Source: Polytrichum commune
Taxonomy: Eukaryota; Streptophyta; Polytrichopsida; Polytrichales; Polytrichaceae
Assembly (NCBI GenBank): GCA_950295325.1
Contig: OX485806.1
Location: 57,469,169 to 57,533,168, forward strand
Direction of reading: 5' to 3'
DNA: 64,000 nt
Below, piece by piece: positions 1 through 64,000 of this stretch. Positions within the stretch are counted from its first letter, which is position 1. Each line of letters opens with the position of its first letter. A model generated the notes under the pieces. It saw only the letters and a program-made list of their open reading frames with translations. It searched no databases and had not been told where the DNA came from. The translations under genes were made by a program, and so were the position numbers.

Positions 1-907
1 TTTTATACCTTGAGGCTCAAATGAATGGGAGATATGTCTCATGAGTTGACAAAGAGGCAACGGACTCTTTCATGAGCCCAAAGCTCACAAGGGGGTTGGG
101 GCTTGCCGACGCGTAGAGCGGGCAAGCCCACCAAGGTGCGGTTTGCAAAAAACAAATCACATGAAGCAAAGGAGGAGGCGATGCATGTCACCTTTTAATG
201 TGGGACATTAGATTTTTGTCAAGATTTCATTCTATGTGAATTTAATGAGGTGCATGTCATTGTAAAGGTCACCTTCTTTGAAACTCACATGATAGATGTG
301 AGGCCCAAGCCGGTGTGTTTGCGGTGCATTATGATATGTCATAATGGCAAAGAGATGAAGTTCAAATTGACAAGGAGTCCTATGGTAGGAGGATCCAAGT
401 TGAATTTGATCTTAATGGACCAAATGAGAAATGGAAAACATAATGGTTGTGGTTCAATTGAAACAACTCCAAAGAACTTATGGGGAGGCTAGGAAAGATG
501 GGCCTCCCCTAAACCACTTTGGTGGGATGTTGGTGAGATACAAGGATGTATTCACCAATGTGTTGCTCAAAAGTTACCGCCAATTAGTGAAAAATAACTT
601 TGCTCAACAAGAGATTGAGTTCTTGAGGTATGTGGTGACAAAGGAAGTTGGTGGATGAACATGAAAAATGTCAAGGCAATCCAAGAGGAGAATTGGTCCT
701 TGACTCAAGAAAAAAACTTAGGTCATTTGTTGGCCTAGCCAACTACTACCACCACTTCATTCGAGGTTTTTCTAAGGTTGCTAGGACCTTAGTGAATTTG
801 TTGAAAAAATGGCTATCCCAAGAGTGGGATGAGCCTTTTCACCAAGTCTTTGGGGGAGCTTAAGACCAAGTTCTCTTCGCCACCCGTGGTCAAGTTCGCG
901 GAGCTTG
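1..907 (+). pseudogene. Ty3/gypsy element A, 5' portion (protease/RT side), truncated by window edge
   Basis: Decayed polyprotein of a Ty3/gypsy retrotransposon. The C-terminal end of reverse transcriptase is recognisable near 715-800 (GLANYYHHFIRGFSK, then a WLSQEWDEP segment leading towards RNase H). Frames are broken and stops occur between pieces. The part upstream reads towards the gag/protease side. The RT fingers and palm, with the YxDD catalytic motif, are absent: sequence jumps at about 580-615 from a DVF..KSYRQ segment straight to EFLRYVVTKEV. The reading is cut at 907/908 by another element and resumes at 3904. Family assignment rests on order and motifs that also appear in copies B and C. 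Confidence 0.8.
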
Positions 908-1254
908 TGTGAGGCCAAACCGCCCACCCTTAAGCATCCTAGTCCGGGTGAGGGAATGGGGATCACATTCATGTTCACATAACTCTTTCTTGTCAACTTG
1001 TAAGAATTCCTTACATTTCCCATCAATCATTGCACACCAATTTATTCCATGAACTGAGTACAAGCGTTGAAAAATGCTTTTCTATAGTATTTCAATCCTA
1101 ACACACCCTAAATCAATATTACGTCATAATCTAAGTAACTAACTATTCCATCATCTATTGTATCACTTTGGGCTCCCCCCCCTTATCTCACATCGGTCTA
1201 GACCTCGTTAGGCAACCACCTAATCCCCTTGAGGCCCAGCCTCTAAACCTTTAA

Positions 1255-1521
1255 GCAGCAACATTAATCCAAAACCTTAGGCCCAACAGTAATCCAGCCC
1301 TTAGGCGCAACAGTAATCCAACACCTTAGTCGCAACAGTAATCTAGCCCTTAGTCGCAACAGAAACCCAGCACCATAGTCGCAACAGTAGTCCTGCCCTT
1401 AGTCGCAACAGTAATCCAACCCTTAATCGCAACAGAAACCCAGCACCATAGTCGCAACAGTAGTCCTACCCTTAGTCGCAACAGTAATCCAGCCCTTAGG
1501 TCCAACAGTAATCCAGCCCTT
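1255..1521. repeat. Minisatellite, about 25-bp unit, first half
   Basis: Tandem degenerate copies of a unit like CCCTTAGTCGCAACAGTAAT plus CCAGC, with variants carrying GGCCC for GTCGC. The array is split by the nested LTR at 1522-3002 and continues at 3003. Small ORFs over it are by-products of the period. Confidence 0.85.
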
Positions 1522-3002
1522 TGTTGCAACCCTTGCTAGTTTTCCTTCACTTAGCTTGACCGCCTTTCCAACCTAGCAAGTGCCACGAGCGCTAACCTGC
1601 ACATCCCACGCACATGCATGGTTAGCTCCCAAAACCGCGGACCTTCAAGCTCATGGCTTGGTCACCAAACCCTCCTACACATGCATTCAGAACTCTCCCC
1701 TTAGTAGGTAGCCAATGGCTAAGGTGGACTTCCATCCATGGAAGTCCACTCTTGAGTTGATCATCGTGTTGCCAAAACAACACTACAACTACCCGGAGCA
1801 CATTGCCAAGTATGCTCCGGGGGGTCGGTCGGCTAAGCCGCCTCACCCATATAAGCCCTTACCCTCATGACTCTTAGTCCGCGTGGGTGAGAGGCGTTCT
1901 CAACGCCCGGGGCCCTCACCCATGCTAAGAGTACTTGGGCCCTCTCACCAATGGCGCCACAAGTCCCGGGTGTCACTCCGGGGTCCCCTTTGTGCCCATG
2001 GTGTTGCGGGCACTCCTCATGGAGAGGTGCGCGACACCCCTTGACAATCTTGCCAATTTTCAATTCTAGCAAAGGTTACGAGCGCTACCCATTCGCATTC
2101 CGCCATGCTAATGGTTAGCTCCTCCTACCCCGGACCATATAGTTCATAGGAGGGGAACCAACCCTCCTACTTTGCTTTTGGAACTCACCCCTTAATCGGT
2201 AACCCATTCCTAGATGTGGACTTCCATCCATGGAAGTCCAATCCCATGTTGATCATCGCGTTGCCGGAGCAACACTAAAACAACCCGAACCATACTAGGC
2301 AACTATGGCCTCACATTGGGCCAACGCCCATGGAGGCCGTGTTGTTCGGCCTCGAGTGGGTGAGGCCACACCACCTCACCCATATAAGCCTCAAGGACTC
2401 TACGCAGGGCCCTTACTCCACCGTCAACCACCCTCTTGTCTCTCTACCAAGAGTTGGGGCCAAGTGGACATTTTCCTTTTGCTGCTGGGCCTACAACCCC
2501 CCCCCCCCCCCCCAAGCAGCTTCAGACCATCATAACTTCCTTGTATGATGTCTGATCATAACAACCAACCACTCTATCGTCATCTACGCTTCACGTAGAT
2601 GCCGATGGACTCCTCATGTGACCCATTCGGGCAAGTCTTGAGGAAGTTATGCCTGTTTGAACCTTGGCAGTCCCGGGAATCACTCCCAGGCACTGCTGTA
2701 CCAGGGCGCTGTCCTGGGTCAGCGCCCCACTCAAATGACCATAACTCCTAGCTCACACCTCCTCTTGAGGCGATCTTGAGCATTCTAGAATCACCACGCC
2801 ATGAGCTACGCATAGCTCATGGCCCTGCCCTCATGCCTCGTAGTCTCCGTGGGTGGGAGGCGTTCACAACGCCCGGGGCCCTCACCCACACTAGGATCAC
2901 TTGGGCCCTCTCACCAACGGCGCCACAAGTCCCGGGTGTCACTCCCGGGTCCCCCTTGTGCCCATGGTGTTTCGGGCACTCCTCATGGAGAGGTGCGCGA
3001 CA
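1522..3002 (-). mobile_element. Composite solo LTR of the TGTCGC/GCGACA family, 5-bp target duplication CCCTT
   Basis: CCCTT lies at 1517-1521 and again at 3003-3007, so the whole 1.48 kb moved as one insertion into the minisatellite. It contains two LTR copies in antisense orientation. The first (1522-2036) is diverged and lacks roughly 450 bp of the LTR centre, joining at a short shared CC..CTTACCCTCATG context. The second (2037-3002) lacks only its outermost bases. An internal GCGCGACA at about 2029-2036 marks the junction. Native strand is taken from the primer-site and polypurine-tract context of gypsy B and C. Confidence 0.75.
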
Positions 3003-3372
3003 CCCTTAGTCGCAACAGTAACCCAGCACCTTAGTCGCAACAGTAGTCCAGCCCTTAGTCGCAACAGTAATCCCGCCCTTAGGCCCAAAAGTAATCCAGC
3101 CCTTAGTCGCAACTGTAATCCAGCCCTTAATCGCAACAGTAACCCAACACCTTAGTTGCAATAGTAGTCCAGCCCTTAGTCGCAACAGTTATCCATCCCT
3201 TAGGCCCAACAGTAATCAAGCCCTTAGTCGCAACAGTAACCCAACACCTTTGTCGCAACAGTAATCGAGCCCTTAGTCGCAACAATAATCCAACCCTTAG
3301 GCCCAACAGTAATCCAACCCTTAGTCGCAACAGTAATCCAACCCTTAGGCCCAACATTAATCCAGCAACTAA
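3003..3372. repeat. Minisatellite, about 25-bp unit, second half
   Basis: Continuation of the 1255-1521 array beyond the LTR insertion. Units read CCCTTAGTCGCAACAGTAAT plus CCAGC with variants. From 3373 to 3903 there is A/C-rich non-coding sequence with a purine-rich stretch near 3498-3562, and no gene that I can see. Confidence 0.85.
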
Positions 3373-3903
3373 TCCACAATTTGCTAGTTAATTCCACTAA
3401 GCCCCTAGCTAATCCCGCTAATTAACTTCACTAATTCCCTAAACATCCTTACTTAATTCATACATTTTCCTAGCTCTAAGAGCTCAAGAACTTCTAGAGG
3501 GGAGAGAGAGAGGAGAGGGAGAAGAAGAAGAGAGAAATAAAAGAGAAGAGGAGGAGGAGGAGAGGGCACCCAAGACCACAAGCCCCTTAACCTTCTCCTA
3601 CTTAGTAGGACCTTATCCTATCCACTAAACCTTCACCCTTTAAACCAACAAGAGCATGTTCTAATTCAAACATTTAAATCAAAGGACCTTCCTCTTGCTT
3701 CATCAACCACTTCTCACTTAATCACAACACTCCCTAATATCACTAAGGTTCTACTTACCACACAAAATAAGCTTAAAGCCTAAAACATAAACCACACCAA
3801 GCCTTAACATTTTTATACTTTTGAGGTTTCAATAACACTCCAAATGCAATTTTAAATAAATTCTAACCATAAAACAAATATGAGCACTCATTTTGGGCTC
3901 ATA

Positions 3904-5859
3904 GCTTGACAAACCTTTTGAGGTGCATACGGGGGCGAATGACTTTACTATTACAGGATGTTGATGCAAGATGGAGGGCCATTGCATATGAGAGCATGAA
4001 ACTCAGTGATTGTCAAAGAAGACAACCAACTCATGACAAATAATTTATTTGCCGTAGTGCATTGCTTTAAGATGTGGCGACATTATTTGGGGTCGCACAA
4101 AGCATAGGTCTACATGGACAATGTGTTCTAAAAGCATTTTGACATACAAACGCAAGTGAGCGCCAAGTCATGACGGTGACATGATAGTTTGGCGCTTACA
4201 AAGGTGGATTTGATCCACAAACCGGACCGTGGAAATGTGGTGCTGGATGCGCTAAGTAGACGGGAAGAGTTCCAAGCAATGAGAACGATCCAAACCTTAT
4301 GGTTAATGTGTGCCGGTGAAGGAAACTTGTGATGCAAGATACAGGAGGGGTAATTAACTACCCCGAAGCATGAAAACTTTTAGGTGAGCTTCGCAAGAGC
4401 AAGTTGCTCAAAGAGGTTAAGTTGGTGGACGGATTGTTCAAGTGTAAGCAAAGTTGGGTTTATGTGCTACAAGGCAAGTTGAGGCTATCGGTTTTGAAAG
4501 AGGAATATGATAGTCCTATTGCCGGCCATAGAGGAAAAAGAAAAAACCGCCATAGAATGGTGTCATGGACATGTACAATTGGCGGTGCAAAAATGCGGAT
4601 ATAGCCCACTTTGTGAAGGCTTGGATGAAGTGCCAAGTGAACCGAGCCTCTTACCAAAAGCAAGGCGACTTCTTGCAACCGTTGCCTATCCCGTTGGGGC
4701 CATGACATAGTATGTGCATGGACTTGATCACAAGATTGCCGGAGTCACATGGGTATGATGCCATCTTGTTGATGGTAGAGCGGTTTGCCAAGTTGGCACA
4801 CATGGTGCCGATTGTGGGAAGCGCCATCGCGTTGGAGACCGCATAGCCTTTTCTCAAAGGATGGTTGAGGCACCACGGATTGCCAAGAGTGATTGTGTGG
4901 GATCAAGATCCAAACTTCACAAGTGCATTTTCAATGCATTTCTCTAAGGAGGTCGGAATGAAACTAAGGTTTAGCACGACCTTGCATTCCCAAATGGATG
5001 GGAAAACAGAGCGTGTGAATGGAGTCTTGAAGCAAATACTTGAGGAACTTAGTGGGGGCCGACCAAAGAGATTGGGCGGACTATGTGGGTCAAGCGGAGT
5101 GTAATTGCAATTAGCCACGCACTTGGCTACCAAGGGGTGGACTTTCGTGGTGGTTTATGAAGTGAATGCGCTCCAACCTATTAACCTAGCTCTCGAAGGG
5201 GCACATTCAACACTAGAGTTCAACCAAGATGGTGAGGACTTGGCAAAGGATGGTAAACAAGTCTTGGAGATGACCAAGTTGTTGGTGGAGAAAGCCCGAA
5301 GGTGCTATGGAGTGCAAGTCAATGCCGGAAGACGCGAAGTGGAGAATGAGGTGGGCCAAAAGGTGTTGTTGAATGTGAACAACTTCACTTAGCCGGAAGG
5401 CCTCACTCCAAAGTTCATGTCCAAATATGGAGCTTCGTTTCCCATTGTGGAACAAGTGTTCAAGGACATATATAAGTTGGAATTACCGCCCGAGATCAAA
5501 GTGCATCCGACATTTCATGTCTCAACACTAAAGCCATTTAAGGAAGACACCTTGTGGCCCGATCACAACCAACTGATTCGGCCACCTCCTGACCTTTTGG
5601 AGGTCATTTGGAACATGAGGTAAGAGGGCATCCTCAAGTGTAGGAACCCCAAGTGAAAAGGAAAGATAATGTACAAAGAAGTACTTGGTGAAATGGTAGA
5701 AAGAAATCGCTTAGGTGGCGGCAAGGGACATGGTGAACGCAAAGGAATTGGTAAAGCACTTTGAATAAAACAAGGCTAGACATTCCAATAAAATGAAGCG
5801 TAGACATTGATGAGGACATCAATCTCCTTTAGTGGGGGAGAGACGCTAGTAGCACACTT
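3904..5859 (+). pseudogene. Ty3/gypsy element A, RNase H, integrase and chromodomain-like part
   Basis: Resumes the polyprotein after the 908-3903 insertion. RNase H-like sequence (AYESMKLSDCQ) is followed by the integrase zinc-binding region near 4400-4650. The integrase core has a first acidic region near 4720-4800, DQDPNF at about 4907 and the KTERVNG segment at about 5008. A GPY/F-like segment follows at about 5435-5560 (FPIVEQVF ... LELPPEIKVHPTFHVS). From 5660 to 5765 a YLVKW ... VAARDMVNA pattern, interrupted by TAG stops, resembles a chromodomain, pointing to the chromovirus branch. Several frameshifts and stops make it non-functional. The reading ends in a TAGTGGGGGAGAG purine run at 5830-5844. 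Confidence 0.8.
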
Positions 5860-6837
5860 TGTCGCAACCCTTGCTAGCCCCCCCTGACAATCTTGCCAAT
5901 TTTCAATTCTAGCAAAGGTTACGAGCGCTAACCATTCGCATTCCACCATGCTAATGGTTAGCTCCTCCTACCCCGGACCATATAGCTCATATGAGGGAAC
6001 CAACCCTCCTACTTTGCTTTCGGGACTCACCCCTTAATCAGTAACCCAATCCTAGATGTGGACTTCCATCCATGGAAGTCCAATCCCATGTTGATTATCG
6101 CGTTGCCGAAGCAACACTAAAACAACCCGAACCATACTAGGCAACTATGGCCTCACATTGGGCGAATGCCCATGGAGGCCGTGCTGTTCGGCCTCGGGTG
6201 GGTGAGGCCACACCACCTCACCCATATAAGCCTCAAGGACTCTACGCTGGGCCCTTACTCCACCGTCAACCACCCTCTTGTCTCTCTACCAAGAGTTGGG
6301 GCCAAGTAGACAATTCCCCTTAGCTGCTGGGCCTAGAAGCCCCCCAGCAGCTTCAGACCATCATACCTTCCTTGTATGATTTCTGATGCTAACAAGCAAC
6401 CCCCCCCCCCATCTTCATCTACGCTTCACGTAGATGCCGATGGACTCCTCATGTGACCCATTCGGGCAAGTCTTGAGGAAGTTATGCCTGTTTGAACCTT
6501 GGCAGTCCCAGGAATCACTCCCAGGCATTGCTGTACCAGGGCGATGTCCCGGGACAGCGCCCCACTCAAATGGCCATAAGTCCTAGCTCACACCTCCGCT
6601 TGAGGTGATCTTGAGCATTCTAAAATCACCACGCCATGAGCTACGCATAGCTCATGGCCTTACCCTCATGCTTCCTAGTCTCCGTGGGTGGGAGGCGTTC
6701 TCAACGCCCGAGGCCCTCACCCACACTAGGATCACTTGGACCCTCTCACCAACGGCGCCACAAGTCTCGGGTGTCACTCCAGGGTCCCCCTTGTACCCAT
6801 GGTGTTTCGGGCACTCCTCATGGAGAGGTGCGCGACA
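5860..6837 (-). mobile_element. Solo LTR (978 bp), target duplication CACTT
   Basis: Begins TGTCGCAACCC and ends GTGCGCGACA on the plus strand. The 5 bp CACTT occur at 5855-5859 and 6838-6842. Gypsy copy C carries the empty site at about 45980-45998 (agcacacttaacttcgagg), which confirms the boundaries. Internal palindromes are at 6060-6081 (GGACTTCCAT/ATGGAAGTCC arms), 6416-6436, 6541-6560 and 6634-6657. No primer site or internal domain adjoins, so this is a solo LTR left by recombination. Confidence 0.92.
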
Positions 6838-7567
6838 CACTTAGCGTCAAGGCTAATTACTCCACAACATGAACTTGTTCTTTGGCTTCAAGGAATAAAG
6901 TCCAAACTTTAGTGGTGCAAAGAGAAAAGTATGAGATGAGGTCCTAGTCTTGTATTTGTGCTTGGTTAATGGAAGAGGGGGAATTGATATGCCAGACTAG
7001 GTTGGGTAAGCCAAGTAATTGGGGGCCATGGCTTGGAAGGGCCTTGGATAAACCAAGAAACTTCTTAGTTGTGGGCTTGTCCGGGCGGGGGCAAGGTGAT
7101 GGCACATGCTCATAAAAGTGCTACCCGCGAGCTAACGAGAGTTGGCGCATGGGAGTTATGAACCCATGTCTTGAAAGAGCAAAGTGGGAACCGAGTCGGC
7201 GGGACTTGGCATCACCCCCGTGCGATCGAGGCATGGCTTAACAATGGAAAGTCATCTCAGAGTTGCAACCGAGACAACTTAGTGGAAGCGTTGAGGTCTC
7301 GCCTAGATGTGTCATGTTAGGCTAGTGGAGCCTAACGAGGGAGGCCCCAAAGGAAGGGCAACCCAAGTGAGTCCCAAAGTAGGTGGGTCTAGTATAGGTT
7401 AGGTCCTTGGACGAGAGATCCAAGGTCGCTAACGGACCACCTAGGAACGACACCTTTGGCACTATGCCAAATTTGAAGATGCATTGTGGAGGTCGCGCCC
7501 TAAGCTTAATACAATGCGGCGCCATAGAGGATGACAACATGAGAATTGGTGTGCCAACTACGACTAT
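6838..7567 (+). other. 3' untranslated tail of gypsy A
   Basis: Collinear with 45985-46436 plus 47409-47700 of gypsy C and, inverted, with 39296-39785 of gypsy B. It contains no convincing ORF. It stops at an LTR but lacks the polypurine tract seen in copy C at 47726-47737, so a small deletion lies near 7567. Confidence 0.7.
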
Positions 7568-8438
7568 TGTCGCGCACCTCTCCATGAGGACCACCCGAAA
7601 CACCATGGGCACAAGGGGGACCCCGGAGTGACACCTGGGACTTGTGGCGCCGTTGGTGAGAGGGCCCAAGTGATCCTAGTGTGGGCGAGGGCCCCGACGT
7701 TGGGAACGCCTCCCACCCACGGAGACTAGGATGCACAAGGGCAAGGCCATGAGCTATGCGTAGCTCATGGCGTGGTGATTCTAGAATGCTCAAGATCACC
7801 TCAAACGGAGGTGTGAGCTAAGAGTTATGGTAATTTGAGTGGGGCGCTGTCTCGGGACAGCGCCCTGGTACAGCAGTGCCTGGGAGTGATTCCTGGGACT
7901 GCCAAGGTTTGAACAGGCATAACTTCCTCAATACTTGGCAAAATGGGGCAAGTGAGGATTCCACCGGCATCTACGTGAAGCGTAGATGAAGATGGAGTGG
8001 TTGCTTGTTAGCATCAGACATCATACAAGGAAGTTATGATTGTCTGAAGCTGCTGGGGGCTTCTAGGCCCATCGGCGAAAGGTAAGTGTACACTTGGCCC
8101 CAACTCTTGGTAGAGAGACAAGAGGTTGGTTGACGGTGGGGTAGGGGCCCCACGTAGAGTCCTAGAGGCTTATATGGGTGAGGTGGTGTGGCCTCACCCA
8201 CCCGAGGCCGAACGGCACGGCCTCCATTGGCATTGGCCTAATGTGAGGCCATAGTTGCCTAGTATGGTTCGGGTTGTTGTAGTGTTGCTCCGGCAACGCG
8301 ATGATCAACATGAGATTGGACTTCAATGGATGGAAGTCCACATCTAAGGATTACCGATTAAAGGGGTGAGTCCCGAAGTAAAGCAAAGTAGGAGGGTTGG
8401 TTCCCTTCCTATGAACTATAAGGTCCGGGGTGAGAGTA
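7568..8438 (+). mobile_element. Truncated LTR (TGTCGC family), cut by the CACTA tip
   Basis: Begins TGTCGCGCACCTC in native orientation and follows the LTR consensus up to the ggtccggggt region, where it stops at 8438 next to CACTACAAG. The missing terminal third, ending GGGTTGCGACA, is not found on the other side in this window. It may be the 3' LTR of gypsy A, although the polypurine tract is absent. Confidence 0.8.
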
Positions 8439-8584
8439 CACTACAAGATAAACAAGGGTTTTTAGTACAGTGTTTTAGCAAACATGTGCTTATTGGACCA
8501 ACACTTCATGAAAAAAAGGAAATTGACATGTTTCTAGTATAAGTGTTGGAAAATAGTCATTGTGGACACATTGACGCCCCGATG

Positions 8585-8620
8585 TTGTTTATAGGACGAC
8601 TCACATCGTCCTATAAACAA
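8585..8620. repeat. Perfect 15-bp stem hairpin near the CACTA tip
   Basis: TTGTTTATAGGACGA at 8585-8599 is exactly complementary to TCGTCCTATAAACAA at 8606-8620, with a 6-nt loop. It lies about 150 bp inside the CACTA tip, where subterminal binding motifs are normally found. Confidence 0.9.
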
Positions 8621-9689
8621 TAAAATAAATTACCCAATAGATTGTGTGAATTATGGTCGGTAATTTTCAACAACTGTGTATTTTGTAACTTTTTGAATTT
8701 TAAGGAAATCAACCCGGAATTGACACCAACCTCCCCAATCAAAATGGCAGCCATGAAAACTTGCCCTTAACCAACACTTCACAATGTAACGAAGCCCATC
8801 CATAGGTACCCAATTCCCTAAGGAATTAGTTGAGCAAATAGTGCAATTGAAGAACTGCCCATGTGAAAACCCAAAACCCTACTAACGCAAATCAAATGTT
8901 GAGAACACGGTGTCAAGATTCTAGAGTGTTGTTTGCTTTGGACTTGCTCTTATAGTCATAATTTCCTCTATCTTAGAAGTGGAAAAATTGTACCATTAAA
9001 AGCTTAATCCTTTACCAAATCATTCAGGGAGAGGTGATATTTTCCCTGTCTCATGCATATTTTATTTGTTGTCCATTTGCAATACAATTTGCACAGCTCT
9101 ATTAGTCTGTAACCATCATATTAGACCTAATTTCACTTGTCTTTGCCAAGTTATACATCCACCTCCTTCACCTCAATTTACATTTTTCCAAATACGCATT
9201 TTTTTCAATCCAACAGAAACAATTTAACCTCTAATGTTGAACATTGGGTTGGTAAATAATATGCACCCACAGAATTATCCCCACTGCTTTTAGTGGGGAA
9301 GGAAGCTCAATAGTTCAGACCCACAGTATGTACGATCATCAATGGAGTTGTCAAATATTGACATAGTTTGCAGCGTCACAGGACTAGAAGCATAGCCCTT
9401 GCAACATCGTCTTTTGACAAATAAAAATCATACAGAACAAGTTTCATGCCAAATATAGAGGCCAATCAGGAAGTTGCAAAGTCAAGTGAACTTCAGAAGT
9501 TCATGTAAAGTGTGAGTGCATGTAATTGTCAGTTACAAAGCGACAGTTACTCCTTTACACAACACCCAATGCCCTTGGTCACAGCGGCTCTACCACAAGA
9601 GGCTTTTTCTGACTTGAAACTTTTTAGGCTTAGCCTCAGTCAACCTCATCCATTAACCCTACAATCTACCCTATACCCACTCGAAGTGA
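8621..9689. other. Non-coding CACTA interior, no gene seen
   Basis: AT-rich sequence without a convincing ORF, splice-bounded exon or tandem repeat. A 63-codon ORF at 9512-9703 resembles nothing I recognise and is probably chance. Confidence 0.6.
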
Positions 9690-9933
9690 GTCCCCGCCAG
9701 TGATCGGGGAGATTTTTGGGCATAATCGGTTGAGATCCTACTGTTTGCTAGTCCAACCGGTTGTTTGTTGACATCCTTCGGTTTTCCTTTATTAAATTGG
9801 GGTATATACTATAAATTCCTCTAGAATGATCGGTAATTTTCCTGCAGTCTTGAACCTCAACCAGTTATTTCTCAAACTCAACCGGTTCATTTGTAACTAA
9901 CTGCCGGTTCTCCCCGATCATTGGTCCCCGCCA
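9690..9933. mobile_element. Small MITE-like element with TGATCGGGGAGA inverted ends
   Basis: TGATCGGGGAGA at 9701-9712 pairs with TCTCCCCGATCA at 9909-9920. Just outside, GTCCCCGCCA occurs at 9690-9699 and 9924-9933 as a candidate 10-bp target duplication. The interior has several accggttg-like words and no ORF. A 9-11 bp duplication would fit a Mutator-type MITE. Confidence 0.6.
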
Positions 9934-9981
9934 TTTATCTATTCCAAGTTCAAGACATAGCCAATTAAGTCCAATTCCCCC

Positions 9982-10281
9982 GGGAAACTGAAGTATGTGA
10001 GCATAGCTCAGAGAGCGGAGAGCGGAGATTGGAGAGCGGAGATTTTCAAATTTGTTGGGTAATTATAGGAGAAGTCGTGCCTATTTCCGTGGATTTTAGT
10101 GATAGTTTGTCTTCAATTTGTCGGAAAGGCACCCCATTCCCGTGTAAATAAGAACCGAACTTTGTTCGGTGAACCAACCGAACCTATAAGCGTGGAAGAT
10201 AGTGTTTGTTATCAAACATCTTATAGTCTAGGTTTCGAATACGTTTATATTAAATTAGGGCTTACGTCATCAATTGAAGCT
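9982..10281 (+). repeat. MULE copy 1 left terminal inverted repeat
   Basis: About 300 bp that align nearly base for base, inverted, with 57333-57613 of MULE copy 2, from GGGAAACTG through the GAGCGGAGAGCGGAGA run, CCTATTTCCGTGG, ATTAAATTAGGG and CAATTGAA. It is closer to that end than to the right end of its own element. A 61-codon ORF (10099-10284) inside it is not credible. Between 10282 and 10570 there is only the 3' flank of the cargo gene. Confidence 0.85.
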
Positions 10282-10570
10282 TAACACAAACATTAAAGCG
10301 GTATGGAATGTGGCCAAGAGTTAAAGTTGAACACAAACATTCAAACCATTCAAAGTCACTCACAACCTTACCATCTCTCAAGTACAACTGAAGAAGACAA
10401 CCTTCAAAGTATATTCAACCTGTCCACCCGAACCTATCTAGAGAATTGAAATCAAACACTAACGAACTTCAATGAGGGATTGAATAAGGTTTGCAAAAGC
10501 CACATAAAAATTCAAGAAATAAACTTATAAAGTAAAATCAATACAAACAAAATGGAGGTCCGAGGCGTAG

Positions 10571-12744
10571 TCAAGAACTAGGACTACCATGTCTATCACT
10601 ATCCTCGCCCTCCTCCGCTTCTACGTCTAAATACTCCTCTACTAGTTTGTTGAAAGGTCGGATGCGACTGGGAGGTGGAGACGGAGCTTCCGCCAAAAGA
10701 TTGGCAAGCCCGGCCGCATAGCAAGGGAGCTCAAATGTCTTGGAAGGACTCGAACTCATACATGCGTTCTCCCTTGGCGCTCTGAACCAAAAAGCAATAA
10801 GATTAGAAACAAGATGACACACGAAGATGGGAAAATCACTAGAAGGCAAACATGACAAAACATAGAAAGAAAACTTACACAAAGAAAACCGAATGCTCGT
10901 TTGGTCATCTTCTTAGGCGGATCAAACATAGAGGTGGACGGTGGGGCATTTGAGCGGGAGGGTTGCGAAGGTTGGTTTTCATGCATGGGGAGTAGGATCG
11001 CATTGAAAATCACTGGGTCACTCTCAAGGGCCACAATATGCCGCTCAATGAAGCGACACGCTGTAATTGAACCACCTACACCACAATGCCAGTCCATAAC
11101 AACATCATTCTTATCTGTGAGAGTAGCAAAAATGATAGAGAAGAAAACTTGATGCTTCTCGCGAGCACCTCTCCAGGGTATTCCATCACTGCGCATCGTC
11201 TGGCTCTTCTCATCGGTGAAAGCATTCAACCATCCATCTCGCTTGTCGCGCACCTCTCCATAAGGAGTGCCCGAAACACCATGGGCACAAGGGGGACCCC
11301 GGAGTGACACCCGGGACTTGTGGCGCCGTTGGTGAGAGGGCCCAAGTGATCCTAGTGTGGGTGAGGGCCCCGGGCGTTGGGAACGCCTCCCACCCACAAA
11401 GACTAGGAGGCATGAGGGTGAGGCCATGAGCTATGCGTAGCTCATGGCGTGGTGATTCTAGAATGCTCAAGATCACCTCAATCGGAGGTGTGAGCTAGGA
11501 GTTATGGCCATTTGAGTGGGGTGCTGTCCCGGGACAGCGCCCTGGTACAGCAGTGCCTGGGAGTGATTCCCGGGACTGCCAAGGTTCAAACAGGCATAAC
11601 TTCCTCAAGCCTTGCCCGAATGGGGCAAGCAAGGAGTCCATCGGCATCTACGTGAAGCGTAGATGAGGATGGAGTGGTTGGTTGTTATGATCAGACATCA
11701 TACAAGGAAGTTATGATGGTCTGAAGCTGCTGGGGGGGTTCTAGGCCCAGCAGCTAAGGGAAAATGTCCACTTGGCCCCAACTCTTGGTAGAAAGACAAG
11801 AGGTTGGTTGGCGGTGGGGTAGGGGCTCCGTGTAGAGTCCTAGAGGCTTATATGGGTGAGGTGGTGTGGCCTCACCCACCCGAGGCCGAACGGCACGGCC
11901 TCCATGGGCTTTGGCCCATTGTGAGGCCATAGTTGCCTAGTATGGTTCGGGTTGTTGTAGTGTTGCTCCGGCAATGCGATGATCAACATAAGATGGGACT
12001 TCCATGGATGGAAGTCCACATCGAAGAAATGGGTTACCGATTAAGGGGTGAGTCCCGAAAGCAAAGTAGGAGGGTTGGTTCCCCTCCTTTGAATTATATG
12101 GTCCGGGGTAAGAGGAGCTAACCATTAGCATGGCGGTATGCGAAGGGTTAGCGCTCGTAACCTTTGCTAGAAAGGAAAATTGGCAAGATTGCTAAGGGGG
12201 CTAGCAAGGGTTGCGACATCGCTGGAGGTAGTAACCATACTCCTTGGCGGCCTCCGGTCGCATTTTCAGAACGGAGTTAACACGAATAAGAACCTTGATA
12301 CTGAATTTACGAGTCTGAAAAAATGAAAACGATTCCATAAGAATCGGAAGAAGAGAAATGAAAAAAAAAACAAAACAAAAATGAACTAGAAGAGGGATAG
12401 TTGCTTACCACTCCAGAGGGGTCCACCGGAGATTGGAGGTCCAAATCAGCCATACCGAACCAATCTTCGGCGACGTAGAAGTCGTAAGTGTGAGCCCAAT
12501 CGAAAATAAGCCTAGAAACACTTGCACTCGCACAATGGACAATAACAAGGACGTCATGATCATAGAGGTTAGATTTTGCAAAAGCAAAAAGACAGTCATA
12601 GTAAGAGTCATGGAGCTTGTTCCAATCAGGAACATCCGTGGAGATGTTGGGCACCGGCAAATTTTCGGGAATGTCCGCGAAGAATAAATCCAGTCCCTTG
12701 TGATGTGTAGAGGAGGTGTTCACACGGGAACGACCTTCCCCGGC
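10571..12744 (-). pseudogene. Cargo gene exons J-L: beta-class DNA methyltransferase-like segment
   Basis: Exon J has GLDLFFADIPEN (about residues 907-918), where N4/N6 DNA methyltransferases have DLxxxDPPYN (motif IV). A predicted strand then follows, ending DVLVIVHC. Exon K ends its conserved part with DVVMDWHCGVGGS (about 1079-1091) and RHIVALESD, matching the motif I pattern D-x-F-x-G-x-G followed by R...G-x-E-x-D. Motif IV before motif I is the beta-class order. The DPPY core is degenerate here (DIPE; DVPE in copy 2), so catalysis is doubtful even for an intact copy, unless IPE/VPE is tolerated. Exon L is a short acidic tail. Family knowledge supports the motif order; the assignment itself is inference from motifs read by eye. 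Confidence 0.5.
11244..12218 (+). mobile_element. Solo LTR (975 bp) inserted in exon K of the cargo gene, target duplication TCGCT
   Basis: TGTCGCGCACCTC to GGGTTGCGACA, flanked by TCGCT at 11239-11243 and 12219-12223. Removing it joins the exon in frame (Leu-Gln-Arg to Asp-Gly-Trp), matching copy 2 at about 52060-52090. It therefore inserted after the MULE did and disabled the gene. Confidence 0.93.
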
Positions 12745-12841
12745 CTGCAATGAAAAATCCATGAGAAAAAATGAAGAAGGAAAAAAAAACGCAAACCAAA
12801 TGGAAAGGAGTTTGATGAATGCCAATAAAAAACATACAAAC

Positions 12842-13846
12842 ATTGGCAATGAACTCTTGGATGTGCGTATATGCCGGGAGGGGACCTCCTGCAAGGTCGC
12901 AATCGAGCATGAGTTGTACCATGTCCACATTTTCGATGAGGAAAAACGTGGTAGGTGAATCCGAAGAGGTGGCACTCGTATCCAAGAGGGCGGCCTTCCT
13001 CTTGCGAGGCAAGGAGAGAAGAGAAGTGCCACTGTGAGAAGGAGTAGCAACAGTTGGTGGCCGACATGCGGAGGGAATGATAGAGGGGGCAGCTGATGGA
13101 GCAATGGAGGGAGTGCTAGGTGGACTTTGTAGTAAGGTGGGTGGCTGAACGGGGGTCTTTGAGGCGGACCGAGTTAATTGAGTGCCGGTATTCTTACCTC
13201 TGCCCTTTGCCTTGGGTGCCTTGGGCGGTGGAGGAGGAAGCTCAACGATGTCGGGCTCCTCATCCGGGACAATGTTCACCTCGGGAGCACTACGCACAAG
13301 GCTAGTAAAAGAGGTTTTTCTTCCGCAGGCACAAATCCTCCAGAACAATCCAAGTACCATCCCCCAGCTTGCAAGTGAGACTGCGGAAACTTGGCAACTT
13401 GATTGGGCGTAAAAACACAAAGATCGGAGTTGACATCGATCCAATGTAAAAGGAAAGTTGGCAAGCACGAAGAAGGCAATGCATTCTTCACAACGAGCTC
13501 ACGGTGAATGAACCTGAAAAATGAAGAACATGAGAAACAAAGACGGTGGGGAAAAGGAAATGAAACAAAAACAACATGTACTCAAAGAAAACTCAGAATA
13601 TTACCGGTAAGCGACGCGTTTGATTGATATGGGGTCGTCCCTAAAATCCATGAGATCAAGGCCTTTGACAAATTTCAGATCTCCCTTATCGTCAAAATAA
13701 ACCAAAAATGCCTTGTCCCAAAGAATCAGCCTCCAATGCTCAACATAATCTCCCGGTTGAAAAATATCTTCCGTGGAACTCCAATCGATTTCAACGGAAC
13801 ACACATTCTCAAATGAAGCAATCTCAGCCTCAACCCCCTTCTCCAA
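12842..13846 (-). pseudogene. Cargo gene exons H-I: central conserved segment and Pro/Ser-rich linker
   Basis: Exon H (13846-13605) has EHWRLILWDKA and a YFDDKGDLKF segment. Exon I (13513-12842) has a conserved GGWYLDCSGGFVP, then a low-complexity Pro/Ser/Thr-rich linker and the basic motif LPRKRKAALLD. A 1-nt deletion near 13313 shifts the frame; restoring it makes the exon length fit the flanking phases. The same exons recur in copy 2 (50344-50938), and exon I in copy 3 (63236-63668). I recognise no named family; GGWYLDC is the most useful search tag. Confidence 0.75.
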
Positions 13847-13949
13847 CTATGACAGAAAAGGAAAATAGTAAGAAAAGAACAACTCAATAACCTACAAACA
13901 TGAACTTAGACTCTAGACACATAAAAAAAAACCTTAGACATGACAAAAA

Positions 13950-16078
13950 GACCGAGAGGGTGTCCCACTCATACCGAGAGGGTGTCCCAGTCAAACATTC
14001 TATATTTCTAAACAAGAAATAAACATATTAGCTGAATAACCTGATATCAGATTCTAGTGACGAGCCAAATAAATCCACATATGAGCACCACATATTAGCA
14101 TCACTTATGCACATTAGAAAACTGGACCGGGAAATCAGACCATATTTTCAAGTTCTCACCCAAAATGACCACAGTGACAAATTCTCAAAATTTGAAATTC
14201 CCTTATTAGCTAAATAAGCACAAATCAGATTCTAGTCTTGAGCCTCAAAACATACATTTCTCCACCCTATCGGAACCGAGAGGGTGTCCCGGTCCTACTA
14301 TAATGACCATTTTCTCAAATTTTGAAAATCAGAATTACCTATATGGGCTAAATAAGCACAAATAGATTGTAGTCATGAGCCATTAATTTCCACATCTCTC
14401 CACCCTCTCGGAACCGAGAGGGTGTCCCAGTCTAACCACCTAACCATATTTTGAACTTTTCAAAATGAACACTACCTAAATGGGCCCATTATCTATATGA
14501 CCATAACTTTTGAAAATCAGAATTACCTATATGAACTCAATATCCACATATCAGATTCTAGTCTTGAGAACCCAAATTCCACATCTAGGCACCCACTAAT
14601 ACCAAAATGACCTTAGTATCAAAACTTGAAATTCCCTTATTGGCTCAAGAAGCACAAATCAGATTCTAGTATTGAGCCTCAAATATATACATTTATCCAC
14701 CCGGTCGGAACCGAGAGGGTGTCCCGTCCTACTAGACTAACCATATTTTAAAGTTTGGAAACCTAAAATACCTATATTGGCTTCATAACCACATATCAGA
14801 TTCCAGTCATGAGAACCCCAAATCCAAATTTCGGAAAACACTAAAATAAAAAATGACCATATTTTCGAGTTCTGAAAATAAGAATTACCTATATTGGCTC
14901 AATATGCACAAGTCAGATTCTACTCTCGAGCCTAAGATTTCCACATTTCTCAACCCTCTCGGAACCGAGAGGGTGTCCCTGTCCTACTATTTTCACCAAA
15001 TTTTGAACTTTTGAAAATCAGAATTACATATATTGGCTAAATAATCACCAACCAGATTCTAGTCATGAGCCATTAATTTCCACACCTCTCCACCCTCTCG
15101 GAACCGAGAGGGTGTCCCTGTCTAACTATCCTAACCACAATTTCAACTTTGGAAAATCAAAACTACCTATATGGGCCCATTTTCCACAAATCAGATTTTA
15201 GTCATGAGCACAAAATTTCCACATTTGTCCACCCTCTCGGAACCGAGAGGGTGTCCCTGTCCTACTATAATGACCATATTTTAAACATTTAAAAATCAAA
15301 ACTACCTATATGGGTCAATTATCCACAAATCAGATTCTAGTGAATGGCCTCAAATTTCCACATTTCTCCACCCTCTCGGAAACGAGAGGGTGTCCCAGTC
15401 TAACTATCCGAACCATATTTTCAACTTTTGAAAATCTAAACTACCTATATGGTCCCATTATCCACAAATCATATTCTAGTCATGAGCCTAAAATTTCCAC
15501 ATTTGTCCACCCTCTCGGAACCGAAAGGGTGTCCCTGTCCTACCATTTTCACCATATTTTCATCTTTTAAAAACCAGAATTACCTATATTGGCTAAATAA
15601 GCACAAACCAGATTTTAGTCATGAGCCATTAATTTCCGAGAGGGTGTCCCAGTCTAACTAACCTAACCATATTTTGAACTTGTAAAAATCAGAACTACCT
15701 ATATGGGCCCATTATCCAAAAATCAGATTCTAGACATGAGCCTAATATTTCCATATTTCTCCACCCTCTCGGAACCGAGAGGGTGTCCCAGAATAACTAA
15801 CCTAACCATATTTTGAACTTTTGAAAATCAAAACTACCTATATGGGCCCATTATCCACAAGTCAGAATCTATTCTTGAGCCTGATATTTCCACATTTCTC
15901 CACCCTCTCGGAACCGAGAGGGTGTCCTAGTCCTTCTACAATGACCATGTTTTCAACTTTTGAAAATCTAAAGTACCTATATTGGCTCAATATCCACATT
16001 TCAGATTATAGTCTTGAGCCTAAGATATCCACATTTTCTCCACCCTCTCGGAACCGAGAGGGTGTCCTAGTCCTTGGT
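13950..16078. repeat. Palindrome array 1 in intron G-H, about 137-bp unit
   Basis: Roughly fifteen units, each with CCCTCTCGGAACCGAGAGGG (9-bp arms, AA centre) followed by TGTCCC and then an AT-rich spacer with shared words such as CAGATTCTAGTCATGAGCC and CTACCTATATGGGCCCATT. Unit spacing is mostly 125-140 bp. The left edge holds partial units. The array lies wholly within the intron from 16124 to 13847 of the cargo gene. ORFs crossing it (PLGSERV/TLSEPRG) are translations of the repeat. Confidence 0.95.
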
Positions 16079-16124
16079 ATGAAGATTTCAAATAATAGAA
16101 AGAGGAAAAAAACAAGAGTTGCAC

Positions 16125-17587
16125 CTGCGCCCAGAAAGAAGCTTTGTTGAGCCAGTTTTCGAGGACTTTCTCCCTAAGAGGGAGAGACGACGGAAATCTA
16201 TTATTTTCCTTGACATCGGCAGGGGAGTTCCACCAACGAAGCCACTTGGCCTTGAAATGGGCATCCACATGTGCGGTAGCCACCTTTTGAAGTTTTTCGA
16301 TTGTCATATCAGGGACGAGGAAGGTGGAGAAATGACGGTCAATCTGCCACATAGATATGAAGTAAGAATAGAGATAAGTAAGAAAGAGATATCAAGCACG
16401 ACATGATGTAAATGAGAATGAAAGAATAAATGAAAACACAAGGATAAGAGAGACACCTCGTTGAAGAAATCATCCTCGTTGTCCTTGTGGGCAACGGAAA
16501 TGAACTTCTCAAAGTTCCGAGAACGAATGCTTTTGATCAACCTATCCTGGGCTTTTGACATAATATCCCAAATTTCTGTCGAAGATCGGAGAGCCTCGGG
16601 AGTGGCCTCACGGTATAACCTCGCAGCCGTATCAGCCGCGTTGGATATCTCTCTCTGAAACAAACACAAAGAAGGATAAGGAACGCACATAAACATGGGA
16701 GAAGGAAAGTCAAGGAAAGTTTAAACAAACTTTACCTTGTATAAGAATTTGACGAAGACATCTAATGTCAGGGGATACCAAGTAAGAGTCTTCTCCATTT
16801 TGGACTCGCACATCTTGTAGTCCGAAACGGAAAGGAGGTCTTTGAACTCCTCTAGCCTCATCTTTCCAAACGTGCGAATGCGAAGTAACTTGACGGGGAG
16901 GTTATCCTTAGCATGGTCATGCTCCATGGACCTATAACAAACAAAATGTTAGAGGGAAAAATGAGAACAAACAAAAGAGAATATCAGCAACATTAAATGT
17001 TGAACTCACTAGTTGATGTCATTCATAGCATTAAGGAAGAGGGCGGTGCAATTTCTTGGATCCACCAAAATACAATCAGCCCATATATGCCAATCTTTGT
17101 CCAAAAGGTGATGCTTGTTGATGTGCCTCCACCAAGTTGTCAACCGAAGGTTCCCCTCCCACACGTAGAACATTTTGCCAACAAAGTTAGCAAGGTCGGG
17201 GTCTCTTTCGAGAATGGCATCAAACTCTGCATTGGCCTCTTGCCATAATGGACTCCAGGAGGACTTGACGTCATCGGAGACATGAAGGACCTCATCGAGG
17301 TTGTTATATAGAGAGATGTACAAAGCGCGGTCACCATCACGGTATCCCATGACGAACTCATTCTCCAAACGAGAAACATCAACGTCGTTGATTGGCCGAA
17401 CAAGAGGAAGACTCCGCAAGCGACACAATGGAATAGAGAAACGAGACTTCCCAAGAGGCTTGAATCGCACCCGCTGAATCACGGTGTTAGAGTCTTGCTT
17501 CTGCGATCTCCGAACCTTGAGCTCGGCTTCATCTGGATTCTCCTCATCAAGAGGTCGAATGCAGTCGGAAACAAGCGGAACATCAAT
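16125..17587 (-). pseudogene. Cargo gene exons D-G: ParB/sulfiredoxin-like segment and helical region
   Basis: Exon D (17587-17010, 192 codons plus 2 nt) has SLPLVRPINDVDVSRLENEF (about residues 247-266), MGYRDGD soon after, and FYVWEGNLRLTTWW (about 328-341), then DCILVDPRN. This resembles the ParB-like nuclease/sulfiredoxin fold (VRPxN...L...F...G...xDGNHRLxA). Exons E (16931-16736), F (16654-16457) and G (16343-16125) are helix-rich with no motif I recognise. The D/E join gives TAG between Asn and Ser, consistent with a Trp codon lost by transition. The ParB reading is inference; the exon structure is well supported. Confidence 0.5.
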
Positions 17588-17690
17588 CTACAAGAGAAGA
17601 GGAGGGAAGCATCAGAAAAAAACTATAAGACGAAACAAACAAGAAGCAGAGGCAAACAAAAATACAACAGAATTTCAACGAATCAAACAC

Positions 17691-17807
17691 CTCTCCCTGT
17701 GAGATGTCATCCAGTGCCCTATGGCAATCTTCACGAGGCGACAATAGAATATGCCCATCCGCCATGTATTGGACACGCGCCACAGTAAGGGCCAAAGCCT
17801 GCGATGC
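17691..17807 (-). pseudogene. Cargo gene exon C (39 codons)
   Basis: CAG at 17810-17808 and GTGTTT at 17690 bound a phase-0 exon beginning Ala-Ser-Gln-Ala and ending Ile-Ser-Gln-Gly-Glu. It lies between array 2 (upstream) and exon D. Probably helical; no function assigned. Confidence 0.7.
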
Positions 17808-17974
17808 CTGTATGCACAAAATACATCGAGATGATGCCCCAGTCCTTTTAGAAATGCACCCTTTAACCTTATACAACGCACTCCATACACATACAAATAA
17901 TCCATACACTTCAAACCTAGCCTATTGAATCCGAAAATCTGAAATAAGAATAGAGTGAAGAGCCCATATAAACA

Positions 17975-19990
17975 CCATTTCTCCACCATCTCGGAACCGA
18001 TAGGGTGTCCCTGTCCTACTAAAGTAACCTTAAACCACATATATGATTCTTGTGATGAGCCTAGAAATCCACAATTCTCCAGCCTCTCGGAACCGAGAGG
18101 GTGACCTAGTCTAACAAACCAGACCATATTTTCAACTTTCGGAAATCAGAAATACCTTTAAAGGCTATATAACCACATATAAGATTCTAGTGTTGGGCCT
18201 CAAATTTCCACATTTCTCCCCCTCTAGGAACCGAGAGGACATACACGCAGTCTAATTAATTCAAAACTAACTACATGGGCCCATTATCCACAAATCAGAT
18301 TCTAGTCATGAGCCTAAAATTTCCACATTTCACCACCCTCTCGGTTCCGAGAGGGTGACCATGTCCTACTATAATGACCATAGTCTGAACTAATGAAAAT
18401 CAAAACTACCTATATTGGCGCATTATCCACATTTCAGATTCTAGCCATGAGCCTAAAAAGTCCACATTTCTCCACCCTCTCGGAACCGAGAGGGTGTCCC
18501 CTTCCTACTATAATGACCATATTTTGAGCATATGAAAATCAATACATCCTATATTGGCCCATTATCCAAAAATCATATTCTATTCATGAGCCTAAAATTT
18601 CCACATTTCACCACCCTCTCGGAACCGAGAGGGTGTCCCAGTCTAACTACCCTTACCATATATTCAAATTTTGAAAATCAAAACTACCTATATGGGCCCA
18701 TTATCCACAAATCAGATTCTAGCCATGAGCCTAAAAAGTCCACATTTCTCCACCCTCTCGGAACCGAGAGGTGTCCCCTTCCTACTATAATGACCATATA
18801 TTGACCATATGAAAATAAATACATCCTATATTGGCCCAATATCCACAAATCAGATTCTAGTCATGAGCCTAAAATTTCCACATTTCTCCACCCTCTCGGA
18901 ACCGAGAGGGTGTCCCTGTCCTACTATAATGACCATATTTTGACCATATGAAAATCAAAATACCTATATGGGCCCTCAATCCACATTTCAGATTCTAGTC
19001 ATGAGCCTCCAAAATCCACAAATCTCCACTCTCTCGGAACCGAGAGGGTGTCCCTGTCCTACTATAATGACCATGTTTTAAACATTTAAAATTCAAATCT
19101 ACCTATATGGGCCCATTATCCACAAATCAGATTCTAGTGAAGGGCCTCAAATTTCCACATTTCTCCACCCTCTCGGAATCGAGAGGGTGTCTCTGTCCTA
19201 CTATAATGACCATATTTTGACATTATGAAAATCAAAACTACCTATATGGGCCCGTTATCCACAAATCAGATTCTAGTGAAGGGCCTCACATTTCCACATT
19301 TCTCCACCCTCTCGGAACCGAGAGGGTGTCCCAGTCTAACTATCCTAACCATATTTTCAACTTTTGAAAATCAAAACTACCTATATGGTCCCATTATCCA
19401 CAAATCAGATTCTAGTCATAAGCCTAAAAACTCCACATTTCTCCACCCTCTCGGAACCGAGAGGGTGTCCCTGTCCTACCATATTGACCATATTATCAAC
19501 TTTTCAAATTCAAAACTACCTATATGGGCTCCATTCCCACATTTCAGATTCTACTCTAGAGAACCCGACATCCACATTTCGGCACCAACCTTCTCCTAAT
19601 CTGACCATTTTTTGAACTTTCGAAAATCAGAAGTTCGAATATATGCTCTATAAGCACAAATCTGATTCTAGTGACGAGCCTCAATAATCCAAATTTCGAA
19701 TCAAAACTACCTATATTGGCTCGATATTCACATATCAGATTCTAGTCATGAGAACCCAACATCCACATTTCGGCACCCACTTCTCCTAATCTGACCTTAT
19801 TTTGAACTTTCGAAAATCAGAATTTCATATATTTGCTCAATAAGGACAAATCTGGTTCTAGTGATGAGCCTCAACAATCCACATTTCTCCACCCTCTCGG
19901 AACCGAGAGGGTGTCCTTGTCCTACCATGTTGACCATATTATCAACTTTTCAAATTCAAAACTACCTATATGGACTCCATATCCACATTT
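17975..19990. repeat. Palindrome array 2 in intron B-C, about 138-bp unit
   Basis: About thirteen units of the same family as array 1, with the CCCTCTCGGAACCGAGAGGG core at regular spacing (for example about 18473, 18611, 18890, 19164, 19303 and 19445). One unit near 18335 has TT in the centre. Irregular units without the palindrome occur at 19550-19860. It fills the intron between 20043 and 17808. Confidence 0.95.
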
Positions 19991-20043
19991 CAGATTCCAG
20001 TCTTGAGAAATCAACATTCAGAATATCACAAGTAGACATGCAC

Positions 20044-20124
20044 CTGAGAATCCAGAACTTCCAACCTCTCACGAATGCGCTCCTCCTTGCTTCGGCCGGC
20101 ATATAGTGGAGGCGCCTCCGAAGA
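20044..20124 (-). pseudogene. Cargo gene exon B (27 codons)
   Basis: TAG at 20127-20125 and GTGCAT at 20043 bound a phase-0 exon rich in Glu, Arg and Lys (EERIRERLEVL), likely helical or coiled-coil. Confidence 0.65.
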
Positions 20125-20326
20125 CTAATCTAGGTTAGACTCAAGGGTTCCTTGGTGTGGTGGATGGTTCCTAGGAGCTAGAGGAATCTGGATACTTTGG
20201 CCTATGTACCTCACCCCAAAATGGTATGGGCCGAAAGCCTATGTCCTATGTGCCGTGTTTGGGAGGTGGCGGCCCCGCACAACTTCGTGCTTAGCTTATA
20301 GCCTATTCGTGGTGCATAATTTTTGA

Positions 20327-20346
20327 CCCTCTCGGTTCCGAGAGGG
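20327..20346. repeat. Isolated palindrome in intron A-B
   Basis: A single perfect CCCTCTCGGTTCCGAGAGGG (TT centre) outside any array, in the first intron of the cargo gene, about 190 bp from the donor of exon A. Confidence 0.9.
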
Positions 20347-20514
20347 TTTGGTTCTATATTCCCCTCTAACCAACTTAAACAAAATAAGAACTTCCAATAT
20401 TTCACATGTTGGTCGTTAAGAATCACATTACATAACTCAATATCAAATTCCATCTTTTAAATATCCTAAATGTATATATGAGCCTAGTGCGTAATACGCT
20501 AAACCCAAACTTAC

Positions 20515-20880
20515 TGTGCCAATTGAGTCCTCTTCTATCTCCTCCTCAGATTCGCTTGAATCCGAATCGCTTCGATGCTCGCTCTCTCCCATCGATGGTT
20601 CGCGCGATCCACTCTGCTCCCGTTCTTCCTCTATCCGTTCCAATTCCTCGTTCCTGCTAGACGTCCATGTCTCTGCTTCTCCCCCCGTCTTGCTCAAATC
20701 TGTTGGTGGTTCACTTCCCTGTGTACAAGATTGCTCCTTCTTCCTAAGCTCTCTCCGTCGCCTCTGCTTTGAATTGCTAAAACTCGTCCCTCCCTTTCTT
20801 TTCTTCCTCTTCCTTCCAGGATCGACTGTGGAGACTTGACTATTTCCTCGTTCCTTCATGTGTGCGTCCCGGCGTCCCAA
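20515..20880 (-). pseudogene. Cargo gene exon A: N-terminal basic/acidic region
   Basis: ATG at 20880 gives 122 codons to a GTAAGT donor at 20514. It is Lys/Arg-rich first (GRKRKKRKGG, a likely nuclear localisation signal) and then Ser/Glu/Asp-rich. This start was chosen because it is the first ATG of the frame, close to the divergent transposase gene. No domain is recognised. Confidence 0.6.
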
Positions 20881-21182
20881 TAATCGTCTCTCTCCTATAC
20901 TCTTCTATTAGGGCATCGCACTCACATAATAACTCGTTCCTTTGCTTGTATTGTTCTTTATATTGCCAGTGCTTCAGGGTTAGGGTTTCCCTCTTTTTGG
21001 CAGCCATCCCTTGTTTTCCCTTTTTGGCATCCTCCCCCTACTCCTTTTTTATATACATTAGTTCCTCGAATTCTGTTCCTTCGGTGATGCACATGGTGAC
21101 ATCACAACGTTTGTCTTCACCATTCTTCTTCCTTATAAATCTTTGCATCTTTGTTCATTTACGTTTCTGTTTTTTTGCCTTC
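20881..21182. promoter_or_regulatory. Divergent intergenic region between cargo gene and transposase
   Basis: About 300 bp separate the chosen starts of the two divergent genes. It is pyrimidine-rich on the plus strand, with a TTTATATACATT stretch near 21047 and CTTATAAATCT near 21134 that could serve as TATA boxes for the plus-strand gene. No experimental start is known, and the transposase frame stays open upstream to 20862. Confidence 0.4.
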
Positions 21183-22641
21183 ATGGCTTCCAGCTCAATG
21201 GCCGAACTTCGTTCCAATGCCAACGATGTCCCTATTCTCTTCCCCATTGGTGCACAGGGTATTGCTGTTGTCTCGGAGCTTCATCTTAGCGTTAGGTTCT
21301 CTCTTCAAGTTAATACAATATGGGTAGATCGTGAGATCTTCAATGATATTGGATTGCTCGTTCATACATTCCATGAGCCCTCCAAGGTAACTAACAATGG
21401 CAATGTAGTGTGGGAGCTTGGCGCAGGAAAGTATAGGGTTTGGGGCTGGCCAGATTCTCGGATGGGAGTGTCAACAGAACTCCATGCTCCTCTTCGATCT
21501 TCCACTGCTGACTTTAGCACACCTCCGGTAGTAAGTGTTAAGACCGAGCCTGACATAGACAACGTTGTAGACTTGTCTGATTCTTCGACTGAAGATGTAT
21601 CTATGAGGAAGGTTGATGTTCATGATTCCCCTCCTTTGTTTCCCTCTGATTCCTTTGTAACGCCTTCACCTTCTCGCTATGTTCCTTTATCTCCTTCCGT
21701 ACCGTCTACGTCCAAACCTCCTCCACCTATTGTTCAATGTCTTCGTCGTCTAGGTTCTATACTCGGTAGTAAAAGCGTCCTCAAGAAAATAGATTACGAT
21801 AAGATCAAAATCCAAGAGGTTAATCACCTCCCCCCTCGTTTCGATGGTACCCAGTTATTTGTCCTCCCTGCACCAGAAGTCTCTTCATGTCTTTCCAGGG
21901 CCAGGTCCATGGACGGCATGGACAAGCAATATGATGGCCATGTTTGGACGAAGACTCAGACCACCAACATTACAAACGACGTTGGCCTTCTATTTCGTTC
22001 CTCTACCTGTGTTGGCCATCTCCAATGCCAAAACACTTGTTGTGATTTCCTTCAACGCGCCCATCGTATCTCTCATGTCAACGACACGGAATTTGATGGT
22101 TTCACTACTCAGCCTTTCCCTCTCTCTGGCATTGTGCCATCCGGATCTACTCTTGTGTGCAAGATCTGCAAACAGCCTCCCAAATGCATTGCATTTTGCG
22201 AGGCGAAGATTTTCTACGTCCATGGGAAGAATTTCTCCCAAAGAGCCTGCATTCATATCGGAAACCATCAACATCCAGTGAAGGTTGGGGACTGCAGAGA
22301 CAGTCGGAAGCGCATCAATGCTCTTCTCGAGGAGCACGTTGAGCGTACGCCTCAGGCCACGTACAGCAAGATCATCCTTGACGCCAGCAAGGACATTGTT
22401 GGTGAGTTCCTCCTTTCTGAAAATAGTGAGAAACATCGTCTCCTCTCCTTAACAGAGCTCGAACCTGTGTTTGAGAGCTGTAGAGGGTTGAACTCCCCAA
22501 ACCTTCGATCTAAGGTTACCTCTTTCAAATTTTTGCAGAGGTTCGGTGTTATGGATGGCATCGCAAAGCTCCGAGGCGTTAGCAATTGGGCCTACGTCCA
22601 ACGGAACCAATTCTCAGGACAAGGTCACGATGCCGACAAGG

Positions 22642-23868
22642 CAAGGTTGTCTATTGTGTCGTGACGGAGGGTAATCCTGGCATAATGTCGTGCCGTCACG
22701 ACACGTATCCGTCATGACATTATGCCGGATGTTGTCTTTATCCTGACGGACTTGAATTTTACAGATTTTTTTGTGTAATTACATTAACCCAATTCGGACA
22801 CGTAGGATTTACAATGTCCACGTGTGATGACATGTCAGCAAAGTAAAGGTAAAGTGGGGAAAAATTTACTAGAGCCCGTCCGCCCCTGTTCCCGACCCCG
22901 TCCGCTCCGCTCCCAACCCCGTCCGCTCCGCTCCCAACCCCGTACGCCCCGTTCCCAACCCCGTACGCCCCGTTCCCCCCCGTCCGCCCCTCCGTCCGCT
23001 CCCCCGTCCGCCCCAGTTTTTTTTTTTTTTTTTTCCCCCCCCCCTTCCCCGTCCGCCCCAATTTAAAAAAAAAATTCCCCCCCCCTCCGTCCGCCCTCGT
23101 TCCCGACCCCGTCCGCCCCCGTTGCCGACCCAGTCCGCTCCGTTCCCAACCCCGTACGCCCCGTTCCCCCCGTCCGCCCCGTTCCCCCCCGTCCGCGCCC
23201 CGTCCGCCCCTCCATCCGCTCCCCCATCCGCGCCCCGTCCGCCCCTCCATCCGCTCCCCCATCCGCGCCCCGTCCGCTCCCCCATCCGCTCCCCCATCCG
23301 CCCCAGTTTTTTTTTTTTTTTTTTTTTCCCCCCTTCCCCGTCCGCCCTATTTTTTTTATAAAATAAATCCCCCCCCCCGTCCGCTCCGTTCCCAACCTCG
23401 TACGCCCCGTTCCCCCCCGTCCGCCCTCGTCCGCCCCAGTTTTTTTTTTTCTCTTCCCCGTCCGCCCCATTTCAAAAAAAAAAAATTCCCCCCCCCCCGT
23501 CCGCCCCCGTTCCCAACCCCGTCCGCTCCGTTCCCCCCCCCATTCCCACCCCCGTTCCCGACCCCGTCCACTCCGTTCCCCCCCCCACCCTCGTCCCCCG
23601 TCCGCCCCACACCCTCCTTAGTCGTTTTTTACTACTTTGATTTTAACAAAATGGTAAACAAAATGGCAAAATGATTTACCTGGCGCTAGGCATATCCACG
23701 ACCACGTCGGCGTTTTCTGCCACATAGGACGCCACCTTGGCAAGAAGGTAAGTATTTTACCCACCCTAGTCCGTTCCCCCTATGCTGACCCTACGTGGAC
23801 CCTATTTGTCGTGACGGAGGGGTCCGTCACGGCACGACACCGTCATGACGTCGCGATAGACAACCCTG
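22642..23868. mobile_element. hAT-like non-autonomous insertion (1,227 bp), target duplication CGACAAGG
   Basis: CGACAAGG occurs at 22634-22641 and 23869-23876. The ends are CAAGGTTGTCTAT and, inverted, CAGGGTTGTCTAT. An 8-bp duplication with CAGGG-type ends is typical of hAT elements. Subterminal GTCGTGACGGAGGG and CCGTCACG words are repeated in both orientations. There is no transposase. Removing the element and one duplication restores the transposase frame exactly (Asp-Lys-Val-Phe). Confidence 0.85.
22875..23610. repeat. Low-complexity CGTCCGCCCC repeats with poly-T tracts inside the hAT-like element
   Basis: Irregular tandem copies of CCCGTCCGCCCC and GTTCCCAACCCCGTACG, broken by T-runs of about 10-22. 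The minus strand is G-rich with many closely spaced G-runs. The long minus-strand Gly/Arg/Thr ORFs over it are compositional artefacts. Confidence 0.9.
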
Positions 23869-26233
23869 CGACAAGGTGTTCGTCTTCAAGATGTCCGAGG
23901 TTGGTCCTGGAAGCGGGGTGGATTTGGTTCGTCGGATGCAACCGGGTGGGGACCTTGAGAACGCCTGGATTATGTCCGATCACGTCAAGCGGGTCAAAGG
24001 GTGGACCACCATGGCCACTCATGTCTACGATGGGACTTATCAACGGGTCATGACCATTTCATGTTGTGATTTCCAATCGGAGGATAAGGATGCCCAAGTG
24101 CTCTTCTAGCAGAACCTCAACCATGTCATGGCCCGCCACGGTATCCCGCATCCTAACTTTATTGGCTTCATGGCGGACAGTGCGCAAGCCAATTGGAACG
24201 CTGTGCGCATTGTGTATGGTTCAGGAGATCCCAAAGTTCCTATGGAGGGCCGTGAGCGCACTTGTTTTTTCCATTGGAAACAGTCGCTCGAGAAACATAC
24301 GAAATCCTACATAAAGCATGAGTTACAAGACCAACATAGACACCTTTGCCTTCAATATCGCAATGCGTCCTCTATGGCAGAGGCGGAGACTAGGTACCTA
24401 GCTATCAAGTCTTGGTGGGCATCATCGAATTGTACAAGTGAGGACGGTCTCAAGCACCTCCAGCTATGGCTTGCTTTCTGGCACTTCCGCTACCTTCAAT
24501 GGGGTGGTTTCATGGAACTGGTAAATCCCCTTCATGATTCATAATTGTCTTTTACTAGATTTAGTTTCCTCTCTATGTGCTCCCTCTAATACTCCCTCTG
24601 CACTCTCCAATCAGGAAAAGGTTCTGACTCAAGACCAGTTGGCCGAGATGCCGTCGTGCAATCTTGCGGAGTCCGTCCACAACAAGTGGCTTCAGGCCTC
24701 GGGCAACAAGGGTGGAGATTTATACGTGGCTACGGTGGACGACTACATTTGCGCCTTCCTACAAGTTGTTGCATACTACACATTCCTTAAAGGTGGAGTT
24801 GGCGGAGATGGTCCAAGCAAAGAGGAACTCAAGCTCAGGGGTGCTCAACGTCGAGCTCAGCGTACTGGCGACCCCACAGTGTTGCAGAAGGTCTTGCTCG
24901 ACATGCCCGGTGGGGAAGAGTTTTGCACTCGCGATCCACACCTTGAGGGCGCCGAGGTGTTTGGATCGCAGAAACGAAGACCTGATACTCCAATTGGTGA
25001 TGATGGCGAGACCCACCGCCCCGATACCGTGAACTTCTCACGCCCTCGTCCCGGTAAGCGAGTCACTCGATCTCAGCCAGAAATCCTACCTACTATCATT
25101 GAGGAGTGTTCCCCGTCTGTACAAGAGGTTCAAGTGCCTTCACCTGCAGGATTTGGTTTCCATCGTGTCACCGCAGTGCAAGAAACCAAAGTAGATGTCT
25201 CTCTTTGGCATATTGCCCGCATACCCTATACATCAGGGAAGTCTTGTTGGGCTAATCATGCGGGCACGAAGAAGAAGTGCTCTGCAAGAATCGTCACCAA
25301 TAATAAGAGCGTCCCTGCGCCTATCTACACCGGTATGTGACATCATTACAAACTCCAATCGATGAAGCGCACGGACTTCGTCTTCTGCCCCGACGACATA
25401 GAGCGTTGCGTAAAGGGCCCTCGTCGGAAATGGGTCATGCCGTTCTCTGATGGTCAAGAGAAACCTCCCATTCCCCCAATCTGGCCTGTCAAGATTGGTA
25501 CCAACCTCACCCGCTCGGAGATCTTCGCACTTGAGAACGCAGGTTTTCAACTCCCACCAAAGGAGCGCATCACACCGACTCGACTCTTCACCAACTCCGC
25601 TCCCCCACTGGATATGTCTGGAATCCGTATTCCGGAATTTCCAGACTTCATCCCTCCGACAAGATTGTCCAAGGTTGTTCGGCGATCCAGCAGCGCACCT
25701 TCTGCGAAGCAGAGGCAGATGGTTGCCTCTGCTGAAGCTATGCATGGTACTGTTTTGAAGCTAATTATGATCCCTCAACCGGGATTTGGCTGCATTATCA
25801 CACTGCAGTCCAAGTCAGAACCCCAACCCCCCATATACCAGGTGACAATGAGTTCTTATCCAGAGTGCAATTGCGCGAACTTCGTGGATATGATTTCCAA
25901 GTTCGGCCGCAAACGCAATCCTTATCAGAATTGTAAGCATTTGTATTACATCTTCATCAAGGTTTCCAATTTGGATCCGGAAGTGAATTTGTTCATTCAC
26001 GCCCCGACATTTAGCTTCAACGAAGTCAAACTCATCCTCGAAGGGGGTCTTTTGACACAACCTACTTCCTAGAATTCCGCTCAGCCTAGCACTACATTAG
26101 GCTATGATATATGTGTCCATTTATGGACCAACCCTAAACCAATAATTGATTGATATAATAAAGGTATAATCTCAATGATTATTTTTATTTACTTCAAAAA
26201 TTTGTATCACAATGCTTCCTATGTCTATCAATT

Positions 26234-26722
26234 CTATTTCCGATTTGCATACTTCTTGGATAATTCCGATGGAGGTGGACCCGGTCGAAGCAAATCCCTA
26301 TAAGATACTGTTTTGTCTCTAATTCGATCCTTCAGCGGAAGATGATGCGGAGGCAAGGCTCTCATCCTTTGGCGTAATGAAAGAAACTTCGAAGATTCGC
26401 CTTCCACCTTCACCTCCTGGTCCGTTTCCTTCGAATTGTCTTCATCCAAATCAGCGTCCTTCTCCGGCACATCTTCCTGCCTTTGTTCTTTTTTCTCATA
26501 TTGTTTCTGCTCCTCCTGCACCCTCCACCTCCATGCTTGTGTAGACTGCAAAAATGGAGTCAGGTCGTAGTCATCACTAGCTCGATTTCCAGGCCTAAAC
26601 TCAAATTCCGGTGATGAATTAACGGGAATATGGAGATCTCCTAGACTTCTAATTTCCTTCTCCCACCCTAATCCAGCAAACATGTCTCTCTTTTCTCCCA
26701 TTATGTGCAAGTGTATATACAA
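26234..26722 (-). CDS. Hypothetical small protein at the transposase end of the MULE (162 aa)
   Basis: Open frame of 162 codons, convergent with the transposase, about 160 bp from its stop. It is charged: a Glu/Lys/Gln-rich centre (EEQKQYEKKEQRQE), then LSLRQRMRALPPHH and a basic C-terminus ending KKYANRK. No signal peptide, membrane segment or catalytic motif. It may be an accessory MULE protein; I recognise no family, and it could still be a chance frame. Confidence 0.45.
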   Translation of the reverse strand: MYIHLHIMGEKRDMFAGLGWEKEIRSLGDLHIPVNSSPEFEFRPGNRASDDYDLTPFLQSTQAWRWRVQEEQKQYEKKEQRQEDVPEKDADLDEDNSKETDQEVKVEGESSKFLSLRQRMRALPPHHLPLKDRIRDKTVSYRDLLRPGPPPSELSKKYANRK

Positions 26723-27099
26723 TCATGGTGGATATGAGTCCAATTTATAGTCTATTCAGCCACAAACAATAATTGCTAAAGTCCAACCTATAGAATAGAC
26801 TCACATATAAGATAAAGAAAAAATGATGAATAACAACAAAGGAAGTTTATTATTTTGATTCCTTTGTATTTTGATTGACCCATTCTTCATTTATACCAAT
26901 CTCAAAAGATCCAATTTCATTGATTATTCCTTGTAATCATCCTTGGTTTTAATAATTCTTCAATTATACCAACTTCGATATACTTATTTTTGTTTGTTCT
27001 TTCTTGGGATCACCATTGATGTTTATCATATACTTATACGTTTTATTTTGATGCTATTTCATTGTAGCACTTCCCGGGTCCGAAATGTAGTGAGACATT

Positions 27100-27338
27100 T
27101 TCAAATATAGGGCCTTTTGAGTTAGATGTGGACCTATACATTCCACGGAAATAGGTCACTATTTTTGCTATTTTTAGCAGATTCTAGAATATTCGAAGCA
27201 TATTCTAGACTATTTTTTAAAAATCTAAATTTGGTCTTAAAAGTTTGCTAAATTTAATCACTCAATGCTCTCCGCTCTTCACATCACCGCTCTAAGCTCT
27301 TCGCTCCCCGCTCTACGCACACGTACAAGTGTCGTCCC
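27100..27338 (-). repeat. MULE copy 1 right terminal inverted repeat (diverged)
   Basis: Reading inward from 27338 on the minus strand: GGGACGACACTTGTACGTGTGCG, GAGCGG-rich words, AATTTAGATTTT, then CCTATTTCCGTGGAA. The outer 50 bp and these blocks match the left end, but the rest does not, so the two ends are asymmetric. The inner limit is approximate. Confidence 0.7.
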
Positions 27339-27347
27339 AATTCCCCC

Positions 27348-27696
27348 TTAAGGTATTTATGCAATACGAAAGGTGTCATCGAGGACACCCTGGCCATAGA
27401 ACAGGCAGAATTGCTACATTAAATGGCAATTCTCATTGAGTATTTGATACAACGTGTAATTAAATGGCAACTACATTGAGCATTTGATTTAGTGCGGCCC
27501 ATACTATTCATCATCGATCCACGTTAATTGTTTTGTAACCATTGGGTGGGGACTTGAGAGGGTGTCATGACACTTGGTGAAGACCAATCTAGTCAACATG
27601 GCACATCAATTTTAATGCCACAATAACCTCAATGTTTAGTGTAGTCAATACAACTCTTCAGACTTTAATCTACCTAAAAAATGGGAATTGAAATAC
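27348..27696. other. CACTA interior right of the MULE, non-coding
   Basis: No ORF or exon seen. A short direct repeat (taaatggcaa..cattgag.atttgat) occurs twice near 27420-27490. Confidence 0.5.
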
Positions 27697-27842
27697 CTTG
27701 TCCTTAGCACCCAGTTTCTCAGCCCACGCGTTCATGGTGTAGGGATCATTTACAGACACACAGATAATCTGCTCTGCACCTTTCTCCTTCAATTTGTCAC
27801 AGTTCCTCATGAAGCTTGGTACATGGGATTGAGAGCACACCC
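27697..27842 (-). pseudogene. PRXIIF: Captured exon of mitochondrial-type peroxiredoxin IIF
   Basis: A 146-nt exon with an AG acceptor (27844-27843) and GTATTT donor (27696). It encodes VCSQSHVPSF with the peroxidatic Cys, then ICVSVNDP and NAWAEKLGAKD, which match plant type II peroxiredoxin, closest to the mitochondrial F type. The frame is open with no stops. No neighbouring PRXIIF exon was found between 27348 and 28013 or left of the MULE, so this is one exon and part of its introns, probably captured by the CACTA element. The native enzyme reduces peroxides in mitochondria; this fragment cannot. Confidence 0.82.
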
Positions 27843-28013
27843 CTGAATTGGTGTCACGTTCACCAACCCGGAATTCAACAATTCCAGATTGCTGAATGAA
27901 CCTTCACATTATGATATTCAAAACACAATGTACACTAAGAAGCACTACATGTCCAAACCCACAGATCTCAGCTACTTGTTCTAAATGTATACATTGATGT
28001 CGTGCAGATGGTG

Positions 28014-31000
28014 TCACTCCTCCTCCGATGTGTAATATTCTGTGTCGCTATCATCTACCTCATCTACATCATGCTCGGCAACCAGGTTCACTACCCACTG
28101 AGCATCGGCCACCTCCTTTGCGGTGAGGTGTCGTGTCCCAAGGTTGGGGGCGACTGTATATGCATAATCCTCTACAATTGGTTCAGGCTCTCGGACAATG
28201 AACTCTGGGTCGTCTTCAGTCGATCGGTGGATATCCTCCCCTTCAAACTCTACACGTCTTGCCCGTGGGGTGACATTTAATACTGCAACCCACTCAGTTG
28301 ATTCTGGGCATCTAGAAAAGAACACTTGATTGACCTGTGTAGGAAAAACAAATGAATTAGGACCTACACCTTCAATCCTCCCTATTTTCACTAAAGTGAA
28401 CCCAAACTCGTCCTTCTTCATAGTAGCGTTGGGACCCAGCCATACAGGTTCCACCCACTTGCACTTCATTATACACGGCCTTAAGGTTCCATAATCCAGC
28501 ACAAAAATGTCTTGCAATTTCCCTACAAAATGAACCTTCCCTGTCCTAGGGTTCATGTCCCTGGCATTGTTCTGAGATACTGAATCAAAAATGCCTGCCA
28601 CACCACAGTTCATTGTTTTCCTTGATGTTTCAGCATCCTCGCATCTGTAGTAGTTGCCAAAATAGTACATAGCCTTATGACTGGTTGCAAAGCTAGAGGG
28701 GGGGTGTGAAAGGGCTATGACATCAAAGTCATATGTCAAGTCGGGGTACTGCCTCTCTTCCACCACGCGACGGATCCAGCTGCTTAATCTGGGAAACGCC
28801 CGCAAGTGTTCTGGAAATCTCCACCTTCGCCTCAAACAAGCAGGTACACTTAGACGCCACAACCTTCTTGCCTCGTTGTGACTTGCTTCAACCTCCTCGT
28901 GTTTCCTGCTTGTTCACAATAATATAAGTCAACCACACTATTCCACATTACTAAAATGCGCAACATTGAGGCCAACATATTATACATCCACACTATTAAT
29001 CATGTTTAGGCCAAACAATATAGTGACACGGTTAATGTTGCAACACTTACCTTCGGAAAGGCTCCATGCACAAACTGTTCATGAGCACATGTGTGTGACA
29101 CCAGTCCCGATCGTTGCCACTTAACACCACCTTCCTCCCAGATCCACATAATATCTCTGAATTATCCCGATCCTCCTCCATGTCATCCCATACCCGTCTG
29201 GACGTTGATTTGAAATTCTGCATGTACTTGTACATAAACCCAAAGACACTTCTATTGCATACCCCCTTCCCATAGAGCCTTCGGGTTTCGCTTTATTTCT
29301 GACATATCCTTTTAGGACCTTCATGTAATGTTCCATCGGGTACATCCACCGGCCATAAACTGGTCCACAAATATCTACTTCTTCCACAAGATGAATTAAT
29401 AAATGGGTCATTACGTCAAAGAAACTTGGAGGAAATTCCTTCTCTAGTAGACATATAGTCAGCGCGACTTCTTCATATAAGGCCTTATACCCGTTCGGGT
29501 CTATGACCTTTGCACATATCTTCACAAACACCCTGCTTAGTCTCATCAATGCTAACTTGGGCCCTCGTTGTAAACAGTTTCTTAGACAAAGTGGCAACAA
29601 CTGCTGCATGATGACGTGGTAGTCGTGAGACTTAAGACCATGCAGGGTACCATCATCATCGATGCGACGCCCAAACGTTGAGACATAACCCGATGGGGTT
29701 TTCAAACTCCTAAGTATGTGTATGACTCCTTCCCGTTCCAACTCTGTTAGCACATATGATGCATGGGCCTGGTCGACCCCATCAGCTTCCTGGTCTCCTT
29801 CCTTAATCCACAAGTGCTCCCTTATGTTCTGGCTCTCCATATCCTTCCTCGATGCTGGTGTGTCTTTCTGTCCGAAAAGGGTGCGTATCACATTTTCGCT
29901 CAAATTCTTCTCGCAATGCATAACATCCAGGACGTTACAGATCAAGAGATGCTGCACATACACAAAATTTAACCCAACCAAATTGTTCTTAGTTTAGGTT
30001 TTAATGCAACGAGTACTCTAATTCACGGATTTAATGTATCCCCTATAGTGTTCATGTACATGCATACATACAATTGGCTTGGACAATAAAGCTACTCACC
30101 CGCCAGTATGGGAGATTAAACAGAACGCTGCGCCTCTTAACCCCATGTTGTTTTGCTGGGTCATTGTCGGCTCCTTCGCGACCTCCAGAATCCAACCACC
30201 TAGACTTTGATAGGCCTCTCCTCTCTACAACATGGCCTGGTACTCGCTCCGGAGCAGCCCTACTCTCTGGATACCCGTTGAATGCAGCTCGCAATCATCT
30301 GTAAGGATGGTTTTCTCTCAAATGCCTTCTATGGCCCATAAATTTTATTTTTTCAACTCTACAGAGTATCGAGAATCCACTGCTGGACCACATACTGGAC
30401 ATCCCTTATAGCCTTTCACGGCACATCCTGACACTAGGCCGTATGCAGGGTAGTCATTTATAGTCCACAATAGAATAGCACGCAAGATGAACCTATCAGG
30501 GTTTGGTCCTATACCTATATCTATTGTTGGTACGCCTACCCACAAAGATTGCAACTCTTTCACCAAAGGCTCTAGATATACATCTATGTTAGAGGAGTTG
30601 CAACTCTCTCGTCCTGGTATCAATATACTCATCATAACAAAAAATCTTTTCGTAGTTAACCAAGGAGGTAAATTGTAGTTTAATAGAAGTATGGGCCACA
30701 CTGAGTACCTCAATGACATGTCTGAAAACGGGTTCATCCCATCCAACGCCAAGCCCAAATGGATGTTCCTGCTTTCTACTTGAAATGTTGGATCTAGAAG
30801 ACTTACATGAGCCCATGCTTTTGAGTCAACAACTGACCTTACCAATCCATCTGGGCTCTTGTGTGTTGCGTGCCATTTCATCAATGTTGAAAGTTCAGTA
30901 CATCTGTACATTTTCTGCAATCGTGGTATTAGTGGAAACCATCTCATAACTTTTACGGGTATTGATGTGGACCCTGGTATATACCTAGAATCCCCACATT

Positions 31001-31622
31001 TAGAGCAACACTCCAAATTGGCAGTTTCCTCCCAAAACAAAATACATCCTCTACCACAAACATGTATGCTCTTAAAGGTCAAGCCTATCTTCTCAAGATA
31101 TGACCAACATGCGTATCTTGAACCAGGCATAATGTTATCTCTGTGCAACACATCCTTTTTTAAAAACGAAAACAACTCATCCATGAATGCATTTGGCACG
31201 CCATGCACGTGTTGCAAACTCATCATCACCAATTGGAACCCCAACTTGCTTATCGTACACCCTGGAAACAATGGCAGCATTGCCTCCTCCAATAATGTGT
31301 CTCGCAAGTCATCATTGGGCACCACATTGTTCCCTGGATTTGCGGCATGCGACTGTGGACCTATGCCCGGGTCTCCCATTTCATTTTCAAAACCTGCTCT
31401 GTTCGGGATGAACTGATCCTCCATGACTCTTGCTCGTAGACCATCTGCCATCCCAAAAAATTCTGATATCATCCGCTCCAACTCAATACCCTCATTCATC
31501 ATGTGCGGCTCAGGGTCACACACATTGTCAACATTGGCATGCACATCCGCTTGTTGTATGTCGTCCTCCGAATCTGAGCTTCCAGGCTGCATTAAACAAT
31601 CAAATGCATTGTGGAGTCCCAT
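28014..31622 (-). pseudogene. CACTA transposase, tnp2 type with DUF4218- and DUF4216-like regions
   Basis: Exons on the minus strand: 31622-30100, 29951-29051, 28905-28014, with GTGAGT (30099) and GTAAGT (29050) donors and CAG acceptors. The first carries the tnp2 core (LGLALDGMNPFSDMSLRYSV; DYPAYGLVSG; GCPVCG). The second has DVMHCEKN and a DUF4218-like part (DVMTHLLIHLVEE ... GRWMYPMEHYMK). The third is DUF4216-like (YFGNYYRCEDAE ... VEPVWLG). Breaks: a 1-nt shift in an A-run at about 30350, an in-frame TGA at about 30293 (Arg CGA to TGA), and a shift near 29250. The usual N-terminal transposase-associated domain is not seen. Catalyses element excision and insertion when intact. Confidence 0.85.
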
Positions 31623-31989
31623 AGAGGATTACAAATACAACTTCAGACTGAAGGTACCACATCCATACTTACATTCAATCCTCCTGCAGATATATCATGA
31701 CACACAATACAATTGAAGTCTTTATGGACCTCCAAATGAAGGTTAAATGTCCCGATGGAAAAAAAATCATGTTTTTGGGTATTGCAAAGTGCAATGCTTT
31801 GCGACTGCAAGTTCTTCAACCTTCAAGATGTATGCGTAGAATTTTGTATTTACGAACTAGCAGTTGTGCTCTATATTCAGAATCTTTCAATTTTCTAGTG
31901 AATATTGAACTTCTAATGGATGAAACAACTTGTAGAACTACTAAATTGTAGAACTACTAAATTGCTATGTTTTGTATCCTACAAGAAGT
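31623..31989. other. 5' flank of CACTA transposase, no gene seen
   Basis: Possible further 5' exon material (an AG-bounded piece near 31680), but no domain is recognisable. Confidence 0.4.
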
Positions 31990-32264
31990 GGAACCAGGTG
32001 TGGTAAGCTGGAGTTGCACAAAGTATCCGTTTGTAAACCGCCTACGTACTCTAAAACCCTAGACCCTGGCTACTAATCAACCTCTAAGTAATCTGCTTGC
32101 ACAGCCTGTGGAGATGTTTAATGAATTAATGCATCTGTCGACGTCGGAGGAGGAGGAATCGTTCAACTAAACATAGCATTTGAGAGGCAAACCAGCCAAT
32201 CCTCAGGAAGCACATGGCAATCCTAACTTACTTTGTGCAACTCCAGCTTACCACACCTGGTTCC
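31990..32264. mobile_element. Foldback element with 36-bp inverted repeats between the divergent CACTA genes
   Basis: GGAACCAGGTGTGGTAAGCT and the following 16 bases (31990-32025) are repeated inverted at 32229-32264. The loop of about 200 bp is non-coding. No clear target duplication (caagaagt outside left, ttctcgg outside right), so it could be a MITE or part of the CACTA promoter region. Confidence 0.65.
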
Positions 32265-34105
32265 TTCTCGGATTCCTGCAACCTTTGAGTGGTTCTGATG
32301 CCCCCTCACTCACGAAGATCTGAAGTGTATCAAGTCTTCTTCCCTCCAATTTCTGGAGATTCACTGGTTAGTACTCTCTCTAGGTCGAAGTTGTTGCGGG
32401 AGGTTTCTGATTGCTAGAGTTTGTCATCTCTGTTGCATACACCTTGCTAAAATTTTATATCTGTACAGACAGACTCCTGTGAAGCAAGCATCTATTTTTT
32501 TGCAAACCACTGTATATCGAAGTCAATTTTTTTCTCTGTCACCATCCAGACCGTAAGTAGGTAATTATTTGTCGTCACTTAAAGAACATAAATTTTCTCA
32601 ACTATTATTGAAGCAGACCCCAAAAGAAGAGGTCGGTTCTGCACATATCTTCGTCCCAATAAAATTATGGGCCACATACTTTTTGTAAAGTTCTATAGGG
32701 TTCTGCCATTTGTTCGTCTTTTAAGTTTGACATGAGTAGCATTGCAAATTGATTATCTTTGAGACTGACTTGATAATAAATCTTATGATGTATCTCAGGG
32801 ATTAACCTAAGTAAGAATTACGTGCATTGCTCCACCCGAAAATTGATTGATTGAAAACTTTGGGACATGGTTCGATTGACGTACCAACACAGTGTTCGTC
32901 AACGTCGGATCACGACCTCGACTCTCGATGTGTTGCTGAATGGTTGCCCTGTTCATTGGCCGCCCGCCCCCTTTGCAAACTCTACAGGGGCAGCGATATC
33001 AGGTTACACCCCTCCTCTCTGCCCTTCGATATTCACGTTCACATAGCAGTGTGGCCCTCCTGCCCTCCATCACTCCACTCGTGGCTAACAATGGGTTCAA
33101 ATGAATGCCCTGCATGATTGCATGCGAAGTATTATCATTTGAAAATGAGTCCCTTGTACCTGAAAAGATAAGAACATTAAAAATCATGTTAGTGCACATA
33201 GAAGAAGTACCTGAAATTTGAAAGATCCATGATAAAATCATCCAGCTTGGATGAATGTCACTAATATCTTATCCTTGCTTCATCCACTTTGTGGCGCACT
33301 CAAGTGTGTGGAGACAACTAGGTCCCTGCTCTCGATTGCACAAAGTGAAGGATTGCACAAAGTGAAGCCACGAAGGTGTCCTCTAGTTTGGCATTTCCAT
33401 TTGCTTGCAGACACAGATTCCACTGCCATGGCGGAGAACAAAGAACCAAACACTTACGAAGAGTTACGGGAAGTTAATATCAGGCGAAACAATGAGAAGC
33501 TGCGCTGTTTGGGACTTCTGCCGCTTCACTCATCCAGGTATGTTCCATGAATGCACGCAGTGACGATCTAGCATGAATTGTATGTGTTCTCTTCACCCTC
33601 TTCTACGCATACCCACGGAGTAGGGGATAAGAGGCTGCAAAATACGCACTGTATGGTCCAGTAGTAGAGAGAGGATGACGGTGACTCAACTTGCCTATAA
33701 TTCCGGAAAAGCAATGGCTGGAGGAGCTTCCACCCCCCCTCCCTTCTTGATGAGGTTATGAGAACTAGATAGACTTTTGCGAAACTGGCGAGAACATTTC
33801 ACATTGGATACCAAGTATAGGTTGAATGAGAGAGCTTACACTGCAAATTTCTGAACTTTTCTGCCGTACTTGTCTGAAGTCAGGGGAGTTAGCTGAATGG
33901 AGTCTCTGAGCTTGATTCTCAACAAAGAAGACTATGTAGCAATCTTGTTTTAGCTGTTTTTCTTGGAGGTTCTTGAGAGAATCATCACTTTCTATACTTG
34001 AAGAATATTGCATGTGTGTTGATGCAATGTGAGGTTTACTCTCTAAGCCTGTGTATTGAATCTGTAGTAGACAACCAAGGTACTCTAGACATGTGGCGGA
34101 GACAC
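32265..34105. other. Non-coding spacer between divergent CACTA genes
   Basis: No ORF with a recognisable product. A 99-codon ORF at 33251-33550 has no motif and no consistent splice context. Confidence 0.5.
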
Positions 34106-34830
34106 CATTGTTTACAGAAAGACTTTGCTTCGGGATATGCTGTGAGGTTTTGGTCACATTGGTGTCTGCTGCGATTCCCATGTGAATTTTCTGGCTGGCG
34201 GGAGCTTCCAAACCTTTCTTTGCGGAATCGGCGTCTCTCTTATCTTTGAGCTATGAGCAAAAAGAGAACTCTAGTGTACAGTCTTACATCTTCCACCCAT
34301 GGCGGTATCACTTACGAAGTCAATCTGCAGTAGAAATTCTAGCTTGATCCTGGAAAATCTGGGATACTGAAACCTTTGTCGACGTTATGTCCGGATGCTG
34401 ACTAATCTCGTGACTTGCTTCGGGATATGTTGTGAGGTTTTGGTCGCATCGGTGTCTGGTGTGATTCCCATGTGAATTTGTTGCCTGGCGGGAGCTTCCA
34501 AAATATATTTGTGTTTCTCTTCTCTGAGCAAAGAGAGAACCCTAGTGTGTAATCTTTATCTTCCACCCGTGACGGTATGACTTATGAAGATTATCTTTAT
34601 TGGAATTTCAAGCTTGATCCTGGCACACTGGAATTCTGTAACCTCAGTAGACCTTATGTCTGAATAGTGACTTATCTCACCCTTTGCTTTGGGATATGTC
34701 GTGAGCTTTTGGTCATATTAGTGTCTGTCACATTGGTGTTTTTGTTTAACAGGCGAATCATGTAGAAATTTTCAATCTCGGAGCAATAAGAGAACCCTAC
34801 TATGTAATCTTCTACACATAGTTACAGGCC
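34106..34830. repeat. Tandem repeat, about 280-bp unit, roughly 2.6 copies, upstream of the second CACTA gene
   Basis: Units begin near 34120, 34412 and 34682 with GCTTCGGGATATG..GTGAG.TTTTGGTC and share GATTCCCATGTGAATTT, GGCGGGAGCTTCCAAA, AGAGAACCCTAGTGT and AGCTTGATCCTGG. It sits in the presumed 5' region of the plus-strand gene and could carry repeated regulatory or transposase-binding sites. Confidence 0.8.
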
Positions 34831-35150
34831 ACAGTTTCAGGAACGCATTGTATGCTTCTAACGAGGAGATCTGCATTGTTATAGCTAATGTTGGTGGTAT
34901 CTGTAGGTTGAACAACATAACATCTAACAATTGATATTTCAAGATAAACTCTTTTGTACTGTGAAACTGCGTTTGGCTCTAGTTTCTTTGATGGTACCTT
35001 GCTACTCGGATAACCGTAGTAATTGTAGAGCTCATACATGCACAAACTCCCCACCTCTGGAAGGAACGTATTTGTTAGATAAAAGGCCGATGCGGGCCTG
35101 CCCGGTATTGCGGTGACTCATGACAACTTGTCGAATCTATTTTCCTGGTA

Positions 35151-38100
35151 ATGTTTCCATTTGGTTTGAAATGGGACAGGGAAAATGTAAAGGTTGACGA
35201 TGGAAGCAGACGAGTGAGGAACACCATTGATATTGTGGAATCGCTCACCGAAGGAGGCTTACCGACTCCGAGAAGTTCAAGACTTGTGAGGCATTATTCA
35301 AGATCAGTTCCACACGAGGAGGCGGGGTTATCAGATTCATCTAGTAGTTTGGAGGTATCCTCGTGTTTCACAACTCATTTTGTTTTTTTTCATGGCCTAC
35401 TTGAGTTTGAAATGGCAATGACATTATAATCGTTTTTAAACTTGTAGGCGTCAAAAGGGTACATACCAACAAACTCCAAAATGGTTGTTGCCGAATCATC
35501 TGAGCACATTGACTTGGACACTTCCGACTCCGACAATAGTGTCCATGAGATGACACCTGGCAATTCGATGAGGCATTCACAAATGAGGACAATGCAGACA
35601 CATATTCCTGCAATGTTGGGGACACCATCACCTCAAACTGGCGTTGGTGGCATGCAGTTTCCATCCGAAATTGTGCAAGCCATCTTGCAATCGGCTGCAT
35701 TTTTAACCCAAACTCAACAACAATCTCAGTCTAACTTTACTTCTACGTTTGAGGGCAACACCCCCGGATGGCGGGCTTTGCAGAGCATGGTTGTAAAGGA
35801 CCTACAAGGAGCATCTGTTAGGAGGCCCACATTGGTTGAACTTGCACCATCAAACACTGCCAAAAAACCCAAAAAAAAATCAAAATCATTGAAGGACATG
35901 GCAGTAGCAGCTGGGGAAGATTCTGACTCCCAATTGGAGTATCCTGAATATCCCAATGAAACAACTCAGCAAAGGCATACGCGAATTCGTGCATTGGGTC
36001 GTTACAGGGAAAGAAGAGCCAAAAATTTGAAAGCAGCACGACAATTTGCTGGCCTCAAGGAGCACATTCTGTACATTGATGGAGGTGGTAGGGGGAAAAG
36101 CAAACACAAGCACTGGTGGAAGGCTGCACTTCGGGGGCAGTGTGTGCGACTGGATCCTACAAAGGACCATGTAAAGCACCAACCTAAACCCATAATTGAC
36201 TCAATATGGGAGGCTTTAAACTCGACATGGGAGTTTTCTGGTTTCCCAAGCATGGCAAGGAGGATGTTTGATGGCCAGGTAACCAAATATTTACGGAACA
36301 AGAAAAATATATTAGTTGCCCGGGCCAAAAAGGTCCCCAAAAACCAACCAAATGATGTGGAGGACTTATATTGGTCGAAGATATTGGCTTTGACAAAGGA
36401 CGATGGTTACCGTAGGAGGTCAGAGGAAATGGCATTAAGAAGGCAAGGGAAGTCCACTCGACACGGATTTGAGGAGAACACGATGAAGGTTGACGACATC
36501 GGAATACCATCACGCTCCATTGGGAAGGTGACATCATCATTTAATAAATTGTTCACCCATATGTTGTACCTATATGCACACCTAAGAAAAAAAACAATCC
36601 ATTGTAGTGTCCAGATTGTTGCAATCTTGAAAATGGGCCACGTCCACCTTACTGTTTCTAATCTTCTACAAAATTATATGATGGCAGGAGTGGGGGGAGG
36701 GAACAAGCACACATGCAACAATGTGTGTGGACAAAGATTCCCCATCTATGAGTAGTGACCTCGCGGAGCTTCTGAACATGTAGGAAAAAATAAGTAGCCT
36801 AATAAAAGAGCGAAGGGTAAGAAGGGCTAAACCCCGTCCAGGTTTATAGTAAGCTTTGTGAAATTGGGCCCTCGTGACACTTGGCGTAGGTTTGAACTAG
36901 GCAGTTAAATATGTGTATGGTGATTGTTTAATGCAGAGTGCTATGAGTATGGAACCAACGCCCTTGGAGCACCTCAAAAACACAAAACCCGGGGCCCGAA
37001 ACAAGACGCAACGCAATTTGAGCACTTCATTAGCAGGCAGCTGGATACCTGAGTCACCTGACCTGTCTCATGACATCTCTGGTGATAGCAGTGCCAACAC
37101 TGCTAGCTTGGAGGTGAGAAATTTTGTAGCACGGGTTTCTTTCCCAATGGTAGTTTAGAGGACCTAAGTACCTCCATAGGGACATGTTTAATGTAATGCT
37201 CGTTGGGACTTGTACCATGCCATTGAGATGCATTTGTAAGACAGAGGTCATGCGTGATGGGCACATAGCCATGGACCTCAATGCTAATTTTGCACCTGAC
37301 ATGCATGTGTCTTTCATTGGCAGCATGGGTCAATGGACGAAAGGGAGACGTGTAAGAAAGACAGACATGAGGATTCATTGCCATGCAATGATGATACTGT
37401 CGCATTGGCTGATGAAGTAGTTGAACTGACCCCAGTGGTAGCACTCCCACCCGCGAGTAGAGTAGCAACAACTAATTCTCCAAAGCGTGCAACAGTTCAC
37501 ACAAGCAAAAGTCGAAAGAAAACTCGAGTTGCCCCACCAATCGTGCATCCAAGTGCTAAGAGGAGAGGAGTGGAGGTCACGATCGACCCAATTGTTAACA
37601 CAGAAAACATGATTTCGTCGCCTGCGCGGGTGACCAGACATAGTGCGAAAGCAATGGAGGTAAATGCGAGTGGCAATAAGGGCTCACCGAGTGGGAAGGG
37701 TGGTCCAACTGATGTTGCAAATCAGCCCAACATGCAGCCCCAGGTGGACAACTACCCAGTGAGTATCCTAAAGCAAGTACAACCTACTCCCTCCCCTGTG
37801 ATGAATTATACTAAAACACCTCCAATATAGCTACACTAGATATTGTATTTAGTGTCACCAATTCTATTTCTCGGGGGGGGGGGGGGGCAGTGTGTTAAAA
37901 AGTTAAGGATATAGGTGCGAACAACCACTATTTTATAAGGGGTTATTACTTTCAATTTTTTATTTTTTTTCACATGCTATCATTATATAAATTTCTACTT
38001 TGGGTCAATAGAAAAATGGCTTGCATTACTTATAATTTCAAATTACCTATTATTCCATACCCTATAGTACTTTAAAGATGTCCAGTGCCATTTTTGATAC

Positions 38101-39101
38101 CCTATATTATTCTTAAGCCCAATTATAATTTTTTGCTCCCATGTTTTTAAAATACCCTATCATTTGTTCGCACGTATATTGCTACTCCAACCAATGACTA
38201 CCCCCCCCCGAGTTCTATTTGTCTTTCACAATACTCCCTGTAAACCGCCCATGTAGTGTCACCAACACAAAATGTAAACCTAACATTATTTGTCATTCCT
38301 TGTAATTTTTTTTGGGCATTATAGATTTACAATGTTACAACTACTGTCACTTACTTCGTAATTTTTCATCCAAATCTCAACCATCCATTAAAATTTTCCT
38401 TCCACATTTCAATCATCCATGACATTATTCCATTACATAAATGTTAGGATGCAGAATATACCAAATTTTAGTGTAGTGCTTGAACCAGCATCTTTACGGT
38501 AACGCTATTATCACACACGGTTTGTTAATTACAAAAAATGGGCACGAGAATTCCTATGTAATGCTTGCAATATAACCTTGACATTGGGGGTGTGGGGTGA
38601 GAAGATGAAGGAGTTATCATTCCGTGTCATGTCCAGTTTGAACATCATTGTGGTCGTTAGATCAAAATTTGTTGTAGCTTAACATGACTGTTACTATTCC
38701 TATATCTACAAGTGTGAATACCCTGAATTTGTTCATTTGTACAGAATGGTGATTATTCAGGGCTTGTGGGTTTGGCATCTGCCCATAATGTGATAGACTA
38801 AGAGCTATGGTATATGTGGTTGTACATCGAAACAGGCGATGAGGTGGTCATGTTTTCTTCTGTGCACCCTAGCAATGAAGTTGGGCGGGCAATCGTGATG
38901 GCCAGTGCTGGCTCAAAGTACAAGAAACAGGTTGTACTAAAAGGGTGGTTTGTTGTAAAAGTGAAATCTGTAGTGCCTCAAAATTGCGGAGATCCGTGTC
39001 GTGATCCACCTGGGTGGTATGGCAAAGACAACCCCGAGAGCATTGAGGAGGCAGAAGGCAACACAATTTTGTGGGAGGCAAAGTCTCTTGTAGCAATTTA
39101 G
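35151..39101 (+). pseudogene. Second CACTA protein (Transposase_24/Ptta-like), five exons
   Basis: Exons with matching phase 0: to 35354; 35448-36527; 36937-37113; 37324-37758; 38745-39101. The start is uncertain (first exon opens at or before 35151). Exon 2 is Ser/Gln-rich, then basic: RALGRYRERRAKN, HKHWWKAALRG and an IIDSIWEALNSTW ... MARRMFDGQV region. Exon 4 carries basic SRKKTRVAPP. The last exon ends in a compact domain (GRAIVMAS ... VVKVKSVVP ... SIEEAEGNTILWEAKSLV) like the C-terminal part of plant Ptta/En/Spm proteins. TAA at 38799 interrupts exon 5 (CAA to TAA likely). It probably corresponds to the DNA-binding partner (TNPA-like) of tnp2, transcribed divergently from it, which is unusual. 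Confidence 0.65.
37870..38212. mobile_element. hAT-like MITE (343 bp), target duplication TTCTATTT
   Basis: TTCTATTT lies at 37862-37869 and 38213-38220. The element starts CTCGGGGG and ends CCCCCGAG with long G and C runs. Inner inverted similarity includes GTGCGAACAA on both sides. It is in the last intron of the second CACTA gene. The 8-bp duplication fits hAT. Intron sequence at 38221-38744 holds nothing else I can identify. Confidence 0.78.
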
Positions 39102-39295
39102 AGTGCATCGATGATAGGTTGTGTTTGTTAGTTACGAGTGGAAATTTAAGGCAGGCATTAATAGTCTTGCACTATGTGTTTTTCATGATTTTCAGTGGCA
39201 CCTTCACATGGCGCGCATAGAAGTCTTGTGCCAAAAGTTGTGTTGACCACGGCTATTCTATGGAGTTTGGGAGGCCATAGAGGACACAATGCCGC
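39102..39295. other. CACTA 3' flank up to the gypsy B junction
   Basis: Non-coding. Ends abruptly where the inverted gypsy B tail starts (GCTCCACTAGCCTAACG). No CACTA right terminus is present, so a deletion or rearrangement joined the two. Confidence 0.5.
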
Positions 39296-41639
39296 TCCAC
39301 TAGCCTAACGTGACACATCTAGGCGAGACCTCAACGCTTCCACTAAGTTGTCTCGGTTGCAACTCCGAGATGGCTTTCCATTGTTAAGCCACGCCTCGAT
39401 CGCACGGGGGTGATGCCAAGTCCCGCCCGACTCGGTTCCCACTTTGCTCTTTCGAGACATGGGTTCATGACTCCCATGCGCCAACTCTCGTTAGCTCGCG
39501 GGTAGCACTTTTATGAGCACGCGCCATCACCTTGTCCCCGCCCGGACAAGCCCACAACTAAGAAGTTTTTTGGTTTTATCCAAGGCCCCTCCAAGCCATG
39601 GCCCCAATTACTCGGCTTACCCAACCTCGTTTGGCATGTCTATTCCCCCTCTTCCATTAACCAAGCACAAGTACAAGACTAGGACCTCATCTCATACTTT
39701 TCTCTTTGCACCACTAAAGTTTGGACTTTATTCCCTCAAGCCAAAGAACAAGTGCATGTTGTGGAGCAATTAACCTCGAAGCTATGTTTGCTACTAGAGT
39801 CTCTCCCCCACTAAAGGAGATTGATGTCCTCATCAATGCCTACGCTTCTTTTTATTGGAATGTCTAGCCTTAGTTTCTTCAAAGTGCTTCACCAATTCAT
39901 TGGTGTTGACCATGTTTCTTGCCGCCACCCAAGCGGTTTCTTTCTCATGGTATCCTCACCATTTCACCAAGTATTCCTTTGTACTTTTTCTTTCCTTTTC
40001 ACTTGGGCTTCCTACACTTGAGGATGCCCTCTTACCTCATGTTCCAAATGACGTCCACAAGGTCGGGAGGTGGCCTAATCACTTGCTTGTGATCGGGCCA
40101 CAAGGTGTCGTCCTAAAATGACTTTCGTAATGAGACATGAAATGTCGGATGCACTTTGATCTCCGGCGGTAATTCCAACTTATATATGTCCTTGACCACT
40201 TGTTCCACAATGAGAAACGGAGCTCCAATTTTGGACATGAACTTTGGAGTGAGGCCTTCCGGCTAAGTGAAGTTGTTCACATTCAACAACGCCTTTTGGC
40301 CCACCTCATTCTCCACTTCGCGTCTTCCGGCATTGACTTGCACTCCGTAGCACCTTCGGGCTTTCTCCACCAACAACTTGGTCATCTCCAAGACTTGTTC
40401 ACCATCCTTGGCCAAATCCTCACCATCTTGGTTGAACTCTAGTGTTGAATGTGCCCCCTCGAGAGCTAGGTTAATAGGTTGGAGCGCATCCACTCCATAA
40501 GCCACCACCAAAGACCACCCCTTGGTAGCCAAGTGCGTGGCTACATTGCAATTACACTCCGCTCGACCCACATAGTTCGCCCAATCTCCTTGGTCCGCCC
40601 CCACCAAGTTCCTCAAGTATTGCTTCAAGACTCCATTCACACGCTCTGATTTCCCATTCATTTGGGAATGCAAGGTCGTGCTAAACCTTAGTTTCATTCC
40701 GACCTCCTTAGAGAAATGCATTGAAAATGCACTTGTGAAGTTTGGATCTTGATCCCACACAATTACTCTTGGCAACCCGTGGTGCCTCAACCATCCTTTG
40801 AGAAAAGGCTATGCGGTCTCCAACGCGGTGGCGGTTCCTACAATCGGCACCATGTGTGCCCACTTGGCAAACCGCTCTACCATCAACAAGATGGCATCAT
40901 ACCCATGTGACTCCGGCAAACTTGTGATCAAGTCCATGCACATACCATGCCATGGCGCCAACGGGATAGGCAACGGTTGCAAGAAGCCGCCTTGCTTTTG
41001 GTAAGAGGCTCGGTTCACTTGGCACTTTGATTCAAGCCTTCACAAAGTGGGCTATATCTTCCTTTATGCACCGCCAATGGTACCTCTTTGACACCATTCT
41101 ATGGCGGTTTTTTCTTTCTCCTCTATGGCCGGCAATAGGACCGTCATATTCCTCCTTCAAAACCGATAGCCTCAACTTGCCTTGCGGCACATATACCCGA
41201 CTTTGTTTGCACTTGAACAATCCGTCCACCAAGTTAACCTCTTTGAGCACCTTGCTCTTGCGAACCTCACCTAAAAATTTTTGTGCTTCGGGTAGTTAAT
41301 TTACCCCTCCCATGTCTTGCATCACAAGTTTCCTTTGCCGGCAAACATTAGCCACAAGGTTTGGATGGTTCTCAATGCTTGGAACTCTTCCCGTCTACTT
41401 AGCGCATCCGGCACCACATTTCCACGGTCCGGTTTGTGGATCAAATCCACCTTTGTAAGCGCCAAATTATCATGTCACTGACATGACTTGGCGCTCACTT
41501 GCGGTTGTATATCAAAATACTTTTAGGACACATTGTCCATGTAGACCTATGCTTTGTGCGACCCCAACTAATGTCGCCACATCTTCAAGCAACGCACTAC
41601 GGCAAAGAGCTTCGTTGTCATGAGTTGGTTGTCTTCTTT

Positions 41640-42300
41640 GACAACCATCGAGCTTTATGCTCCCATATGCAATGGCCATCCATCTTACACATAATCCACC
41701 ATTGGCAAAGGCACTCACCCCCGTAAGCACCTCAAAAGGTTTGTCAAACTCCACGAACTTGAGCACGGGCGGCGAAGAGAACTTGCTCTTAAGCTCCCCA
41801 AAGACTTGGTGACAAGGCTAGTCCCACTCTTGGGATAGTCATTTCTTTCACAAGTCGGACAACCATCGAGCTTCATGCTCCCATATGCAATGGCCATTTT
41901 ATTTTTTACATCAACATCCGCCAAATAGAGTCCTTCGCCCCCGTATGCACCTCAAAAGGTATGTCAAACTCCGCGAACTTGAGCACGGGCGGCGAAGAGA
42001 ACTTCGTCTTAAGCTCCCCAATGGCTTGGTGGCACGGCTCATCCCACTCTTGGGATAGCCATTTCTTGTACAAGCCGGACAAGGTTCGACAACCATGAAG
42101 CTTAATGCTCTCATAAGCAATGGTCATCCATCTTGGATCAACATCCGCCAATGATAAAGTCCTTCGTCTCCATGTGCACCTCAAAATGCTTATGAAAACC
42201 CGGAAACTTAACCACATATTGTGAAAGGAACTTGCTCTTGAGCTTCCCAAAGGCTTGGTGACAAGGCTCATCCCACTCTTGGGATAGCCATTTTTTCAAC
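41640..42300 (-). repeat. Tandem triplication of the RT/RNase H linker in gypsy B
   Basis: Three successive segments of about 200-240 bp each carry WLSQEWDEP-like sequence, a GELK..F..PPV.KF block, FEVHTG and an AIAYESIKL block. Gypsy A has this segment once. The outer copies are degraded by frameshifts. Confidence 0.75.
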
Positions 42301-43189
42301 AAATTGACTAAGGTCCTAGCAACCTTAGAAAAACCTCGAATGAAGTGGTGGTAGTAGTTGGCTAGGCCAACAAATGACCTAAGCCATTTTCTTGAGTCAA
42401 GGACCAATTCTCCTTTTGGATGGCCTTGATATTCTTCATGTTTGTCACCAACTTCCTTTGTCACCACATACCTCTAGAACTCAATATCTTGTTGAGCAAA
42501 GTTATTTTCATTTCTTGGCGGTAACTTTTGGGCAACATATTGGTGAATACATCATTGTATCTCCCCAACATCCCACCAAAGTGGTTTAGGGGAGGCCCAT
42601 CTTTCCTAGCCTCCCCATAAGTTCTATCGAGTTGCTCCAATTGAACCACGACTATTATGTTGGCCATTTTTCATTTGGTCCATTAAGACCAAATTCAACT
42701 TGGGTCCTCCTACCATAGGAGTCCTTATCAATTTGAACTTCATCTCTTTGCCATTATGACACATCATAATGCACCGCAAGCACACCGGCTTGCACCTCAC
42801 ATCTCTCATGTGAGTTTCAAAGAAGGTGACCTTTCCAATGACATGCACCTCATTTATTTCACATAGAGTGAAATGTTGACAAAAATCTAATGTCCCACAT
42901 CAAAAGGTTACATGCATCGCCGCCTCCTTTGCTTCATGCGGTTCGCCCTTTGCAAACCGTACTTTGGTGGGCTTGCCGGCTCTACCCGTCCGTGAGCCCC
43001 AACCCCCTTGTGAGCTTTCGGCTCATGAAAGAGTCCGTTGCCTCTTTGACAACTCATGAGACATATCTCCCATTCATTTGAGCCTCAAGGTATACATGAC
43101 TTGGCCTTGGCTTAAGGCTACTAACGTTGGCCACAAAGCCACCATCTAATTCTCCGTCCACCGCAACAATATGTTTTGGCTCGGTCCGC

Positions 43190-43450
43190 AAAGCCAACTT
43201 TTAACATTTCGTCCATGGGACGAATTGGTTTAGTGCCACAAAAGCAATTTCCAATAATTTGTCCACAAAACAAACATGTTTTCCCTTGATAGCACAAAGC
43301 CACCTTCCCACACTCTGTATGCGGCACGAACATGAATTGCCTTGGTAGGACAAACCCACCTTCCAACATTCCGTCCGCGGCATGAGTATGATTTGCCTTG
43401 GAAGCATAAAGCCACCTTTCAACATTCCGTTAGCGGCACCAACATATTTT
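43190..43450 (-). repeat. About 60-bp tandem repeats in the gag region
   Basis: Repeated GAATGTTGGAAGGTGGGTTTGT-like units (about five, degenerate), each with Cys and Gly codons (CWKVGLSYQG, CLFCGQ). They may derive from an expanded zinc-knuckle region, but no full CCHC motif is clear. Confidence 0.55.
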
Positions 43451-44103
43451 GCCTAAGTAAAATGAACCAAACAATTTGCACTCATTTCTTTGGGACCAAC
43501 TTTGGCTAAAGCCACTTGTGGTGATGCGCCGCCAAACTTTTCTTCGGGACCATCGGATTCAATGATCTTGCAAACTTGATGATCCCCACCATGTCCTCAA
43601 GAAGCCTTGGGGACTTAAACAAGGCATCCACCACCCGCTTTTAAACCCCACCTAAAACGATGCATTTCTTAGAAAGCTCGTCCGTTTTAGATGTATCCTT
43701 CATTTGTGCGTTTGAATAGCGCACATAGGCCTTAAGAGGCCCCGGGTGCCTCATTAGCACCAAGTTCATTTCAATATCCGAACCTTCGAAGCATCTCGAA
43801 TTGAAATTTCAATCCAACATTAATACCCTCCAAGGTTTTGGGTGCTTTCGGTATTCTAGGCCCCAAATGTTTTTTGAAGTTTGCGGGAGCCCTTTTCAAA
43901 GCACTCCTCCATTTTCCTTACCAAATCCACCCTCATGCCCACCATTGTCATTAGAACCAATGGTATGGTCAAATTCCACTTGCACATGATCCTTGTTCCA
44001 ATTTGAGCCTCACAACCTTTTGGAAACACCGGGCTCACCATCATAACCCGCATTTTTGATACCCATGTTTCCCTCAAAGTGCTAGCTCAAAAATTGGAAC
44101 CCT

Positions 44104-44115
44104 GCTCTGATACCA
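44104..44115 (-). promoter_or_regulatory. Primer-binding site for initiator Met tRNA
   Basis: TGGTATCAGAGC on the minus strand, 2 nt from the LTR end (GGGTTGCGACA). This is the standard plant retrotransposon primer site and fixes the native orientation of the LTR family. Confidence 0.92.
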
Positions 44116-44117
44116 AG

Positions 44118-45113
44118 TGTCGCAACCCTTGCTAGCCTCCCCTTGACCATCTTGCCCATTTTCAATTCTAGCAAAGGTTACGAGTCGCTAACCCTTCGCA
44201 TACCGCCATGCTAATGGTTAGCTCCTCTAACCCCGGACCATTAGTTCATAGGAGGGGAACCAACCCTCCTACTTTGATTTCGGGACTCACCCCTTTAATC
44301 GGTAACCAACCCCTTTTATCGGTAACCAATCCTTAGATGTGGACTTCCATCCATGGAAGTCCAATCTTATGTTGATCATCGCGTTGCCGGAGCAACACTA
44401 CAACAACCCGAACCATACTACGCAACTATGGCCTCACAATGGGCCAAAGCCCATGGAGGCCGTGCCGTTCGGCCTCGGGTGGGTGAGGCCACACCACCTC
44501 ACCCATATAAGCCTCTAGGACTTCACGCGGGGCCCCTACCCCACCGTCAACCAACCTCTTGTCTCTCTACCAAGAGTTGGGGCCAAGTGGACATTTTCCT
44601 TTAGCCGCTGGGCCTAGAAGCCCCCAGCAGCTTCAGACCATCATAACTTCCTTGTATGATGTCTGATTCCAGAAACCAACCACTCTATCTTCATCTACGC
44701 TTCACGTAGATGCCGATGGACTCCTCACTTGCCCCATTCGGGCAAGTGGTGAGGAAGTTATGCCTGTTTGAACCTTGGCAGTCCCGGGAATCACTCCCAG
44801 GCACTGCTGTAGCAGGGCGCTGTCCCGGGACAGCGCCCCACTCAAATGGCCATAACTCCTAGCTCACACCTCCGATTGAGGTGTTCTTGAGCATTCTAGA
44901 ATCACCACGCCATGAGCTACGCATAGCTCATGGCCTTACCCTTGTGCCTCCTAGTCTTCGTGGATGGGAGGCGTTCCCAACGCCCGAGGACCTCACCCAC
45001 ACTAGGATCACTTGGGCCCTCTCACCAACGGCGCCACAAGTCCCGGGTGTCACTCCGGGGTCCCCCTTGTGCCCATGGTGTTTCGGGCACTCCTCATGGA
45101 GAGGTGCGCGACA
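44118..45113 (-). mobile_element. 5' LTR of gypsy B (996 bp)
   Basis: TGTCGC..GCGACA ends on both strands, followed by the primer site on its 3' side. Its outer side (45114) abuts integrase sequence of gypsy C in opposite orientation, as if element B had inserted into C. No matching target duplication can be checked because B's other end is lost. Confidence 0.88.
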
Positions 45114-46436
45114 GGTTACCAAGGGTGATTGTGTCGGATCAAGATCCAAAGTTCACAAGTGCATTTTCAATGCACTTCTCTAAGGAGGTCGGAATGAAAC
45201 TAAGGTTTAGCACGGCCTTACGTTCCCAAATGGATGGAAAAACGGAGCGTGTGAATGGAGTCTTGAAGCAATACTTGAGGAACTTGGTGGGGGTGGACCA
45301 AAGAAATTGAGCGGACTATGTGGGTCGAGCAGAGTTTAGTTATAATGTAGCCACGCACTTGGCGACCAAGGGGTCGTCTTTCATGGTGGCTTTTGGAGTG
45401 CGCTCCAACCTACTAACCTAGCTCTCGAGGGGGCACATTCAACACTAGAGTTCAACCAAGATGGTGAGGACTTGGCGAACGATGCTAAACAAGTCTTGGA
45501 CATGAGCAAGTTGTTGGTGGAGAAAGCCCGAAGGTGCTACGGATTGCAAGTCAATGCCGGAAGACACAAAATGGAGTATGAGGTGGGCCAAAAATGTGCA
45601 CAACTTCACCTTGGGGAAGGCCTTAGTCCAAAGTTCGTGTCCAAAATGGGAGTTCCGTTTCCCATTGTGGAACAAGTGTTCAAGGACATGTATAAGTTGG
45701 AATTACCCCCCGAGATCAAAGTGTATCCGACATTTCATGTCTCATTCCTAAGCCATTTAAAGACGACACCTTGTGGCCCGATCACAAGCAAGTGATTAGG
45801 CCACCTGAAATGGTGAGGATACCATGGGAAAGAAACCGCTTGGGTAGCGGCAAAAAACGTGAGGAACGGCAATAACTTGGTAAGGCACTTTGAAGAAACT
45901 AAGGCTAGACATTCCAATGAAAAGAAGCGTAGGCATTGATGAGGACATCAACCTCTTTTAGTGGGGGAGAGACGCTAGTAGCACACTTAACTTCGAGGCT
46001 AGTCGCTCCACAACATGTACTTGTTCTTTGGCTTGAGGGAATCAAGTCCAAACTTTAGTGGTGCAAAGAGAAAAGTATGAGATGAGGTCCTAGTCTTGTA
46101 TTTGTGCTTGGTTAGTGGAAGAGGGGGAATAGACATGCCAAACTAGGTTGGGTAAGCCGAGTAATTGGGGGCCATGGCTTGGAGGGGCCTTGGATAAAAC
46201 CAAGAAACTTCTTAGTTGTGGGCTTGTTCGGGCGGAGGCAAGGTGATGGTGCGTGCTCATAAAAGTGCTACACGCGAGCTAACGAGAGTTGGCGCATGGG
46301 AGTCATGAACCCATGTCTCGAAAGAGCAAAGTGGGAACCGAGTCGGGCGGGACTTGGCATCACCCCCGTGCGATCGAGGCGTGGCTTAACAATGGAAAGC
46401 CATCTCGGAATTGCAACCGAGACAACTTAGTGGAAG
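45114..46436 (+). pseudogene. Ty3/gypsy element C, integrase C-terminal half and 3' tail
   Basis: Starts within the integrase core (VIVSDQDPKF, MDGKTERVNG), continues through a GPY/F-like segment (FPIVEQVF ... HVS at about 45658-45750) and a shortened chromodomain region, then the 3' tail from 45955 with TAGTGGGGGAGAG. The upstream half is missing because gypsy B occupies the left side. Several frameshifts and stops. Confidence 0.78.
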
Positions 46437-47408
46437 TGTCCCAACCCTTGCTAGCCCCGCTTGACAATCTTGCCAATTTTCAATTTTAGGAAAAGTTACG
46501 AGCGCTAACCATTCGCATTCCGCCATGCTAATGGTTAGCTCCTCCTACCCCGGACCATATAGCTCATAGGAACGAACCAACCCTCCTACTTTGCTTTCAG
46601 AACTCACCCCTTAATCGGTAACCCATTCCTAGATGTGGACATCCATCCATGGAAGTCCAATCCCATGTTGATCATCGCGTTGCCAGAGCAACACTACAAC
46701 AACCCGAACCATACTAGGCAACTATGGCCTCACATTGGGCCAATGCCCATGGAGGCCTTGCCGTTCGGCCTCGGGTGGGTGAGGCCACACCACCTCACCC
46801 ATATAAGCCTCTAGGACTTCACGCGGGGCCCCTACCCCACCGTCAACCAACCTCTTGTCTCTCTACCAAGAGTTGGGGCCAAGTGGACATTTTCCTTTAG
46901 CCGCTGGGCCTAGAAGCCCCCAGCAGCTTCAGACCATCATAACTTCCTTGTATGATGTCTGATTCCAGAAACCAACCACTCTATCTTCATCTACGCTTCA
47001 CGTAGATGCCGATGGACTCCTCACTTGCCCCATTCGGGCAAGTGGTGAGGAAGTTATGCCTGTTTGAACATTGGCAGTCCCGGGAATCACTCCCTGGCAC
47101 TGCTGTACCAGGGCGCTGTCCCTGGACAGCGCCCCACTCAAATGGCCATAACTCCTAGCTTACTCTTTCGATTGAGGTGTTCTCGAGCATTCTAGAATCA
47201 CCACACCATGAGCTACGCATAGCTCATGGCCTTACCCTTGTGCCTCCTAGTCTTTGTGGGTGGGAGGCGTTCCCAACGCCCGGGGCCCTCACCCACACTA
47301 GGATCACTTGGGCCCTCTCACCAACGGCGCCACAAGTCCTGGGTGTCACTCTGGGGTCCCCTTGTGCCCATGGTGTTTCGGGCACTCCTCATGGAGAGGT
47401 GCGCGACA
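46437..47408 (-). mobile_element. Solo LTR (972 bp), target duplication GGAAG
   Basis: Begins TGTCCC (one change from TGTCGC) and ends GCGCGACA. GGAAG is at 46432-46436 and 47409-47413. It splits the 3' tail of gypsy C, which runs uninterrupted in copy A near 7283. Confidence 0.92.
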
Positions 47409-47737
47409 GGAAGGTCTCGCCTAGATGTGTCACCTAGATGTGTCACATTAGGCTAATGGAGCCTAACGGGGGGGAGGCCCCAAAGGAGGGGCAACCCAAG
47501 TGAGTCCCAAAGTAGGTGGGTCTTGTATAGGTTAGGTCCTTGGATGAGAGATCCAAGGTCGCTAACGGACCACCTAGGAACGACACCTTTGGGACTATGC
47601 CAAATTTGAAGATGCATTGTGGGGTCGCGCCCAAAGGTAAACACAATGCCGCACCATAGAGGATGGCAACTTGACAATTGGTGTACCGACTACAAGTATA
47701 GTCGATGAGGGCATCGACTCCGTTTGGTGGGGGTGAG
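47409..47737 (+). other. Gypsy C 3' tail with polypurine tract
   Basis: Continues the 3' tail. GGTGGGGGTGAG at 47726-47737 directly precedes an LTR start and is the polypurine tract used to prime plus-strand synthesis. GATGTGTCACCTA near 47420-47445 is a short local duplication. Confidence 0.8.
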
Positions 47738-48580
47738 TGTCGCGTACTTCTCCATGAGGAGCGCCCGAAACACCATGGGCACAATGGGGACCCCGAAGTG
47801 ACACTTGGGACTTGTGGCGCCGTTGGTGAGAGGGCCCAAGTGATCCTAGTGTGGGCGAGGGCCCCGACGTTGGGAACGCCTCCCACCCACGGAGACTAGG
47901 ATGCACAAGGGTAAGGCCATGAGCTATGCGTAGCTCATGGCGTGGTGATTCTAGAATGCTCAAGATCACCTCAAACAGAGGTGTGAGCTAAGAATTATGG
48001 TAATTTGGGTGGGGCGCTGTCTCGGGACAACGCCCTGGTACAGCAGTGCCTGGGAGTGATTCCCGGGACTGCCAAGGTTTGAACAGGCATAACTTCCTCC
48101 ATACTTGCCCAAATGGCGCAAGTGAGAGTCCATCGGCATCTACGTGAAGCGTAGATGAAGATGGAATGGTTGCTTGTTAGTATCAGACATCATACAAGGA
48201 AGTTATGATTGTCTGAAGCTGTTGGGGGCTTCTAGGCCTAGCGGCGAAAGGTAAGTGTACACTTGGCCCCAACTCTTGGTAGAGAGACAAGAGGTTGGTT
48301 GACGGTGCGGTAGGGGCCCCGCGTAGAGTCCTAGAGGTTTATATGGGTGAGGTGGTGTGGCCTCACCCACCCGAGGCCGAACGGCACGGCCTCCATTGGC
48401 ATTGGCCTAATGTGAGGCCATAGTTGCCTAGTATGGTTCGGGTTGTTGTAGTGTTGCTCCGGCAACGCGATAATCAACATGGGATTGGACTTCCATGGAT
48501 GGAAGTCCACATCTAAGGAATGGGTTACCGATTAAGGGGTGAGTCCCGAAAGCAAAGTAGGAGGGTTGGTTCCCTCCTAT
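47738..48580 (+). mobile_element. LTR of gypsy C, 3' truncated
   Basis: TGTCGCGTACTTC start, following the family consensus to CCCTCCTATG, then cut. Native orientation, directly after the polypurine tract, so it is the 3' LTR of copy C. Confidence 0.82.
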
Positions 48581-49575
48581 GCTCCGTTTGGTAGGAGTGA
48601 GTGTCGCGCACCTCTCCATGAGGAGCGCCCAAAACACCATGGGCACAAGGGGTACCCCAGAGTGACACCCGGGACTTGTGGCGACGTTGGTGAGAGGGCC
48701 CAAGTGATCCTAGTGTGGGTGAGGGCCCCGGGCGTTGGGAACGTCTCCCACCCACGGAGACTAGGAGGCATGAGGGTAAGGCCAGAAGCTATGCGTAGCT
48801 CATGGTGTGGTGATTCTAGAATGCTCAAGAACACCTCAATCGGAGGTGTGAGCTAGGAGTTATGGCCATTTGAGTGGGGCGCTGTCTCGGGACAGCGCCC
48901 TGGTACAGCAGTGCCTGGGAGTGATTCCCGGGACTGCCAAGGTTCAAAGAGGCATAGCTTCATCAATACTTGCCCAAATGAGGCAAGTGAGGAGTCCATT
49001 GGCATCTACGTGAAGCGTAGATGAAGATGAAGTGGTTGGTTGTTATGTTCAGATATAATACAACGAAGTTATGATGGTCTGAAGCTGCTGGGGGGTTCTA
49101 AGCCCAGCAGCTAAAGGAAAATGTCCACTTGGCCCCAACTCTTGATAGAGAGACAAGAGGTTGGTTGACGGTAGGGTAGGGGCCCCGCGTAAACTCCTAG
49201 AGGCTTATGTGGGTGAGGTGGTGTGGCCTCACCCACCCGACGCCGAACGGCAAGGCCTCCATGGGCATTGGCCCAATGTGAGGCCATAGTTGCCTAGTAT
49301 GGTTCGGGTTGTTGTAGTGTTGCTCCGGCAACGCGATAATCAACATGGGATTGGACTTCCATGGATGGAAGTCCACATCTAAGGAATGGGTTACCGATTA
49401 AGGGGTGAGTCCCGAAAGCAAAGTAGGAGGGTTGGTTCCCTCCTATGAGCTATATGGTCCGGGGTAGGAGGACCTAACCATTAGCATGGCGGAATGCGAA
49501 TGGTTAGCGCTCGTAACCTTTGTGAGAATTGAAAATTGGCAAGATTGTCAAGGGGGGCTTGCAAGGGTTGCGACA
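48581..49575 (+). mobile_element. Second polypurine fragment and complete LTR in tandem
   Basis: 48581-48601 repeats the CTCCGTTTGGT...GTGAG tract of 47717-47737 and is followed by a complete LTR (48602-49575, TGTCGCGCACC to GGGTTGCGACA). It forms an LTR-tract-LTR tandem with the copy before it. Its right side joins palindrome array 3 of MULE copy 2 at 49576. Confidence 0.8.
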
Positions 49576-50295
49576 GTATAGATAGGTTCAATTAGTTGGT
49601 CGTTAGGTTGAACTAGTTTGTTTGTGGTCCAAAATTTTACCCTTTCAGAACCAAGAGGGTCTTGGTTTATAAATGTAGGAGCAGATTTTGACCATTATGG
49701 TTGTTAGCTTGTAGGTGTGCATAGGTTCAACTAGTTGGTCTTATCGTTCAACTAGTTTGTTTGTGGTCCAAAATTTGACCCTCTCGAAACCGAGAGGGTC
49801 TTGGTGTAGAAATGTAGGACCAGATTTTGCACATTTAGGTTGTTAGCTTGTGGGTATGGATAGGTTGAACTAGTTGGTCATTAGGTTGAACTAGTTTGTT
49901 TGTGGTCCAGAATTTTACCCTCTCGGAACCGAGAGGGTCCTGGTTAAGAAATGTAGGAGCAGATTTTGAACATTATGGTTGTTAGCTTGTAGGTGTGCAT
50001 AGGTTCAACTAGTTGGTCTTATCGTTCAACTAGTTTGTTTGTGGTCCAGAATTTGACCCTCTCGGAACCGAAAGGGTCTTCGTGTAGAAATGTAGGACCA
50101 GATTTTGCACATTTAGGTTGTTAACTTGTGGGTATGAATAGGTTCAATTAGTTGGTCGTTAGGTTGAATTAGTTTGTTTGTAGTCCAAAATTTTACCCTC
50201 TCGGAACCGAGAGGGTCTTGGTTTGTTAGTGGTTGGTTGTTAGGTTCAACTAGTTTGTTTGTGGTCCAAAACTTTACCCTCTCGGAATTTTACCC
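49576..50295. repeat. Palindrome array 3, about 136-bp unit
   Basis: Six units with CCCTCTCGGAACCGAGAGGG or near variants (about 49648, 49780, 49916, 50056, 50193, 50277). The spacer carries GGTTCAACTAGTTGGT and TAGTTTGTTTGTGGTCC and is unrelated to that of arrays 1 and 2. It occupies the position of intron G-H. Confidence 0.92.
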
Positions 50296-50938
50296 TCTTT
50301 AGAGTCTAACCACATTTCTAACTTTCGGTTTCTCTCTTCTCAGTTGGAGAAGGGAGTTGAGGATGAGATAGCGTCATTTGAAAATGAATGCTCCATCGAC
50401 ATCGACTAGACTTCTACGGAAGATCTTCTGCAACCTGCTCATTTTGTGGAGCATTGGAGGCTCATTTTGTAGGACAAGGCTTACCGAGTATATTTTGATG
50501 AGAAGGGTGACTTGAAGTTCACCAAAGGGCTCAATCTCTTGGAGTTCAAGGAAGGATCCATTGCTATCAAGCGCGTTGCTTATCGGTAAACATCCTCGTT
50601 TTTCTTTTCTCCCTCTTATCTTCGTTTCTTTTCATTTTTTCCAATCCTTTTTTTTCCCATTTTCTTTACTTTGTACGTACATTCATCGAGAGCTTGTCGT
50701 GAAGAATGTTCTTCCTTCTTCGTCGTTGCCATTATTCCTTCAAGATTGGATCGATGACAATTCAAATCTTTGTGTGTACACGCCTATGCAACTTGTAAAA
50801 TTTCCATGCGTGCATTTGGTGGCGGGTGGTTGGTACTTGAATTGTTATCGTGGGTTCGTTCCCGACGTAGAGGAACCCCTCTACAACAGCCTCGCTTCCT
50901 CTGCTCCTGAGGTTATTGAATTGGAGGAAGAGCCAGAT

Positions 50939-51479
50939 TGTCGCGCACCTCTCCATGAGGAGTGCCCGAAACACCATGGACACAAGGGGGACCCCGGAGT
51001 GCCACCCGGGACTTGTGACGCCGTTGGTGAGAGGGCCCAAGTGTTCCTAGTGAGGGTGAGGGCCCCGGGCGTTGGGAATGTCTCCCACCCACGGAGACTA
51101 GGAGGCATGAGGGTAAGGCCATGAGCTATGCGTAGATCATGGCGTGGTGATTTTGGAATGCTCAAGATTACCTCAAGCAGAGGTGTGAGCTAGGAGTTAT
51201 GGCCATTTGAGTGGGGCGCTGTCTCGGGACAGCGCCCTGGTACAGCAGTGCCTGGGAGTGATTCCCGGGACTGCCAAGGTTCAAACAAGCATAACTTCCT
51301 CAAGACTTGCCCAAATGGGACAAGTGAGGAGTCCATCGGTATCTACGTGAAGCGTAGATGAAGATGAAATGGTTGCTTGTTATGATCAGACATCATACAA
51401 GGAAGTTATGATGGTCTGAAGCTGCTAGGGGGGTTCTAGGCCCAGCAGCTAAAGGAAAATGTCCACTTGGCCCCAACTC
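50939..51479 (+). mobile_element. Truncated LTR inside cargo gene copy 2
   Basis: TGTCGCGCACC start right after the exon I sequence (GAAGAGCCAGAT), then family consensus to TTGGCCCCAACTC, where it stops against intronic sequence. There is no second target duplication, so a deletion removed the LTR end and the rest of exon I. Confidence 0.85.
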
Positions 51480-52240
51480 ATTCATTTCATATGTTGCACC
51501 GGTTGTTTTTATCTTACATTTGCATTGGATTTTCTCTTTGCAGGTTGGAGCGCGCTGTACTTGTCCCAATACGAAGCCTAAGGTTCACACAGGGCTAGAT
51601 CCATTGTTTGCAGATGTGCCGGAGAACCTCCGTGTGCCTAGGATCTCCTCATCATCGTCAGATATTCCTTATTGGAACAAACGTTCTTTCACGTACTTTG
51701 AGGTTCTCTTTGCCTTCGCAAGCGCCAACCTTCATGACGATGGCGTTCTTGTGTTTGCACACGCCGCTGATCCGGAAGTGTATAGATCAATTCACAACTG
51801 GGCACATACAGAGGACTTTTACGTTGCCGAAGATTGGTTTGGCATGAATGACTTTGATCTTTAATCGCCCACTAATCCTTCTAAGTTGGTAATTGCTATC
51901 TAACCTCATCTTTCTTTATTCTTGTCTTTTTTTCCATTACATTTTTTAGATTCCTAAATCTACCCTTCGCATTTCTTTCAGACTTGCAAGTTTTTCATCA
52001 AGTTGCTTGTCTGTAATGAATCTGTTCTGAATGTCCGGACCTCGGACTTCGAGGACATGGGTTATAATTTCAAGAGAGATGGTTGGCTCAACAGTTTCGC
52101 CGATGCGAAGAACCAATCGATGAGGGAAGACGAGGTGCCTTGGAGGGATGCTCGTGAAAAGCGCCCCGAGTTTTTTTCCATCTTTTTTTCCGCCCTTACG
52201 GACAAGGACAATATTATCATAGATTGACAATGTGGCGTTG

Positions 52241-52359
52241 GTTGGTTTTCCATCTCTTTGTTTTTTTTTCTCTGTTCTGTAATGCTTCGTTTTCTTTGCT
52301 ACTTGCTCCATTTTCCATTCATTTCCTTATGCTCGGTTTCTCGCATCTATTTCTTCTAG
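52241..52359 (+). other. Intron present only in cargo copy 2
   Basis: GTTGGTTTTCC...TTCTTCTAG splits the glycine motif (CGVG | GS). In copy 1 the same codons are continuous at about 11070-11095. Phase 1, 119 nt. Confidence 0.8.
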
Positions 52360-52897
52360 GAGGTTCCGTCATTGCATGCCGCTCCATTCAACGACATATT
52401 GTGGCGCTTGAGTCAGACATCGATATCTACAAGTCCATCCTACTCCCCTTGCGTGAGCCTGAGCAAGAACACACTTCGCAGCATGTTGCTGCTCAACGAG
52501 GCTCTGTTTTTGCTCCTCCTCCTCGGAAGACGGCGAAGCGCAATTTTGATTTGCTGTGTGCGTAAGTTCGCTTTTGGCTTCTTACTGGCTTTCTTGCATT
52601 TTTTCCCTCTCGGATTTGAATTTTTGGCTTGTACTCATGTTTGTTGTTTCCTCTTCCTATATGTGCAGAGTTCAAAATGCAAGCCCAATTCATGTCCTTC
52701 ATGCGGACATGTTTTCAACCCCTTCGACGACATTCGAGCTCCCTTCCTTTGACGCAGACCTTGCCCACCTTTTGGCAGAGGCATCGTCCCCACCTCCTGC
52801 TCGCATACGTCCTTTCAACAAACTAGTATTGGATTTCCTAGACATAGAAGCAGAGCAGGGTGAAGAAAGAAATATACATGGTGGCCCAAGTTGTTGA

Positions 52898-53194
52898 CTG
52901 CGCCTCATACGTTTCGAACCTCCATCTAATATGTATTATTTATGTTCAAGTTTTTCTTAAGTTCATTTGTTGACTTCCATGTGCCTTTGCAAACCCTATT
53001 CAACTCCTTCAACTAGTTCGTTTATGGGATGAAATACTTTATATGTTCACCCTAGGTATATATAACCAGATTTTACAGTTTACGGTTGTTGGTTTGTTTG
53101 TTTGGATAGGTTCACCTGGTTGGTTGTAAGCTTGTAGGTGTGTATAGGTTCAACTACTTAGTTGTTAAGTTCAACTAGTTTCTTTGGGGCTGGA
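52898..53194. other. 3' flank of cargo gene copy 2
   Basis: No gene. GGTTCAACTA-type words anticipate the arrays that follow. Confidence 0.5.
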
Positions 53195-53830
53195 ATTTCA
53201 CCCTCTCGGAACCGAGAGGGTCTTATTGTAGGAATATAGGACCACATTGTCCAGTTCAAGGTTCTTTGCTAGTATGTATGTGTACGTTCAACTACTTTGT
53301 TTGTAGGCTGGAATTTCACCCTCTCGATACCGAGAGGGTCTTGGACTATTAATGTATGTCCACATTTTGAAATTATAAATTGTTGACGTCTATGTGTACA
53401 TTGGTTGAACTAGTTGTTTGATTGGTTCAAGTGGTTAGTTTTTTTGCTCCTATATTACCCTCTCGGAACCGAGAGGGTCTCAGACACTTAATGTATGACC
53501 ACATTCTACAATTTCAGATTGAAATCTACTTTTCGTGGATAGTTTCAACTACTTCGTTGGTGGGTTCAACTAGTTAGTTTTGGGGTACAAGTGGTTTGTG
53601 TTTCAGCTGGAATTTGACCCTCTTGGGATTGAGTAGGTCTTTCTGTAGTATTGGAGGACCATATTTTGTACTTTAAGGTTGGAAGCTTGTATGTGTACTT
53701 AAGTTGAACTAGTTGGTTGATAGGCTATACATGTAGGATGTGTGCTTGTGTGCATAGTTCCAACTACATGCTTGGTAGGATCAACTAGTTTGTATTTTGG
53801 CTGGAATTAGTTACTCTCGGAACCGAGAAG
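53195..53830. repeat. Palindrome array 4
   Basis: About five units; perfect palindromes include 53201-53220, later ones are mutated. The spacer holds TTCAACTA words and TAGGACCACATT. Downstream to 54289 I see only AT-rich single-copy-looking sequence. Confidence 0.88.
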
Positions 53831-54289
53831 GTCTTAGGCTATTAATGTAGGCCAACCTTATGGTCATAATGATAATTATTGCATCCCCCTTCAATATATG
53901 GTGTATTAGCTAGGATCCCCAAATCAAGTTAGGATTTTCCATACTAATGTAATGCACTCAAATCAAACATCATAGCAATGATGGTCACACCCCCTTCCAC
54001 CCTTTTCACAATCGAGGACATCCAAGCACATAAGCTTCAAACCAAATGCAAGTTTTCATTGCATTCTCCTCTTCCAATCTGGTGAGTGTTCGGACTCTGC
54101 CCCCTTTGAATTTTTGTTCATGTTTTTTTACGCCAAATTTTTGGTTTTAATGCATAAGATGACATTTTGTGTTTCGGTATTCTCTCTTGGATCCGAAAAG
54201 ATGTAGGGTATACAAGATTGTTGGGTTTGATGCATACAATGGAGTTTTGTGTGGGAATTTTGTGTGGCTAGTTTGTATGTGAACTGGAA

Positions 54290-56335
54290 TGGACCCTCTC
54301 AGTTCCGAGAGGGTCTTACTTGCAGTATTTAGGACCAGATTTCGGACTTGAATGTTGAAGGCGTGTTTGTGTATATAGGTTGCACTAGTGTGGATGTGGA
54401 CTGGAATTAATCTTCTCGGTTCCGAGAGGATGTTCCTTCCAGAATTTAGGATCAGATTTGACCTTCGATGTTGAAGGGTTTCACTAGTGTGGATGTGTAC
54501 TTGGTCTGGATTGGACCCTCTCGGTTCCGAGAGGGTCTTACTTTAAGTATATAGGACCATATTTTAGACTTGAATGTGTGTATTTGTACGTGGACTTGAA
54601 TGGACCCTCTCGGTTCCGAGAGGTTACTTGAATTTTTTTAGACCAGATTTTGCACTTGAGTGTTGTGTGCTTGTTTGTGAATATAGGTTGGACTAGTGTG
54701 TATTTATATGTTGACTTGAATGGACCCTCTTTCTTCCGAGAGGGTCTTACTTGAAGTATTAGTGACCAGATTTTGAACTTGAGTATTGTATGTTTGTTTG
54801 TGTATATAGGTTGGACTAGTGTGTATTTGTAGGTGGACTTGAATGGACCCTCTCGGTTCCAAGAAGGTCTTACTTGAATTTTTTAAGACCAGATTTTGGA
54901 CTTGAATGTTGTGTGTTTGTTTGTGAATATAGATTGGACTAGTGTGTATTTGTAGGTGGACTTGAATGGACCTTCTCGGTTCCGAGAGGGTCTTTCTTGA
55001 ATGTTTTTAGACCAGTTTTTGCACTTGAGTGTTGTGTGTTTGTTTGTGAATATAGGTTGGACTAGTGTGTATTTGTAGGTGGACTTGAATGGACCCTCTC
55101 GGTTCCGAGAGGGTCTTACTTGAATGTTTTTAGACCAGTTTTTGCACTTGAGTGTTGTGTGTTTGTTTGTGAATATAGGTTGGACTAGTGTGTATTTGTA
55201 TGTTGACTTGAATGGACCCTCTATCTTCCGAGAGGGTCTTACTTGAAGTATTTGTGACCAGATTTTGAATTTGAGTATTGTGTGTTTGTTTGTGTATATA
55301 GATTGGACTAGTGTGTATTTGTAGGTGGACTTGAATGGACCCTTTCGGTTCCGAGAGGGTCTTACTTGAAAGTTTTTAGACCAGATTTTGCACTTCAGTG
55401 TTGTGTGCTTGTTTGTGAATATAGGTTGAACTAGTATGTATTTGTATGTGGACTTGAATGGACCCTCTCGGGTCTTACTTCAATTTATTGGGACCAGATT
55501 TTGGACTTGAGTGTTGAATACTTGTTTGTGTATATAGGTTGGGCTAGTGTGTATTTGTATGTTGACTAGGAATGGACCCTCTCTCTTCCGAGATTGTCTT
55601 ACTTGAATTATTTAGGACCAGATTTTGGACTTGAATGTTTTGTGTTTGTTTGTGTATATTGGTTGGACTAGTGTGTATTTGTATGTGGACTTGAATGGAC
55701 CATCTCAATTCCGAGAGGGTCTTACTTCAATTATTTAGGACCACATTTTGGACTTCAATGTTGTGTGCTTGTTTGTGAATATAGGTTGAACTAGTGTGTA
55801 TGTGTATGTGGACTTGAATGGACCTTCTCTCTTTCGAGAGGGTCTTACTTCAATCATTTAGGACCAGATTTTGAGCATGAATGTTGAAATCTTGTTTGTG
55901 AATATAGGTTGAACTAGTGTGTATGTGTATGTTGACTTGGATGTACCCTCTCTCTTCCGAGAGGGTCTTACTTGAAGTGTTTGTGACCAGATTTTGGACT
56001 TCAGTGTTGTGTGTTTATTTGTGTATATAGGTTGGACTAGTGTGTATTTGTATGTGGATTTGAATGGACCCTCTTTCTTCCAAGAGGGTCTTACTTAAAT
56101 TTTTTTGGACCAGATTTTGGTCTTGAATGTTGTGTTATTGTTTGTGAATATAGGTTGAACTAGTGTGTATGTGTATGTTGACTTGAATGGACCCTCTCTC
56201 TTCCGAGAGGGTCTTACTAGAATTATTTAAGACCAGATTTTGGACTTGAATGTTTTGTGTTTGTTTGTGTATATTGGTTGGACTAGTGTGTATTTGTATG
56301 TGGACCCTATCGGTTCCGAGAGGGTCTTCCTTCAA
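54290..56335. repeat. Palindrome array 5, about 124-130 bp unit, TT-centred
   Basis: Roughly seventeen units of GGACCCTCTCGGTTCCGAGA followed by GGGTCTTACTTGAA, AGACCAGATTTTGGACTTGA, TGTTGTGTGTTTGTTTGTGA, GGTTGGACTAGTGTGTATTT and GTGGACTTGAAT. Some units carry CTCTCTCTTCCGAGAG, which breaks the left arm. The palindrome is the only part shared with arrays 1 and 2. Confidence 0.95.
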
Positions 56336-56714
56336 GAATGTATTACCATATTTCGGACCTCCATCCTATATGTAATGTTTTCTCTGAAAATATTTATAAG
56401 TATATATGTTGAATCTCCATGTGCCTTTTCCCAACCTCATTCAATCCTTCAGGGGTGGTTGGTGTTTCATTTGAACTCTCTATATAGTTTCGGATGGAAG
56501 GGTTGAATATACTTTGGAGGTTGTCTAGTTTAGTTGTTCTTGAGAGAAGCTAAGGTTGTGCGTGACTTTGAATTGTTTGAATGGGTTGAATGTTTTTGTT
56601 AAGGTTAGCTCTCGGCCACATTTCATTTGGGTTGGATTCATATGATATATGTGTCTCATTTTGTAACCGATTGGGGTTGGCGCATCAGGTTGGAAATCCC
56701 ACGTCATACTTGCA
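56336..56714. other. Region between array 5 and the terminal ORF
   Basis: No clear gene. A cag acceptor-like site near 56690 could start an exon that leads into the ORF at 56715. Confidence 0.4.
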
Positions 56715-57200
56715 TTGTATTTGGACGAAGATGTACAATTGAACGTCTTGGTCCCAAACTTGTTGGTAGGTGCCGCAAATATGGATATGAGTGCAGAGAG
56801 GGCATTGGACACCCATCTCTATTTCTTGCTAATCCATAGTTTGAGGCTATGTTGCAAAGCATGGAAAACGATTGTGGATAAAAGTGTGGAGTACAATGCT
56901 CTTCGTTTGGCTCAGCATGAATACTCCATGGGTCCCAACGGTGTCCCGAGGGTGTATTTGATACGAGAACATAACCTCATACATCAATTTCAAATGAACT
57001 TGATGTGGTTCTCATACAGCCAGCACGTCACCTCAAAAATTCCCAGGAGGATTCTTATGTCGGACTTGGGGAATTTGTCATTGCGTTCATTGGCTAAGCT
57101 AAGGGATGAATTAGAAAGCTGCTGGTGTGCGGTAGAGATGTATGGCATGACCTTTGAATCATTTTATCCATATTGGATATGCCTGGCCGATAGGATGTAG
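56715..57200 (+). CDS. Unknown ORF near the end of MULE copy 2 (161 aa)
   Basis: Open for 161 codons, ending about 130 bp before the terminal repeat. It contains LRLCCKAWKTIVDKSVEYN, faintly like an F-box-type stretch, and YSQHVTSKIPRRI. No counterpart exists in copy 1, where the cargo gene ends about 290 bp from the terminal repeat. I recognise no family, and its first exon may lie upstream. Confidence 0.4.
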   Translation: MYLDEDVQLNVLVPNLLVGAANMDMSAERALDTHLYFLLIHSLRLCCKAWKTIVDKSVEYNALRLAQHEYSMGPNGVPRVYLIREHNLIHQFQMNLMWFSYSQHVTSKIPRRILMSDLGNLSLRSLAKLRDELESCWCAVEMYGMTFESFYPYWICLADRM

Positions 57201-57332
57201 ATGGAAATAAAGTAGAGTAATCTGTATATAGTTACTTGAACTGAATACACATTTTTATAAGTCTTGAGGTTGGCACCTAACTTCACCTGTATTTTGTTGG
57301 GCAATAAAATATTTTGTATATGGTATTTTGAT

Positions 57333-57613
57333 TTCAATTGGTGACGTCAACCCTAATTTAATATGAAACATTTGAAAGCTAGCCTATAAGATGTTTGAGA
57401 ACAAATGCAATCTTCCACGCCTATAGGATCCGTTGGTTTCTCGAATAATTATGGGTTATTATGTCCACGGGAATGGCGTGCCTTTCCAACAAATTGAATT
57501 CAAACCATCTCTAATTCCACAGAAATAGGCACTGCTTCTCCTAAAATTATCCAACAAAATCTAAATTTTCTGCTCTCCGCTCTCCGCTCACCGCTCACAC
57601 TACTAAGTTTTCC
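57333..57613 (-). repeat. MULE copy 2 terminal inverted repeat
   Basis: Inverted match to 9982-10281, including the GAGCGG run, TGCCTATTTC, GGAAAGGCAC, CATTCCCGTG, CAAACATCTTATAG and ATTAAATTAGGG. The cargo gene's 3' end faces this end, as in copy 1. Confidence 0.88.
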
Positions 57614-58696
57614 GCCGGTAATGCTAGAAGTGGTGCCGGTTTTCTAACCGCTAAAGGACGTGGACCTGTGTCAACAAGAACATATGGGACTTGACTATCA
57701 TATTTGACCGGTTCTCCCGTTATCACCCTAGGTCGAATGGGAATGAATTGTGGTATCAATTCATCTTCCCTCCTCCACAATCTCTCATGATCTCTATCCA
57801 AACTCTCTAGCCGCTCTCTTGGCATCCGCCAAAGTCTGAGGATTCCTTTCAAGAACACATCTAATTGTTCCCGACTTAAAGAATCTTTGAATGAAGAATT
57901 GCTTTAGTATGTCATCATTAAACATGGTGCCCATAAATCGTGTATACACTAAATCAAATTTTCTAATGTAGGCCGAAATTTCCTCTTCCTTACCTTGCTT
58001 CAATAAAGCCAATGCCCTCAAAGCCGTGCTTTGACCAACATCCGGCCGAAACTCGTTCAAAAACTCCCTTTGCAATTGCTCCCATCCTCTAAAATGTCCT
58101 TCGGCATGATCTCTACACCACTCATAAGCCTCACCCTCTAGAGTGGTAGGAAACCACACCAACCAATATTCCGGGTTGGTCACAAGAGAATTAGCCAACC
58201 TTTCGATGTACCTCTCCATGTGCCTAGAAGGATCCTCATCCTTAGTTCCATAAAACTTAGGGTGGTGGGATGGCATATCCACCGCTTGTAAGTTTTGTGG
58301 GACCACAATTAGTAGACCTCTCCGCCTAACCAATGAATCAATGGGTGGCATAGGAGGTATGGGTGGCGGATCCACCCCATGGTCCGGCTTCATGGTGACT
58401 GGTGTATCCCCTTTTATTTCCCTATCAATGTGTATCGGAATCTCTTCCCTAAATATATAAGTCTCCGATGATGTCTCTCCACTCAAGTTAGAGGGAGTTG
58501 CCTCTTTCTCAAGTCGAGACTCTATTTCTAATGTCCATAGCAATGGACTAAAACTAGGCTCAACATTCAAACAACTTTCTAATCTAACATCAACTTCTTT
58601 TACAACTTCAGTAATCCTAGATAATCTCCTCCTACGTATAAATTTGTCTAATCCTAATATCAAGCTTCGTTTTTTAGATCGAGTCTTACCTTGCAT
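57614..58696 (-). pseudogene. Retrotransposon gag protein (Ty3/gypsy element D), cut by MULE copy 2
   Basis: ATG at 58696. The gag core is recognisable: FYGTKDEDPSRHMERY, WLVWFPTTLEGEAYEWCRDH, FRGWEQLQREFLNEF and ALLKQGKEEEISAYIRKF. A 1-nt shift near 57795 separates AKRAARE from LESLDRDHERL. The C-terminal part runs to 57614, where the MULE end begins. The downstream pol region is not in this window next to it, so the other half lies beyond the lost left end of MULE copy 2. Confidence 0.82.
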
Positions 58697-61600
58697 TCCC
58701 CAAAGAATCGATCATCCCTCACTTGACCAAACATACTCTTCACTACCTTCACTCTTCAATGTTATCACTTCTCTTGATGTGGTTTTAAAAATTGAAGAGG
58801 TGAGGAAGAGAAATTGCAAGCCCATTTAAATGAAAAATCCCAAACAGGGGATAGGCATGTTCATGTCATTTTTTGGTTGGACTAGAGCATTACCTCTAAA
58901 ACCCTTCCTCCAACTGACACTCACCACAATACCAATTGTGAGGGGTTGATCTTCGCCATGTATTATGCTGAGGACCGAGGCTTCATCCTCTTGTCCTCGC
59001 ATAATAATACAACTAGGGAATTACCCTCTCCAATGGATAACGATAATAACAGTTACAAAAATCATTCTTTAATTAATTTAATGAATAGACTTGGAAGAAT
59101 GACATACCTTAAGCAATTCGTCATTCTCTGCAAGTTAGCACTCCTCTCGACTGTGACTCAATGTGACAATAACAATCAACAATTTCTGAACTAACAATTC
59201 TAATGTAAAGCATCAAATTAAAAATTCCCAAGACTTGGAGACTCACCCCGAGGTGAGTGTCAAATTCTAATCTTTCTAAATTTAATTATCCCTCTAAGGT
59301 TTTAATGAACTAACGATCATAGATTCTTTTCATGTTTTTAGCAAATCCCCAAGAAGGTTGAGGATATACCTTAGTCGCGCTCCCTCCTGAAAACAAAATG
59401 CATAAATGACATATGCAATTCATTCCAAGGAAATAAAGAAAATGAACTAAATTAGTCAATGACAAAAATCAAAAATCCTAAATGAGACACTTACCATGAA
59501 CTAGGCGCTCCTCTTTTTCTCCTACGATGTCCCCTCCAAGTCTTGACTTCTAATCCCGCTTCACTCCTGGCGGACGCACCATTTATGTGAGGCCAAACCA
59601 CCCACCCTTATGCATCGTAGTGCGGGTGAGGGCATGGAGCTCACATTAATCCCTATGTTATTCTCAACGCCAATATGGTCGAGCTCCACCGCATTCCACA
59701 TTGATGTGAACACACCAGTTTCTCTATAACATGAGTACGAGCTTTGAAAAATGCTCCACTCCTTTATTGCACTCTTCCACACAAGCTCACAACACCACAC
59801 ACAATCCCTCACCTAAGATTCACTCCCTAATTTCACCACATTACATTGAGTGGCTCCCTAATCCTCCATTAAGCCCATTTACTAGCCTAATCCCTTGTTT
59901 TTACCCTATCCAACCCTTCCACCATTGTGGTACTTTTGGGCCATCCCCTTTCGAGGGAGCCTAAAAGTATCACACAAGCCCTTCGGTGAAGGTGGCCTAC
60001 ATTTGCAGGCGCCCAAGCCGAACCCGGATGATAGGTGTATAACGTGAGTAGTTAGATTTTTAAGGGAGATTAAATATGCGTCGTAGTACCTCCGGAGGTT
60101 GGGCCTTAGTTTTTTACTAGTGTGGCTTTAAACTCCACTAACCAATTTCATATCTAGTTCTAACCTTAAGCTACGACCTATTCTACGCGCAGACGCACCA
60201 GCCTTGAAACCAAGGCAATCCTAATTTGTGAATTGGGATGGTTCTGATACACCCAACCGGGTATGACTCATACCACCTTAACTCAACGAACGGAATAACG
60301 ACAATTTGATGGACCATTTAATTCTTCCTATTTCTTTATTTAGTTCTATTTAGTTTTCTAAGCGGGGGAACTTAGCCTAAGTCCCACCCTTCACACAAAT
60401 TCCTTTTTAATTACTTACTTTTGTTTGCACGTCCTAACTCATTACATTAACATATTAGGCATCACCCCTTACCTCGGAACCTTCTAAGGCCTCGTGCAGG
60501 TCCTTTGAAGGTCGAGTAACATCTCAAACCCTTCGGACATCAATGGTTCGAAGGGTGGTGTCACTCTACCGAGTTAAGTTTCCGATTCGGGTCTCTTGCC
60601 AACAAGGGTTTACGATTTATTTTGTATGTTTTGATTGTCAAATGTGTTTACACTGGATAGACCACGAAATGCAATTCAATGGGACCAGGGTGACGGACAA
60701 CCTGTAGGTTCAACCTGTTGCGCAATCTTCATAAATTGGGGCCATTACTCCCAATCTATGGGGCCAACAACATAATAGTGGATTCGCGGGTCATTAACCC
60801 CACCTTTCCACCAACAACATTCAGAGTGGTCGTGTCGGTGATTAATTCAACTTACCACACATAAAACTTGCTGATAAATGAAGCTACTACTATAAAACAT
60901 ACTAAGGGCCCCGAAAACAATGGAGTTGAATATTCCCTTGGCGGTCAAGTGGTCAAGCCACTTGACCTTACGAGATAGGTGAGTGGGTTTATAGATGCGT
61001 ACCTTAGCCGCGCTCCCTCCAACCCTAAATGGAAGGCTAGCGTTAGTAAATTTACCTCAATTCTCTTCGGTTTATTTGGGCTCGATGTAGGCCCAACCGC
61101 TACCTCCTTCCTTGCTCCACTTCCCTAGCGTCAACCTTGCCTCCTTCTTTGTAACTAGTTTAGTAGTAAGCGTACCTTAGTTAACAATTAAAATATAAAG
61201 TATTTATTCTGCAGTGTAATTTAATCCTAAGAATAATATTTATACTTAGTGCACCTAATTATCTTTCCAATGATCTAAAAATCACTTGAATCGGATAAGA
61301 AATGCAAAAGTTATGAGGGTTGGAAGTGTGAGGTCGATTCAACCTACCCTTCCAACCCACCTATCTAACTTCTAACTTCAAAAATTCATAGCACATTCCT
61401 TACTAATTGGGTCTAGGCTTTCCTTATACCATTGGAAAGCTATGAATATGTTCTAACTAGGAAAATTATGACATCAGCAGGCTAAGCTAATAGAAATTCA
61501 GCAGACTCCTTGTAACACAGCAGTCAATCAAGAAGGCTTAAACTATGTATCTCGCCTTCAACAATTCATATCTAATTCAAATCTTATTCAAATCAAACGT

Positions 61601-62585
61601 TCTATATGACCCTGGAGAGATATTAAAAATATGTATTTGACAAAAATATGTGATTAGAAAGGTAAGCCAAAGTGAACCCAGCAGATCATCTGTAATGCAG
61701 CAGTCAACCAAAAGTTCTCAAACTATGTGTCCCATCTAGCACAATTCATATCTAATTCAAATCATGCTCAAATCAAATGTTCTAAGCCATTTTGGAAAGC
61801 TACACAAAAGTTCTACTTGGAGAAAATATAACTTCTTGGAATTAAAATTCCTATTGGGCTTGCAGGTTTGATCCAGCAGCCGCTACCCACAAGACCACCC
61901 AGTTTTTTCTACTCCATCTTTGAAAATCCATAACTAATTGTCATCTTAACCAAATCACAATTGGGAAACGGCTATGGATAGCTATAGGAAATCTCTCTAA
62001 GAGAAAAATGATAAGTATATTTTTCTAGCTTGTCAACTAAGCCTTCAGGGCATTGGCAGATGAGGTCTACAATGCCTCCACTCAAAATTCTACCATCCAA
62101 CCTACCTCTATAAAAGAAATAATCATTTTGTTGGTGTGTTAAGAAACACACATTTGAACTAGGAGAGAGAGTAGAGGAAGTTCTCAAGCCTTTTTTTTAG
62201 GCCATTGAGAATACATGCTAAAGGATTTTTTCCTAACTACATTGAAGCAGGGCTTCGCCCAAGCATTAGAGGAAGAGAGAGAGCTACAAGGTGGAAGGAG
62301 GGGTTTTTAAACCCTCTCACAAAAGGGTTGGACCCCTCCTCCACCGGATCCATTTGTCAAACCCTTTCCCGAAATTTTGGCTCGGGGTTTTTCCGGTTGA
62401 GGTTGTCACCCTCTCGCCGAGGTGGCTCCGATGGATACCTTAGAAATCTTTCTAATTTTTTCCATCGAGTTGGCAAGGGGGCAAGTGGGCAAGTAGCCCC
62501 CTTGTTTTTTTTTTTTCTTCAAAAGTCTTCAAGCCAATTTTGTCTTCTTACGTAAAACACCTCCAATAGTCTTGTGTGCCTCACA
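58697..62585 (-). other. Upstream region of element D, possibly a very long LTR; otherwise non-coding
   Basis: A possible decayed primer site (minus strand TTGGTATTGTGG) lies at about 58924-58935, next to TGTGAGGGG at 58937. A matching CCTCACA end occurs at 62579-62585, giving a 3.6-kb candidate LTR. Inside, 59587 onward resembles the start of the 908-3903 element (TGTGAGGCCAAACC, later GAGTACGAGC.TTGAAAAATGCT). I see no coding region. Boundaries are tentative. Confidence 0.35.
61490..61810. repeat. Diverged direct duplication, about 185-bp period
   Basis: Two blocks share CAGCAGTCAA, AACTATGT, CAATTCATATCTAATTCAAA and CAAATCAAA.GTTCTA. Part of the presumed LTR D. Confidence 0.7.
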
Positions 62586-62589
62586 CTAA

Positions 62590-62725
62590 CTAATAAACTA
62601 ACACTTGCTTAGCTAGCATTTATTAACATTTGCTTAATAGCTAGCATCTACTAATATTTGCTTAGCTAGCATCTACTAACATTTGCTTAATAGCTAGCAT
62701 CTACTAATATTTGCTTAGCTAGTTG
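62590..62725. repeat. Minisatellite, about 27/53-bp unit
   Basis: Alternating TTTGCTTAGCTAGCATCTAC and TTTGCTTAATAGCTAGCATC units, four to five copies. Sequence from 62726 to 63000 is AT-rich with no gene seen. Confidence 0.85.
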
Positions 62726-63034
62726 TTTTTACTAGCTAGCATATTTTTTCTACTTTGCTATCTTCTAGCACTACTTAGTTTCATTTTGACCTTCCTTCTT
62801 CTAGGCTAAATGCTAAATGAACTAATTTTTCCCTAAATTCCCTATCAATTCTAACTTTTAATGCTAACATTCTAACTAAAAGTGATCCCGCAGAGTGGTG
62901 GACCACTCAAAGAGTTCACAACCATGTAATATAGCATTAATACTAACCCCCCTACGCTAATTAAGGTTTAGCCTCGGTTCCCTAATTACGAAACTACGCT
63001 GTTCGGCTCTGGGACTCTGCCCGTCCTCGCTCGC

Positions 63035-63215
63035 CACCGAGCTCAGCTCTTCGGAGTCTGGCCACCGAGCTCAGCTCTTCGGAGTCTGGCCACCGAGCTC
63101 AGCTCTTCAACATTTTGTCTACCGAGCTCAACTCTTCGGCAATGTGGCTACCAAGCTCAACTCTTCGGCCTTCTGGCACCTAGCTCAGCCCTCAGATTTC
63201 TGGCTACCGAGCTAG
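63035..63215. repeat. Minisatellite, about 28-29 bp unit
   Basis: About six copies of CACCGAGCTCAGCTCTTCGG followed by AGTCTGGC; the last units are diverged (CTACCGAGCTCAACTCTTCGG). Confidence 0.88.
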
Positions 63216-63231
63216 GGTTTAGGGTTTAGGG
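63214..63231 (+). repeat. Short plant-type telomeric motif
   Basis: GGGTTTAGGGTTTAGGGT, between two and three TTTAGGG units, exactly at the junction of the minisatellite and the cargo gene fragment. Confidence 0.8.
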
Positions 63232-63235
63232 TATC

Positions 63236-63668
63236 CGGAGCGACGACCTTCCTCTTGCGTGGCACGGAGGGAATGGTGACATCGCTATGGGAAGGAACAG
63301 GAACATGGTGTCGAGAAGGGGCAGAAAGAGTTGCCGTTGGACTTCCGACAACTGTGGTAGTTGGAGTGCGCTGAACGCAGGCCTTGGTGAAAGAATGGGT
63401 GGACACTTGACTAGAAGCCACCCTCTTACCCTTGCCCTTGGCCTTCACCGGTGCAACCTCTTTGTCAATGGCGGGAGGAGGAGGATTCTCATCTTCATCC
63501 GGCTCTTCTTCCAATTCAATGACCTCAGGGGCAGCGGAAACAAGTCTATTGTAGACGGGTTCTTCTACTTCGGGAACAAATCCACGAGAACAATCCAAGT
63601 ACCAACCACCAGCGACCAAATGCACGTGTGGAAATTTTGCAAGTTGCATGGGCGTGTATGTGGGAACA
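63236..63668 (-). pseudogene. MULE cargo gene copy 3: fragment of exon I
   Basis: Minus-strand frame with TPMQLAKFPHVHLVAGGWYL, EEPVYN, APEVIELEEEPD, a Pro/Ser/Thr linker and PRKRKVVAPDT, aligned to exon I of copies 1 and 2. It keeps the linker that copy 2 lost. The frame is open. It stops at the telomeric motif at one end and diverges at about 63668 at the other. No other exon is nearby. Confidence 0.78.
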
Positions 63669-64000
63669 CGCGAACACCAACCTATCCGGATTGGCGGTTT
63701 TGAGTGCCTAATCCGGTTTTGTCCGGATGACCCTAGTATCGTCCAGGGATTCTATGAAGTGTAGGAGGTCTAGAACGCTCCGTACCTGCTTATTTTCTCT
63801 TCCTTAGCCAAATTTCTAGAAACCCTGATTTCCGAACTTTTGGTCTTTGAACACTGTTATTCTTCTTCCGGAGTGTCCCTTTCCGGATCGTATCTCTAAG
63901 TTTTAATTATAATGCTTACCCCCTCCTCTACATCTACCCTCTAGAATAGGTGGTTTCTTCCGGTGAAGACATCCCTTATAAGATTGGAATCCGGAAACTC
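63669..64000. other. Window end, nothing identified
   Basis: No ORF or repeat recognised. TCCGG-containing words recur near 63685-63730 and 63855-63995. Confidence 0.5.

Follow-up and report, generated by a model that had tools for sequence, protein, structure and literature searches.

Anti-silencing transposon systems with defined target arrays are, to our knowledge, known mainly from the VANDAL elements. The available excerpt of PMC5735166 places the VANC targets in tandem repeats in the introns of VANC and VANB and upstream of VANA, with target motifs that vary between related elements. The part of PMC8885841 that is available describes a bacterial N6_N4 methylase in bdelloid rotifers that is active and acts on transposons, and reports that the change of SPPY to APPA abolishes the activity of this enzyme. 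We analyzed a stretch of 64,000 nucleotides of the Polytrichum commune genome (the window), which holds copies of a large, high-copy transposon with a conserved cargo protein. The layout of this transposon appears to resemble VANC/VANDAL anti-silencing, without the VANC domains. We give a probability of about one half to the reading that the cargo is a self-recognition and anti-silencing factor built on a divergent methylase fold.

Element architecture and cargo gene

The element in the window is a DNA transposon, Mutator-like by its target duplication. Copy A is flanked by the 9-bp duplication AATTCCCCC at 9973-9981 and 27339-27347. Its + strand encodes a transposase, and a spliced cargo gene runs divergently from it on the - strand. 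Mutator-like elements have target duplications of 8-11 bp in the available text of PMC6446971, a range that includes the 9 bp of copy A and the perfect 10 bp found at the C1 relative; the duplication at C4 was an imperfect 10 bp. The features of copy A were:

9982..27338, no strand: copy A, complete transposon of 17,357 bp with imperfect TIRs (GGGA...GAGCGG repeats)
21183..26072, + strand: transposase gene, divergent to the cargo, interrupted by an insert at about 22642-23868
17691..17807, - strand: cargo exon C, the first exon recognised, true 5' end undefined; GT-AG borders
17010..17587, - strand: cargo exon D, with ParB-like motifs IPLCRL, VRPIND and FYVWEGNLRL (the last at 17141-17170)
16125..16931, - strand: cargo exons E (16931-16736), F (16654-16457) and G (16343-16125)
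12842..13846, - strand: cargo exons H (13846-13605) and I (13513-12842)
12409..12744, - strand: cargo exon J, with FFADIPEN and the motif IV variant DIPE at 12675-12664
10571..12314, - strand: cargo exons K (split by an insert) and L, stop codon at 10573-10571
11242..12218, no strand: LTR-like insert in exon K, with 10 matching stretches elsewhere in the window

The predicted cargo protein has about 1,000 residues, with N-terminal ParB-like motifs and, after a middle part, a C-terminal domain that reads as beta-class amino-methyltransferase-like. The window copy of the gene is damaged, because the D/E join reads TAG (TGG in a 98% copy), the frame breaks inside exon I, and exon K contains the insert. 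This LTR-like insert was missing from the C2 relative, and the insert in the transposase was absent from two relatives. The Pfam search of the window transposase pieces and two relatives gave no match at E up to 1, and 0/44 transposase homologs had a Pfam domain or a functional name.

A second copy (copy B) and part of a third were also present in the window:

50344..52896, + strand: copy B, cargo 3' part, exons H to L, with motif IV DVPE at 51613-51624
49640..56324, no strand: palindrome arrays of copy B, built of 139- and 123-bp units, 26 sites (up to 4 mismatches)
57333..57613, + strand: copy B terminal region, with GCTCTCCGCTC repeats, the same as at the copy A end
63212..63751, - strand: partial third copy, exon I region

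The left end of copy B was undefined, and its exon D was not found elsewhere within the window. Its LFADVPEN lies at 51604-51627 (+ strand), and four in-frame stops interrupt exons H, J and K, three of them replacing tryptophan and one glutamine. The sequence-only reading had placed VRPIND and FYVWEGNLRL in exon D, and FFADIPEN, DWHCGVGG and RHIVALESD in exons J-K, and these positions held, with FFADIPEN in exon J and the last two both in exon K2 (motif I DWHCGVGG at 11094-11071, - strand). It was also right about the variant motif IV in both copies, DIPE in A and DVPE in B, and about the gene being transposon cargo, since the TIRs and the 9-bp target duplication enclose it.

The methylase-like and ParB-like halves of the cargo

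Two relatives from the same genome with open frames scored above the curated cut-off of Pfam PF01555 (N6_N4_Mtase; 26.7 bits), L005 with 32.5 bits and L004 with 35.3 bits (E=1.1e-7 and 1.5e-8 in the two relatives). The match in L005 spanned the whole domain, and the window copy itself showed no match to Pfam. The profile of six family members matched DpnA (3.7e-5) and CcrM (0.012) in the PDB, aligning to CcrM 32-249, and hhalign against phage methylases gave an E of 4.4e-5 and 69% (control 0.1%). Motif IV precedes motif I with its SAM-binding GxG, in the permuted layout of the beta class, and among the 14 copies read motif I is mostly DWxCGxGGS. These results support the C-terminal half as a divergent relative of the permuted beta-class N4/N6 methylases, and the methylase-like part of the sequence-only reading is borne out by the PF01555, DpnA/CcrM and hhalign matches together. 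We excluded the PF01555 matches on C10 and C12, two small contigs, as probable contamination; the gene on C12 encodes a ParB-methylase of phage type, and its 75% relative lies on a viral contig from IMG/VR.

Motif IV was D[IV]PE in 13/15 copies including the window, with one DMPE and one DILE in the others, and was DIPY in L005 and DIPD in L004. D[IV]PE has no aromatic residue as in DPPY and falls outside the catalytic pattern (D/S/N)PP(Y/F/W), and because of this the cargo is classed as a divergent relative and not claimed to be active. It reads as a conserved, constrained variant rather than as copy decay, and may mean altered or absent catalysis. The altered or lost catalysis that had been proposed from DIPE/DVPE may hold; the dN/dS was about 0.2.

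The cargo protein might methylate some target, and it could be an active amino-methyltransferase that gives the element a self mark, placing 6mA or 4mC on it at the palindromes or close to them. The whole-domain PF01555 match with DIPY in L005, the retention of motif I across the copies read, an Adiantum member with DLPF, and the rotifer enzyme acting on transposons (available part of PMC8885841) would all agree with such activity. However, the clade of the window lacks the DPPY aromatic, L004 has DIPD, and the rotifer enzyme was inactive once SPPY became APPA (same excerpt), and we consider this reading unlikely.

The ParB fold claimed for the N-terminal half was not supported. ParBc (PF02195) matched 0/14 members at E up to 10, the best chance Pfam match among these members being the RuBisCO small chain (0.0031). 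The PDB search with the ParB-like part returned no ParB and three unrelated matches with E of 0.36 or worse, and the hhalign comparison with four phage ParBs reached 0.5% (control 0.2%). AlphaFold models had pLDDT values of 40 (window exon D) and 34 (Adiantum P0003), too low for fold search, and were unusable. Exon D carries GNHR in 24/30 copies (window counted) and in the 6 Adiantum rows of its alignment, with GNLR in the window copy and GNHP in the C1 element; we take GNHR to be the GxHR-type motif of ParB/Srx-like proteins. The ParB relationship of I[PH]LC, VRP and GNHR is possible as motif resemblance only.

Palindrome arrays, copy number and selection

Copy A contains two palindrome arrays:

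14265..16062, no strand: palindrome array 1, within the G-H intron of the cargo gene; its 139-bp units contain CCCTCTCGG(AA/TT)CCGAGAGGG
17986..20346, no strand: palindrome array 2, between cargo exon C and the transposase

The palindromes are 20 bp long and occur in tandem arrays inside the elements. All 51 palindrome sites of the window (at most 4 mismatches) were in copy A or around copy B. The window-type palindrome was found 1,947 times as exact matches genome-wide, with 0 for the reversed control, and none of the viral contigs contained the exact palindrome. At least one site (at most 3 mismatches) was present within 1.5 kb of 30/30 exon-D loci, window counted, and exact sites within the same distance of 19/30. 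Relatives carried different palindromes. The C2 relative (exon D 63%, exon J 88%) showed 29 sites of AGGCCTCGGATCCGAGGCCT and lacked the window-type palindrome, and AGGCCTCGGATCCGAGGCCT was found 2,137 times genome-wide (control 0). The C1 element had 6 sites of a third palindrome between its genes, two of them imperfect.

The palindrome was the most conserved 20 bp of the unit in 4/5 arrays tested (copy A, the 98% relative C3, and two C2 arrays). In the 123-bp array of copy B it scored 0.93 vs 0.945 for the spacer (5 units), with 32/50 other windows as high; the 139-bp array of copy B had no usable units and is outside this count. As in the VANC type, arrays were found both in a cargo intron and upstream of the transposase gene, and they differ between relatives. 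Two further family copies deviate; at C7 the 75-bp array contains a half site only, and the member at C2:37.56 Mb showed no array within the 2.5 kb read.

Self-recognition and anti-silencing are suggested because the cargo is methylase-related and the palindrome arrays differ between relatives. The cargo protein would recognise the arrays that lie within the introns of its gene and in the stretch separating the two divergent genes. It would occupy or modify them, and would thereby protect the element against silencing by the host or label it as self, in the manner of VANC in Arabidopsis VANDAL. We infer that the cargo protein binds the palindromes and that this binding opposes silencing, and the transposase could be the binder instead. 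A broader version is tentative: a transposon lineage may have turned a bacterial-type amino-methyltransferase into sequence-specific self-recognition, with the protein of each subfamily matched to its own 20-bp array, a non-5mC mark written or the fold used as a reader, exemption from silencing as the outcome, and a VANC-like arms-race logic reached independently.

The palindromes might instead be transposase sites, or replication or hairpin features, and the cargo, instead of opposing silencing, might aid transposition through integration choice or as part of a DNA-bound complex. This would agree with the arrays between both genes and with further iterated repeats at the ends, but the large arrays are in the cargo intron and the intergenic region rather than at the ends, which have a different repeat, GAGCGG, and we think it improbable.

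In the 408-Mb genome, exon D gave 150 scored matches out of 1,271 candidates, with identities as low as 59%, and exon J gave 150 out of 916. All 7 large contigs were represented, and for both exons the frames of the 150 scored matches were mostly open. The median dN/dS was 0.24 for exon D (342/435 pairs, 30 copies) and 0.21 for exon J (50/105 pairs, 15 copies), which shows purifying selection on the predicted cargo protein. The cargo peptides are beyond chance because of these values and the many genomic matches. Against the five nearest copies, dN/dS was 0.8-1.6 or undefined, as expected because copies decay after insertion. The C1 element has an in-frame stop inside the ParB-like part.

The cargo could also be a captured gene fragment that hitch-hikes without function for the transposon, as gene capture is frequent in transposons (available part of PMC13317346) and the window copies are damaged. 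The low dN/dS between copies, the mostly open frames in both exons and the collinearity with fern proteins contradict a pure passenger, and we rejected it as highly improbable. A host gene with repeat-rich introns, by chance near a transposon, might explain the multi-exon structure but has next to no probability and was rejected, since matches on all 7 large contigs contradict a single-copy locus and both genes lie between element ends that have target duplications.

If the self-recognition and anti-silencing reading is true, anti-silencing would have a second case, with a methylase fold at its base. Protein and palindrome variants that occur naturally within one genome would make their co-evolution directly testable, and could be a source of new sequence-specific epigenome-editing proteins. 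The transposon-borne relative of bacterial-type amino-methylases would also enter the plant 6mA/4mC debate.

Comparison with known systems

No paper among the top matches listed from the open-licence literature was recognised as describing this system. The cargo has homologs in Adiantum nelumboides, P0001-P0013, with about 24-34% identity. Exon D is conserved in Adiantum, and P0001-P0003 are collinear over their length, with FYVWEGNHR and a methylase-like C-terminus. Motif IV in these proteins is DLPT or DLPF, and they showed weak methylase matches only against Pfam, NCBIfam and PHROGs (best PHROG E 0.004, P0006).

The beta-class N6/N4 methyltransferases (PF01555; M1.HpyAVI/DpnA, CcrM) share with the cargo the order of motif IV before motif I, and the family profile matched both structures. 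In contrast to these enzymes, the cargo has D[IV]PE, DIPD or DIPY in place of DPPY, has a large N-terminal extension, and is carried by a plant transposon. Phage ParB-methylase fusions (L002, L073, and L074) likewise begin with a ParB-like part and end in a beta-class methylase, whereas the plant protein has roughly 500 residues between the parts and its ParB homology is not significant. The bdelloid N4CMT, as far as the available part of PMC8885841 describes it, is likewise a bacterial-type PF01555 methylase in a eukaryote and linked to transposons. The same excerpt describes it as a horizontally acquired gene maintained by selection, with SPPY and a chromodomain in its product, while here the transposon itself carries the gene.

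The VANDAL/Hiun elements, as described in the available excerpts, are like this element in being Mutator-like with two or more genes, and in having arrays of short, element-specific motifs in cargo introns and upstream of the transposase. VANDALs are described as without TIRs in the available text of PMC6446971, whereas copy A has them. The VANC domains DUF1985 and DUF287 were not found in this cargo (Pfam, E up to 1), and in contrast to VANDAL the Polytrichum cargo has a methylase-like domain and the motifs of its element are 20-bp palindromes.

Elements of the transposon family in the window

The window corresponds to C4:57469169-57533168 of the P. commune genome (408 Mb, 64 contigs). The features of copy A, the complete family copy, and of a neighbouring transposon were as follows.

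9982-27338: copy A, a complete element whose imperfect terminal inverted repeats contain many GAGCGG repeats
21183-26072, + strand: transposase gene of copy A
17807-10571, - strand: cargo gene of copy A (exons C to L), divergent from the transposase
~11242-12218: insert in cargo exon K, without counterpart in the relative on contig C2
~22642-23868: insert in the transposase, without counterpart in the relatives on contigs C2 and C3
28014-31628, - strand: CACTA-type transposon with Transposase_21 (PF02992, E 3.1e-54) and a sub-threshold DUF4216 match

Copy A was flanked by a perfect 9-bp target duplication, AATTCCCCC, and its alignment with the C2 relative reached both element ends. Two later inserts, in cargo exon K and in the transposase, had broken it. 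The insert splitting the transposase carried low-complexity CCCCGTCCGCC arrays at 22890-23610 and ends of CGTGACGGA type.

Copy B retained the 3' half of its cargo gene, from exon H to exon L, and a search across the window for its exon D found none. Exons H, J and K of copy B contained four in-frame stops (50344-52240), three at tryptophan codons and one at a glutamine codon. All four fit a C-to-T change on one or other strand, a pattern matching what methylation-driven decay would give.

The cargo protein family

The sequence-only reading had described the cargo as a ParB-like part joined to a DNA-methyltransferase-like part. The window copy alone matched nothing relevant in Pfam, and showed weak matches to DpnA in the PDB (E 0.028) and to a phage methylase family (E 0.0043). 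Elsewhere the genome contained L004 (35.3 bits) and L005 (32.5 bits), open frames of 567 residues that belong to the cargo family, and both passed the curated PF01555 cut-off of 26.7 bits; L005 covered profile positions 1-216 of 221, and the best stretch of L004 was positions 163-216. A six-member family profile matched DpnA at 3.7e-5 and CcrM at 0.012 (profile 1-205 on chain 32-249), figures which support a methylase-like half. In hhalign, the family profile matched a three-member phage methylase profile (E 4.4e-5, probability 69%, motif I part only), while the control against ParB gave 0.1%. These results upheld the methyltransferase likeness, and motif IV preceded motif I, as it does in permuted (beta-class) enzymes.

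In place of DPPY, motif IV read D[IVM]PENL in 14 of 15 copies (9 DIPE, 4 DVPE and 1 DMPE; DILE in the remaining one). Its codons, by contrast, differed at silent positions, so the variant is constrained. The altered motif is a conserved variant rather than a product of copy decay, and may mean altered or lost catalysis, as suggested earlier. Deeper relatives carried DIPY (L005), DIPD (L004), DLPF (P0011) and DLPT (P0003), the last two being proteins of the fern Adiantum nelumboides; the ancestral motif may thus have had an aromatic residue in fourth position that the window clade lost.

For the ParB-like half, the motifs I[PH]LC, R, GY and MF.[VI]W[ED]GN were kept across 14 members (8 own-genome, 6 fern), and GNHR was present in 24 of 30 own-genome copies. 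The motifs were conserved, but Pfam, PDB and hhalign gave the domain no support: Pfam found ParB in 0 of the 14 members (chance matches to other families reached 0.0031), the PDB returned three unrelated matches, all 0.36 or worse, and hhalign against four phage ParBs gave 0.5% (unrelated control 0.2%). The AlphaFold model of this half had a pLDDT of 40. We therefore leave the ParB likeness at the level of resemblance.

Several related genes were also observed. At L046:1-2829 (C3:36418993-36421821), a second, different gene had a DGQHS-type ParB-like stretch and a frame of 471 residues with a methylase-like motif I at its end, without a Pfam match. It adjoined a window-type element in which the part past exon I was not located. 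L002, on the 61-kb contig C12, was a phage-type ParB-methylase gene with a 75% relative on a viral contig, and C12 is probably an assembly contaminant. Among the Adiantum family members, P0010 bore a Retrotrans_gag domain (PF03732), and P0001 and P0003 had a weak N-terminal LEA_4 match; these are possibly gene-model fusions.

Cargo homologs in the protein database came solely from A. nelumboides. Within the P. commune genome, exon D had 1,271 candidates and exon J 916, with 150 matches scored for each, and frames were mostly open among the scored matches listed. In both lists, match groups on different contigs shared identical scores, which suggests recent bursts of the family. Median dN/dS was 0.24 for exon D (30 copies; 342 of 435 pairs, dS between 0.1 and 1.5) and 0.21 for exon J (50 of 105 pairs, from the window copy and 14 copies chosen from the match list). 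Against the five nearest copies, ratios ranged over 0.8-1.6 or could not be defined, which fits recent neutral decay.

Palindrome arrays

The window contained 51 sites (≤4 mismatches) of a 20-bp palindrome, CCCTCTCGG(AA/TT)CCGAGAGGG, with 25 in copy A, 26 around copy B and none elsewhere in the window. The tandem units that contained them were degenerate and measured 139 or 123 bp. In copy A the arrays occupied the G-H intron and the interval separating the two genes, and those of copy B lay both upstream and downstream of its exons. The genome held 1,947 exact sites (reversed-pattern control 0); the 50 listed formed two clusters. Exon D at C1:16461491 fell inside one of them, and the other was ~10 kb away from exon J at C1:24606369. 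All 30 exon-D loci checked with 1.5 kb flanks, namely the window's own and its closest relatives, had at least one site with ≤3 mismatches, and 19 had exact sites. In two further family copies read for arrays, the one on C7 carried just a half site in its 75-bp array, and the one at C2:37.56 Mb had no array within the 2.5 kb read.

Within-unit conservation was measured with units anchored outside the palindrome. Palindrome conservation was 0.972 versus 0.862 in copy A, 0.977 versus 0.873 in the C3 element (a 98% relative of copy A, hence not independent), and 0.995 versus 0.856 and 1.000 versus 0.865 in two C2 arrays. No other 20-bp stretch equalled the palindrome in these four. The 123-bp array of copy B (5 units) showed no excess; its 139-bp array, with zero usable units, lay outside the comparison.

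The C2 relative (exon D 63%, exon J 88%), with transposase and recognised cargo exons in open frames, had no site of the window-type palindrome and 29 sites of AGGCCTCGGATCCGAGGCCT, 27 of them exact. The genome held 2,137 AGGCCTCGGATCCGAGGCCT sites (control 0). Of five listed places, grouped by eye, two had an exon D or J from the lists within ~3 kb, and three had no listed exon nearby, the exon lists being incomplete. The C1 element, a deeper relative with an in-frame stop within its ParB-like part, had a third palindrome, GTGCGC..GCGCAC with outer arms, at 6 sites (two imperfect) between the two genes, spaced mostly 102-105 bp apart. Upstream of that ParB-like part, C1:9657599-9658760 was protein-kinase-like (PF00069, E 1.6e-6, 28.2 bits, under the 31.7 cut-off); none was noticed in passing in the frames of the window or of C2.

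Proposed role and comparison with known systems

By analogy, the cargo protein most likely binds the palindromes of its own element and, once bound, would oppose or bypass silencing; we infer the steps from array to binding to silencing. The main rivals are that the cargo writes an active 6mA/4mC mark, and that the transposase, not the cargo, binds the palindromes.

As described in PMC5735166 and PMC10398659, VANDAL/VANC elements encode a transposase and a second protein, and their motif arrays lie within introns of the latter as well as upstream of the former; the motifs vary between related elements. The present family resembles this layout in having arrays in a cargo intron and between the genes, with a palindrome varying among related elements. 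However, Pfam found no VANC domain in the cargo, so the cargo would act like VANC without membership. No description of such a transposon system was recognised among the top-ranked literature matches. Transposon-encoded sequence-specific anti-silencing systems are already a known kind; if the cargo acts in this way, a bacterial-type methylase relative in an anti-silencing role would be a new variant.
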